The notes beneath the pieces are model-generated. The model saw nothing but the letters and a program-made list of their open reading frames with translations. It did not search any database and was not told the DNA's origin. Positions 1 through 64,000 of a stretch of 64,000 nucleotides of DNA are shown in pieces. The position numbers and the translations under genes were made by a program. Source of the stretch: Collinsella sp. An2 (GTDB lineage: Bacteria > Actinomycetota > Coriobacteriia > Coriobacteriales > Coriobacteriaceae); NCBI RefSeq assembly GCF_002160065.1, contig NZ_NFJW01000011.1, positions 1-64,000 on the forward strand. Reading direction: 5' to 3'. The stretch's first letter is position 1. Each line of letters opens with the position of its first letter.

Positions 1-208
1 GTGCCGCCCTCACCACTTCCTCGACCGCGCAGCCCATGGCGCCCCTCCCGTCTCTCGTTGACGGGAAGATGGTCCCACCGCGTGCGGACACGAGCCTCCA
101 AGAATGTCTAACATAGCCCGTTTTTGAACCCTGAAACGTCCAAATCGAGGACTTTGTTTTGCGAGAAGTTCTGCCGGCAACTCCTGCCGACCGCCCCAGG
201 CAACACGC
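1..208. other. Window edge, no gene recognised
   Basis: I see no protein-like reading frame with a ribosome binding site here. The stretch leads into the 27-bp tandem repeats. Frames that stay open across it do so because of GC bias and the repeat period. Confidence 0.5.
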
Positions 209-400
209 CGCCGCCGAGGCTCTCGGCCGGGATACCGCAACCCACGCAGCCAGCCGGGATACCGAGGCCAGCGCCGCCGGCCGGGACCCCGAGGCCAGCT
301 CCGCCGGCCGAAATAGCACGGTCAGCGCCGCCGGCCGGGACATATCAACCAGTGCCGCCAACCGAGACATCGCAGCCTGCGGCGCCGGCCGAGGCGACTC
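209..400. repeat. Seven 27-bp degenerate tandem repeats
   Basis: The core CCGGGA(T/C) or a variant recurs at 227, 254, 281, 308, 335, 362 and 389, exactly 27 bp apart. Because 27 is a multiple of three, all frames through it read as 9-residue repeats, one of them proline-rich (AGxPRPAPP-like). No start with a convincing ribosome binding site opens such a frame. It may be a decayed linker-coding region or a non-coding minisatellite downstream of the DUF6440 gene. Confidence 0.8.
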
Positions 401-452
401 AAGTTGGCGGCAGCGGCAACAGTCCCTGCCCCAGAGCATGTCCCGGGATAAA

Positions 453-680
453 TTATTCGTGGTTGAGAAGCTGGCCCAAGACCACCTCGTCTTCCTCGTT
501 CATCGGCGTAACCAAAGGCTTGCCGTCAGCATCTACCAGCACGGCAACACCGCAGCCACTGGTCATATTCGACGAAGCAAGCAGGTAGTTCACCCCCGTC
601 TGCGTGTCGACGATGACCTTTCGTACGTTGGTGACCCCCTGCGAGTACACCTCGACAAATCGCTCGCGTGCCATTGCCAT
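453..680 (-). CDS. DUF6440 family small protein
   Basis: A 75-residue protein beginning MAMARERFVEVYSQG. The body (VRKVIVDTQTGVNYLL, then GCGVAVLVDADGKPLVTP) matches my memory of the DUF6440 pattern: an ERF start, a 'DxxTGVNYL' strand, and a closing 'GKPLV' turn. The start at 680 is chosen because AGGAGAAAGG lies directly upstream (681-690). An ATG two codons further in is a weaker choice. It follows the XRE regulator on the same strand with a gap of about 100 bp and may be co-transcribed. There are no membrane segments or catalytic motifs, and the function of the family is unknown to me. Confidence 0.85.
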   Translation of the reverse strand: MAMARERFVEVYSQGVTNVRKVIVDTQTGVNYLLASSNMTSGCGVAVLVDADGKPLVTPMNEEDEVVLGQLLNHE

Positions 681-780
681 CCTTTCTCCTGTCGTAGGTG
701 GGCACGTTGTATCGTTCAAACATGTTTGATTGATATCGTTGGTGATGATTGCCGGCATCATGAGCCGCCGCGCAGCAACC

Positions 781-1380
781 TCATTTCCCCAGCAGCAGCA
801 TGACAATACTCGCGGCGCCCCATCCGCAGCAGAGACCTATAAGCACGGCAAGGATGGTCTGAACGACCCTCCGTGCGACCCAGTGCTCGCCGACCCGTTG
901 GTTATAGCGATGGCCCACATCGGGATCCTCGCCCGCAAGCAGCGCATCGACCGCCTGGTAGGCAAAAAGCTGGTTGTCATGGCGCGTTATATCGGCGAGA
1001 AACGCCGCGGCTGCCGCCGGAATAAACAGAATCGCAGCAGGTACCGCGATGGGCACGAGATCGAGATCAAAAACAAGGCCGAGCGCAACCCACACCACGC
1101 ATGCAACGCCAAACGACACCATGACGAGACCCAGCCGATTCAGCCTCCTTGACGCGGCGGCCAGCGCATCGCGCATCTCCTGGGTATCCTCCCGCACCAA
1201 CGCATCCACGCTGACGCCAAACAAGCCGCTGAGTAGTACCAGGCTCTGCACATCGGGATACGTACGGGCGGTTTCCCAATTCGATATGGTCTGGCGCGTT
1301 ACGAAAACCGCCTTCGCCAGGTCACTCTGGGACATGCCCAGGCGTTCGCGATGTTCCTTGATGCGCCGCGCGAGCTCCAC
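781..1380 (-). CDS. XRE-family regulator with membrane tail
   Basis: A 199-residue protein. Residues 1-60 form a Cro/C1-type helix-turn-helix (MSQSDLAKAVFVTRQTISNWE), used to bind an operator. After a linker, two hydrophobic segments at about 90-110 and 115-132 (VMVSFGVACVVWVALGL, IAVPAAILFIPAAAAAF) and another near the C-terminus (ILAVLIGLCCGWGAASIV) suggest it is tethered to the membrane. Start: GTG at 1380, preceded by GGAGGAGG at good spacing. Upstream ATGs lack a ribosome binding site. A perfect dyad lies 84 bp upstream and may be its operator. Membrane-bound XRE regulators are common in Firmicutes and Coriobacteriia, but the target genes are unknown. Confidence 0.85.
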   Translation of the reverse strand: MELARRIKEHRERLGMSQSDLAKAVFVTRQTISNWETARTYPDVQSLVLLSGLFGVSVDALVREDTQEMRDALAAASRRLNRLGLVMVSFGVACVVWVALGLVFDLDLVPIAVPAAILFIPAAAAAFLADITRHDNQLFAYQAVDALLAGEDPDVGHRYNQRVGEHWVARRVVQTILAVLIGLCCGWGAASIVMLLLGK

Positions 1381-1463
1381 GCCGCCTCCTCCAACATGCA
1401 GGGGTGCAAACCTCGGCCACCATATCATCAAGGAAGCCCAGCAGCCACGCAAAGAGACGAATT

Positions 1464-1491
1464 GACCCTGCCAAAAGATTTTGGCAGGGTC
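1464..1491. promoter_or_regulatory. 28-bp perfect dyad, likely operator
   Basis: GACCCTGCCAAAA, the 2-nt spacer GA, then TTTTGGCAGGGTC. The two-base centre is too tight for a normal hairpin loop, so a protein-binding site is more likely than a terminator. It sits upstream of the XRE regulator on the minus strand. Confidence 0.6.
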
Positions 1492-1539
1492 TCTGACCTC
1501 GTGTTTTATGATGAGCGGTGGGATGGGCGCACTTGCTGT

Positions 1540-1723
1540 CCTGTGCGCGCGTTAGCGGGATGAGCACGCCCGCTTACCTAGGCGTGCGGTAACGGTCTTG
1601 GCACGTCCGCCTCCCCAAGCGCACGATAGCCGGATCTGAGCGCTCGCCGTCCTATGCTCACGGTAGCGGGATGGACACGCTCGCCTCCCAAGCGCGCAGT
1701 AGCCGAATTTGAACGCCCGCCGT
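1540..1723. repeat. Five 37-bp tandem repeats
   Basis: Units start at 1540, 1577, 1614, 1651 and 1688. Four are 37 bp and the last is 36 bp. Each has the shape CC-A-GCGC-CGGTAGCGGGAT-TGAGCACGCCCGCC. The units differ at many positions, so this is an old array. It lies between the XRE regulator's upstream region and the 3' end of the ferredoxin-like gene. Confidence 0.85.
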
Positions 1724-1741
1724 CCGGCGTGTGCAACAGCG

Positions 1742-2569
1742 TCAGTCGAGCTTGCGTCCGTCGGTAGAGATGGTGACCACCTGCCACGGAATGAACTTGC
1801 CGCTTGCACGCAGAGCGTTCTGTGCCGCCACCTGAATACCCCCGCAGCAGGGCACCTCCATGCGGACAATCGTGATCGAGCGAATGTCGTTGCCGGCTAT
1901 GATCTCCGTCAGCTTGTCCGTGTAATCGACGTTGTCGAGCTTAGGGCAGCCGATGAGCGTCACGTGTCCGCGCATGAACTCCTCGTGCATGTTGGCGTAG
2001 GCGAATGCGGTGCAGTCGGCCGCGATGAGCAGCTTGGCCCCGTCGAAGAACGGCGCCCGCGTGGGCACCAGCTTAATCTGCACCGGCCACTGCATCAGGC
2101 GAGAGACGGGCGCGGCAGAAGGGGCCGAAGCGAAGGCGCCGGCAGCCGCGCCTGCTCCGTCTGCCATCATGCGCACGCGCGATCCGGGACAGCCGCCGTG
2201 CCCGTGATGGACATGACGCCCACGATGCGGAGCCCCGCTCTGAGCTTGCCCCGCCGAAGCGCCCGTAGCCCCAGCAGCATGGCTGTGAGACGGCACGGCG
2301 CCGGCGGGCGCAACGGTCCCCGCCTTCCCCTGGTGCGCCAGCACAGCGGCCTCGTCATACGACTCCGCCTCGCGCTCCTCAAAGGCGATGGCCCCCACCG
2401 GACAGCTCGGCAGGCAATCGCCCAGGCCGTCGCAAAAATGCTCACGGACAAGCTTGGCCTTGCCGTCGACAATCTCGATCGCACCCTCATGACAGGCGGT
2501 GGCGCAAAGCCCGCAGCCGTCGCACTTCTCCTCGTCGATGCGGATGATCTTGCGCATCTCCCTTGCCAT
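1742..2569 (-). CDS. 2[4Fe-4S] ferredoxin-domain protein
   Basis: A 275-residue protein. Residues 10-62 form a bacterial-type ferredoxin: C16xxC19xxC22xxxC26 and C46, C52, C56, C-terminally bordered by P-V-G. Residues 93-128 are His-rich and contain the GCPGSR motif that recurs in this family. Residues 157-275 form a conserved domain with several Cys (IAADCTAF, LIGCPKLD, EVPCCGG). Homologues are widespread in anaerobes and often lie next to a Crp/Fnr gene, sometimes with hybrid-cluster protein. The exact reaction is not established. Start: ATG at 2569 with AAGGAG 9 bp upstream. It is divergent from the Crp/Fnr gene across 97 bp, so shared redox or nitrosative-stress control is a fair inference. 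Confidence 0.85.
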   Translation of the reverse strand: MAREMRKIIRIDEEKCDGCGLCATACHEGAIEIVDGKAKLVREHFCDGLGDCLPSCPVGAIAFEEREAESYDEAAVLAHQGKAGTVAPAGAVPSHSHAAGATGASAGQAQSGAPHRGRHVHHGHGGCPGSRVRMMADGAGAAAGAFASAPSAAPVSRLMQWPVQIKLVPTRAPFFDGAKLLIAADCTAFAYANMHEEFMRGHVTLIGCPKLDNVDYTDKLTEIIAGNDIRSITIVRMEVPCCGGIQVAAQNALRASGKFIPWQVVTISTDGRKLD

Positions 2570-2666
2570 GGCTATCAACTCCTTAGGTCGGTTTGAGCCG
2601 AGTCTAGCCGGACGCGCTGGTACAGTATGTTGCTATGACCACATTTTGAGAAAAGACCGGTACGCC

Positions 2667-3380
2667 ATGGACAACCAACCGCTTTACCACAGCAAGCTCT
2701 TCCGCGGCATGAGCACCCAAGAGGTCGACGCCGCGGCTCAGGCGCTCCACGTGCGTCGCCATACTTTTGAGAAAGGCGAGATGATCCTGCGCGCCGGGGA
2801 CACCACGGACCGGCTCTTTCTTGTTTCCGCTGGTAGCGTCACGATAGAAAACACCGACGTCTGGGGCAACCGCAGCATCCTGAACATCGTGGGCGCGGGA
2901 GGATTCTTCGCCGAAACCTATGCCGTCCTGAGCCACGAGCCCTTGCTGGTGGACGTCGTGGCGAGCGAGCGGTGCGAGCTCATCTCGCTGCGCATCGGGG
3001 TGCTCGTCGGCGAAATGAAGCAGCGCGACGCGGCCGCAAGCCGGACGGCACAGGCCGCGTCGTGGGTGGGCGCGTTCATCTACAACCTGCTTGAAATAAC
3101 CGCACACAAGAACCTCGCCCTCTCCGACCGCGCGTTTCACACCGCCCCGAAAACAGCGCGTGCCCGGATCATGGCCTACCTCAACTCCGTAGCCCTCACG
3201 CAGCACAACCGCACCTTCAACATTCCCTTCGACCGCCAGCAGATGGCCGACTACCTCAACCTCGACCGCACGGCGCTCTCGAAAGAGCTCGGTCGCATGA
3301 GGCACGAAGGGATCATCGACTTCAGAAAGAACCATTTCGAGCTGCTTACGACGGCTTCGACATCCGCCCACCGGCTCTAA
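2667..3380 (+). CDS. Crp/Fnr-family transcription regulator
   Basis: A 237-residue protein. Residues 15-120 form a cyclic-nucleotide-binding-like beta barrel (FEKGEMILRAGDTTDRLFLVSAG; ILNIVGAGGFFAE). The C-terminal part is a winged helix with the recognition region FDRQQMADYLNLDRTALSKEL. There is no N-terminal Cys set like that of Fnr, so it is not an obvious Fe-S sensor itself. Start: ATG at 2667 (MDNQPLYHSKLFRGM), which fits the family N-terminus. The ribosome binding site is weak (GAGAAAAGA). It is divergent from the ferredoxin-like gene, and this pairing suggests it controls that gene. Confidence 0.9.
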   Translation: MDNQPLYHSKLFRGMSTQEVDAAAQALHVRRHTFEKGEMILRAGDTTDRLFLVSAGSVTIENTDVWGNRSILNIVGAGGFFAETYAVLSHEPLLVDVVASERCELISLRIGVLVGEMKQRDAAASRTAQAASWVGAFIYNLLEITAHKNLALSDRAFHTAPKTARARIMAYLNSVALTQHNRTFNIPFDRQQMADYLNLDRTALSKELGRMRHEGIIDFRKNHFELLTTASTSAHRL

Positions 3381-3409
3381 TACGCGCCATCTCTTCGCAT
3401 CTTCTTCCC

Positions 3410-3452
3410 TTGTGCCGTCTAATAATATGTGATATATAGTATGTGACACATA
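3410..3452 (+). promoter_or_regulatory. padR promoter and operator
   Basis: TTGTGC (3410-3415), a 17-bp spacer, and TATATA (3433-3438). The spacer and the region just downstream carry TATGTG-type half sites, ending in the perfect palindrome TATGTGACACATA (3440-3452). This ATGTG/CACAT pattern is typical of PadR operators and overlaps the -10 box, as expected for self-repression. Confidence 0.7.
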
Positions 3453-3476
3453 ATATAAGACGAAAGAAGGTGTGCG

Positions 3477-3788
3477 ATGGAGGCTCAGATGAAGCGCGGC
3501 TTTCTGGAAGCGTGCGTGCTCGCAGCGGTGAGCGGCGAAGAGTCCTATGGCTACCGGATCGTCAAAGACGTGCCAGCATCGATGGGACTCACAGAATCCA
3601 CCCTCTACCCTCTGCTCAAACGGCTGGAGAAGGCCGGATGCATCACGGTGCGCTCCGCCGAGCACAACGGCCGCCTGAGGAAGTACTACCGCATCACGGA
3701 CGCCGGTCGCGCGCGCATCGAGGAGTTTTTGGCCGAGTGGCCGGCCGTTCAGGAGATCTATCGCTACGTGGAGGGAGCGAGGTCATGA
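3477..3788 (+). CDS. PadR-family transcription repressor
   Basis: A 103-residue protein that is almost entirely the PadR winged helix: MKRGFLEACVLAAVSGEESYGYRI, then GLTESTLYPLLKRLEKAGCI, a wing (NGRLRKYYRITDAG) and a short C-terminal helix. The start is supported by AGAAGG 6 bp upstream. The next gene begins at ATGA overlapping its stop, so the two are translationally coupled. PadR, a HAAS/DUF1700 protein and a DUF4097 protein form a recurrent cassette in Firmicutes and Actinobacteria linked to envelope stress. The palindrome in its promoter suggests autoregulation. Confidence 0.95.
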   Translation: MEAQMKRGFLEACVLAAVSGEESYGYRIVKDVPASMGLTESTLYPLLKRLEKAGCITVRSAEHNGRLRKYYRITDAGRARIEEFLAEWPAVQEIYRYVEGARS

Positions 3789-4492
3789 AAAAGAATGAAT
3801 TCTTGGACCGGCTGGGAGACCTGCTCGCCTGCCTGCCCGCAGACCAAGTCGAGGAGTCGAAGGAGTTCTATGCCGAGGCGATTGCCGACCGCATGGAAGA
3901 CGGTATGGGCGAGGAGGAGGCCGTGGCCGCCATGGGCACGCCGGGCGAGGTGGCTGAAGCGATCCTCGACGACCTGCCCGCCGTGCCGCGCGCAATCGCC
4001 AAGACGCGCCGGCGTAGCACCGTACTGCTGTGGGTTCTCGCAATCGTGGGCTCGCCGGTATGGGTGCCGCTGCTGCTCGCGTTCGCTGCGGTCGCGTTCA
4101 CCGTCTACGTCTGCATCTGGACGCTGGCCATCTGCGTCTGGATCGTCGCCGCCGCGCTCGTCGGCATCGCGCCGGTCATGCTCGTGCTCGCCTACGACGG
4201 CTTCATGATCGGACACGTCCCCTTCGTCATTGTCTCGCTTGGTTGGGCGCTTGGATTCCTCGGGCTCGGTCTGCTCGTGGGCACAGCCGCCTGGGCGGTT
4301 TCCAAGCAGATCGCGCGTCTCTCGGCGCTCTGGGTGAAAAAGGCGCTGTCGCCGTTTCGTAAGGACCGCGGCGGCAACGGGAACTCGGGCACAACGGCGG
4401 GACGCCCGCACGGCCCGTGGGGCACGCCTGCCCCAGGCGCGCAATCCAACGACGCTGGCACCGCACGCCTTTCCGCCGTCGCCGCTCGATAG
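3785..4492 (+). CDS. DUF1700 (HAAS domain) membrane protein
   Basis: A 235-residue protein. Residues 1-65 form the HAAS helical domain (MKKNEFLDRLGDLLACLP; EEAVAAMGTPGEVAEAIL). Three or four hydrophobic segments follow from about residue 78 to 185, then a basic, Gly/Pro-rich tail. The HAAS domain is found next to PadR and probably senses or binds it, but its biochemical role is not settled. It overlaps padR by 4 bp (ATGA) and is followed 54 bp later by a DUF4097-like remnant, matching the usual three-gene order. Confidence 0.9.
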   Translation: MKKNEFLDRLGDLLACLPADQVEESKEFYAEAIADRMEDGMGEEEAVAAMGTPGEVAEAILDDLPAVPRAIAKTRRRSTVLLWVLAIVGSPVWVPLLLAFAAVAFTVYVCIWTLAICVWIVAAALVGIAPVMLVLAYDGFMIGHVPFVIVSLGWALGFLGLGLLVGTAAWAVSKQIARLSALWVKKALSPFRKDRGGNGNSGTTAGRPHGPWGTPAPGAQSNDAGTARLSAVAAR

Positions 4493-4546
4493 ACAAGACC
4501 GGGTACGCACCCGCGCGTCCAGTGCATTTTGAAAGGAAGCCCACCA

Positions 4547-5101
4547 ATGACGTCAGTAAAGAAAATCCTGCTTGCCGTAAGCGGCGGCCTCGTCGCCTTT
4601 GGCATCGTTCTCGTCGCACTCGGGTTCGCGCTGTCCGGGTTCGACACGAATGTCTTCACAACCACTATCGACATGCGCAGCCGGGAGATCATGCTCGGTG
4701 GTGTCGCGGTCGACGACCCGCGTGGTCTGCCGCTCCTCGAACAGTTCGCCGAGCTGGACGACGTGAACGTCTCCGCTCCGAGCGCGCCCGCCGCGCCGAA
4801 GGCCCCTGGAGCGTAGTCGCCCCTGACGTAAGGCCGATGCATCATCCCTCTCGGCGTAAGCACCGACGCTCATGGACAGGACATCGAGGTCGCAGCTCCG
4901 CAGCTCATGGGCTGGGAGCGCCGCACCGTTGCCGCACGGGGCATTCGCGAGATTGAACTCACGGCCTCCGAGGGCAACGATGCGGCCCTCGCCTTCTACG
5001 CCTCGCCTTCTACAGGCACCATGGTTTCCACACCGCCACCCACGTCCCACAACCCAACCACGGCGCCCGCCTGCAAACCTCCGCAAGAAAAATCCCAATA
5101 A
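4547..5101 (+). pseudogene. DUF4097-like membrane protein, interrupted
   Basis: An 89-residue ORF (4547-4816, AAGGAAG upstream) has one N-terminal membrane segment and a short outer region, then stops at TAG 4814-4816. Reading on in the same frame, a second stop (TAA 4829-4831) is met, after which protein-like sequence resumes to 5101 (GIREIELTASEGNDAALAFYA), which looks like the beta strands of DUF4097 proteins. A full-length protein is expected here from the PadR-DUF1700 context. I read this as a gene broken by two in-frame stops. The first ORF could still make a short membrane peptide. Confidence 0.55.
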
Positions 5102-5155
5102 GACCGCTCGCTCCCGCGGATAACCCCGTTATTAGTAATAGAGGGAGGTGAAGCC

Positions 5156-5668
5156 GTGGACGAGGACGATACACATATCCACGAGGCGGAGCGGCTTGTG
5201 GACGAGCACTACGCGGACGTGCTGCGGTACTGCCGCAGACACGCGCCCGCAGGCCTTGCCGAGGACGCCGTTCAGGAGACGTTCTTGCGCTTCATCCGCA
5301 CTCGCACGCGCTACCGGGAACAGGGGCGCGTCCGCGCCTATCTCGTCACGATTGCTCGCAACGTCTGCATCGACATGGCCCGCGGGCGGGCTGTCGGATG
5401 GGAGGAGCTCCCCGAGACGCTATCCGGCGAGGACAGCCCGGAAGATGCCGACGATGCACGCGACCTCGCCGCGGCGCTCGCCCGACTCCCCCGCCTCCAG
5501 CGCGAGGCACTTGAGCTCAGGTTTGGCGAGAACCTCAAGGTTGGAGACGTTGGACAAGCACTCGGCATAAGCAGGTTCGCCGCAGCGCGAACGATACGGT
5601 CCGCACTCGAAGCCCTTCGCGCAGACTTGGGCGCGGCGTCGGGCGTACAGCAGGGAGGCAGACGATGA
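5156..5668 (+). CDS. ECF RNA polymerase sigma factor
   Basis: A 170-residue sigma-70 group 4 protein. Region 2 is at about 10-75 (EHYADVLRYCRRHAPAGLAE; DAVQETFLRFIRT, RAYLVTIARNVCIDMARGR). Region 4 is at about 105-160 (LPRLQREALELRF, VGDVGQALGISRFAAARTI). It directs RNA polymerase to a small regulon. Start: GTG at 5156 with GGGAGGTG upstream. The next gene overlaps by 4 bp (ATGA) and encodes a membrane protein in the position usual for an anti-sigma factor. An ABC exporter follows, a likely target of the sigma factor. Confidence 0.93.
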   Translation: MDEDDTHIHEAERLVDEHYADVLRYCRRHAPAGLAEDAVQETFLRFIRTRTRYREQGRVRAYLVTIARNVCIDMARGRAVGWEELPETLSGEDSPEDADDARDLAAALARLPRLQREALELRFGENLKVGDVGQALGISRFAAARTIRSALEALRADLGAASGVQQGGRR

Positions 5669-6435
5669 AGACATCGGAGAGGCGCGCACTCGAAGCGGCG
5701 CTCAGAAATCACTACCGAAGCGATAGCGCATCCAAGGACGAGGTCCCCGGCGCGGCACCACGCGCGCTTGTGAAGGCCGTCGCGGCGGAGCTGTCTCGTC
5801 CGACCCGGCCCGGCTTCGCCGAGGTGCTCGCAAGCCAGGCCCGCTACATCGGCGTGGGCCCATGGGTGCTCCATGCGGCGCTCGTCGCCGCCGCCGTGCC
5901 GTCCACTCTCTCGGGCATCGGCCCCGGCACGGTCACCGCGGTTCTCGGCTCCACGCTTGCGCTCGCAACGCTTATCGGCATCACTCGCACCCGCTCCTGC
6001 GGGATGGCCGAGCTCGAAGCCGCCTGCCCCGTGAACTCCCAGGCAACAACGTGTGCCCGTGCCCTGGTTCTCAGCTGCTTTGACGCACTCGCCATCACCC
6101 TTCTTGCCGTGGGCGCGGGACATGCATCTGCCCCATGGCTCGTATTCGCCCAGGGGCTCGCGCCCTACCTTGGCGCTCTCGGCGCGGGCTTGCTCGCCGC
6201 GCGCAGGGTCGCCACCCCGGACGCGACCGCAGCGGCAGCGGCTGCGGCGGGTCTCGTGGTCGCCACCTGCATCCTGGCGCGCACCGCCTGCCCCTCCGCG
6301 TTTGGCTCCGCGGCGACGCTCGCCTGGTGGGCAGCCGCTGCGGGAGCGCTCGCCTTTGCGGCGGCCGAGGCGCGTGCATGGCTCCGCGCGTCGACATCGG
6401 GCTTTGTCGAGACGGCCGTCATGGCAGCGCGCTAG
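5665..6435 (+). CDS. Multi-pass membrane protein, possible sigma regulator
   Basis: A 256-residue protein. The first 60 residues are soluble and charged (ERRALEAALRNHYRSD). About six hydrophobic stretches follow from residue 66 to 245, rich in Ala and Gly. No zinc anti-sigma motif (HxxxCxxC) is visible. It overlaps the sigma factor gene by 4 bp, so the two are translated together, and it precedes an ABC transporter by 32 bp. Position suggests it restrains the sigma factor at the membrane, but the sequence itself does not prove this. Confidence 0.75.
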   Translation: MKTSERRALEAALRNHYRSDSASKDEVPGAAPRALVKAVAAELSRPTRPGFAEVLASQARYIGVGPWVLHAALVAAAVPSTLSGIGPGTVTAVLGSTLALATLIGITRTRSCGMAELEAACPVNSQATTCARALVLSCFDALAITLLAVGAGHASAPWLVFAQGLAPYLGALGAGLLAARRVATPDATAAAAAAAGLVVATCILARTACPSAFGSAATLAWWAAAAGALAFAAAEARAWLRASTSGFVETAVMAAR

Positions 6436-6467
6436 CGGTCAAACCAACAGAGAGAGGATGACGAGAT

Positions 6468-7379
6468 ATGGAACTAACGCTCGACCGGCTCACCAAAAAG
6501 TTCGGCCCCAAAATCGCTGTAGACCGCGTGACCACGACGCTCTCCCCCGGCGTCTACGGCCTTCTGGGAGCCAACGGCGCAGGTAAGACCACGCTCATGC
6601 GGATGGTATGCGGGGTGCTTCGCCCCACCTCCGGGGAGGTGCGCTTCGACGGCTCGCCGATCTCGCACCTGGGCGACGGCTACCGCGCGCGGCTCGGCTA
6701 CCTGCCACAGGACTTTGGCTACTATCCCGAATTCACGGCACTCGACTTCATGGAATATATGGCGGCGCTCAAGGGCCTGGGCAGGCGCGATGCCCGCAAC
6801 CGTTCGCTCGAACTCCTCGAGCGCGTGGGGCTTGGCGGCGAGGAGCGGCGACGCATCCGAACCTTCTCCGGAGGCATGCGTCAGCGCCTGGGCATCGCGC
6901 AGGCGGTCCTCAACGATCCCGAGGTCCTCGTGTTCGACGAACCCACCGCCGGCCTCGACCCCAAAGAGCGCGTGCGCTTCCGAAACCTCATCTCTGGCTT
7001 CTCGCAGGACAAGATCGTCCTGCTATCCACGCATATCGTCTCCGACGTCGAGCACATCGCCGACGAGATTCTCGTGATGCGCGCCGGATCGATCGTGCTT
7101 TCGGGTCCTCCGTCCAAGCTTGTCGCCGAAGCCGAAGGCTGCGTCTGGGAGGCGACGGTGCCGGCGGCAAAGGCCGAGGAGCTCGAAGCCGAGCTCACGA
7201 TAGGCAACGTTCGTCTGCTCGACGGCGGGCGCGCCCTCGTGCGCTACGTCGCCGACACACCTGCCGTCCCGGGCTCGGTGCCCGCAACGCCCACGCTGGA
7301 GGATCTGTATCTGTTCGTATTCCGCGACGGTGCCCCTGCCGGCCGCGGAACCCACTTCAAGGAGGCGCGTCATGGCTAG
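6468..7379 (+). CDS. ABC transporter ATP-binding protein
   Basis: A 303-residue ATPase. Walker A is GANGAGKT at 34-41, the Q-loop region is PQDFGYYPEF, the signature is [13 protein letters not shown], and Walker B is VLVFDEPTAGLDP, followed by the His switch (LLSTHIVSDVEHIADEI). The last 80 residues are a variable extension, as in ABC-2 type exporters (bacitracin/Nod/daunorubicin group). It is the fourth gene of the sigma-factor operon and overlaps the permease gene by 8 bp. Substrate unknown. The partner permease is split, so the transporter may be inactive in this strain. Confidence 0.93.
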   Translation: MELTLDRLTKKFGPKIAVDRVTTTLSPGVYGLLGANGAGKTTLMRMVCGVLRPTSGEVRFDGSPISHLGDGYRARLGYLPQDFGYYPEFTALDFMEYMAALKGLGRRDARNRSLELLERVGLGGEERRRIRTFSGGMRQRLGIAQAVLNDPEVLVFDEPTAGLDPKERVRFRNLISGFSQDKIVLLSTHIVSDVEHIADEILVMRAGSIVLSGPPSKLVAEAEGCVWEATVPAAKAEELEAELTIGNVRLLDGGRALVRYVADTPAVPGSVPATPTLEDLYLFVFRDGAPAGRGTHFKEARHG

Positions 7380-8647
7380 GCTCATTCTCTTCGAACTTAA
7401 AAAGATGCTCACGCGCCGTGTGGCGCTTGCGGTGAACCTGGGCGTGCTCGTATTCCTCGCCGGGATCATGGCGCTCAACGTGGTGCAGAATCAGACGACG
7501 AACGCCCAGGGCGAAATCATCTCGGGTATCGCAGCGATCGCGCAGAATCGCGCCGACGACGAAGAGCATGCCGGCGCAATCACCGCCGAGCGCGCCGCCG
7601 CGGATATCGCCGCGTACCAGGACAGACTCTTTGAGCGCATCGACCGCGACGCGGTGAGCACGATGACCGGGTCTGCCGTGTACGACCTCATGTTCCAGAA
7701 CTTCTCGGACGAGGAGGTCTACGAGCTCTACAACCCATATTGGTCGACCCTGCTGCGCCCCTGGCGCATCACGGGCGAGGAGCCCGCGCAGACCGCCGCC
7801 CGCGTAACGCCCGAGATGGCCGCGGACTGGTACGGCGCCGTCGCGCAGCTGACCCAGAACACGCTCGATGAACACGCTCGATGACGGACAGGGCGGCATG
7901 TGGGAGTACTCCGCAGCGGAGCGCGCCTACTGGACGGACATGCAGGCCTCCGCGCCCACGCCCATCGCATACGGCTACTCCGGCGGCTGGGACAACATCG
8001 TCAACTGCGCGGCCTTCCTCGTCTTCACCATCCTGGCGGCTTGCGTCACGCTTGCGCCCACGTTCTCCTTCGAGTACCAGTCCGGCGCCGACGCGGTGGT
8101 GCTCGCCACCCGGCGCGGACGCTCCCAGCTCATTGCCGCCAAAATCGTGGCAGCGCTTCTCTATGTCACCGTCTACTTCGCCCTCTGCTCCGCCGTCATC
8201 GTGGGCGTCTCGCTTGCCTTCTACGGCGCAGACGGCTTTGGGCTCTCAATCCAGAGCATGGCGCTCTCCACGCCGTACCCGCTCACCGCGGGCCAGGCGG
8301 CACTCATCCTGGTTGGACTCATGTACGTGGCGTGCCTGGGGTTCTCGTGCCTCACGCTTGCCCTATCCTCGCGCACCCGCTCGACGCTCACGGTCTTTCT
8401 GGTGGATGTGGTGCTCGTCCTGCTCACGGGCCTGGTTCCCTCAGGCGGCGTCGGCGTCCTCGAGCGTATCCTCGCCGTCTTCCCTATCAACTTTTCCAGC
8501 TTCGCACTTTTCACGGCGCTCGACTCCTACCCACTGGGCCCGGTCGTGCTCGACCTCATCGGCATGGTGATGGTCGTCTACGGTGCGCTGATGCTCATCG
8601 CGACCCCTGTGTCGGCGATCTCGTTCAGAAGGCGGCAGGCAGCGTAG
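7372..8647 (+). pseudogene. ABC-2 type permease split by 13-bp duplication
   Basis: The first part (7372-7884) gives an N-terminal membrane segment (VALAVNLGVLVFLAGIMAL) and a large outer domain. It ends in a short wrong-frame tail. The second part (from 7868 to 8647) gives five or six membrane segments. The break is exactly at a tandem duplication of AACACGCTCGATG (7858-7870 and 7871-7883). With one copy removed the frame reads QNTLDDGQGGMWEYS without interruption. GGAGG precedes the start. Intact, it would be about 420 residues. A downstream restart at the ATG in the repeat is possible but would lack the first membrane segment. Confidence 0.85.
7858..7883. repeat. 13-bp tandem duplication in permease gene
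   Basis: Two perfect adjacent copies of AACACGCTCGATG. Gain of one copy shifts the frame by +1. Loss restores it. Confidence 0.95.
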
Positions 8648-8659
8648 GGTCCAGACGCA

Positions 8660-8691
8660 AAAGGGCCAGCAGCCTCAGCCGCTGGCCCTTT
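8660..8691. terminator. Hairpin after ABC exporter operon
   Basis: AAAGGGCCAGC pairs with GCTGGCCCTTT across a 10-nt loop. The U-tract is short. It lies between convergent transcripts and may serve both. Confidence 0.65.
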
Positions 8692-8765
8692 GCTCGGCGC
8701 ACTACCGTCGGCTCCCCGGCCGGGGCCCGCATCATGATGCAGGCTCCCGTCACATCACCGGAGCG

Positions 8766-10214
8766 CTAGGCGCACAGACGAATCACGTCGAACTCGTTGG
8801 TGCCCTCTTTCACGCCCTCAAGCAATGCGCGGCACTGTCCGAGGTTGTGCGCGATCGCAACCTTCTTGCCCGCGATGCGCATGGTCTCGGGAGCCTTCTC
8901 GAAATTGAACGCTACCGGGGCAGTCGCAGCTCCAAAGGTGCGCGCAACGTCGCGCGTCTGCTTGAGCGCGTCGGTGGGCTTGATGCGTCCAAGGTCGACG
9001 CCCGTGCGCTTGAAGGTGCGGTAGACCTCGCGCGCGTTCATGGAAAAGTCCGCGCTACCGAGCTCGTGCGCCTCGGCGCCGTTCTCGTTGCCCGCGGTAA
9101 AGACGACGGTCTTCACGCTGTCGGCATCCCAGCCAAACTCTGCTGCAAGCTTGCGCTTCGCCAGGTCGGTAAAGGTCTGCTGCACCGAGGGGTAGAACGA
9201 GACCTTGTCCTCGATATCGGCAAAGTATTCGTGCACGAAGTTCTTGACCGCAAAGCTGTTGCTAATGATCGCCACGCCATCGGCTTGCTCGATCAGGTCC
9301 TCCGCGAGCGCCTGGTTCTCACCGATCACCTGCTCCTCGCTCACCACGCAGTCGACGCCCTCCTTCACAAGGCCGGCGATGACACGATGGATGTCGAGCG
9401 AGCCGCTCTCGAGATGACAGAGCTTCTCCAGGTCGGGCAGGATCGACGACGAAACCATGCCGACGGTATGGGTCCCGTAGGCGTGCGCGTCGTCGAGCAT
9501 ATCGTCGATGTGCTCCTGCATGTAGACGGCGCCCGTGGGGCACACGTCTACGCAACGTCCGCATCGCACGCAGGGGCTCTCAGCCATGGGCTTGTCCAGA
9601 GCCGACGCTACCCTCGCCTGCCGGCCGCGCCCGATGTAGGCGAGGTTATGGACCGTCTGGATGTCGTTACATACATCGACACACCGACGGCACTTAATGC
9701 ACTTGTCGGGGTTGCGAGTGACCGAGCCGAGCGAGCAGTCCTCCTCGTAGCGGTCGCCCTCGATCGTGAACGGCAGCTGATCCACGTGGTATTCGCGATT
9801 GAGTGCCTGGAGCTCGCAGATGCCGTCGCGCACGCAGTCGCAGAAGAAGCACATCTCGCAGAACCAGAGATCAAGGTCTTGCTCCTTGGTGTTGCCGATG
9901 CGCAGGCAATGGTGGCAGTCGACCGGATGGTGCGCCATGATGAGCTCGAGCGTGAGCTTGCGCTTGGCGCGAACGGCGTCGGTATTGGTGTGCACGACCA
10001 TGCCCTCGCGCACCTTCGTGGCGCACGACGGCATAAAGGTGCGCGCGCCCTCGACCTCGACGATGCACATGCGGAAGGAAGCGCGCGGGTCGAGTTCCTT
10101 GAGATAGCAGAGCGTCGGAATATGGATATCGTTTTGCCGGGCGGCCTCGAGGATGGTGCTACCCTCGGGCACTTCGAGCGCGCGGTCGTCGATCGTCACG
10201 TGCACGTTTGCCAT
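8766..10214 (-). CDS. HylA/NuoG-like iron-sulfur subunit
   Basis: A 482-residue protein resembling [FeFe]-hydrogenase and NuoG. Order: N-terminal [2Fe-2S] domain (about 1-78); a His/Cys cluster region (HPVDCHHC) with an extra Cys-rich insertion (FCEMCFFCDC); two [4Fe-4S] sites (CIKCRRCVDVC, CVRCGRCVDVC); then a hydrogenase-fold remnant from about 240. The H-cluster cysteines are absent: where hydrogenases have TSC..P, this has ISNSFAVKNF, and the MPC motif reads FTAGNE. It therefore should not make H2. The same design is known for HylA of the electron-bifurcating formate dehydrogenase of Clostridium acidurici. One [2Fe-2S] Cys appears replaced by Phe (ASFRMC). It is the last gene of the four-gene operon. 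Confidence 0.85.
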   Translation of the reverse strand: MANVHVTIDDRALEVPEGSTILEAARQNDIHIPTLCYLKELDPRASFRMCIVEVEGARTFMPSCATKVREGMVVHTNTDAVRAKRKLTLELIMAHHPVDCHHCLRIGNTKEQDLDLWFCEMCFFCDCVRDGICELQALNREYHVDQLPFTIEGDRYEEDCSLGSVTRNPDKCIKCRRCVDVCNDIQTVHNLAYIGRGRQARVASALDKPMAESPCVRCGRCVDVCPTGAVYMQEHIDDMLDDAHAYGTHTVGMVSSSILPDLEKLCHLESGSLDIHRVIAGLVKEGVDCVVSEEQVIGENQALAEDLIEQADGVAIISNSFAVKNFVHEYFADIEDKVSFYPSVQQTFTDLAKRKLAAEFGWDADSVKTVVFTAGNENGAEAHELGSADFSMNAREVYRTFKRTGVDLGRIKPTDALKQTRDVARTFGAATAPVAFNFEKAPETMRIAGKKVAIAHNLGQCRALLEGVKEGTNEFDVIRLCA

Positions 10215-10215
10215 C

Positions 10216-11445
10216 TTAGTTCACCATCCTTTCACGGAAGTCCTCCGGGAAGATCTCGTAAGCGCTCACGAAGGCCGTGAGGGCCCCCTGTCCGAGCGCG
10301 CAGAAGCAGTCGGTCGCCATGAGGTCATGAAGCGCCTGAAGCATGTCGAGGTCGGCCTGGGTACCCTTGCCCGCGGCAAAGCGGTCGAGGATGACGCCGG
10401 CCTGGCAGAGCCCCTCGCGGCACGGCGTGCACTTGCCGCAGGACTCGTGACCGAGGAAGTGCACGATCTGCTGGACCTGGTCCACGAGGTTGTGGGTCTC
10501 ATTGAGCACCAGAACCGCGCCGGAACCCAGCGATTTACCGTTGCGACGCAACGAATCGAAGTCGACCGACTGGTCGAGCTCGGAGCCCTTGATGTAGCCG
10601 CAGGACGATCCGCCAAGCTGTACGGCCTTGATCTTGTGACCCTCGGTCACCCCACCCGCAAGCTCGATGACGTCGTTGAGCGAAGCGTCGGTAGCCACCT
10701 CGTAGCAACCCGGGTTCTTGACGTCGCCCGAGATGGAGAACACCTTGGTGCCCGGGTACTCCGCAGCGCCGATGCCCGCGTACCACGCAGCGCCCTTCCC
10801 GACGATGACCGGCACGTTGGCGAAGGTCTCGACGTTGTTCACCACGGTCGGCTTGCCGAAGGCGCCCGCCACCGTGGGGTACGGCGGCTTCAGGCGCGGC
10901 TCGGCGCGCTGGCCTTCGATCGAGTTGAGCAGCGCGGTCTCCTCGCCGCACACGTAGGAGCCAGCGCCCGAGAAGACGTGCATGTGGACATCCCCGGTAA
11001 GGCCGTGCTCCTCGGCCTGCTCCACGGCATGGCGCAGAAGCGCAATCTGATGCTCGTACTCGCCGCGGCAGTAGACAATCGCCTCGGTAGCGCCCACCGC
11101 ATAGGCGGCGATCAGCATGCCTTCAAGAACCGTATGCGGGTCATTCTCCAAGATGACACGGTCCTTGAACGTGCCCGGCTCGCCCTCGTCCGCGTTGCAC
11201 ACGATGAACTTCTGGTCGCCCTCGCTTGCCTTGGCACCCGACCACTTGAAGCCGGTGTTAAAGCCCGCGCCGCCGCGTCCACGAAGCTTCGAGGCGTTCT
11301 CCACCTCGGAGATGAGCTCGTCGCGGTCCATCTGGCGAGCCTTCGCAAGCGCTTCGTAACCGCCCTGCGCGATGTAGTCATCGATGGACATCGGGTCGAT
11401 CTTGCCCATGTTGCGCAGCGCAAGCCGCGTTTCCTGAACCGCCAT
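10216..11445 (-). CDS. NuoF-like NAD(H)/FMN subunit (HylB type)
   Basis: A 409-residue NuoF-type flavoprotein. The FMN/NAD site is seen in GRGGAGFNTGFKWS and NADEGEPGTFKDR, the SLBB fold in the middle (VFSISGDVKNPGCYEV), and the C-terminal [4Fe-4S] ligands in HESCGKCTPCREG plus a later Cys (DCFCALG). It lacks the N-terminal thioredoxin-like and C-terminal ferredoxin extensions of HydB. It should exchange electrons between NAD(H) and the iron-sulfur chain of HylA. Start: ATG at 11445, overlapping the stop of the NuoE-like gene as TAATG. Upstream in-frame sequence has no family similarity. Confidence 0.92.
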   Translation of the reverse strand: MAVQETRLALRNMGKIDPMSIDDYIAQGGYEALAKARQMDRDELISEVENASKLRGRGGAGFNTGFKWSGAKASEGDQKFIVCNADEGEPGTFKDRVILENDPHTVLEGMLIAAYAVGATEAIVYCRGEYEHQIALLRHAVEQAEEHGLTGDVHMHVFSGAGSYVCGEETALLNSIEGQRAEPRLKPPYPTVAGAFGKPTVVNNVETFANVPVIVGKGAAWYAGIGAAEYPGTKVFSISGDVKNPGCYEVATDASLNDVIELAGGVTEGHKIKAVQLGGSSCGYIKGSELDQSVDFDSLRRNGKSLGSGAVLVLNETHNLVDQVQQIVHFLGHESCGKCTPCREGLCQAGVILDRFAAGKGTQADLDMLQALHDLMATDCFCALGQGALTAFVSAYEIFPEDFRERMVN

Positions 11446-11879
11446 TACCTCGTCGCCTCCTTCAAGATGCCGGGGAGCTGATCGGGGGTAACCGCCTGGT
11501 AGAGCACGCCGTTGACGATGATGTTGGGCGCGGTCTCGCAATGCCCGATGCACTCCACGTAATCGACCTGATACGTACCGTCCGGCGAGGTCTCCCCCAC
11601 CGCGCAACCGCACAGCCGCTCGATCTCGTGCAGCAGGTTCATGCCGCCGCGCGTGTAGCAGCTCGTGCCGCGGCACACCTGGACCTTGACGGTCACGGGC
11701 TTAGCAAGATGAATCATCGAGTAGAAGCTGAGCGTCTCATACACCTTTGACGGCGGCATACCCGTCTCGTCCGCAATGGCACACACGTCGTCTTCGGTCA
11801 CCCAGCCGTGATCGCGCTGGCGCTCGAGTGCCCGGTCAAGGACACCCTGATCGCAACTACTTTGCATAGTTCCAGACAT
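11445..11879 (-). CDS. NuoE-like [2Fe-2S] subunit (HylC type)
   Basis: A 144-residue thioredoxin-fold ferredoxin. The helical N-terminal part (VTEDDVCAIADETGMPPSKVYETLSFYSMI) is followed by ligands C in VCRGTSCYTRGG and later CIGHCETAP, the standard C-x4-C ... C-x3-C spacing. It passes electrons to the NuoF-like partner. Start: ATG at 11879 with AAGGAGAGG upstream. It overlaps the molybdoenzyme gene by 23 bp and the next gene by 1 bp, so the operon is tightly coupled. Confidence 0.92.
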   Translation of the reverse strand: MSGTMQSSCDQGVLDRALERQRDHGWVTEDDVCAIADETGMPPSKVYETLSFYSMIHLAKPVTVKVQVCRGTSCYTRGGMNLLHEIERLCGCAVGETSPDGTYQVDYVECIGHCETAPNIIVNGVLYQAVTPDQLPGILKEATR

Positions 11880-14202
11880 CCTGGACCTCTCCTTCCTTCA
11901 ACGCCTCGACACGGCAGGGAACATAGCGGTAGAACGGGTCGCCCGTGATCTCGTCGACGTCCTCGCCCGACGTGAGCTTGTTGACCGCGTCGCCATAGGC
12001 CTTGCCGTGCTCGTCATAGAGACCGAAGTGGTGCGGAATGTTTCCGTAGCCGCGCGCGGTCTGGCGCGAGTACTTGACCGGCACCGTGATGGATCCCGCC
12101 TTCGAGGTCACGCGGACCCACTGGCCGTCGGCAAGCCCCATATCGCGCGCGTCCTCGGGGTTCATGCGGAAGATGTAGGGCTGGCGATAGCGGTACGACG
12201 CCGGGTTGCGCATGATGGTGTTGACGCCCTCTTCGGAGTGCGTGCCCGCCGAGACAAGGAACGGATACTCCTTGGGCATGGCCAGCTTGGCACCCTCCTC
12301 CTCGGGCGTGATGTGGACGATATGCTCGTCGACGGTCTCGTCAAAGAGATGAATCTTCTTGTCGGGGTACATCACCTGGTCCTCAAGCGCCCCCTCAATG
12401 GTGCCGTCGGCACCCGCGATGACCGTACCGCTCGGGCTTGCGTCGACAGCGGCGAAGACCTGGTCGCGGATAACGAGCGGCATGGTCTCGGGGTCGTCCT
12501 CGAGCTCGGGATGCTTATGCGGCAGCGCGTATCCCACGCGCACGGCGTTCTTGACGTTGAGCTCGCCGTAGATGAACTGAGCCCAGAACACCGCCCTGCC
12601 AACGGAGCCCATGGCACGGCCCATGACCTTGTAGAGCACCGGCATGAGCGCATCCATGCGACCGATGCCCGTCAGATAATCCTTCACCGGCTGCAGGATC
12701 GCCAGGCGGTCGTCCGCGTCCACGGCGGCCTGCGCCGCGACGTACAGCTCGTCGGGGATGGTGGGAATGAAGCCCGCGGCATCCATGATGTCCACCCAGA
12801 TCTCCGAATCGTCGCGGCGCTCGCCTGCAACCTCCAGGATGGGATGCTTGAACGTGAGCGTCGAGTACGGGTAGCCGCCCGTGAAGATCGTCGCGCCGAA
12901 CCGCTCATAGCCCGTGGTGCCGGGCAGCACGTAATCGGCGCAGCGACAGGTCTCGGACATCTCGACGTCCACCACGACCAAAAGGTCGAGGTTCTTGAAA
13001 TCGCGAACAAGGCTGCTGGAATCCGGGAAGGAGCGAGCCGGGTTGCCCGCCGTGACAAACAGGCAGCGCAGGCGATCCGCCTCGTTAGGATCTTCCATGC
13101 ATTCCTGCAAGCAGCCGCCCGGATAGTAGCCGAGCGTGGGGAAGCTGTTCGTTTTCCACGTGCGCCAGCACTCGGACGTGTGCTCGTCGGTATAGGGACC
13201 CCAGGCCAGATACCCGTTGGCGATCACGTTGGTACCGGGTCGCATGAGGTTGCCGGTAACCGCCGCGAGCATGTTGATGAGGTAGCACGACAGCGTGCTG
13301 TTGCGCCCGAAGAAGATGCCCAGGTCCACGTGGACGCCCCAGGTCTTGGAGCTCAAGATCTTCGCGAACTCCTCGGCCTGCTCGCGCGGGACGCCGCAGA
13401 CCTCGAGCGCGCCGTCGATATCGAAGTCCTCGAACCATGCCTTGGCCTGGTCCCACCCTGTGGTGTAGGCATCGAGATACTCCTGGTCCTGCCAGCCGTT
13501 CTTGACGATGATCGAGATGAGGGCGCGAACCAGCAGCGCATCCGAACCCGGACGCGGCTTGATGTGCATATCGGCCATGCGCGCCGTCTCGGTCAGGCAC
13601 GGGTCGACGACGATGAACATGCGGTTGGGGTCTTCGGAGCACTCGCGAATGACCTGGCGAGCGTTGCCCACGTTATGGCTCACATAGGTGTTGGCGCCCC
13701 AGATCATGAAGACGTCGTTGCCCGAGGTCTCGCCCTCGATGGGCGGGAACTGGCGACCGACGAACTTGCCGTTGCTCCACCACGGCGCCATGAACTCGAC
13801 CGACAGCGGATTGAACCACCACTGCGTGCCGAGGAAGTTCCCCAGGTCATGCAGAGGGTACATCTCCACCTGGTCGACCGCCAGGCCCACGCCGTAGCAG
13901 CCGAAGGCCTTGGGGCCGTACTGGGCACGAATCTCGTTGATCTTGGCGCCGATCTCGCTGAGCGCCTGCTCCCAGGAAATCTCGACGAACTCGTCGCCCA
14001 CGCGCTTCAGCGGGTGGTTCAGACGGTTGCCGTTGTCCTGAAAGTACTTGAGCGACCGACCCTTGCGGCAGCAATACCCGCCCAGCGAGCGCATGCTGTT
14101 CTTGTCGGGCCGCACGTTGACGACCTTGTTGTCCTCGACCTCGACATCGAGACCGCAGCAGACGCCGCAGTTGTAACAACAGGTCTTCTTCCACACTCCC
14201 AT
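11857..14202 (-). CDS. Molybdopterin oxidoreductase, FdhF2-like
   Basis: A 781-residue member of the DMSO reductase family. The N-terminal [4Fe-4S] motif is CCYNCGVCC plus a later GGYCCRKG. Middle and C-terminal molybdopterin-binding parts are clear (ETARMADMHIKPRPGSDALL; ADGQWVRVTSKAGSI). In formate dehydrogenases a Cys or Sec binds molybdenum. Aligned by eye on LGTQWW/NFLG, the equivalent residue here is Glu136 (NPLSVEFMAP), with no Cys, Sec codon or Ser at that point. Operon context is that of a bifurcating formate dehydrogenase (FdhF2-HylABC), but the substrate is uncertain. It could be another oxidant or reductant. A TetR gene and mobA lie upstream. Confidence 0.85.
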   Translation of the reverse strand: MGVWKKTCCYNCGVCCGLDVEVEDNKVVNVRPDKNSMRSLGGYCCRKGRSLKYFQDNGNRLNHPLKRVGDEFVEISWEQALSEIGAKINEIRAQYGPKAFGCYGVGLAVDQVEMYPLHDLGNFLGTQWWFNPLSVEFMAPWWSNGKFVGRQFPPIEGETSGNDVFMIWGANTYVSHNVGNARQVIRECSEDPNRMFIVVDPCLTETARMADMHIKPRPGSDALLVRALISIIVKNGWQDQEYLDAYTTGWDQAKAWFEDFDIDGALEVCGVPREQAEEFAKILSSKTWGVHVDLGIFFGRNSTLSCYLINMLAAVTGNLMRPGTNVIANGYLAWGPYTDEHTSECWRTWKTNSFPTLGYYPGGCLQECMEDPNEADRLRCLFVTAGNPARSFPDSSSLVRDFKNLDLLVVVDVEMSETCRCADYVLPGTTGYERFGATIFTGGYPYSTLTFKHPILEVAGERRDDSEIWVDIMDAAGFIPTIPDELYVAAQAAVDADDRLAILQPVKDYLTGIGRMDALMPVLYKVMGRAMGSVGRAVFWAQFIYGELNVKNAVRVGYALPHKHPELEDDPETMPLVIRDQVFAAVDASPSGTVIAGADGTIEGALEDQVMYPDKKIHLFDETVDEHIVHITPEEEGAKLAMPKEYPFLVSAGTHSEEGVNTIMRNPASYRYRQPYIFRMNPEDARDMGLADGQWVRVTSKAGSITVPVKYSRQTARGYGNIPHHFGLYDEHGKAYGDAVNKLTSGEDVDEITGDPFYRYVPCRVEALKEGEVQDVWNYAK

Positions 14203-14453
14203 ACCGTTGCCTCACTCCTTTGCCATGTCTCGGGATCTGTCCATGACCGACAGGCGGCATCGCGGCACAAGGTGCTTTTCCAAGGCGCAATTCCGCCTGT
14301 TTTATCCCTTGATAAAAGTGTAGAAGGAGTTGATTCTGTGAGATGTATACGGAATGGCCAAATCGTGCAAAACACCTGGTCAAAACGTTGTTACGCTCTT
14401 TTGTCAGCAAGCGGGCGCGAGGGCGGGCACGCGGAGCGAAAGCGCGTTCCGCC
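14203..14453. other. Leader of the molybdoenzyme operon
   Basis: No gene seen. The half nearest the operon should hold its promoter. Next to the TetR stop, 14421-14454 forms a GC-rich hairpin (AGGGCGG/CCGCCCT arms) without a clear U-tract, a possible terminator of the TetR gene. Confidence 0.45.
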
Positions 14454-14996
14454 CTAGATTCCGAGGTATGTTTTGAGCTCGGCGGGCAGACACGCAAGGA
14501 GAAACGGAATTGCAGCCGCGGGCGACTCCGGCTGTTCCTTGCTGACCTCCTCCACGGCATACGTTATGGTCCCGCCAACGAAGAACCGGGTGAGCCTGAT
14601 GATTCGCTCGGGCACAGCAGCATGCGTCACCTGCGTGATTACCGAGAGATAGCGCTCCAGCAGCGGCTCCAAAAGCGCGTCGGGGACGTTGTTCTGGCCG
14701 GTGTAGCGCACGATGCTCTTCAGTACCGACCGGTCCTTCCATACCACCTCAACGGAATGTGCAAGGAACTCCTCGAACGTGTACGTGTCATGCGCCTCAA
14801 AGAACTCATCGAGCTCGTGAACGTAGAACCACGGCGCAAGGTCGTACTTATCCTTGAAATGATAGTAAAACGTGCGCTTTGCTATATTGCTGGTTGAGAC
14901 AAGCTCGGCAACGGTGATCTTCTCGAACGGCTTCTTTTCCAGAAGCAGCGCGAGGGACCGGGTAAGCTTTTCTTCAGTCGTATGAGGCGAGGTCAT
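14454..14996 (-). CDS. TetR/AcrR-family regulator
   Basis: A 180-residue protein. Residues 1-55 form the TetR helix-turn-helix (LTRSLALLLEKKPFEKITVAEL, then NIAKRTFYYHFKDKYDLA). The rest is an all-helical ligand domain of the TetR_C_8/DhaS-like kind. Start: ATG at 14996 with GGGGG 5 bp upstream. The upstream in-frame codons overlap mobA and are not conserved-looking. It lies between mobA (divergent, 33 bp) and the molybdoenzyme operon (same strand, downstream of the TetR stop), so either is a candidate target. Confidence 0.9.
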   Translation of the reverse strand: MTSPHTTEEKLTRSLALLLEKKPFEKITVAELVSTSNIAKRTFYYHFKDKYDLAPWFYVHELDEFFEAHDTYTFEEFLAHSVEVVWKDRSVLKSIVRYTGQNNVPDALLEPLLERYLSVITQVTHAAVPERIIRLTRFFVGGTITYAVEEVSKEQPESPAAAIPFLLACLPAELKTYLGI

Positions 14997-15029
14997 AGGA
15001 ACCCCCGTACGTAGAGGACGCATGAACCA

Positions 15030-15614
15030 GTGTATACGAGTTTTGACCACGAGGCATTTGCCGGCATCGTGCTGGCGGGCGGCAACTCCAGCCGGATGGG
15101 CCGCCGCAAAGCGCTGCTGCCGTTTCGCGGCACGACGCTGCTTGCGTGGCAGGTGCAAAAGCTTCGCCAGCTCGGACTGGACGAGATCCTTATCTCGGGG
15201 CCGCACGACCTGAGCCTGCCGGGCACGACGTGCGTGGAGGACATCTATTCCGGATGCGGACCGCTCGGCGGGCTTCAGGCGTGCCTCGCAGCAGCCTCCC
15301 GGCCCTACTGTCTCGTCCTTGCCGTAGACACGCCGCTCGTTCCCCTAGACCTGCTTGTGAGGCTCTGTGAGGAGCACGACGGAGGCGTGACCGTGGTCGA
15401 ACACGACCATGGCAAGCTCGAACCGCTGATCGCCGTCTACGACCGCGCGCTGGCGGCCATCATTGAGCGGAGAATCGTTGGCGGCGCCGCGTCCATCAGG
15501 TTTCTGCAGGAGGAAGTTCCCTGGAAGCATGTGCCTTACCGCGGACCCGAGGCGCTGCTTGATAACTGCAACACCCCTGAGGACTATCGGCGAATGCACG
15601 ATGAGCGCATGTGA
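15030..15614 (+). CDS. mobA: Molybdenum cofactor guanylyltransferase
   Basis: A 194-residue GT-A nucleotidyltransferase. The signature is VLAGGNSSRMGRRKALLPF at 14-32, with the metal-binding Asp in LAVDTPLVP and a GPLGGLQACL loop. MobA attaches GMP to molybdopterin to make the bis-MGD cofactor needed by DMSO-reductase-family enzymes, so it fits its neighbour, the molybdoenzyme operon. The start is set as GTG at 15030. An AGAGG about 12 bp upstream is a distant ribosome binding site, so the exact start is uncertain. It is divergent from the TetR gene. Confidence 0.88.
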   Translation: MYTSFDHEAFAGIVLAGGNSSRMGRRKALLPFRGTTLLAWQVQKLRQLGLDEILISGPHDLSLPGTTCVEDIYSGCGPLGGLQACLAAASRPYCLVLAVDTPLVPLDLLVRLCEEHDGGVTVVEHDHGKLEPLIAVYDRALAAIIERRIVGGAASIRFLQEEVPWKHVPYRGPEALLDNCNTPEDYRRMHDERM

Positions 15615-15784
15615 CAAGACGGCGAGCTCGGGCCGGGTTCGATGCCGCCTTCTTCGGGTTCGGCTGCTTCTCCGCCGATGAACCGGAGCCCGATGCCGTG
15701 CTCCCACGCGAACCTTCCAAGCATGGCGTCGAAAGTCAGTTGATTCCCGGCGCAAAACATCAACCAACGCTCCTTTGATTCCAC
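15584..15784 (-). pseudogene. Small ORF, DUF3343-like N-terminus?
   Basis: 66 codons opening MESKERWLMFCAGNQLTFDAM, followed by LGRFAWEHGIGLRF. This first part resembles the start of DUF3343 proteins (a Cys/Ala strand, then 'AMxxExxxxEHGI'), which accompany molybdoenzyme and selenium genes. The second half is low-complexity and overlaps the 3' end of mobA on the other strand, so the domain is not complete. Either a decayed copy or chance. Confidence 0.3.
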
Positions 15785-15851
15785 CAGTATTCGACCGCAT
15801 ACTGGAGACGATGGCCGGCCACCTCAGTCGATCGCGTCGAAGGAGCATATC

Positions 15852-17045
15852 ATGAGCGAACGCATCAACATAGGTCGCACGATTGCGCGCGAGCGCCGCC
15901 GCGTCGGCGTCACGCAGGAGGGACTCGCTGCACACCTGGGCGTCTCGAAAGCCGCCGTCTCAAAGTGGGAACTCGGGCAGAGCCTGCCGGACGTGAGCCT
16001 CCTGCCGCGCATCGCCGCGTATTTCTCACTCACCCTAGACGAGCTCTTCGACTGGCGCGACGAGCTTTCCGAGGCGGAATCCGCCGCACTCTATGCCGAG
16101 GTCTACGCGCTGGGAGAGCAGGATCCTGTGGCGGCGCACGAGCGACTGCGCGAGCTCGCCGCTGAGCACTACTCGGACGCCAACCTGCTGCTCATGTTCG
16201 CGTCGCTGCTCACGGTATGGGCTGCCGGCACGTCCGAACCGCCGGCGCCGTCACCCGAGCAAGACGGTGCGGCAGGCGTCCTGCCCGATGTCGGCGCGCT
16301 CGCCGACGAAGCGCTCGCCTTGCTCGATCGCGCGCTCGAGATTGCCACAGACCCAGCGATTCTCCTCCTCGCGCAGCAGCAGAAGGCGACGACGCTCTTC
16401 CAAATCGGTCGGCACGAGGAGGCGGCAGCCCTTCTGGAGCCGCTCGTGCGACGGCAGGATGCTGGCGCCCCAACGATGCTCCTTGCCTCGGCCTACCACA
16501 AGCTTGGACGCGACGACGAGGCCCTTGACCTTTTACAGACGGAGCGGCTACGAGCGGCAAACCTCGTGCTCTCGTCGCTCACGCAAGAGATGGGCTTGCA
16601 GGATGACGCCGGCTTCGCACAAGCGGCGGGCTCTGCCGCCAAGACGGTCTTCGATGCACTGGACATGGGCGCGATGAACCCGTTCTTCTCGGTCACGATG
16701 GCGCTTGAGGTGGCCGAGGCCCTGCGAAGGGCTGGTGAAAAGGATGGAGCGCTCGCGGCGCTCGCGCAGACGGTGGACGCGGCAGGGCATGCGTTTGAGA
16801 GTGCGAGCGTGCCTGCCTCCCCGCTCTGGGACCGTGTGGCAGGACGGTTCGACCCCGCGCAATCGGGCGCGGCGTGGGCCGAGCACAAGGCGCGCCAGGC
16901 AGACGGGATGCAACGCGCGCTGCGCCAGGAGCTAGCCGAGCGAGTGGCGTCGCCCGAATGGCGCGAACTCGCGGGCGATGACCCACGCTATCGGGAGATC
17001 GTCGCGGCAGCCGAGCGTCTACGCGCCGAGGAGGCGCTGAAATGA
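15852..17045 (+). CDS. XRE regulator with TPR-like sensor domain
   Basis: A 397-residue protein. Residues 8-62 form a helix-turn-helix (RRRVGVTQEGLAAHLGVSKA, then WELGQSLPDVSLLPRIAAYF). From about residue 75 to the end the protein is helical with tetratricopeptide-like pairs (AALYAEVYALGEQDPVAAHERL; DEALALLDRALEIATDP; RHEEAAALLEPLV; GRDDEALDLLQ). An HTH followed by TPRs is the layout of RRNPP peptide-sensing regulators (NprR, PlcR, Rgg), though many similar proteins are not peptide receptors. Start: ATG 15852 with AAGGAG 6 bp upstream. The next small ORF overlaps its stop (ATGA). Confidence 0.88.
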   Translation: MSERINIGRTIARERRRVGVTQEGLAAHLGVSKAAVSKWELGQSLPDVSLLPRIAAYFSLTLDELFDWRDELSEAESAALYAEVYALGEQDPVAAHERLRELAAEHYSDANLLLMFASLLTVWAAGTSEPPAPSPEQDGAAGVLPDVGALADEALALLDRALEIATDPAILLLAQQQKATTLFQIGRHEEAAALLEPLVRRQDAGAPTMLLASAYHKLGRDDEALDLLQTERLRAANLVLSSLTQEMGLQDDAGFAQAAGSAAKTVFDALDMGAMNPFFSVTMALEVAEALRRAGEKDGALAALAQTVDAAGHAFESASVPASPLWDRVAGRFDPAQSGAAWAEHKARQADGMQRALRQELAERVASPEWRELAGDDPRYREIVAAAERLRAEEALK

Positions 17046-17221
17046 CGCGGTCCGAGCTTCGCGCCTTGCGCCTCATAGCCTCCGCCGTCCGCTCGCACGC
17101 CGCGTCGCTCGCGGGAGCCGCCATGCTGCTCGCGGGAGCCGCCACGCCGCTCGCGGCATGCTCCGCCGTCGCCGTCTCGCCCGCCCCTGTCGCGTCTGCC
17201 CCCGTCATGAGCGCTTACTGA
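17042..17221 (+). CDS. 59-residue exported peptide-like ORF
   Basis: It starts at ATGA overlapping the stop of the XRE-TPR gene, so it is translationally coupled. The product has a basic N-terminus (MTRSELRALRLIASAVRSH), a hydrophobic Ala/Leu core (LAGAAMLLAGAATPLAACS) and a short tail rich in Pro, Ala, Val and Ser that ends in Tyr. The LAAC could be a lipobox or a signal peptidase site. Size, export signal and coupling to a TPR regulator resemble the pro-peptide of a peptide-sensing cassette. That role is inference; it may also be a spurious GC-rich frame. Confidence 0.5.
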   Translation: MTRSELRALRLIASAVRSHAASLAGAAMLLAGAATPLAACSAVAVSPAPVASAPVMSAY

Positions 17222-17226
17222 CGGCT

Positions 17227-17291
17227 CGTCAACGCTCAGTTATTCCCCGGATTAGGCCCTGATTCTGGAGCAAAACTGAGCGCCGGCGAAA
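17227..17291. repeat. 65-bp palindromic intergenic element, copy 1
   Basis: It begins CGTCAACGCTCAG and ends AAAACTGAGCGCCGGCGAAA. A copy of the same 65-bp length, differing mainly in the middle, lies at 61932-61996. Outer CGCTCAG/CTGAGCG arms can pair. Confidence 0.8.
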
Positions 17292-17373
17292 ATGGCGGTC
17301 GTCAATGCTCAGTCCAAAGACCTCGCGCCCGTAGGGAGGTGCCGTGAGAGGCTCAATGACTATCATGTTAAAA

Positions 17374-17398
17374 TCATTGAAAACATTGAAATCAATGA
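17374..17398. promoter_or_regulatory. Likely antitoxin operator
   Basis: TCATTGA (17374-17380) and TCAATGA (17392-17398) form a perfect 7-bp inverted repeat around a further ATTGA, 14 bp before the antitoxin start. AbrB-type antitoxins usually repress their own operon at such a site. Confidence 0.6.
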
Positions 17399-17411
17399 AT
17401 GGAGGGCGCAC

Positions 17412-17693
17412 ATGGTCACGATGATGAGCACAAAGCTCACGAAGGGCGGACAAACGACCGTGCCCAAGGAGGTGCGGACGGCGCTCGGCATCGCGGATGG
17501 TGCACGCGTGTACTGGTCGTTCGACGGCCATCGCGCCTGGATCTCCGCCGCGCCGGGAGACCCACTCGAAGTAACCGGTGAAGACGACTTCCGTGCCCGG
17601 CTTGCCGCGGCGGAAGCCGACGTCGCCGCCGGGCACGTGAGGGATGCCGGTGACGTTGCGCGCGACCTGGGTGCAAGGTACGGCCTTGCCTAG
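17412..17693 (+). CDS. AbrB/SpoVT-fold antitoxin
   Basis: A 93-residue protein. Residues 5-48 form the swapped-hairpin AbrB DNA-binding domain (STKLTKGGQTTVPKEVRTAL, then DGARVYW). The acidic, helical tail (about 55-93) is the kind that wraps a toxin. Start: ATG 17412 after GGAGGGC. The toxin frame begins before its stop, giving the usual overlapping antitoxin-toxin order. A TCATTGA/TCAATGA operator precedes it. Confidence 0.88.
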   Translation: MVTMMSTKLTKGGQTTVPKEVRTALGIADGARVYWSFDGHRAWISAAPGDPLEVTGEDDFRARLAAAEADVAAGHVRDAGDVARDLGARYGLA

Positions 17694-18002
17694 CTACGAG
17701 GTCCGTGTTGCCGGACGCTTCGAGGACGATTTGGATACAGCGCTAGAGTGGAGACTGCAGGAAGTCGGCCGCTCGAGCGCCGTCAAGCTCTACGACGCGT
17801 ACCTCTCTACAATCGCGTCGCTCGAAACCTTCCCGCTTATGGGAGGGCGCGTGGAGGACTCCCATACCGATGGACAGCGATCGAGCGCTACGAAGCCATC
17901 TACGTCGTCGACGAGAGAGCGCACACCGTTACGCTTCTGCGCCTTTTTCACATGTCATCCGACTGGCGGGCGAGGCTGCTCGCCGGGCCCTCAAGCTACT
18001 AA
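17686..18002 (+). pseudogene. RelE/ParE-type toxin, frameshifted
   Basis: It starts at TTG 17686 (or GTG 17671) inside the antitoxin's last codons. The N-terminal 55 residues (YEVRVAGRFEDDLDTALEWRL; SLETFPLMGGRV) fit the ParE/RelE helices. Near 17858 the frame is lost: the rest of the fold (RWTAIERYEAIYVVDERA, then HTVTLLRLFHMSSDWRARLL) continues one base out of phase. Adding one base in GGACTCCCAT would rejoin them. The first frame runs on to 18162 with meaningless sequence. The toxin is therefore probably inactive. Confidence 0.75.
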
Positions 18003-18124
18003 CGACTTTTCCGGAGACGCACCCGGGTTAAGCCAAGCCCATGCTGCATCCCCAAGAAAACTGCAATATGGCAGGGAACACGAATCTGTATTTGATCCAC
18101 GTTTGACTCACGGCTGGTTTACAT

Positions 18125-18210
18125 ACGAAAACAGGCCAGAGACGAAAGCCTCTGGCCTGTGACTTTGTGGTGGGCGTTAGAAGATTTGAACTTCTGACCT
18201 CTTCCGTGTC
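18125..18210. repeat. 86-bp direct repeat, distal att-like copy
   Basis: Identical base for base to 23856-23941. It contains the last 40 nt of tRNA-Val (18171-18210, read on the minus strand) and the tRNA terminator hairpin. Since the 5' half of the tRNA is missing here, this is a displaced copy and not a gene. Confidence 0.95.
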
Positions 18211-18274
18211 GAGCAATTCTGTCCATCAATTCTTCTCGGTGTACAACGTTCATGAAGGCAGCCGAAGCCCCTCT

Positions 18275-18952
18275 CTATGCGCCCGGCACCACGGCACGGT
18301 AGCCCAGGCCGCGGATCGTCTCGATGCGAAAGTCGTCCCAGTCCGCGAAGCGGCTGCGCAGGCGGTTGATGTGCACGTCCACGGTTCGCTCAGAGCTCTC
18401 GGTGTCCCAGCCCCAGACTTCGTCCAGAAGCTGCAGGCGCGTGTAGGTATGACCGGGGCTCTGCAGCAGAAACTGCAGCAGACGGAACTCCTTGGGCGGC
18501 AGGCGGACCTCCTCGGTGCCGCGCACCACGACGAGCGCGTCGGAGTCGAGCACCACGCGACCCACCTCCATGCGCCGCTCGTCGCGCACGCCGGCGCGGC
18601 GCAAGAGGGACCGCACACGCAGCACGAGTTCCTGCTTGTTGGCAGGCTTTGTCAGGTAGTCGTCCGCGCCGGCCATGAGCCCGGCGTTCTTGTCCTCCTG
18701 CGAGCTCTTGGCTGTGAGCATGAGGATCGGCAGGTCATAGTCGGCGTCACGCAGCTGACGAACGAGCTCTATGCCATCCAGGCGCGGCATCATGACGTCA
18801 GCGATCAACAGGTCAATGTGGTGCTCGTCAAATGCTTCAAGCGCCGCACGACCGTCGTAGACAGCAATGGGCTCATGCCCCTGCCGGCGCAGCACCGCAC
18901 AGATGAGCTTGTTCGCGTTCTTGTTGTCCTCCGCCACCAAGATGTTGGCCAT
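18275..18952 (-). CDS. OmpR/PhoB-family response regulator
   Basis: A 225-residue protein. The receiver domain (1-115) has the acidic pocket E9/D10, phospho-acceptor D52 (LLIADVMMPRLDG) and Lys in LTKPANKQEL. The C-terminal winged helix (130-222) has PPKEFRLLQFLLQSPG; ELL..LLDEVWGW and SSERTVDVHINRLRSRF. Start: ATG 18952 after GAGGGGGG. It lies inside the repeat-bounded segment. The matching histidine kinase is at its other end, 3.5 kb away and on the opposite strand, with the ABC genes between, so it probably controls the transporter. Confidence 0.95.
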   Translation of the reverse strand: MANILVAEDNKNANKLICAVLRRQGHEPIAVYDGRAALEAFDEHHIDLLIADVMMPRLDGIELVRQLRDADYDLPILMLTAKSSQEDKNAGLMAGADDYLTKPANKQELVLRVRSLLRRAGVRDERRMEVGRVVLDSDALVVVRGTEEVRLPPKEFRLLQFLLQSPGHTYTRLQLLDEVWGWDTESSERTVDVHINRLRSRFADWDDFRIETIRGLGYRAVVPGA

Positions 18953-18984
18953 GGCGCCCCCCTCGACGACCTCATTGCGCCCAT

Positions 18985-19062
18985 GATGATGCATCACGCT
19001 CGTAAACGGCGCGTAAACGAGGCTGTTCATCACAGGTGAACGGTGTGTTCACGCGGACGGTG
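18985..19062. promoter_or_regulatory. Candidate response-regulator boxes
   Basis: CGTAAACG occurs twice 11 bp apart, followed by GTTCATCACAGGTGAACGG and TGTTCACGCG. GTGAACG also occurs before the kinase gene (about 22358). Direct repeats one helical turn apart fit an OmpR/PhoB-type regulator. Confidence 0.4.
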
Positions 19063-19122
19063 CAGCATGGGTGATGCTAGTTGGGAGCGGACGAGCAGCC
19101 CACCGAGAGAAAGGACGCCATC

Positions 19123-19236
19123 ATGCTCGGAACCATCGTACGCTTTGCCCTCGCCATCGCAGCCGGACTCGCGCTCGGGGTCGTGGGAACGCGCCTCGCG
19201 GACAACTACCGAGACACCGGCGACCTGTTCGCGTAA
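19123..19236 (+). CDS. 37-residue single-span membrane peptide
   Basis: ATG 19123 is preceded by AAAGGA at good spacing. The product has one hydrophobic helix (IVRFALAIAAGLALGVVG) then a polar tail (RLADNYRDTGDLFA). It is divergent from the response regulator and is followed 41 bp later by a second tiny hydrophobic ORF. Too short for a family call. It could be a transporter accessory peptide, a signal to the kinase or a small toxin. Confidence 0.5.
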   Translation: MLGTIVRFALAIAAGLALGVVGTRLADNYRDTGDLFA

Positions 19237-19277
19237 GCGAGCTGTGGCCAGTCAACCATTTGAGAAAGAAGGACACC

Positions 19278-19355
19278 ATGGATCCCGTCGTTATCGTCAT
19301 TGCCGTAGTCATCCTCGTTGTGGTCTTCGCCGCCTCGCGGTTGCTCAAAAAGTAG
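19278..19355 (+). CDS. 25-residue hydrophobic peptide
   Basis: ATG 19278 has AGAAGGA upstream. The product is almost all Val/Ile/Ala (VVIVIAVVILVVVFAAS) and ends with a basic RLLKK. Such a short helix with a Lys/Arg end is typical of small membrane peptides, including type I toxins and regulatory peptides. It ends just before a strong terminator, so it appears to be the last gene of a two-peptide transcript. Confidence 0.55.
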   Translation: MDPVVIVIAVVILVVVFAASRLLKK

Positions 19356-19402
19356 GGCCGGGAGGGGCGCAACAGAACGCCATCCCCTACAAACGCGGCA
19401 GC

Positions 19403-19437
19403 GGCGGGCGAGCTCCAGAAGGACTCGCCCGCCTTTT
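19403..19437 (+). terminator. Terminator after the two peptides
   Basis: GGCGGGCGAG pairs with CTCGCCCGCC across 11 nt and is followed by TTTT: a good intrinsic terminator. Confidence 0.85.
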
Positions 19438-19597
19438 GCATCGAACCCCGTGCTCGCCGGCCCGTTCGTCTGCCGCCGCCAGCCCACAACCAGCATTACG
19501 AAACCGAGGCTACCAGGACCGCACCATGTCCACAGCTAGGAGAAGCAGGAGAGGCTCGCACGTGCAAAGCGAACTCCCGATGCGTCCGGCAATGAAA

Positions 19598-19630
19598 GAC
19601 GGGAAGCGCCCAATCGCGGCACTTCCCGTC
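19598..19630 (-). terminator. Terminator of the ABC/permease operon
   Basis: GACGGGAAG and CTTCCCGTC arms, followed on the minus strand by TTTC. It lies 27 bp past the permease stop. Confidence 0.7.
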
Positions 19631-19657
19631 TTGCTGTTTTTGCCGGCGAGCAGTTAC

Positions 19658-20428
19658 TTACAGCGGCAGGTCCTTCTTGCAGAACCACACACTGCCCACC
19701 ACGTAGGTAACCACTGCAATAGCCAGGGCGACAGCCCCCTTGATGATCCAATCATCGCCGCCCGTCAGAATGGATTGGTAGTCATACAGGGTGCAGATGG
19801 AGACATACTTGAAGTTTTCCAGCGCTTCCACTCCCAGGGAGCCGAACATGGCCAACATGTTGGCCAGGACGCTGACACCCACGAACGTGCCGCTGAAGCC
19901 CAGAGAATACTTGGACTGGTTGAAGATGGCGGAGAACATATAGCAGACGCCAGACATGGCCAAGCACACCACCATGGCGGAGAGATTAACCTTCACGATC
20001 ATCTCGGTGGTAAGGTCGCCGGTAAGGCCGGTGATGCCGGCCCCGGAACCCGCCAGCTCCAGGCTCAGAGGATCGTTGGCGTTCACGGCAATATGGGCGA
20101 TGGTGGTAATGACGAACATCAGCGCGATGGTCAGCACGGAAAACGCCATCTGGGTCAGGGCTACTTTGCTGCGGCGGATAGGGGTGGACAGCACATAGGC
20201 CATGGACCCTCGATCCACCTGGCTGGCAAACAGCTTGTTTGAGCTTATGAGGATGAACACCGCCGGCAGGAGCATGGCCATCACGCCGTAGAAAATGAGG
20301 AACAGAAGATTCTGGGTCATTTCCAGCACGGCAAACTGCACCAGCAGGATGGCCGTCACAGCGGTAAGCACGACCCAGATCAGCCCGTTGGCTTTGACCG
20401 TCTGCTTGAATAAGGGAAAACTGAACAT
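19658..20428 (-). CDS. ABC-2 type permease
   Basis: A 256-residue membrane protein with six hydrophobic segments: about 14-32, 48-64, 95-115, 147-168, 180-200 and 228-248. The loop VDRGSMAYVLSTPIRRSKV is the usual cytoplasmic signature of ABC-2 permeases that work with BcrA/NatA-like ATPases. It directly follows the ATPase gene (1-bp gap) and is the last gene of the operon. Codon use (more A/T-ending codons) differs from the surrounding genes and looks Firmicutes-like. Confidence 0.9.
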   Translation of the reverse strand: MFSFPLFKQTVKANGLIWVVLTAVTAILLVQFAVLEMTQNLLFLIFYGVMAMLLPAVFILISSNKLFASQVDRGSMAYVLSTPIRRSKVALTQMAFSVLTIALMFVITTIAHIAVNANDPLSLELAGSGAGITGLTGDLTTEMIVKVNLSAMVVCLAMSGVCYMFSAIFNQSKYSLGFSGTFVGVSVLANMLAMFGSLGVEALENFKYVSICTLYDYQSILTGGDDWIIKGAVALAIAVVTYVVGSVWFCKKDLPL

Positions 20429-20429
20429 G

Positions 20430-21368
20430 CTATGCTACCTCCCGACGCTCGATAATCGTCGTATAGTATTTCTCCAGCGAATATTGCTCGCTGCCCAGCT
20501 TGCTCACCGTAAACTGGGACAGCAGGGCAAAGAACTCGTTGAGCCGCGTGGTGGGCAGCGCCACCGTGAACTGATGATGCCTGTGCCTGCGCCAGCACTC
20601 CATGTGGCCGTCCTGATAGCGCTGGATAAAGCGGTCTATAGCTTCCCGGCACAAGAGATACTCTTCCTCGCTGGCAACGATAAAGCTGTATGTCTCATGG
20701 GGATCGGATTCGTACTGGCTGCGTTTGACCTGGTTCACGATATGTCCGTTGTGGATGAACATGACCTCGTCGCAGGTGTCCTCCAGCTCCTTGAACACGT
20801 GACTGGACATGAACACGGTCTTGCCCTCGGCCTTCTGCTCCAAAATGAGCTCGATCAGGGTGTCCCGCATCAGGGGGTCAAGGCCGGTGGAGGGCTCATC
20901 CAATAGATAGATGTCCGGCTGTGCCATAAAGGCCGCCACAACGGCCATCTTCTGCTTCATGCCCTTGCTCATCCGGTTAAGGGGAGCCGTGATGTCGATT
21001 TTGAACCGGTCGATCAAGCTATTCATGTAGCTAAAGTCTTTCAGCCCCAACAACTCCGCCTGAATCCTCAAAAAGGAGGTGCCGGTTCCCACATCCGGGA
21101 AGTCGATCTGGCCGGGGACATATCCCACCAACTTTTTGACCTTCGCCGCGTCCCTCCACGCATCCATGCCGACGATTCTCACGGAGCCGGAGTCCCCCTT
21201 GATGAAGCCCATCATATGGCGGATGGTCGTGGTCTTTCCGCTGCCGTTGGTGCCGATGAGTCCGAAGACGGAGCCCTTCTTAACCTGAAAGGTGAAGTCG
21301 AATATCCCGCGGCCGCGTTTGTAGTCTTTGGTAAGGTGTTCTACCTCAATGACGTTTTCTTTTTCCAT
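20430..21368 (-). CDS. ABC transporter ATPase (BcrA/NatA type), second copy
   Basis: A 312-residue ATPase. Walker A is GTNGSGKT, the signature is MSKGMKQKMAVV, and Walker B is IYLLDEPSTGLDPL. The family-specific KDYKRGRGIFDF opening is shared with its neighbour. The last 90 residues are a divergent extension. Start: ATG 21368, 23 bp inside the upstream ATPase gene. Two related ATPases with one permease gene suggest either a heterodimeric exporter or a lost second permease. Confidence 0.92.
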   Translation of the reverse strand: MEKENVIEVEHLTKDYKRGRGIFDFTFQVKKGSVFGLIGTNGSGKTTTIRHMMGFIKGDSGSVRIVGMDAWRDAAKVKKLVGYVPGQIDFPDVGTGTSFLRIQAELLGLKDFSYMNSLIDRFKIDITAPLNRMSKGMKQKMAVVAAFMAQPDIYLLDEPSTGLDPLMRDTLIELILEQKAEGKTVFMSSHVFKELEDTCDEVMFIHNGHIVNQVKRSQYESDPHETYSFIVASEEEYLLCREAIDRFIQRYQDGHMECWRRHRHHQFTVALPTTRLNEFFALLSQFTVSKLGSEQYSLEKYYTTIIERREVA

Positions 21369-22275
21369 GTGCGATGTCTCCAAAGCTCCGGTCGCTTTTG
21401 TAGAAGTGCATGAAGTAGTCCTCCAGCGTCTGCGGGTTCTCCACAAAGCTCTTGACCGTATAGTTCACAATGCGTTTGATAAACGCATCGCTTTGGGAGT
21501 CGTCAACGGCAACGGACACCTTCCGCTCCTCGGGAAAAGCCTGCCGAATCTCAAAGCCCTCCGCGGGAAACCGCCGATAGCTGTCTTCATCTGCGAAGGT
21601 GATGTCGAAGGTCTTCCGTTTGAAGTGCTTTACATCGTCCGCGTTGACCGTGGAGATGATCTTTCCTTCTTTGATGATGGCGATACGGTCGCACAGAGCC
21701 TCAACCTCGCTGAAGATGTGGCTGGAGAGCAGCACAGTCTTGCCCTTCTCCTTCTCACCCTTCACAAAGTCTATGAAGACCTCCTGCATCACGGGATCCA
21801 GGCCGCTGGTAGGTTCGTCCAGAAGCAGAGTGTCCGGATCGCCCATGAAGGCCGCGACGATGGCCAGCTTCCGTTTCTCGCCGATGCTCATCCGCTTCAT
21901 GGAGCCGCTGGGATCCATCTCAAACAGGTCCAGCAGCTCTGTGATGCGGCTGCTCGGGCTTTTGCGAAGGCCCTGCATCATCTGTAAAAAACCGGCGCCG
22001 TTGAGCCCCTCCGGCAGGGCCACCTCGCCGGGAATGTAGCCTACCTCACGCATGACCCTCGCATGATCTTTCCAACAGGATAGCCCGTGGATGAACGCCT
22101 CCCCGGACTGGGGTTTGGAAAAGCCCATCAGATGGCGCATGGTGGTGCTTTTCCCAGCACCGTTGGGCCCCAAAAAACCGAAGACCTCTCCTTTGTGCAC
22201 CGTGAAGGAGACGTCGTAGATGCCGCGCCCGTGCCCGTAGTCCTTGGTGAGGCTTTTGACCTCGATTTCTTCCAA
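21346..22275 (-). CDS. ABC transporter ATPase (BcrA/NatA type), first copy
   Basis: About 309 residues. It begins EEIEVKSLTKDYGHGRGIYD, with Walker A GPNGAGKS, signature MSIGEKRKLAIV and Walker B TLLLDEPTSGLDPV. It is paralogous to the next gene. The start is placed at TTG 22275, which has AAAGGAG 8 bp upstream. A GTG at 22284 lies too close to that site. No initiating ATG is near. It is the first gene of the operon, about 200 bp from the divergent kinase gene, a region where control by the two-component system is expected. Confidence 0.9.
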   Translation of the reverse strand: MEEIEVKSLTKDYGHGRGIYDVSFTVHKGEVFGFLGPNGAGKSTTMRHLMGFSKPQSGEAFIHGLSCWKDHARVMREVGYIPGEVALPEGLNGAGFLQMMQGLRKSPSSRITELLDLFEMDPSGSMKRMSIGEKRKLAIVAAFMGDPDTLLLDEPTSGLDPVMQEVFIDFVKGEKEKGKTVLLSSHIFSEVEALCDRIAIIKEGKIISTVNADDVKHFKRKTFDITFADEDSYRRFPAEGFEIRQAFPEERKVSVAVDDSQSDAFIKRIVNYTVKSFVENPQTLEDYFMHFYKSDRSFGDIAHGKRKRH

Positions 22276-22284
22276 TGCAATCAC

Positions 22285-22487
22285 TCCTTTCGCCCTTCCG
22301 AGACCTTGCGTGCAAGAAGAACGTACGTGCCGGACATCAACGCACGGTCAACGCCACGTGAACGGGGCCGTTACACATACGGTGACAAAGCGTTCATGAA
22401 CGAAGCTCACGCGCGAGCAAACGGGCTCGTTAACATTCCCGTGACGCACGCCCGCTACCATGGCCCCACACAAGGCGAGGAGGTCAC
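22285..22487. promoter_or_regulatory. Divergent promoter region, ABC genes and kinase
   Basis: It contains GTGAACGG, the palindrome GTTCATGAAC near 22392, and GTTAACATTCCCGTGAC. These share the GTGAAC/GTTCA theme seen before the response regulator gene, so they are candidate binding sites. I could not identify firm -35/-10 boxes. Confidence 0.4.
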
Positions 22488-23636
22488 ATGGCTCAGAGCT
22501 ACAACGGGCGACGGGGCGAGAAGGACCCGGCGCGGGGCGTCCGCACGCCGGGCACGCTCTCGCGGGTGCGCACGGCGGTCCTGGTGGGGCTGCTCGTGCT
22601 GGCCGTGATGGCGGTCATCCTGCTGTGTGTGATCGCAGCGGGGTTCGTGGGCGGCGCGCTGGTGAACGCCGGCCTTCTAAGCTTCGAGCGGCTCACGAGC
22701 ATCGGCAACGTCGTGACCATGACGTTTCTGGTCAGCACGATCATCGCCGTGGTGCTGGCACTGGGCATCAACTGGACCCTCGTGACGCCGCTGCGCGTCT
22801 TCACTGCGGCGCTCGGCGAGCTGGCACGCGGCAACTTCTCGTTCCGGCTGGAGCGCCCTCGCACCCGCCTGCGCGAGGCCGACGAATTCGTGAACAGCTT
22901 CAACACCGCAGCCACCGAGCTCGCGAGCACCAAGATGATGCGCGAGAGCTTTGTGAGCGACTTCTCCCACGAGTTCCGCACGCCAATCAACTCGTTATGC
23001 GGCTTTGCGCAGCTGCTGCGCGAGGACGACCTCGCACCCGAGGAGCGTGCCGAGTACCTGGACATCATCATCGAGGAGTCGCAACGCCTGGCCAGCCTCT
23101 CCGAGCGGGTGCTCGCGCTCTCCAAGATCGAGCACATGCAGATTCTGCCCGACGTGGGTCCCGTAGACGTGGCCGAGCAGCTGCGTCGAGCCGTGTTGAT
23201 GCTCGAGCCCAAGTGGTCGGGACGCGGTGTGACCGTAAACGTGGTCGCCGACCCCTGCGTCATCGACGGCAACGCCGATTATCTCATGCAGGTCTGGACC
23301 AACCTTATAGACAACGCGGTGAAGTTCTCGCCGGAGGGCGGGCGCGTGAGCGTAGCCCTTTACGGCGGTCGCCAGGGCGAGGAGGGCCGCAATGAAGCAG
23401 CTGACGAGATCATCTGCTGGATCTCGGACGAAGGCTGCGGCATGGACGAGCGGACGCGCACCCACCTCTTTGACCGCTTCTACCAGGGCGACACCTCGCA
23501 CGCGAGCGAGGGCAGCGGCCTGGGCCTGGCGCTCGTACAGCGGATCGTGGAGCTGCACCGCGGCACGGTCGAGGTGCAGAGCGCGCCCGGCGCAGGCTCC
23601 ACGTTCGAGGTGCGGCTGCCGGTCCGGCGAGCGTAG
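22488..23636 (+). CDS. Sensor histidine kinase
   Basis: A 382-residue protein. Two membrane helices are at about 28-60 and 74-98 with a very short outer loop (intramembrane-sensing style). A HAMP-like linker is at about 100-150, the phospho-acceptor is H161 in DFSHEFRTPINSLCGF, and the ATPase domain has N (WTNLIDNAVKFSPEGG), G1 (ISDEGCGMDE), F (FDRFYQGD) and G2 (GSGLGLALVQ) boxes. Start: ATG 22488 after GAGGAGG. Kinases with almost no sensor loop often detect cell-envelope antibiotics together with an ABC exporter, which fits the neighbours. Confidence 0.95.
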   Translation: MAQSYNGRRGEKDPARGVRTPGTLSRVRTAVLVGLLVLAVMAVILLCVIAAGFVGGALVNAGLLSFERLTSIGNVVTMTFLVSTIIAVVLALGINWTLVTPLRVFTAALGELARGNFSFRLERPRTRLREADEFVNSFNTAATELASTKMMRESFVSDFSHEFRTPINSLCGFAQLLREDDLAPEERAEYLDIIIEESQRLASLSERVLALSKIEHMQILPDVGPVDVAEQLRRAVLMLEPKWSGRGVTVNVVADPCVIDGNADYLMQVWTNLIDNAVKFSPEGGRVSVALYGGRQGEEGRNEAADEIICWISDEGCGMDERTRTHLFDRFYQGDTSHASEGSGLGLALVQRIVELHRGTVEVQSAPGAGSTFEVRLPVRRA

Positions 23637-23661
23637 GCCGCGCGCCGGGCGCGCAATTGGC

Positions 23662-23739
23662 ATGGTCATCCTCGCCGCCGCAATTGGCTTTTTCTGTGCG
23701 CATTACAGCCTTCCCCTGCTCGGGGCGCTCTACGGATAA
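23662..23739 (+). CDS. Possible 25-residue hydrophobic peptide
   Basis: A short ORF just after the kinase: a hydrophobic helix (MVILAAAIGFFCAHY) with SLPLLGALYG behind it. I see no ribosome binding site, so it may not be translated. Noted because two similar tiny membrane peptides occur in the same segment. Confidence 0.25.
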   Translation: MVILAAAIGFFCAHYSLPLLGALYG

Positions 23740-23855
23740 GGCGGCAGCCGCGCCAAGCATTGTTGGCTGATCGTCTACATAATTCCGACAGCTCTCACAC
23801 CGCCCACCGCTATTTCTAGAGCCCGCGAAACATTGGTGGACTGCCAGTGGACCAA

Positions 23856-23941
23856 ACGAAAACAGGCCAGAGACGAAAGCCTCTGGCCTGTGACTTTGTG
23901 GTGGGCGTTAGAAGATTTGAACTTCTGACCTCTTCCGTGTC
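23856..23941. repeat. 86-bp direct repeat, copy within tRNA-Val
   Basis: Perfect match to 18125-18210. This copy includes positions 23902-23941, the 3' 40 nt of the intact tRNA-Val, and its terminator. Confidence 0.95.
23857..23893 (-). terminator. tRNA-Val terminator
   Basis: ACAGGCCAGAG / CTCTGGCCTGT hairpin followed on the minus strand by TTTTCGT. The same hairpin is in the displaced repeat at 18126-18162. Confidence 0.85.
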
Positions 23942-23973
23942 AGGGAAGCGCTCTCCCCCTGAGCTAAACGCCC
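23902..23973 (-). tRNA. tRNA-Val (anticodon GAC)
   Basis: 72 nt. Acceptor GGGCGTT pairs with AACGCCC, discriminator A. The D arm is GCTC..GAGC, the anticodon stem CTTCC/GGAAG has loop CTGACAC, and the T arm is AGAAG TTCAAAT CTTCT. CCA is not encoded. Its 3' half is duplicated 5.7 kb away, marking an integration site. Confidence 0.95.
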
Positions 23974-24003
23974 GTTCAGGGTGCGCTCTTCAGCGCAGGT
24001 GAT

Positions 24004-24032
24004 AATATACCGGACCGTTCCAAACCTGTAAA
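24004..24032 (-). promoter_or_regulatory. tRNA-Val promoter
   Basis: On the minus strand TTTACA, 17 bp, TATATT, ending 31 bp before the tRNA. Confidence 0.8.
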
Positions 24033-24075
24033 GCAGTTTTTTAAAAAAGATTTTCTTCGCCGATATCAACAGGCA

Positions 24076-24999
24076 TCACTTATCCGAAACGGGAAGGTCC
24101 TCCCCTATCTTCATGTTCTCGAACGTCCGCTCCATGAAGCTGTCGTTAAAGTGCGTGTCCACATAGGCCTCAAAGGGATTGCGCGGCGGAATGCCCTCCA
24201 CACGCTGACCGGCTCGCCAAAAACATGCCACCGTCATCACGATGTCCAGCGAGATGAACGCCGTCAGCAGCGCCACGACCACCTTCTGTCGACGCGAGGT
24301 CGGCTCACCTATGCGATAGATCATCTCGGGCATGATGACGCGGCACCACACCACACCCAGCAATCCCCACATAACGAGGAAGCGCCAGGCGACCCACTGC
24401 GTTATGTGGTCGGGCAGGCCAAGGTACGTCCACGATTGCAGGTGCGCGAAGTGCTCCATGCTCCAACCCGCAACCTGTTCGAGCGTGCCGCCCAGCGCGG
24501 CAGAAAGCAGGAAGAGCTGCCAGGCGGGGCGCTTGCGAAGCGGCCACAGCACCATGGTAAGCACCACGGCGCCAACGCCATACAGAGGCGAGAACGGGCC
24601 CCAGACAAGGCCTACGCGGCTTTCAAGAATGCCAAACGTCACCAACGTGTAGACCGTCTCGAGCACCAATCCAAGCACCGAGGCAACCAGGAACAGAATG
24701 ATGTACTGATAAAAGCCGGGAGCCGAATCGTCAAGGAAATCCTCGCGCATCTGCAGGCGTGCCGCCCGGATGACACGCTGCTGCTCACGCGACACGCGCG
24801 AACGCAGATGCTTCCTGCGGCCGGTGCCGACCTCGGACCATACGGCATCTTCGTATACGCCCGCATCAAGACGTCCCTGACGAAGCATCTTCTTAAAGGA
24901 TGCGCCAGCCGCGTGCTTGTCCTGGTACCGCTGCACCACTCCGGAGACGACGCGCGCAAGCAGAAACACCAGCAGGATGAGTAGCGAGATTCGGATCAT
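24076..24999 (-). CDS. CmpB-type putative ABC permease
   Basis: A 307-residue membrane protein. One N-terminal helix (MIRISLLILLVFLLARVVSG) is followed by a basic cytoplasmic stretch and then the ABC_trans_CmpB region with about five helices from residue 98 to 275 (FLVASVLGLVLETVYTLVTF; LVWGPFSPLYGVGAVVL; NPFEAY near the C-terminus). The GPFSPLYGxG motif is characteristic of this 'putative ABC transporter type IV' family, whose substrate is unknown and which has no ATPase beside it here. Start: ATG 24999 after GAGGGG. It stands alone next to tRNA-Val. Confidence 0.85.
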   Translation of the reverse strand: MIRISLLILLVFLLARVVSGVVQRYQDKHAAGASFKKMLRQGRLDAGVYEDAVWSEVGTGRRKHLRSRVSREQQRVIRAARLQMREDFLDDSAPGFYQYIILFLVASVLGLVLETVYTLVTFGILESRVGLVWGPFSPLYGVGAVVLTMVLWPLRKRPAWQLFLLSAALGGTLEQVAGWSMEHFAHLQSWTYLGLPDHITQWVAWRFLVMWGLLGVVWCRVIMPEMIYRIGEPTSRRQKVVVALLTAFISLDIVMTVACFWRAGQRVEGIPPRNPFEAYVDTHFNDSFMERTFENMKIGEDLPVSDK

Positions 25000-25062
25000 G
25001 GAACCCCTCGTCGAAACAATGCTGCCACCGTGTATGACTAGGCGTCGTGTCAGCCGACGCAC

Positions 25063-25344
25063 GCTGCCTATTCTACCTATCGGCCTAAACGGAAAGAAGA
25101 GGGTGGAAGGAACTTGAGCCTACCTTAAGAAATGGGGACGGCGAGGGTGGGTGGCAGGGATGCGCTGTCAGCGGCGTTAGGGTGGGCGGCGATGCCGCTC
25201 TGTCAACGGCGTTAGGGATGACGGAAGGTCCGCCCCACATCTCCCAAAAAGTTTTTCTAGCACCAATTGATACCGTTTACCTGCGGAGATGTTATCTGAC
25301 ACCTCGGTTTTGCCCACAAATCCAAACTTTTTTGAAAAACATGC
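25063..25344. repeat. Intergenic stretch with an 18-bp repeat
   Basis: No gene seen. CTGTCAGCGGCGTTAGGG (25165-25182) recurs with one mismatch at 25200-25217. Confidence 0.5.
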
Positions 25345-25373
25345 TTGCACGCCCCCGGGAACCCGTGTATATT
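25345..25373 (+). promoter_or_regulatory. Promoter of tRNA-Gly/tRNA-Cys
   Basis: TTGCAC, a 17-bp spacer, then TATATT, 14 bp before tRNA-Gly. Confidence 0.85.
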
Positions 25374-25386
25374 ATCTCCCTGTCAA

Positions 25387-25462
25387 GCGGACATGGCTCA
25401 GTTGGTAGAGCACAACCTTGCCAAGGTTGGGGTCGCGGGTTCGAGCCCCGTTGTCCGCTCCA
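25387..25462 (+). tRNA. tRNA-Gly (anticodon GCC)
   Basis: Acceptor GCGGACA/TGTCCGC, anticodon stem CAACC/GGTTG with loop TTGCCAA, T arm GCGGG TTCGAGC CCCGT, and CCA encoded at 25460-25462. Confidence 0.97.
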
Positions 25463-25472
25463 TTGCATGTGA

Positions 25473-25505
25473 GAGGCCGGATGAACTATGCATTCGGCCT
25501 TTTTC
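25473..25505 (+). terminator. Hairpin between the two tRNAs
   Basis: AGGCCGGAT / ATTCGGCCT-type arms followed by TTTTTC. It could terminate or allow processing of the tRNA-Gly transcript. Confidence 0.55.
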
Positions 25506-25508
25506 ATC

Positions 25509-25582
25509 GGCGACGTGGCCAAGTGGTAAGGCAGAGGCCTGCAAAGCCTTTACCCCCAGTTCGAATCTGGGCGTCGCCTCCA
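25509..25582 (+). tRNA. tRNA-Cys (anticodon GCA)
   Basis: Acceptor GGCGACG/CGTCGCC, anticodon loop TGCAAAG, T arm CCCAG TTCGAAT CTGGG, and CCA encoded at 25580-25582. Confidence 0.97.
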
Positions 25583-25592
25583 GAACTGTTCA

Positions 25593-25614
25593 GGGCACCT
25601 TCGGGTGCCCTTTT
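25593..25614 (+). terminator. tRNA-Cys terminator
   Basis: GGGCACC, a short loop, GGTGCCC and TTTT. Confidence 0.85.
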
Positions 25615-25738
25615 GTTACAGATGCTCTCGCGGGCTGGAAGGCCGGGCAGTACAAGCCAGAGGCCGACACGATGGCCACCCCCGCAGGATATACATGTAT
25701 GGAAAGAAATGGCCACCCCACGTCGCAGCCATATGGCC

Positions 25739-26467
25739 TCAGGCGGCGAGCAGCTTCACGAGACGCACCACGGTACCCTGCACGTCGCCGCGGCGGCGCA
25801 CCTCGACAGAGTCGACCAGCAGCCTCATAAGCTTGATGCCGCGACCGCGTTCCTCGGTCTCACGCGGCTCCTCATCGGCTGCAATCTCGTACCCTTCGCC
25901 GCAATCGCACACCTCGATCACCACGCGATCGTGATAGGCGCGCACGTTCATAACGCATCCCACGCCCGAGGTATGGTCATAGGCATTGCCAAGCGCCTCG
26001 CCCGCAGCAAGCGCTGTGTCATAGCAGGCATCGCGATCCATGGGCAAGGTCTGCAGAAGCTCCAGCAGACGGTGCCTGTAGCTCCCCAGGTTCTCAACCC
26101 CCGCGCGAATGGAGATACTCTTGCTCCACAGGGGCGACTCCCCCGGCGACAACACGGGAACAGGCGGACGGTCGGCCGGCGTCACATGCAGTACGTCCAA
26201 CAGCCGGGCAATCTGCAAAAAGCGCACCACGGCCTGCGAGGCGTTCACCAGCGAAAGCAACCCGTCGTGCTGCATGAGGCGGCGAGCGCGAGAAAGCAGG
26301 AACGCCAGCCCCGTGGAATCGATGAACCCCACGTCGCGACAGTTCACCAGAATCCTTCGGGTACCATCGGCAATGAGGCCGTCGACCTCTTCACGCAGCA
26401 GGGGCACCGACGCGATGTCGATGTCTCTGCTCGGAGCAATAACGGCTATGTCGTTCCATTCACGCAT
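25739..26467 (-). CDS. STAS / RsbW-like kinase fusion protein
   Basis: A 242-residue protein. Residues 1-98 form a STAS anti-anti-sigma domain with the phosphorylatable Ser in VGFIDSTGLAFLLS. Residues 112-242 form a GHKL serine-kinase/anti-sigma domain (AAGEALGNAYDHTS as the N box; GRGIKLMRLLVDSVEV as the G2 region). In the standard partner switch these two activities are separate proteins that oppose each other. Here they are one chain. It follows the PP2C gene on the same strand (29-bp gap). The ribosome binding site is weak (GAGGG, distant), so the start could be re-examined. Confidence 0.88.
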   Translation of the reverse strand: MREWNDIAVIAPSRDIDIASVPLLREEVDGLIADGTRRILVNCRDVGFIDSTGLAFLLSRARRLMQHDGLLSLVNASQAVVRFLQIARLLDVLHVTPADRPPVPVLSPGESPLWSKSISIRAGVENLGSYRHRLLELLQTLPMDRDACYDTALAAGEALGNAYDHTSGVGCVMNVRAYHDRVVIEVCDCGEGYEIAADEEPRETEERGRGIKLMRLLVDSVEVRRRGDVQGTVVRLVKLLAA

Positions 26468-26496
26468 ACGGCTATGGTTCCCTCGATGTCGCGCGA

Positions 26497-28878
26497 CTAT
26501 TCAACACCCTGGCAATCGAGCCGAAGGGCAACCATGGCAATGTCGTCCTCAAGCGACGAGTCGGTGAAGCGATCAAGCTCGTCGAGCACACGCTCGCACA
26601 GCCCTTCGACGCCGTGACCGGCCTGCGAGAGCAGGATGTCGCGCAGGCGCTGCTCCCCAAAGAACTCGCCCTGGGCGTTGCGCGCCTCGATGGCTCCGTC
26701 GGTATACATAAACAGGATGTCGCCCGGGTCAAAGGTGAACGAGCCGCTGCGAAACGTCATGTCCTCGAACGCCCCGACCACGCCCGACTGCGTGCTCAGG
26801 AGCTCAATCTCGCCCGCATGAGCCCCGTCATGCGCTGGATCGTCCGCAAGGGGGTGAATGAGCATGGTGGGCGGATGCCCCGCCGAGCAATAGAGCGCCG
26901 AACGGCTGCGCAGGTCGATGTTTGCCACAAACATCGTCGCGAACGTCTCAACGCGCGAGAAGCTCATGAGCATGGCATTGAGCGAGCGCACCATCTGCAC
27001 CGGGCTCGTCCCCTCCCAGGCATAGGCCGACAACGCCGTCTTCACGAGCGCCGACATGGAGGCGGCCTCGATACCCTTGCCCGAGACATCGCCCAGGATC
27101 ATGACGGCGTGATCGTCCGGTAGCCGGATGAGCGTATAGAAGTCACCACCCACCAGCGCCTGCTGCGTAGCCGAAGAATAGAGCGAGTCGCTGATGATGC
27201 CCGGCACCGTCCCCAGCGAATTGCGCATGCCGATCTGCAGCGTCTGAGCAATGTGGGTGGTTTCCTTGCGCCGTACCATGTTTTGAGCGAAGAGCTCGAC
27301 GTCGTGCGTCAACCGAACCAGATAGTCAAACTCGGCATCGTCGATGGGCTCTTGCGAGCTATCGCGCAAAAGCAGCAGCATCATCGGCGGACGCGACGTG
27401 TCAAACAGTACCAGCCCCTCTTCTTCGGAGGCCGGCTCCACCGGACGCATCTCCTGGGGATTAGCGGGACGACGGCGCAGGTCAAGAAACACGCCCTGGT
27501 TGGGCAATCCGTGGGAGTAGAGCCACTCCCCCGCCCGCGAGGTCCGGTCCACACGCGTGAGACGAAACGCCTTGAGTTCATCTTCTGTAGAAGACGATCT
27601 GCCCAACGGCGTGGTAAAGCGGTCGCGCAGCGATGCGCCGACACGGGCGGCGGGCGCCGTGGTCGAAAAGAACAGGCTGTCGATATCTGCCGGGAGCATC
27701 ACCTGGCTTCCGCCCTCGTAATCAATCAGGTAGCCGCCAGACCGCTCGTCGTAGACAACGGGGCACACATGACAGGCAAGCACCCGGCGCACTTCGCCGG
27801 TGAGCTCATTCCAGGCAACCGTCTGGTCATCCTCGAAGGCATAGAGCATATCGCGCAGATGGTTGAGCGAGCGATTGAGCTCTGTCGTACGGCGCGAACG
27901 CAGCGCGGTGCTCAGGCTCACCAGCTCGATCGACAGATAGTCGCAGATGACCTCGAGTACGTTGACGTCCGACGAGCGCGGCATCGTGAAGCGCTTCCAT
28001 CCCAGCTCGAGCACGCCCATAACCTGGGTGCCGAAGAACACCGGAACATCGATGAGCGTCTTGAAGGGAGGCATGTCCTGCACGCGAAGCTTGTGGCTTC
28101 GGCGCACGTCCAAATCGTAGAACGAGCCGGACTCGTAGCCTGGACCCTCCCCTGCGGGCACCACACTGAACCGGCAAGACCGCGACTGCCTGAGCACGTA
28201 GGTGGGAATACCCGCGCCGTAGGGAATGAACTCGGGAACATAATCATGCTCCAGACCGTGCGAGGCCCCGCGTAGACGGAAGCCGCCGCTCTCGGAGAAG
28301 TAAATCGTGGCACCGTCGGCATCCAACGCGTCGACCAAACGGTTTAGGACGCTGTCCAGCAGCGAGGGAAGGTCCTCGGCGCCCACGGTGGACATAATGA
28401 CCGACAGGGTTCCCGACAGGCGCTTGTTGGCGGCCTGAAGCTCCGAGAGCACCCGCTGCATCTGGCGATTGTGGGCGTATTGCTCCTCGAGGCTGCGCAT
28501 GACCACGAGCACGCGGCCTTTGGGCAGCAGGCGCTTGATGAAACTCGAGCGCTCGTCGGTGCGCAGCGGCGAAAGGGCAATGGCGCGGGCAAGCACCGGG
28601 ATAAAAGAGCCGTCCGCCAATTTGAGCATGAGCGTGCAGTCCGAGCCGTCGAGCGCAAACGGCAGACGGTGGTCGGACGCGCGTTCAAACGACTCACTAA
28701 AGATAAGGTCTTTGATGTCGCGACCCACAAGGGCGTCACGCGACATCTTAGAGATAGCTACGAGCTGTCGATTGACATGAAGGACCGTTCCCGCTGCGTC
28801 GCAGATGGCCACGGCATCGCTTGTCAGCTCAACCAGCTGAGTAAGCAGCGTCGACTCGTTACGCCCCATGGTCTCCAT
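26497..28878 (-). CDS. PAS-GAF-PP2C (SpoIIE/RsbU-type) phosphatase
   Basis: About 793 residues. A PAS domain is at about 12-110 (LVELTSDAVAICDAAGTVLH), a helical linker at 130-165, and a GAF domain at about 165-330 (LLDSVLNRLVDALDADGATI). A second unassigned sensor region (about 350-550) includes a Cys pair (LACHVCPVVYD). The C-terminal PP2C domain (about 570-793) has metal ligands in GGDFY, GDVSGKGIEA and the final EDDIAMVAL. It should dephosphorylate a STAS-domain Ser, most simply that of the fused partner encoded next. Start: ATG 28878 (AGGGG upstream). ATG 28869 is also possible. Confidence 0.9.
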   Translation of the reverse strand: METMGRNESTLLTQLVELTSDAVAICDAAGTVLHVNRQLVAISKMSRDALVGRDIKDLIFSESFERASDHRLPFALDGSDCTLMLKLADGSFIPVLARAIALSPLRTDERSSFIKRLLPKGRVLVVMRSLEEQYAHNRQMQRVLSELQAANKRLSGTLSVIMSTVGAEDLPSLLDSVLNRLVDALDADGATIYFSESGGFRLRGASHGLEHDYVPEFIPYGAGIPTYVLRQSRSCRFSVVPAGEGPGYESGSFYDLDVRRSHKLRVQDMPPFKTLIDVPVFFGTQVMGVLELGWKRFTMPRSSDVNVLEVICDYLSIELVSLSTALRSRRTTELNRSLNHLRDMLYAFEDDQTVAWNELTGEVRRVLACHVCPVVYDERSGGYLIDYEGGSQVMLPADIDSLFFSTTAPAARVGASLRDRFTTPLGRSSSTEDELKAFRLTRVDRTSRAGEWLYSHGLPNQGVFLDLRRRPANPQEMRPVEPASEEEGLVLFDTSRPPMMLLLLRDSSQEPIDDAEFDYLVRLTHDVELFAQNMVRRKETTHIAQTLQIGMRNSLGTVPGIISDSLYSSATQQALVGGDFYTLIRLPDDHAVMILGDVSGKGIEAASMSALVKTALSAYAWEGTSPVQMVRSLNAMLMSFSRVETFATMFVANIDLRSRSALYCSAGHPPTMLIHPLADDPAHDGAHAGEIELLSTQSGVVGAFEDMTFRSGSFTFDPGDILFMYTDGAIEARNAQGEFFGEQRLRDILLSQAGHGVEGLCERVLDELDRFTDSSLEDDIAMVALRLDCQGVE

Positions 28879-28983
28879 GCGCACGCCCCTGTTCCTGCAA
28901 CGTACGCCGGGCGGCCGAAACCCTATCGCATCTCCTGCTTGCATCCTAGCGTGCGCCGCATGAGCTCGAGTGGCCCAGATATG

Positions 28984-29011
28984 AAAAAACCCAAACCGTC
29001 GAGGGTTTGGG
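28984..29011 (-). terminator. tRNA-Leu terminator
   Basis: CCCAAACC/GGTTTGGG hairpin followed on the minus strand by TTTTTT. Confidence 0.9.
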
Positions 29012-29022
29012 TATCAATTGCG

Positions 29023-29112
29023 TGGTGTCGGAGGCGGGACTTGAACCCGCATGACCGTAAAGTGGTCACTAGCACCTCAAGCTAGCGCGTCTGCCAATTC
29101 CGCCACTCCGAC
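29023..29112 (-). tRNA. tRNA-Leu (anticodon GAG)
   Basis: A class II tRNA with long variable arm (TGACCAC..GTGGTCA-type pairing). Acceptor GTCGGAG/CTCCGAC, anticodon stem CTAGC/GCTAG with loop TTGAGGT, T arm CGGG TTCAAGT CCCG, and CCA encoded. Confidence 0.95.
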
Positions 29113-29130
29113 GTGGTTTCAGCAAGGAAG

Positions 29131-29160
29131 ATAATAGCCTAAAGTCGCGCTGGGACGCAA
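29131..29160 (-). promoter_or_regulatory. tRNA-Leu promoter
   Basis: On the minus strand TTGCGT, 18 bp, TATTAT. Confidence 0.7.
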
Positions 29161-29952
29161 GAGAAAATTTGAGAAAGTTTTTCGAGTGTCCCGTTTTATG
29201 TGAAATACAGCCATTGACCTGTAGGTTTACAAACATATCTCCGCTGAAACTCACAGTTCAGTCCTTATCGACGCGCTCAATCAACCGTCTCGCCGCTTTC
29301 ATGCCAGCCGACGTCGCCCGGTACTCGTTCCCCAGCTGGACGCTTTACCTAAGTTTTATTCGCTCTACGCAGCTGAATGATGGCTTGTTTTGAAAATGAA
29401 CCTGGTCAACTCTTCTGCCCGTTGGGCAACGAATCACTTGCCATGGAACGCTGTGGTCAAAAGGTGCGCCCAATGGGTACCGGCGCCACGTGAAAGGAAT
29501 GCCCGTGGTCAAAACGACCGTCCGCTGGGTACATGGGGAATCAAATTCCGAGTCACGAAAGGCCTGGGGATGGAATTCATGCCCAGCGCTCACATATATT
29601 GACCAACTGGCCCTCCCCCAACGAATCACCCATACCCAGAGGACAACCACATTGACCACGCACCCATACCCACAACCTAGTCCCTACCCAGCGGGCAGCC
29701 CAAATGACCAGACGTACGCACCACCAACAAACAAGCTGCCCAGCAGAGATGGAAAATGACCAAGACCACAGGCGCCAGCAAAAGAGCCACCCACCAGAGG
29801 CGAACCCAGACAAGCCCTCAGTCCGCAAGCAAATACGCATACAAAAACGTGCCCCATACCAGCAGGCACGGGACACGCTATAGAACGGTTTCAACCAATG
29901 TCACGAAGTCGCAATCAAACTACCAAGCGCCGAATCGCAGCCTCTCAGACCC
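29161..29952. other. Gene-poor region, about 790 bp
   Basis: No convincing gene. Less GC-rich than its surroundings. CAACGAATCAC occurs at about 29427 and 29618, and several TTGACCA/TGGTCAA words are scattered from 29455 to 29660. The longest open frames are Trp/Cys-rich and not protein-like. It may be a decayed insertion. Confidence 0.5.
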
Positions 29953-30981
29953 TTACAGGTCGATGTGCGACTCCTTGATGGGGAACTTCTGCGCAAAGTG
30001 GCAAGCGCAGTAGTGACCGTCAGCGACCTCTTTCCACTCAGGCTGCTCCTTCGAGCAAATCTCCTGCGCGATGGGGCAACGGGTGTGGAAACGGCATCCG
30101 GACGGAGGATCGATCGGCGAAGGCGGATCGCCGGCCAGAATGATGCGCTTGCGCGTCTTCTGGATGTCCGGGTCAGGCACCGGCACGGCCGACAGCAGGG
30201 ACTGGGTGTACGGATGATGCGGCTCGGTGTAGAGCGTCCTCCAGTCAGAGACCTCGACCATCTTGCCCAGGTACATCACGGCCACGCGGTCAGAGATGTG
30301 CTGAACAACAGACAGGTCGTGCGCAATGAACAGATACGCCGTACCAAACTGATCCTGCAGGTCCTTCAGCAGGTTAAGGACCTGAGCCTGAATGGACACG
30401 TCGAGTGCAGAGACCGGCTCGTCGCAAATGATGAGCTTCGGACGCAGAGCGAAGGCGCGGGCGATGCCGATGCGCTGACGCTGGCCTCCGGAGAACTCAT
30501 GCGGGTAGCGATTGATGTGCTCGGGGTTAAGGCCGACGACATCAAGCAGCTCGCGAACGCGGCGCATGCGCTCTTCTTTGGTGCCCACACCATGGATGGT
30601 CATGGGCTCCGAAACGATCTCGCCGATGGTCATGCGGGGATTCAGGCTCGCGTAGGGATCCTGGAAGATGAACTGCATGTTGCGACGCATCGCCTTGAGC
30701 TCTTTTTTGTTCATCGCGGCCACGTCGCGACCTTCAAAGAAGACCTTGCCCGACGTGGGGTTGGTGAGGCGCATGATGGTGCGGCCAGTCGTGGACTTAC
30801 CGCAGCCAGACTCGCCAACCAGACCAAAGGTCTCGCCAGGATAGATCTCGAAGGAGACGTCGTTCACAGCGGAAACGACGCGCTTGGCAAAACGGCCGCC
30901 GAAGACTCCGGACTCAGCGGGGAACTCCTTGGACAGGTGCTCGACCTTCAGCAGAGGCGTCCTATCGGTGCTCTGGGCCAT
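29953..30981 (-). CDS. oppF: Oligopeptide ABC transporter ATPase OppF
   Basis: A 342-residue ATPase. Walker A is GESGCGKS, Q-loop region [20 protein letters not shown], signature [15 protein letters not shown] and Walker [15 protein letters not shown]. The oligopeptide-family C-terminus carries Cys residues ([15 protein letters not shown]), a feature of Opp/Dpp ATPases. It powers peptide import with OppD. It overlaps oppD's stop as TAATG and is the last gene of oppABCDF. Substrate (oligo- or dipeptide) cannot be told from sequence. Confidence 0.95.
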
Positions 30982-32111
30982 TATGCCTCACCTCCCTTCG
31001 AGGTGGAATCAAGGGTATCGGGGGTGCCGGTGGCAATCTTGCCACGCGAGCGCGAGGTGTCGGGAGCATTCTTCTTCACGAACTCGTCGTCGTCGGCGAA
31101 GTGGCACGCCGAATAGTGACCGGAAGGGCGGGTGTGATGCACCGGACGCTCGGTATGGCAGATGTCCTGCGCATAGGGGCAACGCGGCGCAAAGGGGCAG
31201 CCGGCAGGAAGGTTCACGAGCGACGGCGGGTTGCCGTGAATCGGGGTCAGCGGCTTCTTCTCGTCCACCGCCTGCTCAGGGATGGAACGAATGAGGCCCC
31301 ACGTGTAAGGATGGCGGCTCTCATAGAAGATCTCGTCGGCGGTACCAAACTCGACCGGGCGACCGGCGTACATGACCATGATCTTGTCGGCCATGTCGGC
31401 CACAACACCAAGGTCGTGCGTAATCATAACGATCGCGTTGCCGTTCTTCTGCTGCATCTCCTGCATGAGCTCGATGATCTGAGCCTGAATGGTCACGTCA
31501 AGCGCCGTCGTGGGCTCGTCAGCGATCAGAATGTCCGGATCGCACGCGAGCGCCATGGCGATCATGACGCGCTGACGCATACCGCCAGAGAACTGGTGCG
31601 GATACTCGTTCACGCGCTTCTCGGGCTGGGGAATGCCAACCAGGTCCAAAAGCTCGGTGGCGCGCTTGAGCGCCTCCTGCTTGGAGTATCCACGATGCAG
31701 ACGAAGGCCCTCGCCCACCTGCTTGCCGATCTTATAGACCGGGTTCAGCGACGTCATAGGGTCCTGGAAGATCATGGCGATGTCGTTGCCACGAACATGC
31801 TGCATCTCTTCCTCGGACATATCGAGCAGCGAATGGCCGCGGTACTTGACCGAGCCGCCCTCGATCTTTCCGGGAGGCATGGGGATGAGGCCCATGATGG
31901 TCATATGCGTGACCGACTTGCCCGAGCCGGATTCGCCAACCACGCCGAGGGTCTCGCCGCGGTCGAGCGTGTAGGACACACCGTCGACCGCGTGCACGAC
32001 GCCGTCTTCGGTGTGGAAGTACATCTTAAGGTCATCGACCTCCAGAAGATGCTGCCCCTCAGGAATGGGCTGCGTCTTCAGATCGACGTAGTTCTTATCG
32101 TTCTTCTTCAT
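30981..32111 (-). CDS. oppD: Oligopeptide ABC transporter ATPase OppD
   Basis: A 376-residue ATPase. Walker A is GESGSGKS, signature [15 protein letters not shown], Walker [15 protein letters not shown] and His switch [16 protein letters not shown]. The C-terminal Cys motif is [15 protein letters not shown]. The last 40 residues are a polar tail. It pairs with OppF and starts 2 bp after the permease gene oppC. Confidence 0.95.
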
Positions 32112-32113
32112 GC

Positions 32114-33058
32114 TTATGCATCCTTCATCTTCACGTCGAGGGCGTCGCGCAGGCCGTCACCCAGCAGGGTGAAGGCGAGCACCGTGGTGAGGATGGCAAG
32201 ACCAGGCATGATCATCATCCACGGGGCGGTCTGCAGATACGACTGGCCCGCCTGGATCATCGAGCCCCAGGTGGGGGTCGGCGGGGTCACGCCGAGGCCC
32301 AGGAACGACAGCGAGGACTCGGTAAGAATGGCGCTGCCGATGTTCATGGTCGCGTAGACCACGATGGAGGCGACGGAGTTGGGGAAGATGTGGCGCACGA
32401 TGATGCGGAAGTCGGAGGCTCCCATGGCGCGCGCGGCGTCAACGTAATCGTTCTCCTTGACGGTGAGGATCGCCGAACGGAAGACGCGGGCAATCGATGG
32501 CCAGCCAAGAATACCGATGGCGATGAACACGTTCATAAGACCGTTACCCAAAGCAGCGATCATCGCAACGACGAAGAGCACGTACGGGAAGGCCAGGAAC
32601 ACGTCGGCGAGACGCATGATAATGGTGTCCCAGATACCGCCGTAGAATGCAGCGAGCGCGCCCATGACCAGACCGATGACCGTCGAGATGGAGGTCGCGA
32701 CAACACCGACGGTGAGCGAGACGCGAGCACCATAGATGACGCGCACGAGAATGTCGCGGCCGTTCAGGTCGGTGCCGAAAGGATGCTCGGGCGACGGCGG
32801 CAGCAGCGAGGTGGTCGCGAGCTGCGTCGTGTCACTTGCGGTCGGCGAGCCAAGCCACTGCTGGGCCCAGAGGTCTGCCGTCACGGCAACAAGGATGACG
32901 AAGATGATCCACACGACGGCGATCACCGCGAGCTTGTTCTTACGAAGACGCTTGAAGGCGTCGCCCCACAGGGTACGGGACTTGGCACCCGAGACCTTAG
33001 CTTTGGTCTCGGCCTTGGCAGCCATGCCTCCGCGCTGGGTCGAACTAGGTTCTTGCAT
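32114..33058 (-). CDS. oppC: Oligopeptide ABC permease OppC
   Basis: A 314-residue BPD_transp_1 permease. The N-terminal OppC helix (LAVIAVVWIIFVILVAVTA) is followed by the family loop HPFGTDLNGRDILVRVIYGAR and five more helices. The EAA-type loop (DAARAMGASDFRIIVRHIFP) contacts the ATPases. Start: ATG 33058 with GGGAGGGAAG upstream. It lies 12 bp after oppB. Confidence 0.95.
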   Translation of the reverse strand: MQEPSSTQRGGMAAKAETKAKVSGAKSRTLWGDAFKRLRKNKLAVIAVVWIIFVILVAVTADLWAQQWLGSPTASDTTQLATTSLLPPSPEHPFGTDLNGRDILVRVIYGARVSLTVGVVATSISTVIGLVMGALAAFYGGIWDTIIMRLADVFLAFPYVLFVVAMIAALGNGLMNVFIAIGILGWPSIARVFRSAILTVKENDYVDAARAMGASDFRIIVRHIFPNSVASIVVYATMNIGSAILTESSLSFLGLGVTPPTPTWGSMIQAGQSYLQTAPWMMIMPGLAILTTVLAFTLLGDGLRDALDVKMKDA

Positions 33059-33070
33059 GCTTCCCTCCCC

Positions 33071-34090
33071 TTACGACTTGTCCTTGGGCGCGCCAAAGCG
33101 AATGCGCGGATCCAGGAAGCCGTAGCTGATGTCGACCAACAGGTTGATAACCATGACCACCACGATGATGATGGTGACGCCGCCCATAACGATGGGCCAG
33201 TCACGCTGGGTGATGGCACGGTAGATCTCGTAACCGATGCCTGGCCAGTTAAAGACCGTCTCGGTGAGGATGGCGCCGGAAAGCATGGAGCCGAAGTCGA
33301 CGCCAATGTAGGTGACGACGGGGATAAGTGCATTCTTAAGCGCATGATGCACAATGACCGACCGGTTGGAGAGGCCCTTGGCGCGCGCGGTGCGGATGTA
33401 GTCCTGGTTCATGACGTCAAGCAGCTGCGAACGCATGATGCGCGCGGAGTACGCCATGGACACCGACGCCAGGGTGAAGGCCGGCAAAATGTAATACATC
33501 CACTCGGGATATGCGGAAGCGACGCCGCCGCCTGCTCCCGACAACGGGAGCACGTGCAGATAGACGCCGAAGAACAGCTGGAGCAACATGCCCAGCCAGA
33601 ATGCCGGCAACGACACCATAATCGACGTGACGAGGGTCACGAGGATATCCCAGAAGGAATATCGCTTGATTGCCGAGATGATGCCCGCACCGATACCCAT
33701 GATTGCCTCAAGGATAATGGCGCACACGGCAAGACGCGCCGTGTAGGGGAACTTATCGGCAAAGATGTCGGTCACCGGAAGCTTGCGCTGGTACGACCGT
33801 CCCAGATCACCATGGAACAGATCGACGATGTAGTTCACATACCGCTCGGGAAGCGGAACCGGAACGGGGTCGCCATTCTCGTCGAGGATGGGATCGCCGT
33901 TCTCATCAACCTGAACAAGATCATAGCTGACACGCATCTGGAGCTCGACGGCCGGGTCGAGCACCTTGTCACCAGCGATCATCTTGATCGGGTCGCCCGG
34001 TACAACGTTCTGCAGCAAGAACAGAATGAGCGTCACGCCGAAGAACACCGGGATGAACTGCAGCACACGCTTTAGGATGTACTTTCCCAT
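33071..34090 (-). CDS. oppB: Oligopeptide ABC permease OppB
   Basis: A 339-residue permease. It opens MGKYILKRVLQFIPVFFGVT, the typical OppB N-terminal helix, then a long outer loop, then five helices with the ATPase-contact loop RTARAKGLSNRSVIVHHALK. It forms the pore with OppC. Start: ATG 34090 (GGAGAG upstream). It is separated from oppA by 137 bp that hold a hairpin, so the level of permease is probably lower than that of the binding protein. Confidence 0.95.
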   Translation of the reverse strand: MGKYILKRVLQFIPVFFGVTLILFLLQNVVPGDPIKMIAGDKVLDPAVELQMRVSYDLVQVDENGDPILDENGDPVPVPLPERYVNYIVDLFHGDLGRSYQRKLPVTDIFADKFPYTARLAVCAIILEAIMGIGAGIISAIKRYSFWDILVTLVTSIMVSLPAFWLGMLLQLFFGVYLHVLPLSGAGGGVASAYPEWMYYILPAFTLASVSMAYSARIMRSQLLDVMNQDYIRTARAKGLSNRSVIVHHALKNALIPVVTYIGVDFGSMLSGAILTETVFNWPGIGYEIYRAITQRDWPIVMGGVTIIIVVVMVINLLVDISYGFLDPRIRFGAPKDKS

Positions 34091-34125
34091 AGATAAAACT
34101 CTCCAGTCATGTGGCTGAAACAAGG

Positions 34126-34163
34126 TACGGGATGCCACTCTTGGGTAAGACTGACATCCCGTA
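34126..34163 (-). terminator. Intercistronic hairpin between oppA and oppB
   Basis: TACGGGATG and CATCCCGTA arms with a 20-nt loop and no U-tract. More likely an RNA-stability or partial-termination element than a full stop. Confidence 0.55.
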
Positions 34164-34227
34164 TGACGAATGTTCAGTATGCCAAACTGGCTACTACATT
34201 ACAATCCTTGCCTCACGAAGGCTGCGA

Positions 34228-35928
34228 TTAGGCAAGCTCAGCCTCGGACAGATCGGCCTTCTTCAGCGGGTCGATGTAGAGGTGAGCGATGCGGTCGGAG
34301 CCAGCGATCTGATGCGTGTAGAAGTTCAGCGGGATGACCGGGTTGTCCTCACCGATGATGGCGTCGGCCTGATGCATGAGGTCGATACGCTGGTCGGTAT
34401 CGACGGTGGCGCGAGCCTGGTTGATGAGCTCGTCGACCTCGGGGTTGCTGTAACCGGAGCGGTTGTCGCCACCGAGGGAGTCGCTGTGGAACAGCGGATA
34501 CAGGAAGTTGTCGTAGATCGGGTAGTCCGCGATCCAGCCCAGACGACCGAACTGGTAGTTGAGGTCCTGATACTCGGTCAGAATGGCAGCCCACTCCTGG
34601 GTGTCGGAGGTGCAGGTGATGCCGACAGCCTCGAGGTCGGAGATGACCGACTCCATGATGGCCTGGTGACCACCGTCGAGGTTGTAGGAGAGCTGCAGGG
34701 TGATGCCACGCTTGCCGTCGCCATCCGCAGGATAGAGCTGGTCGAGCAGCTCGATAGCAGCAGCCTGGTCATACTTGCAGTAGGGCCACATGCCCTCCTG
34801 GTAGCCGTCGATGCCCGGAGGAACGATGCCGTCGGCGGGCGTACGGGTGCCGGAGAAGATGCTGTCGCAGATGGCCTCACGGTTGATGGCCATGGAGATG
34901 GCACGACGGAAGTCGGCGTTGTTGAACGGCTCCGCGGTGTTGTTGCAGGTGAGGTAATAGGTGGAGGGCTCAGAGCCAAGCAGCATGTGCTGGCCGTCGC
35001 TCATGGTGTAGCCGTCCTCGGAGACGCCGCGGTCGGACTTGGCGGCATCGATCTGAGCGACCGGGACATCGCAGACGTCGAGGTTGCCGGCCTGGAACTC
35101 GCGGTAAGCGGTCTCCTGGTCACGCTGGATGGAGAAGTGCACGCCGTCGAGCTTGGCAGTGGTGCCATAGTAGTCGTCATAGCGGACGACGTTGATCTCC
35201 TGGCCGTCCTCCCACTTGCCGTCCATCTTGAACGGGCCGTTGCCGATGGGCGCGAGGTAGTAGTTCTCGGCATCGGTGTCGGCAGCCTCGGGCACCGGCG
35301 AAAGGGCCGGGTGAGAGACGACGTAGGCGAAGTCAGCGTAGGGGTTGTTGAGGTCCACGACGAGGGTCTGGTCGTCGGGGCAGGTAACGCCGGTCAGCTC
35401 GGTCGCAGAACCGTCGAGGAGCTCCTGATAACCCTTCACGACGGAGAGGTGGTAGGAAATCTCGGACGGGCCGTAGATAGAGGCAACAGCGGACGAGGGG
35501 TTGACGATGCGCTCCCAAGCGCGCTTGAAGCTCTGAGAGGTGACGGCCTCGCCGTTGTGGAACGTGGCCTCCTTCAGATGGAAGGTGAACTGGGTGGCGT
35601 CGTCGTTGGACTCGAAGGACTCGGCGGCAAGACCGACGATCTCGCCCTTCTCGAAGTCATACTCGGTCAGCGTGTCGAACAGCTGGAAGACGACCTGAAT
35701 GCCCTGGTCCTCCTGGGCGTTGTACGGGTCGATGCACACCGGGTTGTTGATGTAGTAGTTGAGCGTGTTGCCAGCTGCGGGAGCGGAGTCGCCACCGGTG
35801 CTGCTGCCAGCGTTGCTCGCGTTGTTGTTGGAGCAAGCAGCCAGGAACGCGAGCGAGCTCGCAGCAAGGGTGCCGCCAACGAAGGCGCGACGACCCACCA
35901 CCGGCTGGTTGATCTTCGAATCTGCCAT
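34228..35928 (-). CDS. oppA: Oligopeptide-binding lipoprotein OppA
   Basis: A 566-residue SBP_bac_5 protein. The signal has twin Arg (GRRAFVGGTLAASSLAFLAAC) and a lipobox LAAC, so it should be a lipid-anchored, possibly Tat-exported protein. The mature start is Asn/Ser/Gly-rich. The SBP core follows (GLAAESFESNDDATQFTFHL; ADFRRAISMAINREAI; GRLGWIADYPIYDNFL). It captures peptides for OppBCDF. First gene of the operon. Start: ATG 35928 with AGGAGGA nearby. Confidence 0.95.
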   Translation of the reverse strand: MADSKINQPVVGRRAFVGGTLAASSLAFLAACSNNNASNAGSSTGGDSAPAAGNTLNYYINNPVCIDPYNAQEDQGIQVVFQLFDTLTEYDFEKGEIVGLAAESFESNDDATQFTFHLKEATFHNGEAVTSQSFKRAWERIVNPSSAVASIYGPSEISYHLSVVKGYQELLDGSATELTGVTCPDDQTLVVDLNNPYADFAYVVSHPALSPVPEAADTDAENYYLAPIGNGPFKMDGKWEDGQEINVVRYDDYYGTTAKLDGVHFSIQRDQETAYREFQAGNLDVCDVPVAQIDAAKSDRGVSEDGYTMSDGQHMLLGSEPSTYYLTCNNTAEPFNNADFRRAISMAINREAICDSIFSGTRTPADGIVPPGIDGYQEGMWPYCKYDQAAAIELLDQLYPADGDGKRGITLQLSYNLDGGHQAIMESVISDLEAVGITCTSDTQEWAAILTEYQDLNYQFGRLGWIADYPIYDNFLYPLFHSDSLGGDNRSGYSNPEVDELINQARATVDTDQRIDLMHQADAIIGEDNPVIPLNFYTHQIAGSDRIAHLYIDPLKKADLSEAELA

Positions 35929-36316
35929 GCCATCCTCCTTCTAGTGGATACCTTTCGAGACCCAGCCCCGAGAAGCCCTATCTCCCCGGTACCATTGTGC
36001 TGAATCCCGAAACGTCTTCCCGTTGCCACAGCGGCGACAGTCAGACGTTTGCTTGTAAACTTTACCTCAGTTTCTGTATATTTTGTTCGCTCTTTCCGCT
36101 AACGCCTTAGATTTACTTTATCTGAGCGCAGCGAAATGGCAATTTACAGGGCGTCATATGCGGTTTTGCAACATGTGCATACTCCATGGACGCGTAGCAC
36201 ATTCGAAACATTCGCTGCGTCATGTCACGGGTGCTCGTGCCGCACGCATATGCAGGTTGCTGTTATATGCATCTTTCACCCGTATAAACACTTGTATATA
36301 CCGTCTTTAGCAAAGC
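35929..36316. other. oppA upstream region
   Basis: No gene. A/T-rich stretch with TATACA- and GTTTACA-like words (36060-36120, minus strand) should hold the oppA promoter. Further upstream are GCATATGC-, TATATGC- and TGTATATAC-type half-palindromes (36243-36302), which could be operators. Confidence 0.4.
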
Positions 36317-36353
36317 AGCCGGGAGGCTCCACCCATTGTGGAACCTCCCGGCT
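36317..36353 (-). terminator. Strong hairpin between secG and oppA
   Basis: AGCCGGGAGG / CCTCCCGGCT with inner TCCAC/GTGGA pairing. It lies downstream of secG on the minus strand. The U-tract is poor. Confidence 0.65.
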
Positions 36354-36577
36354 GTCTGGAAACGTTTTCGTTGTGGCGCCGCTTGAGCCGCTGCGACGTA
36401 ATCCTTGCCGCGGCTTGACCCGGAGAGTGACCGTGCCCTCCCCCACATGTTTCGAGGGGTGGTGCGTGGTTAACCGGGTGATGCCGATGTCACATCGACA
36501 TGTTCGCTATTCGTTCGCCTGGTTGCGAGAGGTGGCGGTGCGTTTGAAGCGGGCTGCCTCGCGCGAACCTGTATCCC
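36354..36577. other. Unassigned stretch downstream of secG
   Basis: No ORF with a ribosome binding site. It contains local stems (for example GATGTCACATCGACAT). A structured RNA read from the secG side is possible but no known family was recognised. Confidence 0.3.
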
Positions 36578-36832
36578 TTAGATACCGACGATGCCCTGCG
36601 GGAAGAAGAACATGCACAGCACGATGCACACGACGAACACCGCGGTCACGATGACCGTGAGCTTGTCGAGGTTCTTCTCCATAATGCCCGTAGCGGCGCT
36701 CGCGTTATAGAGCGAGCTAGCAATCATATCGGACACGCCGGTGCCCTTGCCGGAATGCATAAGCACGAGCGCGATGAGCGCGATGGCGGAAAGCGCCCAC
36801 ACGATAAAGATGACGATCTGAAGCGGTCCCAT
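36578..36832 (-). CDS. secG: Preprotein translocase subunit SecG
   Basis: An 84-residue protein of the typical SecG length. Two membrane helices (IVIFIVWALSAIALIALVLM and LTVIVTAVFVVCIVLCMFF) flank the conserved polar loop HSGKGTGVSDMIASSLYN. It assists SecYE in protein export. Start: ATG 36832 with GGAG 9 bp upstream. In actinobacteria secG usually follows gap-pgk-tpiA directly. Here a REP transposase and gpmI lie between. Confidence 0.95.
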   Translation of the reverse strand: MGPLQIVIFIVWALSAIALIALVLMHSGKGTGVSDMIASSLYNASAATGIMEKNLDKLTVIVTAVFVVCIVLCMFFFPQGIVGI

Positions 36833-36925
36833 GGGGATAAACTCCTAACCTACCCTGTCGTAGAAACGTTCAACACTGTATCACACTCTCCCCACCCTCG
36901 CCATTCCTCCTTCACCTTACCACGC

Positions 36926-36948
36926 GCCATTGGGGACGGGTACAAATG
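36926..36948 (+). repeat. Single REP sequence
   Basis: GCCATTGGGGACGGGTAC followed by AAATG, between secG and the 3' end of the REP transposase. Same sequence as the arms at 37907 and 38025. Confidence 0.85.
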
Positions 36949-36976
36949 ACAGATACGTCGCTTTCGATGCGCCCCC

Positions 36977-37723
36977 TTACGCTCCCCCTGTCATTTTGCC
37001 GATGTGATACCGACCCACTCCAGTCAGGCGCTCTATCGTTCGTATCGAGAATCCCGCAGCTCGAAGCCTCTTCAGGCACCGATCACGTTCGGCAGCGGGC
37101 AGCTCTTTCACCTTGTCCGGCCTGATTCCCCGCAACACAAATACCGCCTCGTTTGCAGCATCCTCATCCTGTCGACCAGGTCTGCCTTCAAAAGCGTAGT
37201 CATCGTCACCATAATTCACACTGAACCGCGTAAACGCGTCCTTTCCACCCAGCAGGTCAAGCAGCATGCCAGTATCTGCGATTTTGGCATCCCCTGTATA
37301 TTCACGATAGCTGCTCCACTTGTAGGAATCACGCGCGCAGCCAAACGCCTGCGGATTATCGTGGATGTAGCGGACCGCCTGCAGCAGATACGCCTCGGTC
37401 TCGAGGGCTTTGCTCTTGAATCTACCTTCAAAGAGAGCGCCCACGTGGCCGGTCTTCGCATTGATATACCGTGCATACATACTGGAAAACCGGTGCATCA
37501 TGGAGGATAAATGATCCGATACGTCGGACAACAGTAGATGAACGTGGTTGTCCATCAGGCACCACGCGACGATCTGAATCGAATCGATATCAGCCGCCCG
37601 CCTGAGCAAACGCAGAAACTCGCGCCGATCTTCGTCGTCGTAGAAAATCGTCTGTCTACCATTGCCCCTCAGCACCACATGGTAGAACCCCGATTCGGAT
37701 TTAACGCGCGCCTGTCGTACCAT
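36977..37723 (-). CDS. REP-associated tyrosine transposase (RAYT)
   Basis: A 248-residue Y1-type HUH nuclease. The N-terminal strand is SGFYHVVLRGN, the metal-binding HUH motif is H60-V-H62 (AWCLMDNHVHLLL), and the helix AYLLQAVRYIHDNPQAF carries the candidate catalytic Tyr (112 or 119). A C-terminal part (about 170-248) ends with a helix-turn-helix (SIRTIERLTGVGRYHIGKM). RAYTs nick REP hairpins and are linked to REP spread. REP sequences flank it on both sides (36926 and 37907-38025), as expected. Start: ATG 37723. A GTG three codons earlier is possible. Confidence 0.9.
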   Translation of the reverse strand: MVRQARVKSESGFYHVVLRGNGRQTIFYDDEDRREFLRLLRRAADIDSIQIVAWCLMDNHVHLLLSDVSDHLSSMMHRFSSMYARYINAKTGHVGALFEGRFKSKALETEAYLLQAVRYIHDNPQAFGCARDSYKWSSYREYTGDAKIADTGMLLDLLGGKDAFTRFSVNYGDDDYAFEGRPGRQDEDAANEAVFVLRGIRPDKVKELPAAERDRCLKRLRAAGFSIRTIERLTGVGRYHIGKMTGGA

Positions 37724-37906
37724 AGCCCTCACGTCCTGCGTCCTTTATGGCAGCCCGCTTATGTGGATGATGTGCCACCCGAATCAGGCGTCGCTATAGC
37801 AAGCACCGGCGACATCTCTCCGCAGCGATTTCCCATTTGGATAATGGGATATTCATACCCGAAATCTTTGCAGGTAGTATGCACGATTATGAACGCGCCC
37901 CATTTC

Positions 37907-38025
37907 GCCATTGGGGACGGGTACAAATGGCTGATTCAGCGCTCCATTGAGTGGCGGGAGCAAATGGCAGACGCGCTAGATCGCGCCAGATACCGAATCT
38001 GTCATTTGTACCCGTCCCCAATGGC
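37907..38025. repeat. Inverted REP pair (BIME), 119 bp
   Basis: GCCATTGGGGACGGGTAC at the left and its exact reverse complement at the right, each extended by AAATG/CATTT to 23-bp perfect arms, around a 73-bp spacer. It lies upstream of the RAYT gene. Confidence 0.92.
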
Positions 38026-38026
38026 G

Positions 38027-38064
38027 AAAGGGCCGCTGCAGGCTGTGTGCTGCAGCGGCCCTTT
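38027..38064 (-). terminator. Terminator after gpmI
   Basis: AAAGGGCCGCTGCAG / CTGCAGCGGCCCTTT, a 15-bp perfect stem, located 39 bp past the gpmI stop. Confidence 0.85.
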
Positions 38065-38102
38065 ACTCGATCGAAGATAACCTCAACCCAATACGAATCA
38101 GG

Positions 38103-39668
38103 CTACTCCTCGGTGGCGAGCACGCGACCGGTCATCTCGGCGGAAGGCTCGAGACCAGCCAGGGTGAGCATCGTCGGGGCGATATCGGACAGACGACCGT
38201 CCTCGATACCCGTGAGCTTCGCGTTCGGGTCGACCACGATAAACGGCACGCGGTTGGTGGTATGCGCTGTAAACGGATGCTTCTCACCGGCGTCGTCCAC
38301 GTCATACATGTGGTCGGCGTTGCCGTGGTCGGCAGTGATCAGCGCAAAGCCGCCCTTGGCAAGAATCGCCGGAATGACCTTCGACAGACCGTCATCAACA
38401 GCCTGAACAGCCTTGACGGCGGCGTCGAAGACGCCCGTGTGACCAACCATGTCGCAGTTGGCGTAGTTCACAATGTAGAAGTCCGCGCGGTCCTCGTTGA
38501 TGGCCTGGACGAGCTTCTCGGTAACCTCGGGCTCCGACATCTCGGGCTGCAGGTCATAGGTAGCAACCTTCGGCGAAGGAACGAGCACACGCTCCTCCCC
38601 CTCCTTGGGCTCCTCCACGCCGCCGTTTAGGAAGAACGTCACGTGAGCGTACTTCTCGGTCTCGGCGGTGTGCAGCTGCTTCAAGCCGTTCTGCGCGATG
38701 ACATCGGCAAACACGTTCTCGGGGAAGGTCTTGGGGAAGGCCACCTCGACGTTCTTGAACGTGTCATCGTACTCGGTCATGGTGACGAAGTGCGAAAGCT
38801 TAGGCGCAACCTTGCGCTCGAAGCCGTCGAAATCCTCCTCGGTGAAGGCGCGCGTCATCTCACGAGCACGGTCGGGACGGAAGTTGAAGAACACCATGGC
38901 GTCGCCATCCTGCACGCCCTCGTTGTGGCATGCGAACGGCTCGATGAACTCGTCGCCGCGCTCGTCCTTCTCGTAGTACGCCTTGACGCCCTCGACCGGG
39001 TCGGTGTCAACGTCGGACGGAAGGGTCACGACATCGTAGGCGCGCTCGACGCGCTCCCAACGGTTGTCGCGGTCCATGGCCCAGTAACGACCGGACACGG
39101 TAGCGATGCGAGCGTCGACCTCGGCGTACGTGGAGAGCGCCTCGAGGTTCTGCTTCAGCGTCTCGATATAGCCGGCACCGGAGTGCGGGTCGACATCGCG
39201 GCCGTCCATGAAGCAGTGGAAGCGGATGTGCTTCACACCATGGATGGCGGCGATGGCAGCAAGGTTCTCGCCGTGGCGCTGCATGGAGTGCACGCCGCCC
39301 GGGGAGACGAGACCCAGCAGATGCAGGGTCTTGCCGCTCTTGGCAACGTCGTCCATAGCGGACACGAGCGTGGGGTTCTCCTCGATGGAGCCATCGACAA
39401 TCGCGTTGTTGATGCGCGAGAGCTCCTGGAACACGATGCGGCCCGCGCCGATGTTCAGGTGGCCGACCTCGGAGTTGCCCATCTGGCCCGCAGGCAGGCC
39501 AACGTCCTCGCCGGACGCGCCGAGCGTGGTGTGAGGATACTTCTCCCACAGCTCGTCCAGGAAGGGCTTGTTCGCCTTGTAGACGGCGTTGTTGTCGCCC
39601 GCAGGAGCCAGGCCAAAGCCGTCCATGATGACGAGGAGCGCCGGAAGATGACGCTTGTTCTCAGCCAT
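38103..39668 (-). CDS. gpmI: Cofactor-independent phosphoglycerate mutase
   Basis: A 521-residue alkaline-phosphatase superfamily enzyme that interconverts 3- and 2-phosphoglycerate using two Mn ions. Metal site D in LLVIMDGFGL. The phospho-Ser is in GQMGNSEVGHLNIG. The mutase insert domain is HCFMDGRDVDPHSG; GRYWAMDRDNRWER. C-terminal metal ligands are in DHGNADHM. Usual family length. It overlaps tpiA by 1 bp (TAATG) and is the last gene of the glycolysis transcript. Confidence 0.97.
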   Translation of the reverse strand: MAENKRHLPALLVIMDGFGLAPAGDNNAVYKANKPFLDELWEKYPHTTLGASGEDVGLPAGQMGNSEVGHLNIGAGRIVFQELSRINNAIVDGSIEENPTLVSAMDDVAKSGKTLHLLGLVSPGGVHSMQRHGENLAAIAAIHGVKHIRFHCFMDGRDVDPHSGAGYIETLKQNLEALSTYAEVDARIATVSGRYWAMDRDNRWERVERAYDVVTLPSDVDTDPVEGVKAYYEKDERGDEFIEPFACHNEGVQDGDAMVFFNFRPDRAREMTRAFTEEDFDGFERKVAPKLSHFVTMTEYDDTFKNVEVAFPKTFPENVFADVIAQNGLKQLHTAETEKYAHVTFFLNGGVEEPKEGEERVLVPSPKVATYDLQPEMSEPEVTEKLVQAINEDRADFYIVNYANCDMVGHTGVFDAAVKAVQAVDDGLSKVIPAILAKGGFALITADHGNADHMYDVDDAGEKHPFTAHTTNRVPFIVVDPNAKLTGIEDGRLSDIAPTMLTLAGLEPSAEMTGRVLATEE

Positions 39669-40438
39669 TACTCAGCCGCCTTCTCAACCATAGCCGCGAA
39701 GCTCTCGGCAACGAGGGAAGCGCCGCCGACGAGCGCGCCGTCAACGTCCTCCTCGGCCAGGAAGCCAGCGATGTTCTCGGGCTTGGCGGAACCGCCGTAC
39801 AGGATGCGGATGCCGGCCGCGGTCTCCTCGCCAAAGATCTCGACGAGGGTCTTGCGGATCGCGCCGCAGACCTCCTGGGCGTCAGCCGCAGTAGCGGTCT
39901 TGCCGGTGCCGATGGCCCAGATGGGCTCATAGGCGACGACGTACTTGGACGGATCGGTGATCTCGAGGCCCTCGGTGTCCTTCTTGATCTGGTCGACGAC
40001 GAACTCGACGTGCTTGCCGGCCTCGCGGACCTCAAGGGACTCGCCGCAGCAGCTGATGGGGGTGATGCCAGCAGCCATGAGCGCCTTGGCCTTCTTGTTG
40101 ATCTCCTCGTCGGTCTCGTGGAAGTAGTCACGACGCTCGGAGTGGCCGATGATGCAGTAGGTGGCGTCAACGCTCTTCAGCATGTCGCAGGAGGTCTCGC
40201 CGGTATAGGCGCCCTTGGCCTCCCAGTGCACGTTCTGGCCGCCCAGCTTGATGGCGCTGCCGGCGATCTTGTGCGAGGTGCAGGCAAGATCGATGGTCGG
40301 CGGGCAGATGACGACCTCGACGGAGTCGGTCGCGGGGACCTTCTCCACGAGCGCCTCGGCAAGCTCCTTGGCAGCCGGGACGTCGTTGTTCATTTTCCAG
40401 TTGCCTGCGATGAGGCGGGTGCGCTTACTCTGCGTCAT
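39668..40438 (-). CDS. tpiA: Triosephosphate isomerase
   Basis: A 256-residue TIM barrel interconverting dihydroxyacetone phosphate and glyceraldehyde-3-phosphate. Lys in GNWKMN, His in IIGHSERRDYF, catalytic Glu in VVAYEPIWAIGTG, and phosphate loop YGGSAKPEN. Start: ATG 40438, 14 bp inside the end of pgk, which fits the family N-terminus (MTQSKRTRLIAGNWKM). Confidence 0.97.
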   Translation of the reverse strand: MTQSKRTRLIAGNWKMNNDVPAAKELAEALVEKVPATDSVEVVICPPTIDLACTSHKIAGSAIKLGGQNVHWEAKGAYTGETSCDMLKSVDATYCIIGHSERRDYFHETDEEINKKAKALMAAGITPISCCGESLEVREAGKHVEFVVDQIKKDTEGLEITDPSKYVVAYEPIWAIGTGKTATAADAQEVCGAIRKTLVEIFGEETAAGIRILYGGSAKPENIAGFLAEEDVDGALVGGASLVAESFAAMVEKAAE

Positions 40439-41621
40439 TGAGAGCCTCCACTCCCGGAAGGGCCTTGCCCTCGACGAGCTCCATGGAGGCGCCGCCACCC
40501 GTGGAGATCCAGGACATCTTGTCGGCCAGGTTGAACTTGTTCACAGCCGCGACGGAGTCGCCGCCACCGATGATCGAGGTGCAGCCCTCGTTAGCAGCAA
40601 CAGCCTCGGCAACGGCCTGGGTGCCGTGCGCGAACTGATCCATCTCGAAGACGCCCATGGGGCCGTTCCAGAAGATGGTCTTGGCCTCGGCGATGGCGTC
40701 GGCATAGAGCTTCTCAGTCTTGGGGCCGATGTCCATGCCCATGCGGTCCTCAGGGATCTTGTCGGAGTCGACGACCTCGCCCACAGCGTCCTCACCGAAG
40801 TGATCGGTCACGACGTTGTCGACGGGCAGCAGGATCTTGACGCCCTTGTCCTCGGCCTTCTTGAGCATCTCGCCAGCGCGCTCGACCCAGTCGGGCTCCT
40901 GCAGGGAGGTGCCGACGGTGTAGCCCTTGGCCAGGAAGAAGGTGTAAGCCATGCCGCCACCGATGATCAGGGTGTCAGCGGAGTCGATGAGGTGATCGAG
41001 CACACCGATCTTCGAGGACACCTTGGAGCCGCCGACGATAGCGACGAAGGGACGCTCGGGCTCGGCGAAGATGCCGGTCAGGGTGTCGACCTCCTTCTCA
41101 AGCAGGAAGCCGGCGACGGCGGGCAGGTACTGGGCCGGGCCCACCACGGAGCCCTGAGCGCGGTGCGCGGTGCCGAAGGCGTCGAGCACGAAGATGTCGC
41201 CATAAGAAGCGAGGATCTTGGCGATCTCGGGGTCGTTCTTCTTCTCGCGCTTGTCGAAGCGGACGTTCTCGAGCACCAGGATGTCGCCCGGCTCGAGCGC
41301 GTCGACGGCAGCCTTGGCCTTCTCGCCGTAGGTGTCGTCGACAAACTTGACCTCATAGCCCGTGAGCTCGGCGAGCTTGTCGGCAGCCGGCTTGAGCGAG
41401 AGCTCGGGCTCGGGGCCGTCGCCCTTGGGGCGGCCAAGGTGGCTCATGAGGATGATCTTGGCGTTGTGCTCCTTGAGGTACTTGATGGTGGGGATGGCCG
41501 CGCGCACGCGGGTGTCGTCGGTTACGACGCCATCCTTCAGCGGCACGTTGAAGTCAACGCGCATAAGGACGCGCTTGCCGTCGACATCGATGTCGCGGAC
41601 GGTCTTCTTGGTGAAAGCCAT
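40425..41621 (-). CDS. pgk: Phosphoglycerate kinase
   Basis: A 398-residue enzyme making ATP from 1,3-bisphosphoglycerate. N-domain motif VLMRVDFNVPLKDG, basic patch LMSHLGRPKG, hinge FVAIVGGSKVSSKI, and nucleotide-binding C-domain (GGGMAYTFFLAKGY; STGGGASMELVEG). Start: ATG 41621 with AAAGG 11 bp upstream. A TTG two codons earlier is not needed. Preceded by a terminator, so it can be expressed apart from gap. Confidence 0.97.
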   Translation of the reverse strand: MAFTKKTVRDIDVDGKRVLMRVDFNVPLKDGVVTDDTRVRAAIPTIKYLKEHNAKIILMSHLGRPKGDGPEPELSLKPAADKLAELTGYEVKFVDDTYGEKAKAAVDALEPGDILVLENVRFDKREKKNDPEIAKILASYGDIFVLDAFGTAHRAQGSVVGPAQYLPAVAGFLLEKEVDTLTGIFAEPERPFVAIVGGSKVSSKIGVLDHLIDSADTLIIGGGMAYTFFLAKGYTVGTSLQEPDWVERAGEMLKKAEDKGVKILLPVDNVVTDHFGEDAVGEVVDSDKIPEDRMGMDIGPKTEKLYADAIAEAKTIFWNGPMGVFEMDQFAHGTQAVAEAVAANEGCTSIIGGGDSVAAVNKFNLADKMSWISTGGGASMELVEGKALPGVEALNDAE

Positions 41622-41710
41622 ATGCAATCTACCTTTCTATTAATCGGGCAGCGCACCGCCATCCCCGCACGAAGGCGGTCTTGGCGCCCGGCGCTGCAGC
41701 CGGTCCAAAA

Positions 41711-41755
41711 CAAAAGGGCGCGACCTTAGGGCATAAAGCCTTGAGGCCGCGCCCT
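41711..41755 (-). terminator. Terminator between gap and pgk
   Basis: AGGGCGCG/CGCGCCCT stem with an inner CCT/AGG, followed on the minus strand by TTTTGTTTT. Confidence 0.85.
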
Positions 41756-41798
41756 CTCATCTCAAGACGCTAACGAAAGCTCGTGTGAAGCGGCAAGC

Positions 41799-42824
41799 CT
41801 AGCCGACGAACTTCTCGAAGTACTTGATGGTGCGGACCATCTGAGAGGTGTAGGAGTTCTCGTTGTCGTACCAAGAGGTGACCTGGACGAGGGTCTGGCC
41901 GTTGCCGAGGTCAGAAGCCATGGTCTGGGTGGCGTCGAAGATCGAGCCGTGGGTCTCGCCGATGATGTCGGAGGAGACGATGTCGTCCTCGTTGTAGGCG
42001 AAGGTCTCGGGGATGGTCTCGGCGTAGGCCTTCATAGCGGCGTTGACCTCGTCGGCGGTGACCTTCTTGTCAACGACGGCGTAGAGGTTGGTGATGGAGC
42101 CGGTCGGGGTCGGGACGCGCTGAGCGGCGCCGATCAGCTTGCCGTTGAGCTCGGGGAGCACCAGGCCGATGGCCTTAGCAGCACCGGTGCTGTTCGGCAC
42201 GATGTTGCAAGCGCAGGCGCGGGAACGACGCTTGTTGCCCTTGCGCTGCGGGCCGTCGAGCGGCATCTGGTCGCCGGTGTAGGCGTGAATGGTGGTCATG
42301 ATGCCGGAAACGATGGGCGCGAAGTCGTTCAGACCCTTGGCCATCGGGGCGAGGCAGTTGGTGGTGCAGGAGGCGGCGGAGATGATGTCGTCCTCAGCGG
42401 TCAGCTGCTCGTGGTTGACGTTGTACACGATGGTCGGGAGGTCGTTGCCCGCAGGAGCGGAGATGACAACCTTCTTGGCGCCAGCGTTGATGTGAGCCTG
42501 GGCCTTGGCCTTGGAGGTGTAGAAGCCGGTGCACTCAAGCACGACGTCGACGCCGAGCTCGCCCCACGGCAGGTTGTTGGCGTCGGCCTCCTTGTAGATG
42601 GTGATCTCCTTGCCGTCAACGGTGATGGAGCTCTCACCAGCGGTGATCTCGTGCTCGCGAGCATAGTTGCCCTGCGTGGAGTCATACTTCAGAAGGTAAG
42701 CGAGCATGTCGGGAGAGGTGAGGTCGTTGATGGCGACGATCTCGGAGCCCTCGTGACCGAACATCTGACGGAATGCCAGACGGCCAATGCGGCCGAAGCC
42801 GTTGATAGCAACCTTTACTGCCAT
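41799..42824 (-). CDS. gap: Glyceraldehyde-3-phosphate dehydrogenase
   Basis: A 341-residue NAD-linked enzyme. Rossmann motif [15 protein letters not shown], catalytic Cys in [16 protein letters not shown], catalytic His region [12 protein letters not shown], and C-terminal [18 protein letters not shown]. Start: ATG 42824 with AAAGGAG upstream. A minus-strand TATATT at about 42902-42897 is a likely -10 box. It heads the glycolysis cluster. Confidence 0.97.
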
Positions 42825-43072
42825 GTGTGTCTCCTTTCGTAGGGATCCCGCGGGCTGGTTGTCCGCTGTCGGAACCCACAAACTAACCACTCACTCAATA
42901 TACCTTTTTTTGGAAATCTCATTCGCGTCATTGGGGACTTTTTGAGTAAAGGTTCGGTATAAAAACGTTTTAAAACACCAGCTCAAAGATAGGTTTAAAC
43001 GCTTCAATTATCTCTGGGGGCACCTTCCGCGCACCCCAAGGACAAGCCGGTCCCCACGAAGGGCGAGCGTGC
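42825..43072. other. gap promoter region and whiA 3' flank
   Basis: TATATT (42897-42902, minus strand) is a -10 candidate for gap. TCATTGGGGAC at about 42929 is a partial REP core. No gene seen, although one minus-strand frame near 42970-43060 reads briefly like protein. Confidence 0.45.
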
Positions 43073-43999
43073 TCAGCCTTCTTCCAGCAGTTTTTCCAAC
43101 CGAAGAACACGGTGGTAGAGCGCCGACTTCGAAAGCGGCGGCTCGGCCATCTGCCCCAGGTCGCGCAAAGACAGATCTGGGTAGGCCTCACGCAGGTCGC
43201 AGAAGTCTGCCAGCGCCCGCGGAAGCGTGTCGCGCAGCCCGCGTGCCCGCAGCTCGGCTATGAGCTCAAGCTGATGCTGGGCGGCTCCCGCACTCCTGGT
43301 CTGGTTAGCGACCTCGGCATTCACGCGTCGGTTCACGTCGTTTTTCACCGACTTCATGGCACGCGCCTCTTGGATGTCCCCCACGCTTCGGCTTGCCCCC
43401 ACCGCCTGAAGCAACCGGCAGATGTCCTCGGCGCTCTTGATATAGACGGCATATGCGGCCCTGCGACGGTTGACGCGCGCCTTAACCCCTTCCTGCGCAA
43501 TGAGCGCGGCGAGCGCCTGGGCGAATTCCTCGCCCTGCACCGCGATTTCCAGATGAAAGTCGCCGCGCGGGTCCGCGACGAATCCACCTGCGATGAGCGC
43601 GCCGCGTATGTAGGACAGCCGGCAGCAGGGACGCGACACGACATGCCGCGGTATGCCTGTAACCAAGCCGCCCCGCCGGTCGAGGATTCCCAGCAAGACG
43701 AGCGCTTTATCGAGCCCGGGCTGGTCGGGCAGTGTGATGAGATAGTTGCGCACCTTGTGCAGGACGGAGCGCCGCACCGTGAACTCCGTCTTGAGCTTGA
43801 GCACCGAGTGCGTGAGCGCGATCATCGTGCGCGCCACGGCACCGGTCTCGGTCGCGACGGCAAGCCGGTAGCTTCCCGGCCCTGCAATGGAAAGCGTGCC
43901 GCACACGCGAGTGAGCGCCGCCAGCGTCGCGAGCCCGCAGTACTCGCAGGTCGGCTCGCAGCGCGCGAGCTCGTCACGCACCTCGGCGGTAAACGACAT
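43073..43999 (-). CDS. whiA: WhiA-family DNA-binding regulator
   Basis: A 308-residue protein. The N-terminal part is a degenerate LAGLIDADG homing-endonuclease fold (SYIRGALIAGGFVADPRGDFHLEI) and the C-terminal part (about 215-305) the WhiA helix-turn-helix (YPDLSLRDLGQMAEPPLSKS). It regulates sporulation in Streptomyces and division in other Gram-positives. Gene context (gap, pgk, rapZ, uvrC nearby) is the conserved actinobacterial and Firmicutes one. The stop lies 250 bp before gap. Confidence 0.95.
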   Translation of the reverse strand: MSFTAEVRDELARCEPTCEYCGLATLAALTRVCGTLSIAGPGSYRLAVATETGAVARTMIALTHSVLKLKTEFTVRRSVLHKVRNYLITLPDQPGLDKALVLLGILDRRGGLVTGIPRHVVSRPCCRLSYIRGALIAGGFVADPRGDFHLEIAVQGEEFAQALAALIAQEGVKARVNRRRAAYAVYIKSAEDICRLLQAVGASRSVGDIQEARAMKSVKNDVNRRVNAEVANQTRSAGAAQHQLELIAELRARGLRDTLPRALADFCDLREAYPDLSLRDLGQMAEPPLSKSALYHRVLRLEKLLEEG

Positions 44000-44063
44000 C
44001 TCATCTCCTCCCTCTTAAGCATGGTTCCTGATAATAAGCATCGGGCTTCCATCATTGCCGCCT

Positions 44064-44137
44064 GCCATTGGGGACGGGTACGGTTGGCAGACGGCCCGGC
44101 CGCCGGGCATCTGCCAACCGTACCCGTCCCCAATGGC
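44064..44137. repeat. Inverted REP pair between whiA and rapZ
   Basis: Perfect 27-bp arms, left GCCATTGGGGACGGGTAC plus GGTTGGCAG, right its complement, around a 20-nt GC-rich loop. Same core as the REPs beside the RAYT gene. Confidence 0.92.
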
Positions 44138-44151
44138 AGGCCCGTCGGCAA

Positions 44152-45093
44152 CTAATGAGCCTCGCCCGTCGCGGTCATGTTGGCGCGCGGCAAGTCGCGA
44201 TGCGAGATGCTCACGTGGTAGTGCTGACGCTCCAGATAGCGCGCCGTCGCCTCCGCAATCGCCACGCTGCGATGCTGGCCACCCGTGCAGCCGATGGCGA
44301 TGGAGAGCTGCGGCTTGCCCTCGGCGACGTAGCCCGGCATGACGGCATCGAGCAACCGGAACCAAGCGTCCAAAAACTCCTTGGTCTTAGGGTGGTCGAG
44401 CACGAAGCTCGAGACCTTCTCATCGAGGCCGGTGAGACTGCGCATGTCGGGGTCATAGAAGGGATTGGGTAGGAAGCGCACGTCGATCATGATGTCGGCC
44501 TCCACGGGCATGCCGTGCTTGAAGCCAAACGAGAATACCTGGACGTCCATTAGCTGCTGGTCGGTGAGCTCGGAAAACGCCATGCGGAGCTTCGCGCGAA
44601 GGGCCGAGGTACGCATGCGGCTCGTGTCGATGATCATGTCGGCGCGGGCCCGCACGCTTGCCAGCTGCGTACGCTCTCGCTGGATGGCGTCGGCCGTGGT
44701 CTCCCCCGGCTTGGCCAGCGGATGACGCCTGCGGTTTTCGCTATAGCGACGCATGAGCACTTCGTCGCTTGCTTCCAAAAAAACGATCTTGCAGGACATC
44801 TCATGTTCTTCAAGCGAGGTGATGGTATCCAGCAGCTCGTCGAACAGGCCTTGGCTGCGCAGGTCGCAGGTCACGGCAAGGTGACGTCCCACACCGGTGT
44901 TGATGCCCACGAGCTGGGCCAGCTGCAAGATGAGACGCGGCGGAAGGTTGTCGATGCAGAAATAGCCCATGTCTTCGAAGACATGCATGGCCTGGGTGCG
45001 TCCCGAGCCCGACATGCCCGTGATGATCACAATATCCGGCACGCGATCGGCGAGCTCGGCCGCGGTGATGGAATTCTGGTCCGCATCTGCCAT
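44152..45093 (-). CDS. rapZ: RapZ/YvcJ nucleotide-binding protein
   Basis: A 313-residue protein. P-loop GMSGSGRT (Arg in place of the usual Lys, as in other actinobacterial members), Walker-B-like DNLPPRLI, and the C-terminal domain with IAIGCTGGQHRSVAIAE, the metabolite-binding core. In E. coli RapZ is an RNase E adaptor sensing GlcN6P; in Gram-positives its job is less clear. Start: ATG 45093. Upstream in-frame codons are not family-like. It precedes whiA; yvcK, usually between them, is not there. Confidence 0.93.
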   Translation of the reverse strand: MADADQNSITAAELADRVPDIVIITGMSGSGRTQAMHVFEDMGYFCIDNLPPRLILQLAQLVGINTGVGRHLAVTCDLRSQGLFDELLDTITSLEEHEMSCKIVFLEASDEVLMRRYSENRRRHPLAKPGETTADAIQRERTQLASVRARADMIIDTSRMRTSALRAKLRMAFSELTDQQLMDVQVFSFGFKHGMPVEADIMIDVRFLPNPFYDPDMRSLTGLDEKVSSFVLDHPKTKEFLDAWFRLLDAVMPGYVAEGKPQLSIAIGCTGGQHRSVAIAEATARYLERQHYHVSISHRDLPRANMTATGEAH

Positions 45094-45307
45094 GGGAAGC
45101 CTCTTTCGACGAGCAACGTTGCAATAGAAAAAACTGCTCACCAGTATACCCGGCCCGTCCATGTCGTGGCTTACTGGACACGACGCACATCCACCCGACT
45201 TTCGAGACGACGAACACCGGAGCACCCCTCGACATCAGAAACAAGTCGTACAGATATGGATGCGAGGGCGCCGCGTCCCAGGATGCCGTGAGGGGATGCG
45301 ATGCGGA

Positions 45308-45434
45308 GCTATATTGCGGCAATCCACACGCATCATGCCTGGATTGTGGCAATCCACACGCTCAAGGGCCTCTAGAAGGGGTCTGAGCGTGTGGATTGCA
45401 GCAATATAGAGCCCGCGCGTGTATATTGCTGCAC
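45308..45434. repeat. Repeated arms in the rapZ leader
   Basis: Two left arms, 45308-45331 (CTATATTGC-GGCAATCCACACGC) and 45348-45364 (GGCAATCCACACGCTCA), can each pair with one right arm at 45384-45412. A third, partial word (GCGTGTATATTGCTGCAC) follows at 45417. They cannot all pair at once. Confidence 0.85.
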
Positions 45435-45461
45435 AACCGCGGCCGCATGATGCCCCGCAGC

Positions 45462-45499
45462 CAAAACGGGCCCGCCTCCCCCATGGGAGACGGGCCCGT
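45462..45499 (-). terminator. Terminator of the sialic acid operon
   Basis: ACGGGCCCG / CGGGCCCGT arms followed on the minus strand by TTTTGG, 34 bp past nanE. Confidence 0.8.
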
Positions 45500-45532
45500 C
45501 GACACGCTGCCAATCGATCTGTAAGTCGTGCG

Positions 45533-46219
45533 CTACGCCTCGAGCGCGGCCTTGAACCAGGAGGTCAGGCTCGTGGGGTGCGTGATGGCGGTTCCCACCA
45601 CGACGGCCCAGGCGCCGGCGTCGATGGCGGCGCGGGCCTCCTCGGGCGTATGTACACGCCCCTCGCACACCACGGGGAAGCCGGGGAACTCCTCGGCCGC
45701 CTGACGCAGCAGCGGCAGATCGGGACCGTCGGCCATGGTGCAGTCGATTGCCGCCACGCCGTGCGAGAGCGTGGTCGAAACGATGTCAAAGCCCATGTCT
45801 ACCGCGCGACGGATGTCATCGATGGTCATGCAGTCAGCCATGGTGAGGACGCCCTCCTCCTTGAGCGGAATCAGGGTGTCGGCAACGGTCTTGCCGTCCG
45901 GACGGGGGCGGTCGGTAGCGTCGATGGCCACGATGTCGGCGCCGGCGGCGACGCAGGCACGCGCATGGCGGAGCGTCGGGGTGATGTAGACGCCCTCGTG
46001 CCCCTCTTTCCACAGACCGATGACCGGGACCTCCGTGCGGCCCTTGATGGCCGCGATGTCGGAGAGGCCCTGGCAACGGATGGCGGCGGCGCCGCCCAGC
46101 TCGCAGGCGCGAGCCATTTGGGCCATGGTCTCGGGATTGCGCAGCGGCTCACCCATATAGGCCTGCACGCTCACGATGAGCTTGCCCTTGAGAGATTGAA
46201 TCAGCGGATCGATTGCCAT
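45533..46219 (-). CDS. nanE: N-acetylmannosamine-6-P 2-epimerase
   Basis: A 228-residue NanE TIM barrel converting ManNAc-6-P to GlcNAc-6-P. Recognisable strands: KLIVSVQAYMGEPL, GAAAIRCQGLSDI, VPVIGLWKEGHEGVYITP, DIVAIDATDRPRP and CEGRVHTPEEARA. The Lys in GLWKEG is the expected catalytic base. Last gene of the sat-nan operon. Preceded by a repeat element and the kinase gene. Confidence 0.95.
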   Translation of the reverse strand: MAIDPLIQSLKGKLIVSVQAYMGEPLRNPETMAQMARACELGGAAAIRCQGLSDIAAIKGRTEVPVIGLWKEGHEGVYITPTLRHARACVAAGADIVAIDATDRPRPDGKTVADTLIPLKEEGVLTMADCMTIDDIRRAVDMGFDIVSTTLSHGVAAIDCTMADGPDLPLLRQAAEEFPGFPVVCEGRVHTPEEARAAIDAGAWAVVVGTAITHPTSLTSWFKAALEA

Positions 46220-46328
46220 AGGATCCGTCTCCTTTCAGCATGTTACGAAATGGTTCAACTCCGAGGCCGGACGGCCGTACGCACGGCGACCGCCAGTAAA
46301 ACGAAGGTGCGATGCCCCATCAATCGCC

Positions 46329-46433
46329 GGGTTTCCCAAGTGCCGCAGGTTCGTGCGAACGAGGAGGGAGCACGCCTTGCGTGCGGCGACCGACGAGTGA
46401 GCGCGAAGATGCGGTGCTTGGGGAAGCCGAACC
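46329..46433. repeat. 105-bp palindromic element, copy 1
   Basis: Left arm GGTTTCCCAAGTGCCGCA, right arm complement of GATGCGGTGCTTGGGGAAGC, centre GCACGCCTTGCGTGCGGCG. A copy with the same layout is at 62137-62239. It sits between nanK and nanE and touches the nanK stop. Confidence 0.8.
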
Positions 46434-47386
46434 TAGCATTCAGCGTAGCCTGAGAGCACAAAGTTCTCCGCCGCACCGATAAGCGGCGCATCTCCACCCA
46501 GCTCGCCATCGACGACGGGCGTCGTCGCAACCGGCGGCATGGCCTGGCCCTTGAAGGCCTCCTTCATGGCGTCCGACCAATCCGGTCCGCACTGTGCGAC
46601 CGAGCCGGAAAGGATCACGCAGGCGGGGTCGAGCATGTTGCACATGCTGCCCAGCACTTCGCCAAGCGCGCGGCCAGCACGGGCCTCGGCAGCCTTCGCG
46701 GCCTCGTCGCCCGCGGCGGCACGGCGATCGATCTCGGCGCCGTCCATGGGCTTGCCGTCAAACGTCTCGTCGCCGCCGAGGCGAATGTACTCTGCGATGA
46801 TACCGGGACCCGCGGCGATGGGCTCGAGGTGCCCCGTCGCGCCGCAGGAGCACGGCACGCCGGCCGCTGCCGGGCAGCACACGTGACCGATATGGCCCGC
46901 CTCGTCATGCGCGCCGAGCATGATGTGCCCGTGCTCCACGAAGGCGCCGCCGATGCCGGTACCCACGGCCGCCACCAGGCAGCTCTCCTTGCCGCGGCCG
47001 CCGCCCCAACGCGCCTCGCCGAGTGCGTGCGCGTGAACGTCGTTGAGCACACGGCAGGCAAAACCCGTCGCCTTGGTAACCTCGGTCGCAAGCGCGGTGC
47101 CGCCCCAGCCGGGCATGAGCTCATTGGCAAAGGTGATGTCGCCGGTGCGCGGGTTCACCACGCCGGCCGACGAGATGCCCACGCCGGCAACCTCTCCATC
47201 GGCGCGCTCGATCGCAGTCTTCACCTGCTCGATGACGGTGGCCAACACGTGCTCTCCGCCCTTCATGGCGTCGGTCGGCACCTTCTCGACCTTTTCGATG
47301 ACGGGAGCGTCCCCGCCGAGCGTCACGAGGCCGCACGCAATCTTCGTGCCGCCGATATCAACCGAAACGATGGTCTTCGTGTCCAT
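46433..47386 (-). CDS. nanK: ROK-family sugar kinase (ManNAc kinase)
   Basis: A 317-residue ROK kinase. N-terminal phosphate loop VSVDIGGTKIACGLV, catalytic Asp region CRVLNDVHAHALGEA, glycine loop AVGTGIGGAFVEHG, and the ROK zinc motif CCPAAAGVPCSCGATGHLE. ROK enzymes phosphorylate several sugars. Its place between nanA and nanE makes N-acetylmannosamine the likely substrate. Start: ATG 47386 with AAGGGG upstream. Confidence 0.88.
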   Translation of the reverse strand: MDTKTIVSVDIGGTKIACGLVTLGGDAPVIEKVEKVPTDAMKGGEHVLATVIEQVKTAIERADGEVAGVGISSAGVVNPRTGDITFANELMPGWGGTALATEVTKATGFACRVLNDVHAHALGEARWGGGRGKESCLVAAVGTGIGGAFVEHGHIMLGAHDEAGHIGHVCCPAAAGVPCSCGATGHLEPIAAGPGIIAEYIRLGGDETFDGKPMDGAEIDRRAAAGDEAAKAAEARAGRALGEVLGSMCNMLDPACVILSGSVAQCGPDWSDAMKEAFKGQAMPPVATTPVVDGELGGDAPLIGAAENFVLSGYAEC

Positions 47387-47430
47387 GGCAACCCCTTTCG
47401 CGCCGCGGATCGCTCCGCGCGCATCATACA

Positions 47431-47463
47431 AGCGCGCCCGCCCGCAAACGCAGGCGGGCGCGC
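47431..47463. other. GC-rich hairpin between nanA and nanK
   Basis: GCGCCCGCC / GGCGGGCGC arms, no U-tract. Possible RNA-stability element within the operon. Confidence 0.55.
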
Positions 47464-47508
47464 ACAACCCGTTGTCGGCAGGCCGTCTCGCAGACGGCAC
47501 TCGGCCTG

Positions 47509-48429
47509 TTACAGAAGCCCGTTCTCCTCGAGGACCTTGCGAATGGCCTCGACGTTATCGCCCTTGAGAGAGTGAACCGGGCGCGGCATCTGGTTGGTCT
47601 CGAAGATACCCATAAGCTGCAGCGCCGTCTTGAAGGCGCCGACGCCCGCGCCGAAGCCCTGGACGCCCTTGGTCACCGCGGTGATGCGCATGATGCGCGC
47701 CAGGCGATCCTGCTCCTTCTTGACCGTCTCCCAGTCGCCGGCCTGAGCCGCCTTCCACTGGCGCACATAGCCGTAGGGCTCGACGTTCGCAAGACCCGGC
47801 ACCGAGCCGTCGGCACCGGAGAGGTACGCGCCGTCCACGACGACCTCATGGCCGGTGAGGATGGACATGGGATGCCCGGCCTCCTCGTTGCCCATGACGA
47901 GATAGCGGAACGAGATGTCGTCGCCCGAGGAGTCCTTCACGCCGGCGAGCACACCGTCCTTGCCCAGACGAATCAGCATGTCGGTGTCGAGCTTGTTGTG
48001 CACGCACACGGGAATGTCGTAGGCAAAGATGGGCAGGCCGAGCGCGTCATGCAGGCAGCGGAAGCTCCACTCGATCTCGTCGATACCCTGCAGCGCATAG
48101 AACGGGCAGGTGGCCACGAGGGCGTCGACACCCATCTGCTCGGCACGCTTGCCGTGCTCGATCATGCGCTCGGTCTCGGTGTCGATGATACCGGCGAGCA
48201 CGGGCACGCGGCCGTCGACCGCCTTCACCGTGGTCTCGATGATGTGCTCGCGACGATGGTCGGTCGAGAACACGACCTCACTCGAGGAACCCAGGATGAA
48301 CAGGCCGTCCACGCCCGCCTCGATCATGCGGTTGATGTTGCGCTCGAGCGACGCGACGTCGAGGTGGCGGTCCTGCGTAAGCGGGACGACGACGGGCGGG
48401 ATGACGCCGGTAAACTTCTTGGTGGTCAC
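47509..48429 (-). CDS. nanA: N-acetylneuraminate lyase family aldolase
   Basis: A 306-residue DapA/NanA-family Schiff-base aldolase. TIM-barrel motifs FTGVIPPVVVPLTQ and GVDGLFILGSSSEVVF, Tyr in VATCPFYALQ, and Schiff-base Lys in GVLAGVKDSSGD. The family also includes dihydrodipicolinate synthase and keto-acid aldolases. The adjacent nanK, nanE and Sat-type transporter support sialic acid cleavage to pyruvate and ManNAc. Overall length fits NanA. Confidence 0.85.
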   Translation of the reverse strand: MTTKKFTGVIPPVVVPLTQDRHLDVASLERNINRMIEAGVDGLFILGSSSEVVFSTDHRREHIIETTVKAVDGRVPVLAGIIDTETERMIEHGKRAEQMGVDALVATCPFYALQGIDEIEWSFRCLHDALGLPIFAYDIPVCVHNKLDTDMLIRLGKDGVLAGVKDSSGDDISFRYLVMGNEEAGHPMSILTGHEVVVDGAYLSGADGSVPGLANVEPYGYVRQWKAAQAGDWETVKKEQDRLARIMRITAVTKGVQGFGAGVGAFKTALQLMGIFETNQMPRPVHSLKGDNVEAIRKVLEENGLL

Positions 48430-48622
48430 AGGTGACTCCTTAGTGTTGCGCGTCTCGACCTCCTGCCGAGACGCTGGTGTCGGGATCCAAAGACCCCCGC
48501 CCCATGATAGCGGGGCGACAGCGCGAAGGAAGGGTGTTTGAGAACTCTTTCGAACGCCCTTCCCTTACTCACGGGCGCGCGCCCGACAAAGCAGGCGCGC
48601 GCCACGAAAACGATACGATGCC

Positions 48623-49453
48623 CTACGCGGACTGCCCAAGCTTTGGATGCAGCAGCGAAGGCGCCGCCCCCAGCAGCAGCTTGGTGTAGGGATCCTGCGG
48701 GTCCTCGAAGACCTGCTTGGCAGGACCCTGCTCCATGATCTGACCGTGGTTCATGACGATGATGCGGTCGGAGATGTAGCGCTCCGTCTGGATGTCATGG
48801 CTGATGAAGACCATGGCGAGACCGAGCTCCTTCTTGAGGTCCGTAAGCAGGTTCAGGATCTGTGCACGCACAGACACGTCAAGGGCCGAGGTGGGCTCGT
48901 CGGCGATGATGACGTCCGGGCGCAGCGAGAGCGCACGGGCGATGGCGACGCGCTGGCGCTGGCCGCCGGAGAGCTGACCGGGAAGCGCGTACATGGCCGA
49001 CGACGGCAGGCCGACGAGGCTCACGAGCTCCTTGGCGCGCTCCTCGCGCTCGTCCTCGGTGCCGACCTTGTGCACGATCAAGGGGTCGAGCAGCTGGTCG
49101 TGGACGGACATGCGCGGGTTCAGAGCGGTGGCCGGGTTCTGGAACACCACGGAGACCACACGGCCGATCTTCTTGCGAAGCTCAGCGGTGCGCTTCGTGA
49201 CGTCCTCGCCCTTGAAGTACACGTGGCCCGAGGTGGGCGACTGCAGGCCGCACATGACGTTGGCGGTCGTGGACTTGCCGCAGCCGGACTCGCCTACCAG
49301 ACCGATGGTCTCGCCCGGCATGAGCTTGATCGTGAGTCCGTTGACGGCATGCACGAGGTTGGGATGCAGCAGCGAGCCCGTACGGGTCTTGAACGTGACC
49401 GAGATGTTGTCCAGGAAGATGATGGGCGTCTGCGTCGAGCTGTTCTCAGCCAT
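48623..49453 (-). CDS. satD: Sat-type ABC transporter ATPase
   Basis: A 276-residue Opp/Dpp-family ATPase. Walker [10 protein letters not shown]-loop VVFQNPATALNPRMSVHDQL, signature LSGGQRQRVAIARAL and Walker B VIIADEPTSALDVS. It starts directly after the fusion gene's stop. In Haemophilus ducreyi the sialic acid transporter SatABCD has the same set of parts. The symbol is given by that analogy. Confidence 0.85.
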   Translation of the reverse strand: MAENSSTQTPIIFLDNISVTFKTRTGSLLHPNLVHAVNGLTIKLMPGETIGLVGESGCGKSTTANVMCGLQSPTSGHVYFKGEDVTKRTAELRKKIGRVVSVVFQNPATALNPRMSVHDQLLDPLIVHKVGTEDEREERAKELVSLVGLPSSAMYALPGQLSGGQRQRVAIARALSLRPDVIIADEPTSALDVSVRAQILNLLTDLKKELGLAMVFISHDIQTERYISDRIIVMNHGQIMEQGPAKQVFEDPQDPYTKLLLGAAPSLLHPKLGQSA

Positions 49454-51475
49454 CTACCTCACCTCCAGTCGGGAAACGAGACCGTTCTTTGCAAGCTCCT
49501 CGTCCGGAATCTCGGCGACGAAGTGATGCTCCACGCCGGGCACGGGCTTGAGGATGGGATGGACGTCGAGGCCGACCGTGGGGTGGCTCGAACGCGGCGC
49601 GAAACGGTCGCCCTTGGGGAAGTCCGCCGGGCTCGGCACGGAACCGGGCACCTGGTGCAGACGTTTGCCATCGTGCGCCTCGATGGAGAGCACGGAGCCA
49701 AGAAGGCCCTGGGTGTACTCGTGGATCGGGTTGGTGAGCAGCTCCTTGGTGGGGGCGGACTCGACCACCTGGCCGGCGTACATGACGGTGATCTCGGAGG
49801 CGACCTCGGCGACGAGCGCCAGGTCGTGCGAGACGAAGATCATGGCGAAGCCGAGCTTGCGCTGCAGGTCGTTCAAAAGCTTGATGACCTGCTTCTGGAC
49901 GGTCACGTCGAGGGCCGTGGTGGGCTCGTCGCAAATGATGAGCGACGGGTCGCGCGTAAGCGCCATGGCGATGATGACGCGCTGGCACTGGCCGCCGGAC
50001 AGCTCGTGCGGATAGGACTCAAGCGTACGCTTGGGGTCGAGACCCACGAGCTCGAGGAGCTCCTCGGCGGTACGGGTGCCGCCGCGGCTGGTGAGCTGCT
50101 TCATCTGAGCGGAGATGAGCATGGAGGGGTTGAGGGCCGAAAGCGAGTCCTGATAGACCATCGCGAGCTCGTGGCCGAGCAGCTTGCGGTGCTCTTCCTT
50201 GGAGAGCTTGAGCAGGTCCTGGCCCTTATAGAGCACCTCGCCGGTGATGCGGGCGTTGTCGGGCAGCAGGTTCATGATGGTCTTGGTGGTGATGGACTTG
50301 CCGCAGCCGGACTCGCCCACGAGCGCCATGCACTGGCCGGGACGCACGTCGAACGAGACGTTGTCGACCACGTTGACGTCGCCGTGGCGCGGGAAGCCGA
50401 TGGAGAGGTTCTTCACCTGCAGGATCGGCTCGACCGAATAGTCGGGCACGTGACGATCGGTACGGGCAAGCTCGACCTTGCGCAGCGCTGCCAGGCGGGA
50501 GGCCAGGGTCTCGGCCTGCTCCTTGTAGGCGCGCACCGGGTCGGCGACCAACAGGTCGGCTTCGCGGCGGCTCTCGGCGTTCTCGTTGCTCACGGGAGCG
50601 GACGGAGCGGCTGCCATGGCGTCGGTCAGGCCCTCGGAGAGGATATTGAGCGCCAGGCAGGTGACCATGATGGCGATGCCCGGGAAGAGCGCCTGCCACC
50701 AGCGGCCAAGCAGCACGCCGTCGCGCGCCGAAGACAGGATGTTGCCCCAGGTGGCGGTCGGCTCGGCAATGCCGGCGCCGATGAAGGTCAGCGACGCCTC
50801 GAAGATGATGGCGTCGGCGACGAGCGTCACGGTGAAGACCATGATGGGCGCGATGCAGTTGCGCAGCACATGCTTCATGAGAATCCACGGGGCGCGGGCG
50901 CCGGACACGATCACGGCGCGAACATAGTCCTCGCCGTACTCGGAGACCACGTTGGCGCGCACGATACGCGCGATCTGCGGGGTGTACATAAAGCCGATCG
51001 AGAAGATGATGGCCGGCACGGAGTTACCGAGAATCAGCACGAGAATGGCTGCGAGGGCGATGCCCGGGATGGACATGACGACGTCGAGCACGCGCATGAT
51101 GACCTCGGAGACCGCCTTGCGCGAGACGGCTGCAAGGGCGCCGATGACGGAGCCGCAGATGAGGGCGAACAGCGTCGCACCAAAGCCGATCACGAGCGAG
51201 TAGCGACCGCCGTACAGCATACGCGACAGAATGTCGCGGCCCGCGTTGTCGGTACCAAAGATATGGTCGGCGCTCGGCGGCTGATATGCCTTGGTGATCT
51301 CGAGCGGGTTATGCGGCGCGATGAGCGGAGCCAGAATGGCAGAGAGCGCCACAAGGATGAGGAGCACGAGCGAGATCTTGCTCGACAGGCTCATGTTCTT
51401 GATGCCATGGAACTTGGCACTCCGAGATGCCGCCTCCTCGAGCTGGGCGGTCTTTTTCTCTCTAATCTTTACCAT
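49454..51475 (-). CDS. satC: Permease-ATPase fusion of Sat-type transporter
   Basis: A 673-residue protein. Residues 28-285 form an OppC-type permease (LSSKISLVLLILVALSAIL; FGTDNAGRDILSRMLYGGRY; five further helices). A linker of about 60 charged residues follows, then an ATPase domain (about 350-670) with Walker A GESGCGKS, signature LSGGQCQRVIIAMAL and Walker [15 protein letters not shown]. Such a fusion is the hallmark of SatC-type sialic acid systems and some actinobacterial peptide transporters. It overlaps neither neighbour but lies within 6 bp of both. Confidence 0.9.
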   Translation of the reverse strand: MVKIREKKTAQLEEAASRSAKFHGIKNMSLSSKISLVLLILVALSAILAPLIAPHNPLEITKAYQPPSADHIFGTDNAGRDILSRMLYGGRYSLVIGFGATLFALICGSVIGALAAVSRKAVSEVIMRVLDVVMSIPGIALAAILVLILGNSVPAIIFSIGFMYTPQIARIVRANVVSEYGEDYVRAVIVSGARAPWILMKHVLRNCIAPIMVFTVTLVADAIIFEASLTFIGAGIAEPTATWGNILSSARDGVLLGRWWQALFPGIAIMVTCLALNILSEGLTDAMAAAPSAPVSNENAESRREADLLVADPVRAYKEQAETLASRLAALRKVELARTDRHVPDYSVEPILQVKNLSIGFPRHGDVNVVDNVSFDVRPGQCMALVGESGCGKSITTKTIMNLLPDNARITGEVLYKGQDLLKLSKEEHRKLLGHELAMVYQDSLSALNPSMLISAQMKQLTSRGGTRTAEELLELVGLDPKRTLESYPHELSGGQCQRVIIAMALTRDPSLIICDEPTTALDVTVQKQVIKLLNDLQRKLGFAMIFVSHDLALVAEVASEITVMYAGQVVESAPTKELLTNPIHEYTQGLLGSVLSIEAHDGKRLHQVPGSVPSPADFPKGDRFAPRSSHPTVGLDVHPILKPVPGVEHHFVAEIPDEELAKNGLVSRLEVR

Positions 51476-51480
51476 GAGGC

Positions 51481-52446
51481 CTACACCGTCCTAATGCGCG
51501 GGTTGATGAGCAGGTACAGCATGTCAACCACGATGTTGATGATGACGAAGGCCAAGGCCACCACAACGACGACGCCCTGAACGAGCATGATCTCGCCGCC
51601 GGTGATGCCCTGCTGGATGAGCGTACCCATGCCGGGGAGGGCAAAGATGACCTCGATGACCACGGCACCGCCCATGAGGTAGCCGATCTTGAGGCCGAGC
51701 GTGGTGACGGGCGTGATGAGGGCGTTGCGCAGCACGTTCTTGGCGATGACGACGTTCTCGGGGATGCCGCCGCCGCGGGCCGTCTGCACGTAGTCCTTAT
51801 CGAGCTCCTCGACCATGGCCGTACGCACGATACGCGTCATCTGGCCGATGACCGGGAAGGCCAGAGCGATGGCGGGCATGATCATGCGTCCAAAGTAGCC
51901 CGCCGGGTTGGTAAACAGGTTGGGAAGCGCGCCCGAGGACGGGAAGACGCGCGTAAGATGGCCGATAGAGACCGCAAGGATGAGCAGGACCGCGAGCCAG
52001 AACGACGGCGTTGCGATGCCTGCGATGGATATCACACGTATGATCTGGTCGGGCCATCGGTCTCTATATATTGCCGATATCACGCCCAGGGTAAACGAAA
52101 CGACGGCGGCGATGATGAGGCCGAAGAACGTAAGCTGCATGGTGACGGGCAGCGCCGACGCGATGGCCGTGGCTACCGGCGTCTGGCGGCTGCCATAGGT
52201 GCCCAGGTCGCCCTGAACAAGGCCCGCAATGTAATCAACGTAACGGACGGGCCACGGATCGTTCATGCCGTGCTCGTCCATGTACTGCTCGACCTGCTCC
52301 GGGGATGCGCCCTCACCGAGGACGGTACGTGCCGGAATCGACGGGTCGGTAAAGGACATGAGGAAGAACACCAACAGGGTGACACCGAGGGCCATGATCG
52401 GCAACGCGATGATACGTCGACCGATGAGGCGCAGAAGGTTGTTCAT
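51481..52446 (-). CDS. satB: Sat-type ABC permease (OppB family)
   Basis: A 321-residue permease with the OppB opening (LLRLIGRRIIALPIMALGVTLL), the outer loop (PEQVEQYMDEHGMNDPWPVRY), and five further helices with the ATPase-contact loop QTARGGGIPENVVIAKNVL. It pairs with the permease half of the fusion protein. Start: ATG 52446 with AGGAGAGGG upstream. Confidence 0.92.
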   Translation of the reverse strand: MNNLLRLIGRRIIALPIMALGVTLLVFFLMSFTDPSIPARTVLGEGASPEQVEQYMDEHGMNDPWPVRYVDYIAGLVQGDLGTYGSRQTPVATAIASALPVTMQLTFFGLIIAAVVSFTLGVISAIYRDRWPDQIIRVISIAGIATPSFWLAVLLILAVSIGHLTRVFPSSGALPNLFTNPAGYFGRMIMPAIALAFPVIGQMTRIVRTAMVEELDKDYVQTARGGGIPENVVIAKNVLRNALITPVTTLGLKIGYLMGGAVVIEVIFALPGMGTLIQQGITGGEIMLVQGVVVVVALAFVIINIVVDMLYLLINPRIRTV

Positions 52447-52573
52447 ACCCTCTCCTCTCTCTTCTTACCAACAGTGTTATAAGGAGAGCCCGAGCAACGA
52501 CTGCCCGGGCCCTCCGAACGTCCTTACTGTCTCCCCCTCAAGATGTTGGGAAGACGAGAGATGGGCTAGGGTT

Positions 52574-54172
52574 CTACGCGCTGACGGTCTTGCAATCGAT
52601 GAAGCTCATGCCCGTGGTGCCGATGCCCTTGAAGCCCTCGATGGCGGTGCCGCTCGGGCTCTTGGATGCGTCGTCCCAAGAAGCGGTGACCGTCTGGACG
52701 TGAACGAGCGGGTACAGGACGCAGTTGTCGGCGATGATGTCGTAGACCTGCTTCCAGGTAGCCTGCTGCTCGTCGCCGGACTGGCCAAGCGCGGTGTTCA
52801 TGAGCTCGCGGATCTGCGCGAACTCGGCCGAGCCGCTCCAGCCGGTACGGGTCTGCTGCCAGACGTTGTCGCCGTACCACCAGTTGAGAAGCAGGTCGGG
52901 GTCGGCGCCCCAGCAGGACGGATCGCCCGGGGCGATGAGGATGTCGAAGTCATCCGAGCCGCCGTCGATGGCCGCATAGGTGGCCTGCGAGGTCTCGGTC
53001 TTGATCTCGACGGTGAAGCCGAGGGCCTCGAGATCCTGCTGGGCCTGGATGCCCATCTGCTCGGCTTGGGTGTTGTCCGTGGTACGGATGATGAGGTTGC
53101 CCGGGGTCACGCCGGCCTCGGAGAGCAGGGACTTTGCCTGGTCCTGGTCATAGGTGTAGACCGTGGAGGCCTCCTGATAGTTGGGGAAGTCCTGCGGAAT
53201 GTAGGACTTCGCCGTGGCGGCGAGACCGTTGAAGATGTTGTCGATCATCTGCTCGGTGTTCAGCGCATACATAATCGCCTTACGGGCGGTCACGTTGTCC
53301 CACGGGGCCTTGGTGGTGTTGAACATGATGAAGCGGGTGCCGAAGCCCTGGACCTGGTCGATCTTGCAGCCATCGCCCTCGAGGGTGTCGATGGCGTCGG
53401 AGGTGACGGACTCCATGACGAGCGTGGTGCCCTGCTGCTGAGCGGTCATACGCGCGGTGGCATCGGTCAGGATGTCATAGTGCAGCGCAGAGTCCTCGGC
53501 GGCGTGGTCGCCGTTGTAGTTGGGGTTCGGCACGAGGTCGACGGCGTTGTCGGTGATGCTGTCGTACATCCAGGGGCCGGAGCCGACGGGCGTGTCGGCG
53601 AGCTCGTCGTCGGTGGTGCCAGCAGGGAACACGCGGACGAGCGCCAGGCGCTCCTTGAGCAGCGAGAAGTTCGGCACGGACGTGGTGACGGTGATGGTGG
53701 TGTCGTCGGTGGCCTCGAGCGAGTCGATCGGGGTCAGGAACGCGGCGTAGGTCGCGTTGGCCTTGGTGCGGTCGAAGGACTCGACGATGTCGTCGGTGGT
53801 CACCGCGTCGCCGGTGGAGAACTTGGCGCCGTCACGAACGGTGATGGTGAAGTGGGTCTCGTCGACCTGTTCGGGGTCGCCCGTGGCGAGCTCGGTGAAG
53901 GTGCTGTAGTCGTGCGGATCGGTGCCATAGAGGCCCTCGAGCACGTGCCAGTTAGCGCCCAGGCAGAACGCCGACGACGTAGAGGTGGGGTTGTAGTCGG
54001 ACGGAGCATAGGCGGAACCAGCGGTGATGGTGCCGCCGCCCTCGGTGCCGCCACCGGTCGTGCTGCCAGCCGGGGCAGAGGTGTCGCCGCCGCAGCCCAC
54101 GAGGCCGAGGCCAGCGACTGCCGCGGCGCCGCCTGCGACGCCAAGGAAGGTACGCCTGGTCATGTCACGCAT
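52574..54172 (-). CDS. satA: Solute-binding lipoprotein of Sat-type transporter
   Basis: A 532-residue SBP_bac_5 protein. Twin-Arg signal (MTRRTFLGVAGGAAAVAGL) with lipobox LVGC, a Gly/Thr/Ser-rich linker, then the binding fold (TARKAIMYALNTEQMIDNIF; LDDFDILIAPGDPSCWGAD-like C-terminal part). First gene of the operon. The ligand is inferred as sialic acid from the nan genes downstream. SBP family 5 also binds peptides and nickel. Start: ATG 54172 after GGAG. Confidence 0.85.
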   Translation of the reverse strand: MRDMTRRTFLGVAGGAAAVAGLGLVGCGGDTSAPAGSTTGGGTEGGGTITAGSAYAPSDYNPTSTSSAFCLGANWHVLEGLYGTDPHDYSTFTELATGDPEQVDETHFTITVRDGAKFSTGDAVTTDDIVESFDRTKANATYAAFLTPIDSLEATDDTTITVTTSVPNFSLLKERLALVRVFPAGTTDDELADTPVGSGPWMYDSITDNAVDLVPNPNYNGDHAAEDSALHYDILTDATARMTAQQQGTTLVMESVTSDAIDTLEGDGCKIDQVQGFGTRFIMFNTTKAPWDNVTARKAIMYALNTEQMIDNIFNGLAATAKSYIPQDFPNYQEASTVYTYDQDQAKSLLSEAGVTPGNLIIRTTDNTQAEQMGIQAQQDLEALGFTVEIKTETSQATYAAIDGGSDDFDILIAPGDPSCWGADPDLLLNWWYGDNVWQQTRTGWSGSAEFAQIRELMNTALGQSGDEQQATWKQVYDIIADNCVLYPLVHVQTVTASWDDASKSPSGTAIEGFKGIGTTGMSFIDCKTVSA

Positions 54173-54355
54173 GATGTCTCCAATCTTTTGGCATCCCCTC
54201 CCTCACGCAGGAAAGGGGATGCATTTGTGGACATCACTAACATACCGAGCCTGGCGCCGCTTCCTCCCGGTTTCTCGGTGAACGGGCGCTAGCGCACGCA
54301 GACGGTTATTGCTAGCCCCTTTTTTGTTTTTTGTTGACATGCTGGACTGGTGGTG
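54173..54355. other. satA leader
   Basis: No gene. 5' leader of the operon with T-rich tracts around 54319-54333 (plus-strand view). Confidence 0.4.
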
Positions 54356-54370
54356 ATACCAAGCATACCA
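54356..54370 (-). promoter_or_regulatory. Candidate NanR-like operator
   Basis: TGGTAT twice, 9 bp apart on the minus strand (54370-54365 and 54361-54356), with a third TGGTAT at 54468-54463. GntR-type NanR proteins bind repeats of GGTATA. The match is only partial. ACTGGT/ACCAGT inverted arms frame the pair. Confidence 0.4.
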
Positions 54371-54731
54371 GTTTAATTATTTACCCCTCATTTATGACGT
54401 ATTATGCATGCTATTCCTGCGTTATCAGGTATTTTGTAATAGTTTATATCAAATAGCAATTAATACCAGTAGGCTTTCTAGGGGCAGACCACCTACGTGC
54501 CACTTCAAAAAGATTCTATGCAAGTCTTCAACTGTCCCCCCTATGCAGCACAGGGGCACGGCGCATGTTCAAGGGCCGCCGCTGTTGCGGCCGGCCCCTC
54601 TCCTTTGATGCGACGCGCGCAAGGCCGCGCGGCTCGAAAGCGGCGTCGCAAACACGCGTACCATGGTGGTCTTGCCGAACGTGCGCGGCTCCGGACTTGC
54701 GCGGCTCAAAAGCGCAGGCCCGGCAACAGCC
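54371..54731. other. Promoter region and uvrC 3' flank
   Basis: AT-rich to about 54480 (probable satA promoter), then GC-rich. GGGCCGCCGC/GCGGCCGGCCC near 54570-54596 could end the uvrC transcript. No gene seen. Confidence 0.4.
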
Positions 54732-56840
54732 CTAGTGGGTGGCGTCCTCCCAAGCGCGCAGCGTATCGAAGACGGCCTGTGCGACCTGTCGCGGCACGCC
54801 CTTCACGGCGGCGATATCGTCCACACTCGCGGCGCGCAGCTTCTTCATGGACCCGAAGTGCCGCATGATGGCCTTCTTGCGCGTGGGGCCCACACCTTCG
54901 ACCTCGTCGAGCACGCTCACGGTCATGGCCTTGTCGCGCAGCTCGCGATGGAAGGTGATGGCAAAGCGGTGCGCCTCGTCACGCACCTGCTTGATGAGGT
55001 ATAGCGAGGCCGAACCGTTTGGCAACACCACGGGGGTGTCGTCCCAAGGTACGAAGACCTCCTCGTCCGCCTTGGCAAGGCCGCAGACGGGAATGTCGAG
55101 CCCCAGCTCTTCCAGCTGCGTCAGCGCCGCGGTGAGCTGAGGCTTGCCGCCGTCGACCACCAGCAGGTCGGGCTTGCTGCCAAAGCGCTCGTCCGCCATG
55201 CGCTCAGGCGCATAGCGGCGGCCGAGCACCTCTTGCATGGAGAGGAAGTCGTTGGCCTCCCCTGTCACGGAGCGCACCTTGAAGCGGCGATACTGGCTTT
55301 TGTCGGCACGGCCGTTGGTGAAGACCACCATGGATGCCACGGTGAACCGGCCATGGATGGTCGAGATGTCGAAGCACTCGATGCGCATCGGCGGCGCGGG
55401 CAGCGCAAGGGCGCTCTCCAGCTGCAACAACGCCTGGTTCGTGCGGTCGTCGGCGTATCCCGTGCGCATCATGTAGCGCATGAGGGCATGGCGGGCGTTG
55501 CGCTCGGCGGTCTCCAGCAGGCGTCGCTTCTCGCCACGCTGAGGACGGTGCACGCGGCAGATGTGGCCGCGCTTCTCGGTGAGCCACTCCCCCACCACCT
55601 CAGCGTCGGCGAGGTCCACCGCGACGTCCACCTCGTGGGGGATGTCCGCGGTCTCGTCGTAGTAGCGCTTGATGAAGCCCGAGACGAGCTCCTCCTCATC
55701 CACGTCGAGCCCCTTGTCCAAGATGAACTCACAGGTGCGCACCGTGCGCCCCTCGCGCACCACGAACACGCAGGCGCCGGCGATCGTCTCCTCGCGGTAG
55801 AACCCGATGAGGTCGATGTCCACGCTCGACGGAAAGACCACCTGCTGGCGGTCATCGAGTCCCGAGATCACCTCGAGGCGGCGCTTCACGCGGGCGGCGC
55901 GCTCGAAGTCGAGCTCCTGGGCTGCCTGGGCCATCTCGGCAGTCAGCTCGTCGGTGACCTCGCGCCGGCGGCCCGAGAGGAACCGCTCGACACGGCGCAC
56001 GTTCTTGGCGTAATCCTCGGGCGTGATGGCGCCCACGCAGGCGCCGGGGCCACGCCCCACGTGATAGTCGAAGCAGGGACGTCCGTTTTGGGCGCAGATG
56101 AGGTTGATGATGTCCGCATCGTCGCCATGGGCCGCGATGAGCCGACGCGTCCGGCGCCATTCGGCGCAGGTGCCGCTGCAGATGGGAATCACCTTGCGCA
56201 GCGTATCGATGGTGTCACGGGCGGCCCGGCTATCGGTATAGGGACCAAAGTACCGCGTTCCGGGCTTGTGCTTCTCGCGCGTGTACTTGATGGCGGGATA
56301 TACATCGCTCTTCGTGATGGCGATGAATGGATAGCTCTTGTCATCCTTGAAGTCGACGTTGAAATACGGATGGTACTGCCCGATGAGGTTGCGCTCCAGG
56401 ACGAGCGCCTCGTGCTCGCTGCCCACGACGATGTAGTCGAAGCTCTTCACGAGCTGCATCATGAGCGGAATCTTGGCTCGGTCGTCGGTCAGCTGCACGT
56501 ACTGCTTCATGCGGGCGCGCAGGTTCTTGGCCTTGCCCACGTAGATGACCTCGCCGGAAGCATCCTTCCACAGGTAGCACCCCGGACTTGTGGGGACGCG
56601 CGCGACCTGCTCGGCAAGGCTCGGGGCGATGCCCGGTGCGGGCACGACGAGGCCTTCGTCGATGTGCTCGGTGCTCTCGGCGAGGTCCCGATGCGCAGCG
56701 CCGGGCGCGTCGGAGCCCTGCGGCACGGCGTCTGCGGCATCCGCGGACCCTGGCGTCATGGAGCCGACGCGATGAAACTGTCCGGGCAACCCTGCCGGCA
56801 CGGGGCCGGCCGGGGCGTCATGCCACTGTTTATCGGCCAT
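54732..56840 (-). CDS. uvrC: Excinuclease ABC subunit C
   Basis: A 702-residue nuclease that cuts on both sides of bulky DNA lesions. After an unusual polar extension of about 75 residues, the GIY-YIG domain follows (TSPGCYLWKDASGEVIYVGK; AKNLRARMKQYV), then the UVR region (AAQELDFERAARVKRRLEVI), the RNase-H-like second nuclease (IECFDISTIHGRFTVASMVV; LLVVDGGKPQLTAAL) and C-terminal helix-hairpin-helix motifs (VEGVGPTRKKAIMRHFGS). The extension has no recognisable motif. An internal start near ATG 56759 is possible. Confidence 0.95.
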   Translation of the reverse strand: MADKQWHDAPAGPVPAGLPGQFHRVGSMTPGSADAADAVPQGSDAPGAAHRDLAESTEHIDEGLVVPAPGIAPSLAEQVARVPTSPGCYLWKDASGEVIYVGKAKNLRARMKQYVQLTDDRAKIPLMMQLVKSFDYIVVGSEHEALVLERNLIGQYHPYFNVDFKDDKSYPFIAITKSDVYPAIKYTREKHKPGTRYFGPYTDSRAARDTIDTLRKVIPICSGTCAEWRRTRRLIAAHGDDADIINLICAQNGRPCFDYHVGRGPGACVGAITPEDYAKNVRRVERFLSGRRREVTDELTAEMAQAAQELDFERAARVKRRLEVISGLDDRQQVVFPSSVDIDLIGFYREETIAGACVFVVREGRTVRTCEFILDKGLDVDEEELVSGFIKRYYDETADIPHEVDVAVDLADAEVVGEWLTEKRGHICRVHRPQRGEKRRLLETAERNARHALMRYMMRTGYADDRTNQALLQLESALALPAPPMRIECFDISTIHGRFTVASMVVFTNGRADKSQYRRFKVRSVTGEANDFLSMQEVLGRRYAPERMADERFGSKPDLLVVDGGKPQLTAALTQLEELGLDIPVCGLAKADEEVFVPWDDTPVVLPNGSASLYLIKQVRDEAHRFAITFHRELRDKAMTVSVLDEVEGVGPTRKKAIMRHFGSMKKLRAASVDDIAAVKGVPRQVAQAVFDTLRAWEDATH

Positions 56841-56846
56841 GGATAC

Positions 56847-58982
56847 CTACCGCTTCACGCGGCTCAGGATGGAGCGGAACATGTCCGCCTCGGGGAACTT
56901 GAGCACGATCGCGGGGATAAACGTCACCAGAAGCGACGTCACGCCCGCCACCGCAATGTAAGCGATGGTCTGAAGCATGCCGGCCGTCTGCGCGGTGCCG
57001 TCGGCCAGATAGGTGACGAGCGGGCCCACAAACGTCTCCAGGACCCACAGCATGCCGGCTCCCGCCGCAGCGCCCAGGCCACCGAGCACAAGGCCGGCAA
57101 CGACGCCATGGAGAATCTTCTTCACACGCAGGCCGTGCAGACGACGGCGCATCCACCAAAACGCGCCGATATCGGACACGAGGTAGCTCGCCGTCATGGA
57201 CAGCGCGATAAACGGCATGCCGCCGCCGAGCCCGAGCGCGAACGTGAGCGACCAGGCGATCTCGGCCACGGCGCCCGCCAGAATGAAGGCGGCGTAGGGA
57301 TGCATGTTGCGCAGGGCCGAGCAGCCCTTCTGCATGAGCATGCACACGCCGTAGAGCGGCAGCGACGGCGCGAGGAAGCGCAGGTACTCACTCACGAGTT
57401 CCACGCCCCCCAGGTCGAACTTGCCCGCACAGTAGATCATGTTGAGCGGGAAGCTGAACACCATGAGATAGAGCGCGAAGGGAATGAGCACGAAGAACTG
57501 CTGGGCGATGCCGCGGGACAGGCCGTCGCGCACCGCGTCGTCGTCGCCACGCGTCGCGTCGCGCGCGAGCTCGGTGTAGAGCGCCGTGTTGAGCGAGACA
57601 GCGAGCAGCGCATAGGGCAGCGTGTACCACAGGCGTGCGTACGCGATGACTGACGAACCGGTGCCGGGCTGCACGGCAAGGGCCGTCGAGTTCATGACGG
57701 AGCTCGTGACCAGGGTGCACAGGGTCGCGATGATGGTGGGCACCCCGAGGGAGACCGTCTTGCGCAGCAGCGGATCATGCAGGTTGATGTGCAGGCGCGG
57801 ATGGATGCCGTGGCGGGCGAGCGCCGGAATCTGGCAGGCCATCTGCACGAAGACACCCGCTGTGGTTCCCACGGCGAGGACCGTGATGGCAAGCGCGTCG
57901 CTCACCTGCTGGATAAAGGGGAAGGCCACGAAGCTCGCGATGACCACCACGTTGTTGAGGATGGGGCCGACGTTGCTCCAGAAATAGTCTCGATGCGCGT
58001 TGAGCACGCCCGAGAACACCGAACCGAGCCCGTAGAAGAGAATCTGGAACGCAAAGATGCGGAAGAAGTAGACCGCGGTCTCCATCTCGGCGCCGTCGCT
58101 CATGAACGACTGCGTCCAGATAAGGCCAGGGGCAAAGATGCAAGCAGCCACGGACGCCACGCCGAGCACAACGAGCAGGATCGACAGGAGGTTCCCCACG
58201 TAATCGTTGGCGCCCTCCTTGCCGCCCAGGCGCCGTGCATCCATGTAGACCGGCAAGAACGCCGTCACCAGCATGCCGCCCATAACGAGCTCGTAGAGCA
58301 TGTTGGGCAGGTTGTTGGCGATGTTGTAGGACGATGCGAGCAGCGACACGCCAAAGGCGATGCCCATGAACCAGGTGCGGGCAAAGCCGGTGAGGCGGGA
58401 GATCACGATGAGTAGCGTCATGAGGCCCGCCGAGCGGCCGACGCTCTCGTAGTCGCCCGCGGCCTCGAAGTCATCGTCAGACGCCTCGTCCGCACGGGAG
58501 GTGCGCGCCGTGGCGTCGGTGTCGGCATCGTGTGCCAGCGCATCGGTGCGGGCAGCGGGAGCGGCGTCGCCCTCGACGGCGAGGCGACCCGTCTGACCCG
58601 CGGGCTCGTCAGGAGCCATGCCGTGCGGCGCGGATGTCTCGGCTGCCGGCGCGGCGTGGCCGGCATGCGCGGCCATCCCGAAGGCGTGCTCCGCCCAGAC
58701 GTCGTCGTCCGTGCTCACCGCGCCGGCCGCGGCCTGCTGCCCCGCCGCCGGCGCGGCCGCAGCGTGCTTGCCCATCCGCGACGATGTCGGAGCCGGGCTG
58801 CCCACACCCGCGCGCAGGGCGGCGTCCAAAAAGACGCTCGTCTCGTCGGGACGCTGCTTTGAACGGTCGTGCCGGTAGGACTGAGCCGCAGCGATGAACA
58901 CCGCGGTTTCATCGGGGCGCGGGGCCTCCTTGCGTGCACGGGGCGCGAAATGCGATCCCTGGGGCCGCTCGTCCACGTCCAT
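56847..58982 (-). CDS. murJ: Lipid II flippase MurJ with long N-terminal tail
   Basis: A 711-residue protein. The MurJ core of 14 membrane helices starts near residue 190 (GLMTLLIVISRLTGFARTWF, GVSLLASSYNIANNLPNML) and runs to the end. It moves the peptidoglycan precursor lipid II across the membrane. The first 190 residues are cytoplasmic, Ala/Asp-rich and contain two similar motifs, RPDETAVFIAAAQSY and RPDETSVFLDAALRA. Start: ATG 58982 with AAGGAG upstream. Close to uvrC (6 bp) and the ATP-grasp gene. Confidence 0.93.
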   Translation of the reverse strand: MDVDERPQGSHFAPRARKEAPRPDETAVFIAAAQSYRHDRSKQRPDETSVFLDAALRAGVGSPAPTSSRMGKHAAAAPAAGQQAAAGAVSTDDDVWAEHAFGMAAHAGHAAPAAETSAPHGMAPDEPAGQTGRLAVEGDAAPAARTDALAHDADTDATARTSRADEASDDDFEAAGDYESVGRSAGLMTLLIVISRLTGFARTWFMGIAFGVSLLASSYNIANNLPNMLYELVMGGMLVTAFLPVYMDARRLGGKEGANDYVGNLLSILLVVLGVASVAACIFAPGLIWTQSFMSDGAEMETAVYFFRIFAFQILFYGLGSVFSGVLNAHRDYFWSNVGPILNNVVVIASFVAFPFIQQVSDALAITVLAVGTTAGVFVQMACQIPALARHGIHPRLHINLHDPLLRKTVSLGVPTIIATLCTLVTSSVMNSTALAVQPGTGSSVIAYARLWYTLPYALLAVSLNTALYTELARDATRGDDDAVRDGLSRGIAQQFFVLIPFALYLMVFSFPLNMIYCAGKFDLGGVELVSEYLRFLAPSLPLYGVCMLMQKGCSALRNMHPYAAFILAGAVAEIAWSLTFALGLGGGMPFIALSMTASYLVSDIGAFWWMRRRLHGLRVKKILHGVVAGLVLGGLGAAAGAGMLWVLETFVGPLVTYLADGTAQTAGMLQTIAYIAVAGVTSLLVTFIPAIVLKFPEADMFRSILSRVKR

Positions 58983-59086
58983 ATCTGCGCTCCTTCCTCG
59001 TCGCCGCGACGCGGCGGCACCTCGCTCCGCTTCGTCCAGGGCCCATCTGCCGCAGGGCGTCTCCCCTGGCGGCCTCATCCCGGCTT

Positions 59087-60352
59087 TTAGGCGTAGTTTT
59101 TAGCCTCCGGCCCCCACACGTACTTCTTGAACTTTGAGATCTGATGGTAATACGTCAGGCTCGCCCAGAAATGCTGCACCGCGCTGTCGCGCTTCCAATA
59201 CAGCGGGAAGGCCGCGGTGCCATCGCGAAACGCGCCGAGCACCTGGGTGCGCAGAGCGTCATCGGCCACGGAGCGGCGCACCACGTAGGGCGGAACCGTG
59301 GTGTACACGAAGGGCTCGTCGGCGGAAAGCTCGCCCTGGGACTTGCCCAGCACCAGGTCGTCCACCATGACCTTGGCAAAATTCACGCCCGCCTGGCGCA
59401 CGAATGCCGAACTGCGGCCGGGGCGCGTGTTGATCTCGAAGAAGCGGTACGACCCGTCGCGCTCGTCGAACTTCACGTCGAAGTTGGCCATGCCGTGATA
59501 GCCCACATGGCGCATGAAGCGCAGAGCATCCTCCATGACTTTACGATTGCGCTCCGGGATGATGATCGCCGGGTTACCGATGGCTCCCGGCGCATGGTCC
59601 TCCAGGATCACGCGGCCGCCGCACATGAAAACCGGGTTGCCCTGGGCGTCGGTATATGCCGAGAGGATGCGAATCTGCGTGTCGTCGCCCGGCACGAACT
59701 CCTGCACGATGAGCGACCGATCGTAGGTCGAGGCCTGCAGGCTCTCGAAGATGCGCGTGAGCTCGTCGCGGTCATGGACCAGAAAGACCTTCTTCTTGTC
59801 GGGAATCTCCGCATAGTGATACGCGGCCGAGTTGGACGGCTTGGCAATAAGCGGGTAGGAGAATCCACCGTCGTCAACCGTGGCGGCGGGGTCGGCGCAG
59901 TCCAAAAAGACCGTACGGGGATACGGGATGCCCACCTCGTCGCAGATCTTGTAGAAGTTCTCTTTCTGCGTGATCTCGTCGAGCAGGTCGAAGTCGATGT
60001 ATGGCACATGGAACCGCTCCTGAAGCGTCCCCTTGTGCTGCGAGATGAGGCGTGCGTAGTGATCGCCGCAGCCCACCAGGAACGGAATCTTGCCCTGGTC
60101 GATAAGGTGCGCGCCCATGTCCATGAGCAGCGGCACCATGGCGTCGGCCTGGTCGAGGTCGGGCACCACGCGGTAGTCGACGAAACGGCTGCGCGACACC
60201 GACTTCACGTCGGCGGAGCCCAGCACGATGGAGCGAACCCCATACGCCTCTTGGAAGCAGCGCACAAAGGCGTAGCAGCTAAAGTCCGATCCAACGATCA
60301 CCGGCTGAAGCAGGCGCGGAAGGTCGCGCTCGTCAGGAGCAGCAGGTAGCAT
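59087..60352 (-). CDS. ATP-grasp carboxylate-amine ligase, D-Asp ligase-like
   Basis: A 421-residue protein. N-terminal PVIVGSDFSCYAFVRCFQEA resembles the opening of the D-aspartate ligase (Asl) family. The ATP-grasp core follows: PLIAKPSNSAAYHYAEIPDK, LIVQEFVPGDDTQIRILSAY, and metal-binding FFEINTRPGRSSAFVRQAG. Such ligases add an amino acid to the peptidoglycan stem peptide or make small peptides. Beside murJ and near an Asp/Glu racemase, a cross-bridge role is plausible. Start: ATG 60352. A minus-strand TACAAT at 60435-60430 makes upstream starts unlikely. Substrate unproven. Confidence 0.8.
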   Translation of the reverse strand: MLPAAPDERDLPRLLQPVIVGSDFSCYAFVRCFQEAYGVRSIVLGSADVKSVSRSRFVDYRVVPDLDQADAMVPLLMDMGAHLIDQGKIPFLVGCGDHYARLISQHKGTLQERFHVPYIDFDLLDEITQKENFYKICDEVGIPYPRTVFLDCADPAATVDDGGFSYPLIAKPSNSAAYHYAEIPDKKKVFLVHDRDELTRIFESLQASTYDRSLIVQEFVPGDDTQIRILSAYTDAQGNPVFMCGGRVILEDHAPGAIGNPAIIIPERNRKVMEDALRFMRHVGYHGMANFDVKFDERDGSYRFFEINTRPGRSSAFVRQAGVNFAKVMVDDLVLGKSQGELSADEPFVYTTVPPYVVRRSVADDALRTQVLGAFRDGTAAFPLYWKRDSAVQHFWASLTYYHQISKFKKYVWGPEAKNYA

Positions 60353-60532
60353 GAGCGTCTCGATTCTCGAATAACGCGGGGCAAGCCAGGCTCTGTCCCC
60401 CGCGTGAGCTGGCATGTTAACAGGGAAGCATTGTAGTAAATGAGCGCAGGGATGCGCCAAACGCCACACAAACAGGATAGCGCGGCGGCGATAGGGCAAC
60501 CGCGTCGCAATGCAGCAGCGCCCCAGAAGACG

Positions 60533-61021
60533 CTACTCCCGCGTGATGGCCGCCACCTGGGCACCCGTCACGCGAACGAGGTCGTCGGGTGCGAGCTCCA
60601 CCTGCAGGCCTCGGCGGCCACCCGACACGTAGATGGTGTCATAGAGGATGCACGTCTCGTCGATCACCGTGGGAAAGGACTTCTTCATTCCCACGGGAGA
60701 GCAGCCGCCGCGCACGTAGCCCGTAAGCCCCACGAGGTCGCGCACGTGAACCATCGAGAGCGACTTCTCGCCGAGCACGCGGGCCGCGGCCTTGAGGTCG
60801 AGTTCCTCGGCGACGGGAATGCAGCACACCACATGGCTGCCAGAGGATGTCGAGCACACGAGCGTCTTGAACACCGCGCCCGGGTCTTCGCCCAGCTGGG
60901 CGCACACGTGAACGCCTGAAAGGTCGCTCTCGTCAACCTCGTAAACGTGCTCGGTATAGGCGACGCCGGCTCGCTCGAGTTCGCGCATCGCGTTGGTCTT
61001 CTTGGTATCCTTCGCGCCCAC
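60533..61021 (-). CDS. ybaK: YbaK/EbsC Cys-tRNA(Pro) deacylase
   Basis: About 162 residues of the YbaK editing fold: KKTNAMRELERAGVAYTEHVY, VFKTLVCSTSSGSHVVCCIP, GYVRGGCSPVGMKKSFPTVID and the final VSGGRRGLQVELAPDDLV. It hydrolyses mischarged Cys-tRNA(Pro). The Lys in VFKTL is the key residue of the family. Start: GTG 61021 with GAGGGGAG upstream. ATG 61045 (GAGG upstream) would add 8 residues. Confidence 0.93.
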   Translation of the reverse strand: MGAKDTKKTNAMRELERAGVAYTEHVYEVDESDLSGVHVCAQLGEDPGAVFKTLVCSTSSGSHVVCCIPVAEELDLKAAARVLGEKSLSMVHVRDLVGLTGYVRGGCSPVGMKKSFPTVIDETCILYDTIYVSGGRRGLQVELAPDDLVRVTGAQVAAITRE

Positions 61022-61127
61022 GGCACTCCCCTCTCCACGTGGCATTTCACAACCTCGGCACAGCCGTCGACGGCGTTGCTGGTAGTATTTGATGGTACGC
61101 AACCGCCCGGTGAACGGAGCATTCCGC

Positions 61128-61832
61128 ATGGAAAAACAGACACTCGGCGTAATCGGCGGCATGGGCCCCGAAGCCACCGCCTATTTCTACGAGCAGGTCA
61201 TTCAACATACGCGCGCGGCATCGGACCAAGAACACCTGGACATGGTGATTCTCTCATGCGCCTCGATGCCCGATCGCACCGCCTCCATCCAGTCGGGCGA
61301 CCATGAGCCCATCCTTGCCTGCATGCACGACTGCGTGCGTCGGCTGGAAGCCTGCGGGGCCAGCGTCATCGCCATCCCCTGCAACACGTCTCACTACTAC
61401 TACGACACCATCCAGGGCTTCACCCAGATTCCCATCATCCACATGCCACGCGAGACGGTGCGCTTTGCCGTGCAAGGCGGAGACGTGTGCCGCATCGGCA
61501 TCATGGGCACCGACGGGACCGTGCAGGCGGGCGTGTACGCGCGCGAATGCGAGCGCACAGGTGTCGAGGCGGTCAACCCCTCGCCCGAGCGACAGGCGGA
61601 TGTCATGTCGCTCATCTACGACGACGTGAAAGCGGGACGCACGCCGCGCCTCGACAAGCTCGAGCGCGTGCTGAGCTTCTTTGAGAGCGCCCGCTGCGAC
61701 CGCATCATCCTTGCCTGTACCGAGCTCTCGGTGCTCAACCGCTACCGCACCATGCCCGACGGCACCATCGATGCCATGGACGTCCTGGTGCACGAATCCA
61801 TCGTGCGCTGCGGAGGCACCTACCAGGCATGA
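61128..61832 (+). CDS. Aspartate/glutamate racemase
   Basis: A 234-residue PLP-independent racemase. Both catalytic Cys are present, in AIPCNTSHYYYD and LACTELSVLN. The opening LGVIGGMGPEATAYFYEQVI is the Asp/Glu/hydantoin racemase signature. It interconverts L- and D-Asp or Glu. The YgeA/Asp-racemase subtype (GGMGPxAT) favours Asp or broad specificity over cell-wall MurI. Start: ATG 61128 with GGAG 8 bp upstream. Divergent from ybaK. With the Asl-like ligase 0.8 kb away it may supply D-Asp for peptidoglycan. Confidence 0.93.
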   Translation: MEKQTLGVIGGMGPEATAYFYEQVIQHTRAASDQEHLDMVILSCASMPDRTASIQSGDHEPILACMHDCVRRLEACGASVIAIPCNTSHYYYDTIQGFTQIPIIHMPRETVRFAVQGGDVCRIGIMGTDGTVQAGVYARECERTGVEAVNPSPERQADVMSLIYDDVKAGRTPRLDKLERVLSFFESARCDRIILACTELSVLNRYRTMPDGTIDAMDVLVHESIVRCGGTYQA

Positions 61833-61931
61833 TCGATCCCGAGCACGCGTCCGCAAGACAGCTGCCCCACAGCAGAACAGCGTGACCCACGATGAGTCCG
61901 GTTCACCCCCGGCGCGCGCTTGCCGACGATT

Positions 61932-62021
61932 CGTCAACGCTCAGTAATGTCCCGGAATCAGCCTCGAATCTGAAACAAAACTGAGCGTCGGCGAAACATA
62001 GGGTCGCCGACGCTCAGTTTT
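61932..62021. repeat. 65-bp palindromic element, copy 2, with extra arm
   Basis: 61932-61996 matches 17227-17291 in length and ends. It is followed by an 18-bp perfect inverted repeat: AAAACTGAGCGTCGGCGA (61977) and its complement (62004-62021), which could also terminate the racemase transcript. Confidence 0.8.
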
Positions 62022-62136
62022 GCTCCACACGTATCGCATGGCGCTGCTTCCCGCTCCGCCAGGAGCCCACGCTTCGTGGGACACACCTGACATGCGGCAT
62101 CTAGAGAGGCCGCCGGAACGACCCCCTACAAAGAAA

Positions 62137-62239
62137 TCGGCCTTCCGCAGTGCCCGAGATTGCCGTGAAAGAGGAGGGGCACGCCTTGCGTGCGGCGACC
62201 GACGATTGAACGGCAAGATCGGGTGCTACGGAAGGCCGA
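62137..62239. repeat. 105-bp palindromic element, copy 2
   Basis: TCGGCCTTCCGCAGTGCCCG at the left pairs with CGGGTGCTACGGAAGGCCGA at the right (a few mismatches). The centre GCACGCCTTGCGTGCGGCG is identical to that of the copy at 46329-46433. Confidence 0.82.
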
Positions 62240-62345
62240 GGGCGCACGCCTGGCGCGCGGCGCCCTAAGACTTGAGGGACGAGATGCGGTGCCTGGGAAG
62301 GCCGAGTGCGGCGCCCGACAAGCGAAGGGCAAGGTCGGGTGCTAC
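62240..62345. repeat. Partial extra units of the palindromic element
   Basis: Right-half units (GGGACGAGATGCGGTGCCTG-GGAAGGCCGAG, then AGGGCAAGGTCGGGTGCTACGG) repeat about every 55 bp up to the uvrA stop. Confidence 0.6.
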
Positions 62346-62360
62346 GGGATACCGCCCCGG

Positions 62361-64000
<1,640 letters not shown>

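Follow-up and report, generated by a model that had tools for sequence, protein, structure and literature searches.

A candidate NADH-linked molybdoenzyme complex with a conserved glutamate at the metal-ligand position in Collinsella sp. An2

Contig NZ_NFJW01000011.1 of Collinsella sp. An2 carries an operon with the gene content of a formate dehydrogenase (FDH) complex, but its molybdoenzyme has a glutamate where such enzymes have Cys or Sec. We asked what kind of reaction this complex might catalyze, and with which electron carriers. The analysis covered positions 1 to 64,000 of the contig (hereafter, the window) together with relatives of the operon in other genomes. The reading that we favor, with modest confidence and on sequence grounds, is that the operon encodes a soluble, NADH-linked, ferredoxin-independent molybdo-oxidoreductase, with Glu136 as a putative metal ligand, that would reduce a substrate other than formate.

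Operon layout and domain content

Four minus-strand genes in 14202–8766 overlap or abut one another (largest gap 1 base) and thus form a tight operon (Table 1). The catalytic subunit matched the Pfam families Molybdop_Fe4S4, Molybdopterin, and Molydop_binding, all above the curated cut-offs, which placed it in the DMSO-reductase (MopB) superfamily. The remaining subunits matched 2Fe-2S_thioredx (NuoE-like), Complex1_51K/SLBB/NADH_4Fe-4S (NuoF-like), and Fer2/Fer4/Fe_hyd_lg_C (HylA-like). TetR genes flank the operon not only in the window but also in Lachnospiraceae TWA4 (L032) and Clostridia RUI439 (L033); this neighborhood in three genomes would fit an operon induced by an organic ligand, which seems plausible. 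An Rfam scan of the window returned tRNAs only, with no riboswitch near the operon.

Table 1. Features of the operon and adjoining genes, in window coordinates
Feature	Position	Strand	Remarks
Catalytic subunit, DMSO-reductase (MopB) family, 781 aa	11857..14202	-	One N-terminal [4Fe-4S] motif; Glu136 at Mo-ligand position
Glu136 codon, GAG	13795..13797	-	Motif E-F-x4-W-x2-G; aligned with FdhH Sec140 and acetylene hydratase Cys141
NuoE/HylC-like subunit, 144 aa	11445..11879	-	One [2Fe-2S]: C69, C74, C110, C114
NuoF/HylB-like subunit, 409 aa	10216..11445	-	FMN/NADH and one [4Fe-4S] motif; non-bifurcating by 4/4 criteria
HylA-like subunit, 482 aa	8766..10214	-	[2Fe-2S] region, His/Cys [4Fe-4S] motif, 2x[4Fe-4S], degenerate HydA domain
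Phe47 codon of HylA-like subunit, TTC	10076-10074	-	At one of four conserved [2Fe-2S] Cys positions
TetR-family regulator adjoining operon	14454..15023, start codon ~14996-15023	-
MobA-like nucleotidyltransferase (cofactor maturation)	15030..15614	+	Divergent from TetR gene

Glutamate in the ligand column

The first-pass annotation had aligned Glu136 by eye with the Cys or Sec of formate dehydrogenases and with the Cys of acetylene hydratase, and both placements were confirmed. When a profile of the family was aligned to PDB chains, Glu136 fell on Sec140 of FdhH, the Sec of F420-FDH, the Cys of HDCR-FdhF, and Cys141 of acetylene hydratase, and the surrounding segment was ungapped. In a separate MAFFT alignment, 7/7 outgroup enzymes had either Cys or Sec (encoded by an in-frame TGA) in the ligand column, and each of the five family members of full length had Glu. 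These members, 33–68% identical, are the window's enzyme and those of TWA4 (68%), RUI439 (68%), L045 (38–39%), and L031 (32–33%); the copy from a sheep rumen Solobacterium (L034) ends before the ligand site and hence stands outside the count. A wider alignment added further outgroups that were all Cys at this column, save three that read W, S, and Y; these adjoin alignment gaps, so that their ligand column is not readable.

The annotation had named a Cys, Sec, or Ser at the ligand position as a result that would overturn its reading, and the alignments revealed none. Ser134 lies two residues ahead of the column, but L045 has Gly and L031 has Leu at that position; because the residue varies in this way, it is not the ligand. 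A Ser-ligated MopB enzyme (DmsA, TorA, PgtL type) was thus ruled out, as there is no conserved Ser ligand. AlphaFold predictions built on 4 and 7 sequences had mean pLDDT values of 34.8 and 52.4, with the Mo-site segment below 50, and therefore we took no Mo-site geometry from them. A Foldseek search with the weak AlphaFold model matched DMSO-reductase-family folds at TM-scores of ~0.4.

From its position in the column, Glu136 is a putative protein ligand to Mo (or W). The table of superfamily protein ligands in Wells 2023 lists Sec, Cys, Ser, Asp, or none, and the text does not contain 'glutam' (PMC10100899). Our search of the open-access literature, a scope outside which subscription papers lie, returned no Glu ligand in this family. 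We see an even chance that the family constitutes a Glu-ligated Mo/W-bis-MGD class beside the Sec, Cys, Ser, Asp, and ligand-free types, one that would be wired directly to NADH and catalyze a reaction to which no molybdoenzyme has so far been assigned. NarG, PcrA, SerA, and ethylbenzene dehydrogenase resemble the window's enzyme in having a carboxylate ligand to Mo, although the Glu of the latter is only putative in this role. Theirs is an Asp, and they occupy a separate branch of the superfamily, whereas the relatives of the window's enzyme are FDH-like; therefore, a carboxylate ligand here would be of independent origin.

By sequence, acetylene hydratase (Pelobacter/Syntrophotalea) is one of the nearest enzymes of solved structure, and its ligand region aligned without gaps. 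Its Cys141 and Asp13 correspond to Glu136 and Gly13 in the window's enzyme, and with both of these membership residues missing we rejected an identity as acetylene hydratase. To our knowledge, acetylene hydratase has no NADH module. The resemblance nevertheless bears on a different account of the active site, in which Glu136 occupies the ligand position without binding the metal, Mo is free of protein ligands, like that of arsenite oxidase, and Glu serves as the general acid/base of a reaction that may be non-redox or hydratase-like. The metal has no protein ligand in AioA and IdrA (PMC10100899), and acetylene hydratase was among the best profile matches to the Glu family. We nonetheless consider this account unlikely: a carboxylate ligand has precedent in the Asp that binds Mo in NarG-type enzymes (PMC10100899), a hydratase would have no need of a dedicated NADH module, and the substitution of Asp13 speaks against hydratase chemistry.

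The loss of the usual ligand would also be expected of a non-catalytic MopB scaffold that no longer binds its cofactor, as in NuoG, ActB, and QrcB. This possibility appears very improbable, because all three Pfam domains score above their cut-offs, the CxxCxxxC cluster motif is retained, and Glu is invariant, not drifting. Several copies of the operon are, moreover, flanked by MobA or FdhD genes; the FdhD gene flanks it in RUI439, whose genome also has a Cys-FDH.

Other residues and genes also set the enzyme apart from formate dehydrogenases. The active-site His141 of FdhH aligned with Phe137, the RGQNN motif that contains FdhH Arg333 is absent, and the score against NCBIfam TIGR01591 was 236 bits, compared with a cut-off of 666. 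In the window's genome (99.87% complete) we found neither FdhD nor a further PF00384 protein. On this combined evidence, from the lost Sec/Cys, His141, and Arg333 to the missing FdhD and second PF00384 protein, we concluded that the window's molybdoenzyme is not a formate dehydrogenase. The genome does have MoaA, as well as two PF02738 (xanthine-dehydrogenase-family) proteins. We therefore dropped the idea that Moco synthesis is retained solely for the Glu enzyme, as the Moco genes may also serve these two proteins. TWA4 carries separate canonical Sec-FDHs, one with an adjoining NuoE-like gene; thus, the Glu complex is an addition in that genome and no FDH substitute. Two of the TWA4 Sec-FDH subunits have a fused N-terminal Fe-S region that is missing from the window's molybdoenzyme.

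Electron-transfer subunits and known complexes

Losey et al. 2020 gave four criteria for electron bifurcation, and the bifurcating residues are Ala/Glu and Met at positions 232/234 of T. maritima HydB, Phe at 367, and GGPSG at 427–431 (PMC7311640). According to Schut et al. 2022, clusters B2–B5 are missing from non-bifurcating homologues, which bind NADH and have no interaction with ferredoxin (PMC9304861). The window's NuoF-like subunit has a single CxxCxxC motif plus C383 and lacks the B2–B5 clusters, and its 409 aa compare with 584–630 aa in bifurcating homologues. It has Thr93/Lys95 (PGTFKDR versus PGAFMDR in bifurcating subunits), Tyr165 (GAGSYVCGE versus GAGAFVCGE), and GGSSC in place of GGPSG. 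TWA4, RUI439, L034, and L045 share this cluster and have the first two motifs unchanged; the third motif of L045 is GGGSC, likewise not GGPSG. Because the NuoF-like subunit is non-bifurcating by all four criteria, a link of the complex to ferredoxin appears unlikely.

The HylA-like subunit lacks all of the H-cluster motifs L1, L2, and L3, and HylA is by definition a HydA homologue without L1–L3 (PMC6085437). A 24-aa insert with four extra Cys (CxxCxxCxC) is common to 4/4 copies of this subunit and was not found in the N-terminal domains of two Sec-FDHs or of a related TWA4 subunit; it may hold an additional [4Fe-4S] cluster. Relatives have Cys at the position of Phe47 in the window's copy, and the Phe may reflect either partial decay or an error in sequencing.

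The annotation had matched the gene set to the electron-bifurcating FdhF2-HylABC known from C. acidurici, a match that stood only in part. Like this Type 3 Fdh-Bfu complex, the window's complex combines a HydA-like subunit without H-cluster motifs, NuoF-like and NuoE-like subunits, and a separate molybdoenzyme, so the HylA assignment fits. In contrast, by comparison with published features, neither the extra clusters nor the bifurcation residues occur in the HylB-like subunit, and the molybdoenzyme has lost the catalytic Sec/His/Arg and has Glu at the ligand position. Similarly, the annotation's suggestion that the complex joins NAD and ferredoxin to another substrate was supported for NAD(H) and for a non-formate substrate but not for ferredoxin. 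A canonical electron-bifurcating FDH of the FdhF2-HylABC type, with an active-site change that is tolerated or misaligned, would explain both the genes present in the operon and the lack of L1–L3 in the HylA-like subunit. We give it almost no credence: three of three active-site residues are missing, Glu is conserved in five genomes, and the absence of FdhD, the low TIGR01591 score, and the failure of all four bifurcation criteria likewise oppose it.

Two non-bifurcating systems offer parallels for the NADH module. The FdsABG type of Rhodobacter capsulatus, a NAD-dependent FDH, is also a soluble NAD(H)-linked complex of the DMSO-reductase family. FdsA has a Cys ligand, and its electron-transfer domain is part of the catalytic polypeptide itself, whereas the window's complex has a separate HylA-like subunit for electron transfer and a different active site. 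The NuoF-like subunit of the FdsABG type lacks the B2–B5 clusters (Schut 2022, PMC9304861). Hyd1ABC of Syntrophomonas wolfei, a NADH-dependent [FeFe]-hydrogenase, is a HydA/HydB/HydC-type complex whose beta subunit is NADH-linked and non-bifurcating; its catalysis takes place at the HydA H-cluster, whereas the window's complex has a degenerate HydA and an attached molybdoenzyme. The corticoid 21-dehydroxylase cluster of Eggerthella lenta (Elen_2451-2454: FdhD, ferredoxin, molybdoenzyme, SPFH) was rejected as a counterpart, as its gene set differs.

Distribution and proposed reaction

Members of the family were found in the window's genome and in five others, among ~1,560 genomes and one scan of GTDB contigs. 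Their hosts belong to Actinomycetota and Bacillota, and the operon is conserved across these phyla. The Glu members formed a single clade (support 100/100) on the FDH side of a midpoint-rooted tree, where the join had a support of 89/89, which is not strong. None of 66 other genomes searched from the host's own family contained a member, the best matches being ordinary relatives at ~28% identity, and IMG/VR scans returned no member and just three ordinary FDHs. The 68% identity across phyla, together with zero members in 66 same-family genomes, suggests horizontal transfer of the operon. As part of our best explanation, we lean somewhat toward a Glu clade that is rare and horizontally spread within the DMSO-reductase superfamily.

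In the mechanism that we propose, the cytoplasmic catalytic subunit would bind Mo (or W)-bis-MGD, most likely with Glu136 as the protein ligand, and would form a complex with the non-bifurcating NADH dehydrogenase module. Electrons from NADH would enter the NuoF-like subunit at its FMN and [4Fe-4S], and would pass through the HylA-like clusters and the [4Fe-4S] of the catalytic subunit to Mo. There, an oxygenated, perhaps organic substrate would be reduced, and the cell would gain a ferredoxin-independent route to reoxidise NADH. The complex probably runs in this reductive direction, because FdhD is absent (hence probably no terminal sulfido ligand) and the host is presumed fermentative.

The opposite direction, with a substrate oxidised at Mo and NAD+ reduced, draws on the fact that the NuoE/NuoF module is common to NAD-linked formate dehydrogenases, which are reversible. 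We judge it unlikely, given that the lack of FdhD lowers the odds of a terminal sulfido ligand and that the formate residues are lost, although other oxidisable substrates would still be compatible with both observations.

The known hosts of the reductive complex that we favor are a few gut bacteria, some of them from herbivores (sheep rumen, wallaby forestomach). The wallaby acetogen TWA4 has been isolated and sequenced, and the question is therefore open to direct testing. Chemistry in this superfamily is partly set by the protein ligand to the metal. If our reading is true, then a conserved Glu in an FDH-like enzyme, a ligand type missing from the 2023 superfamily survey (PMC10100899), would be a new natural ligand variation and would point to an unassigned reaction.

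The HylA-like subunit

The HylA-like subunit of the operon carries Phe47 (TTC) at a [2Fe-2S] ligand position that is a cysteine in all three of the relatives compared. Either the cluster has lost one of its ligands here or the base call is wrong. The same subunit contains a CxxCxxCxC insert that is conserved in the copies from Lachnospiraceae TWA4, Clostridia RUI439 and a sheep-rumen Solobacterium, and is absent from the N-terminal domains of the canonical FDHs compared. The insert may bind an extra [4Fe-4S] cluster.

Relatives in other genomes

In the Solobacterium copy (L034), a frameshift or stop breaks the NuoF-like gene into two ORFs; the sequence is a metagenome assembly, and the break is possibly an error. 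The genome of the same order that harbors L031 and L046 (G319) yielded more than 10 DMSO-reductase-family matches. These included a family member with Glu (33% identity), which adjoins a MobA-like gene. The 12 kb read around it showed no genes of the NADH module, although the contig starts ~0.9 kb away from it.

Other genes of the window and its genome

The window's genome (G000) also encodes two molybdenum hydroxylases of the xanthine-dehydrogenase family. Within the window, the ORF with a weak match to MazE and its small neighbor are a possible toxin-antitoxin pair, and the nan-type genes with the adjoining transporter look like a cluster for sialic acid uptake and catabolism.

Coordinates of the features discussed
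Feature	Location
Phe47 codon, HylA-like subunit	window 10074-10076
CxxCxxCxC insert, HylA-like subunit	window ~9834-9906 (place approximate)
ORF weakly matching MazE-antitoxin, then small ORF without Pfam match	window 17292-18002
IS200-like (Y1_Tnp) transposase	window 36977-37732
NanE, ROK kinase and DHDPS-family (NanA-like) genes, adjoining oligopeptide-type ABC transporter	window 45533-54172
Split NuoF-like gene, Solobacterium	L034:2031-3263
PF02738 molybdenum hydroxylase	G000:C21:9156-9881
PF02738 molybdenum hydroxylase	G000:C45:95424-96143
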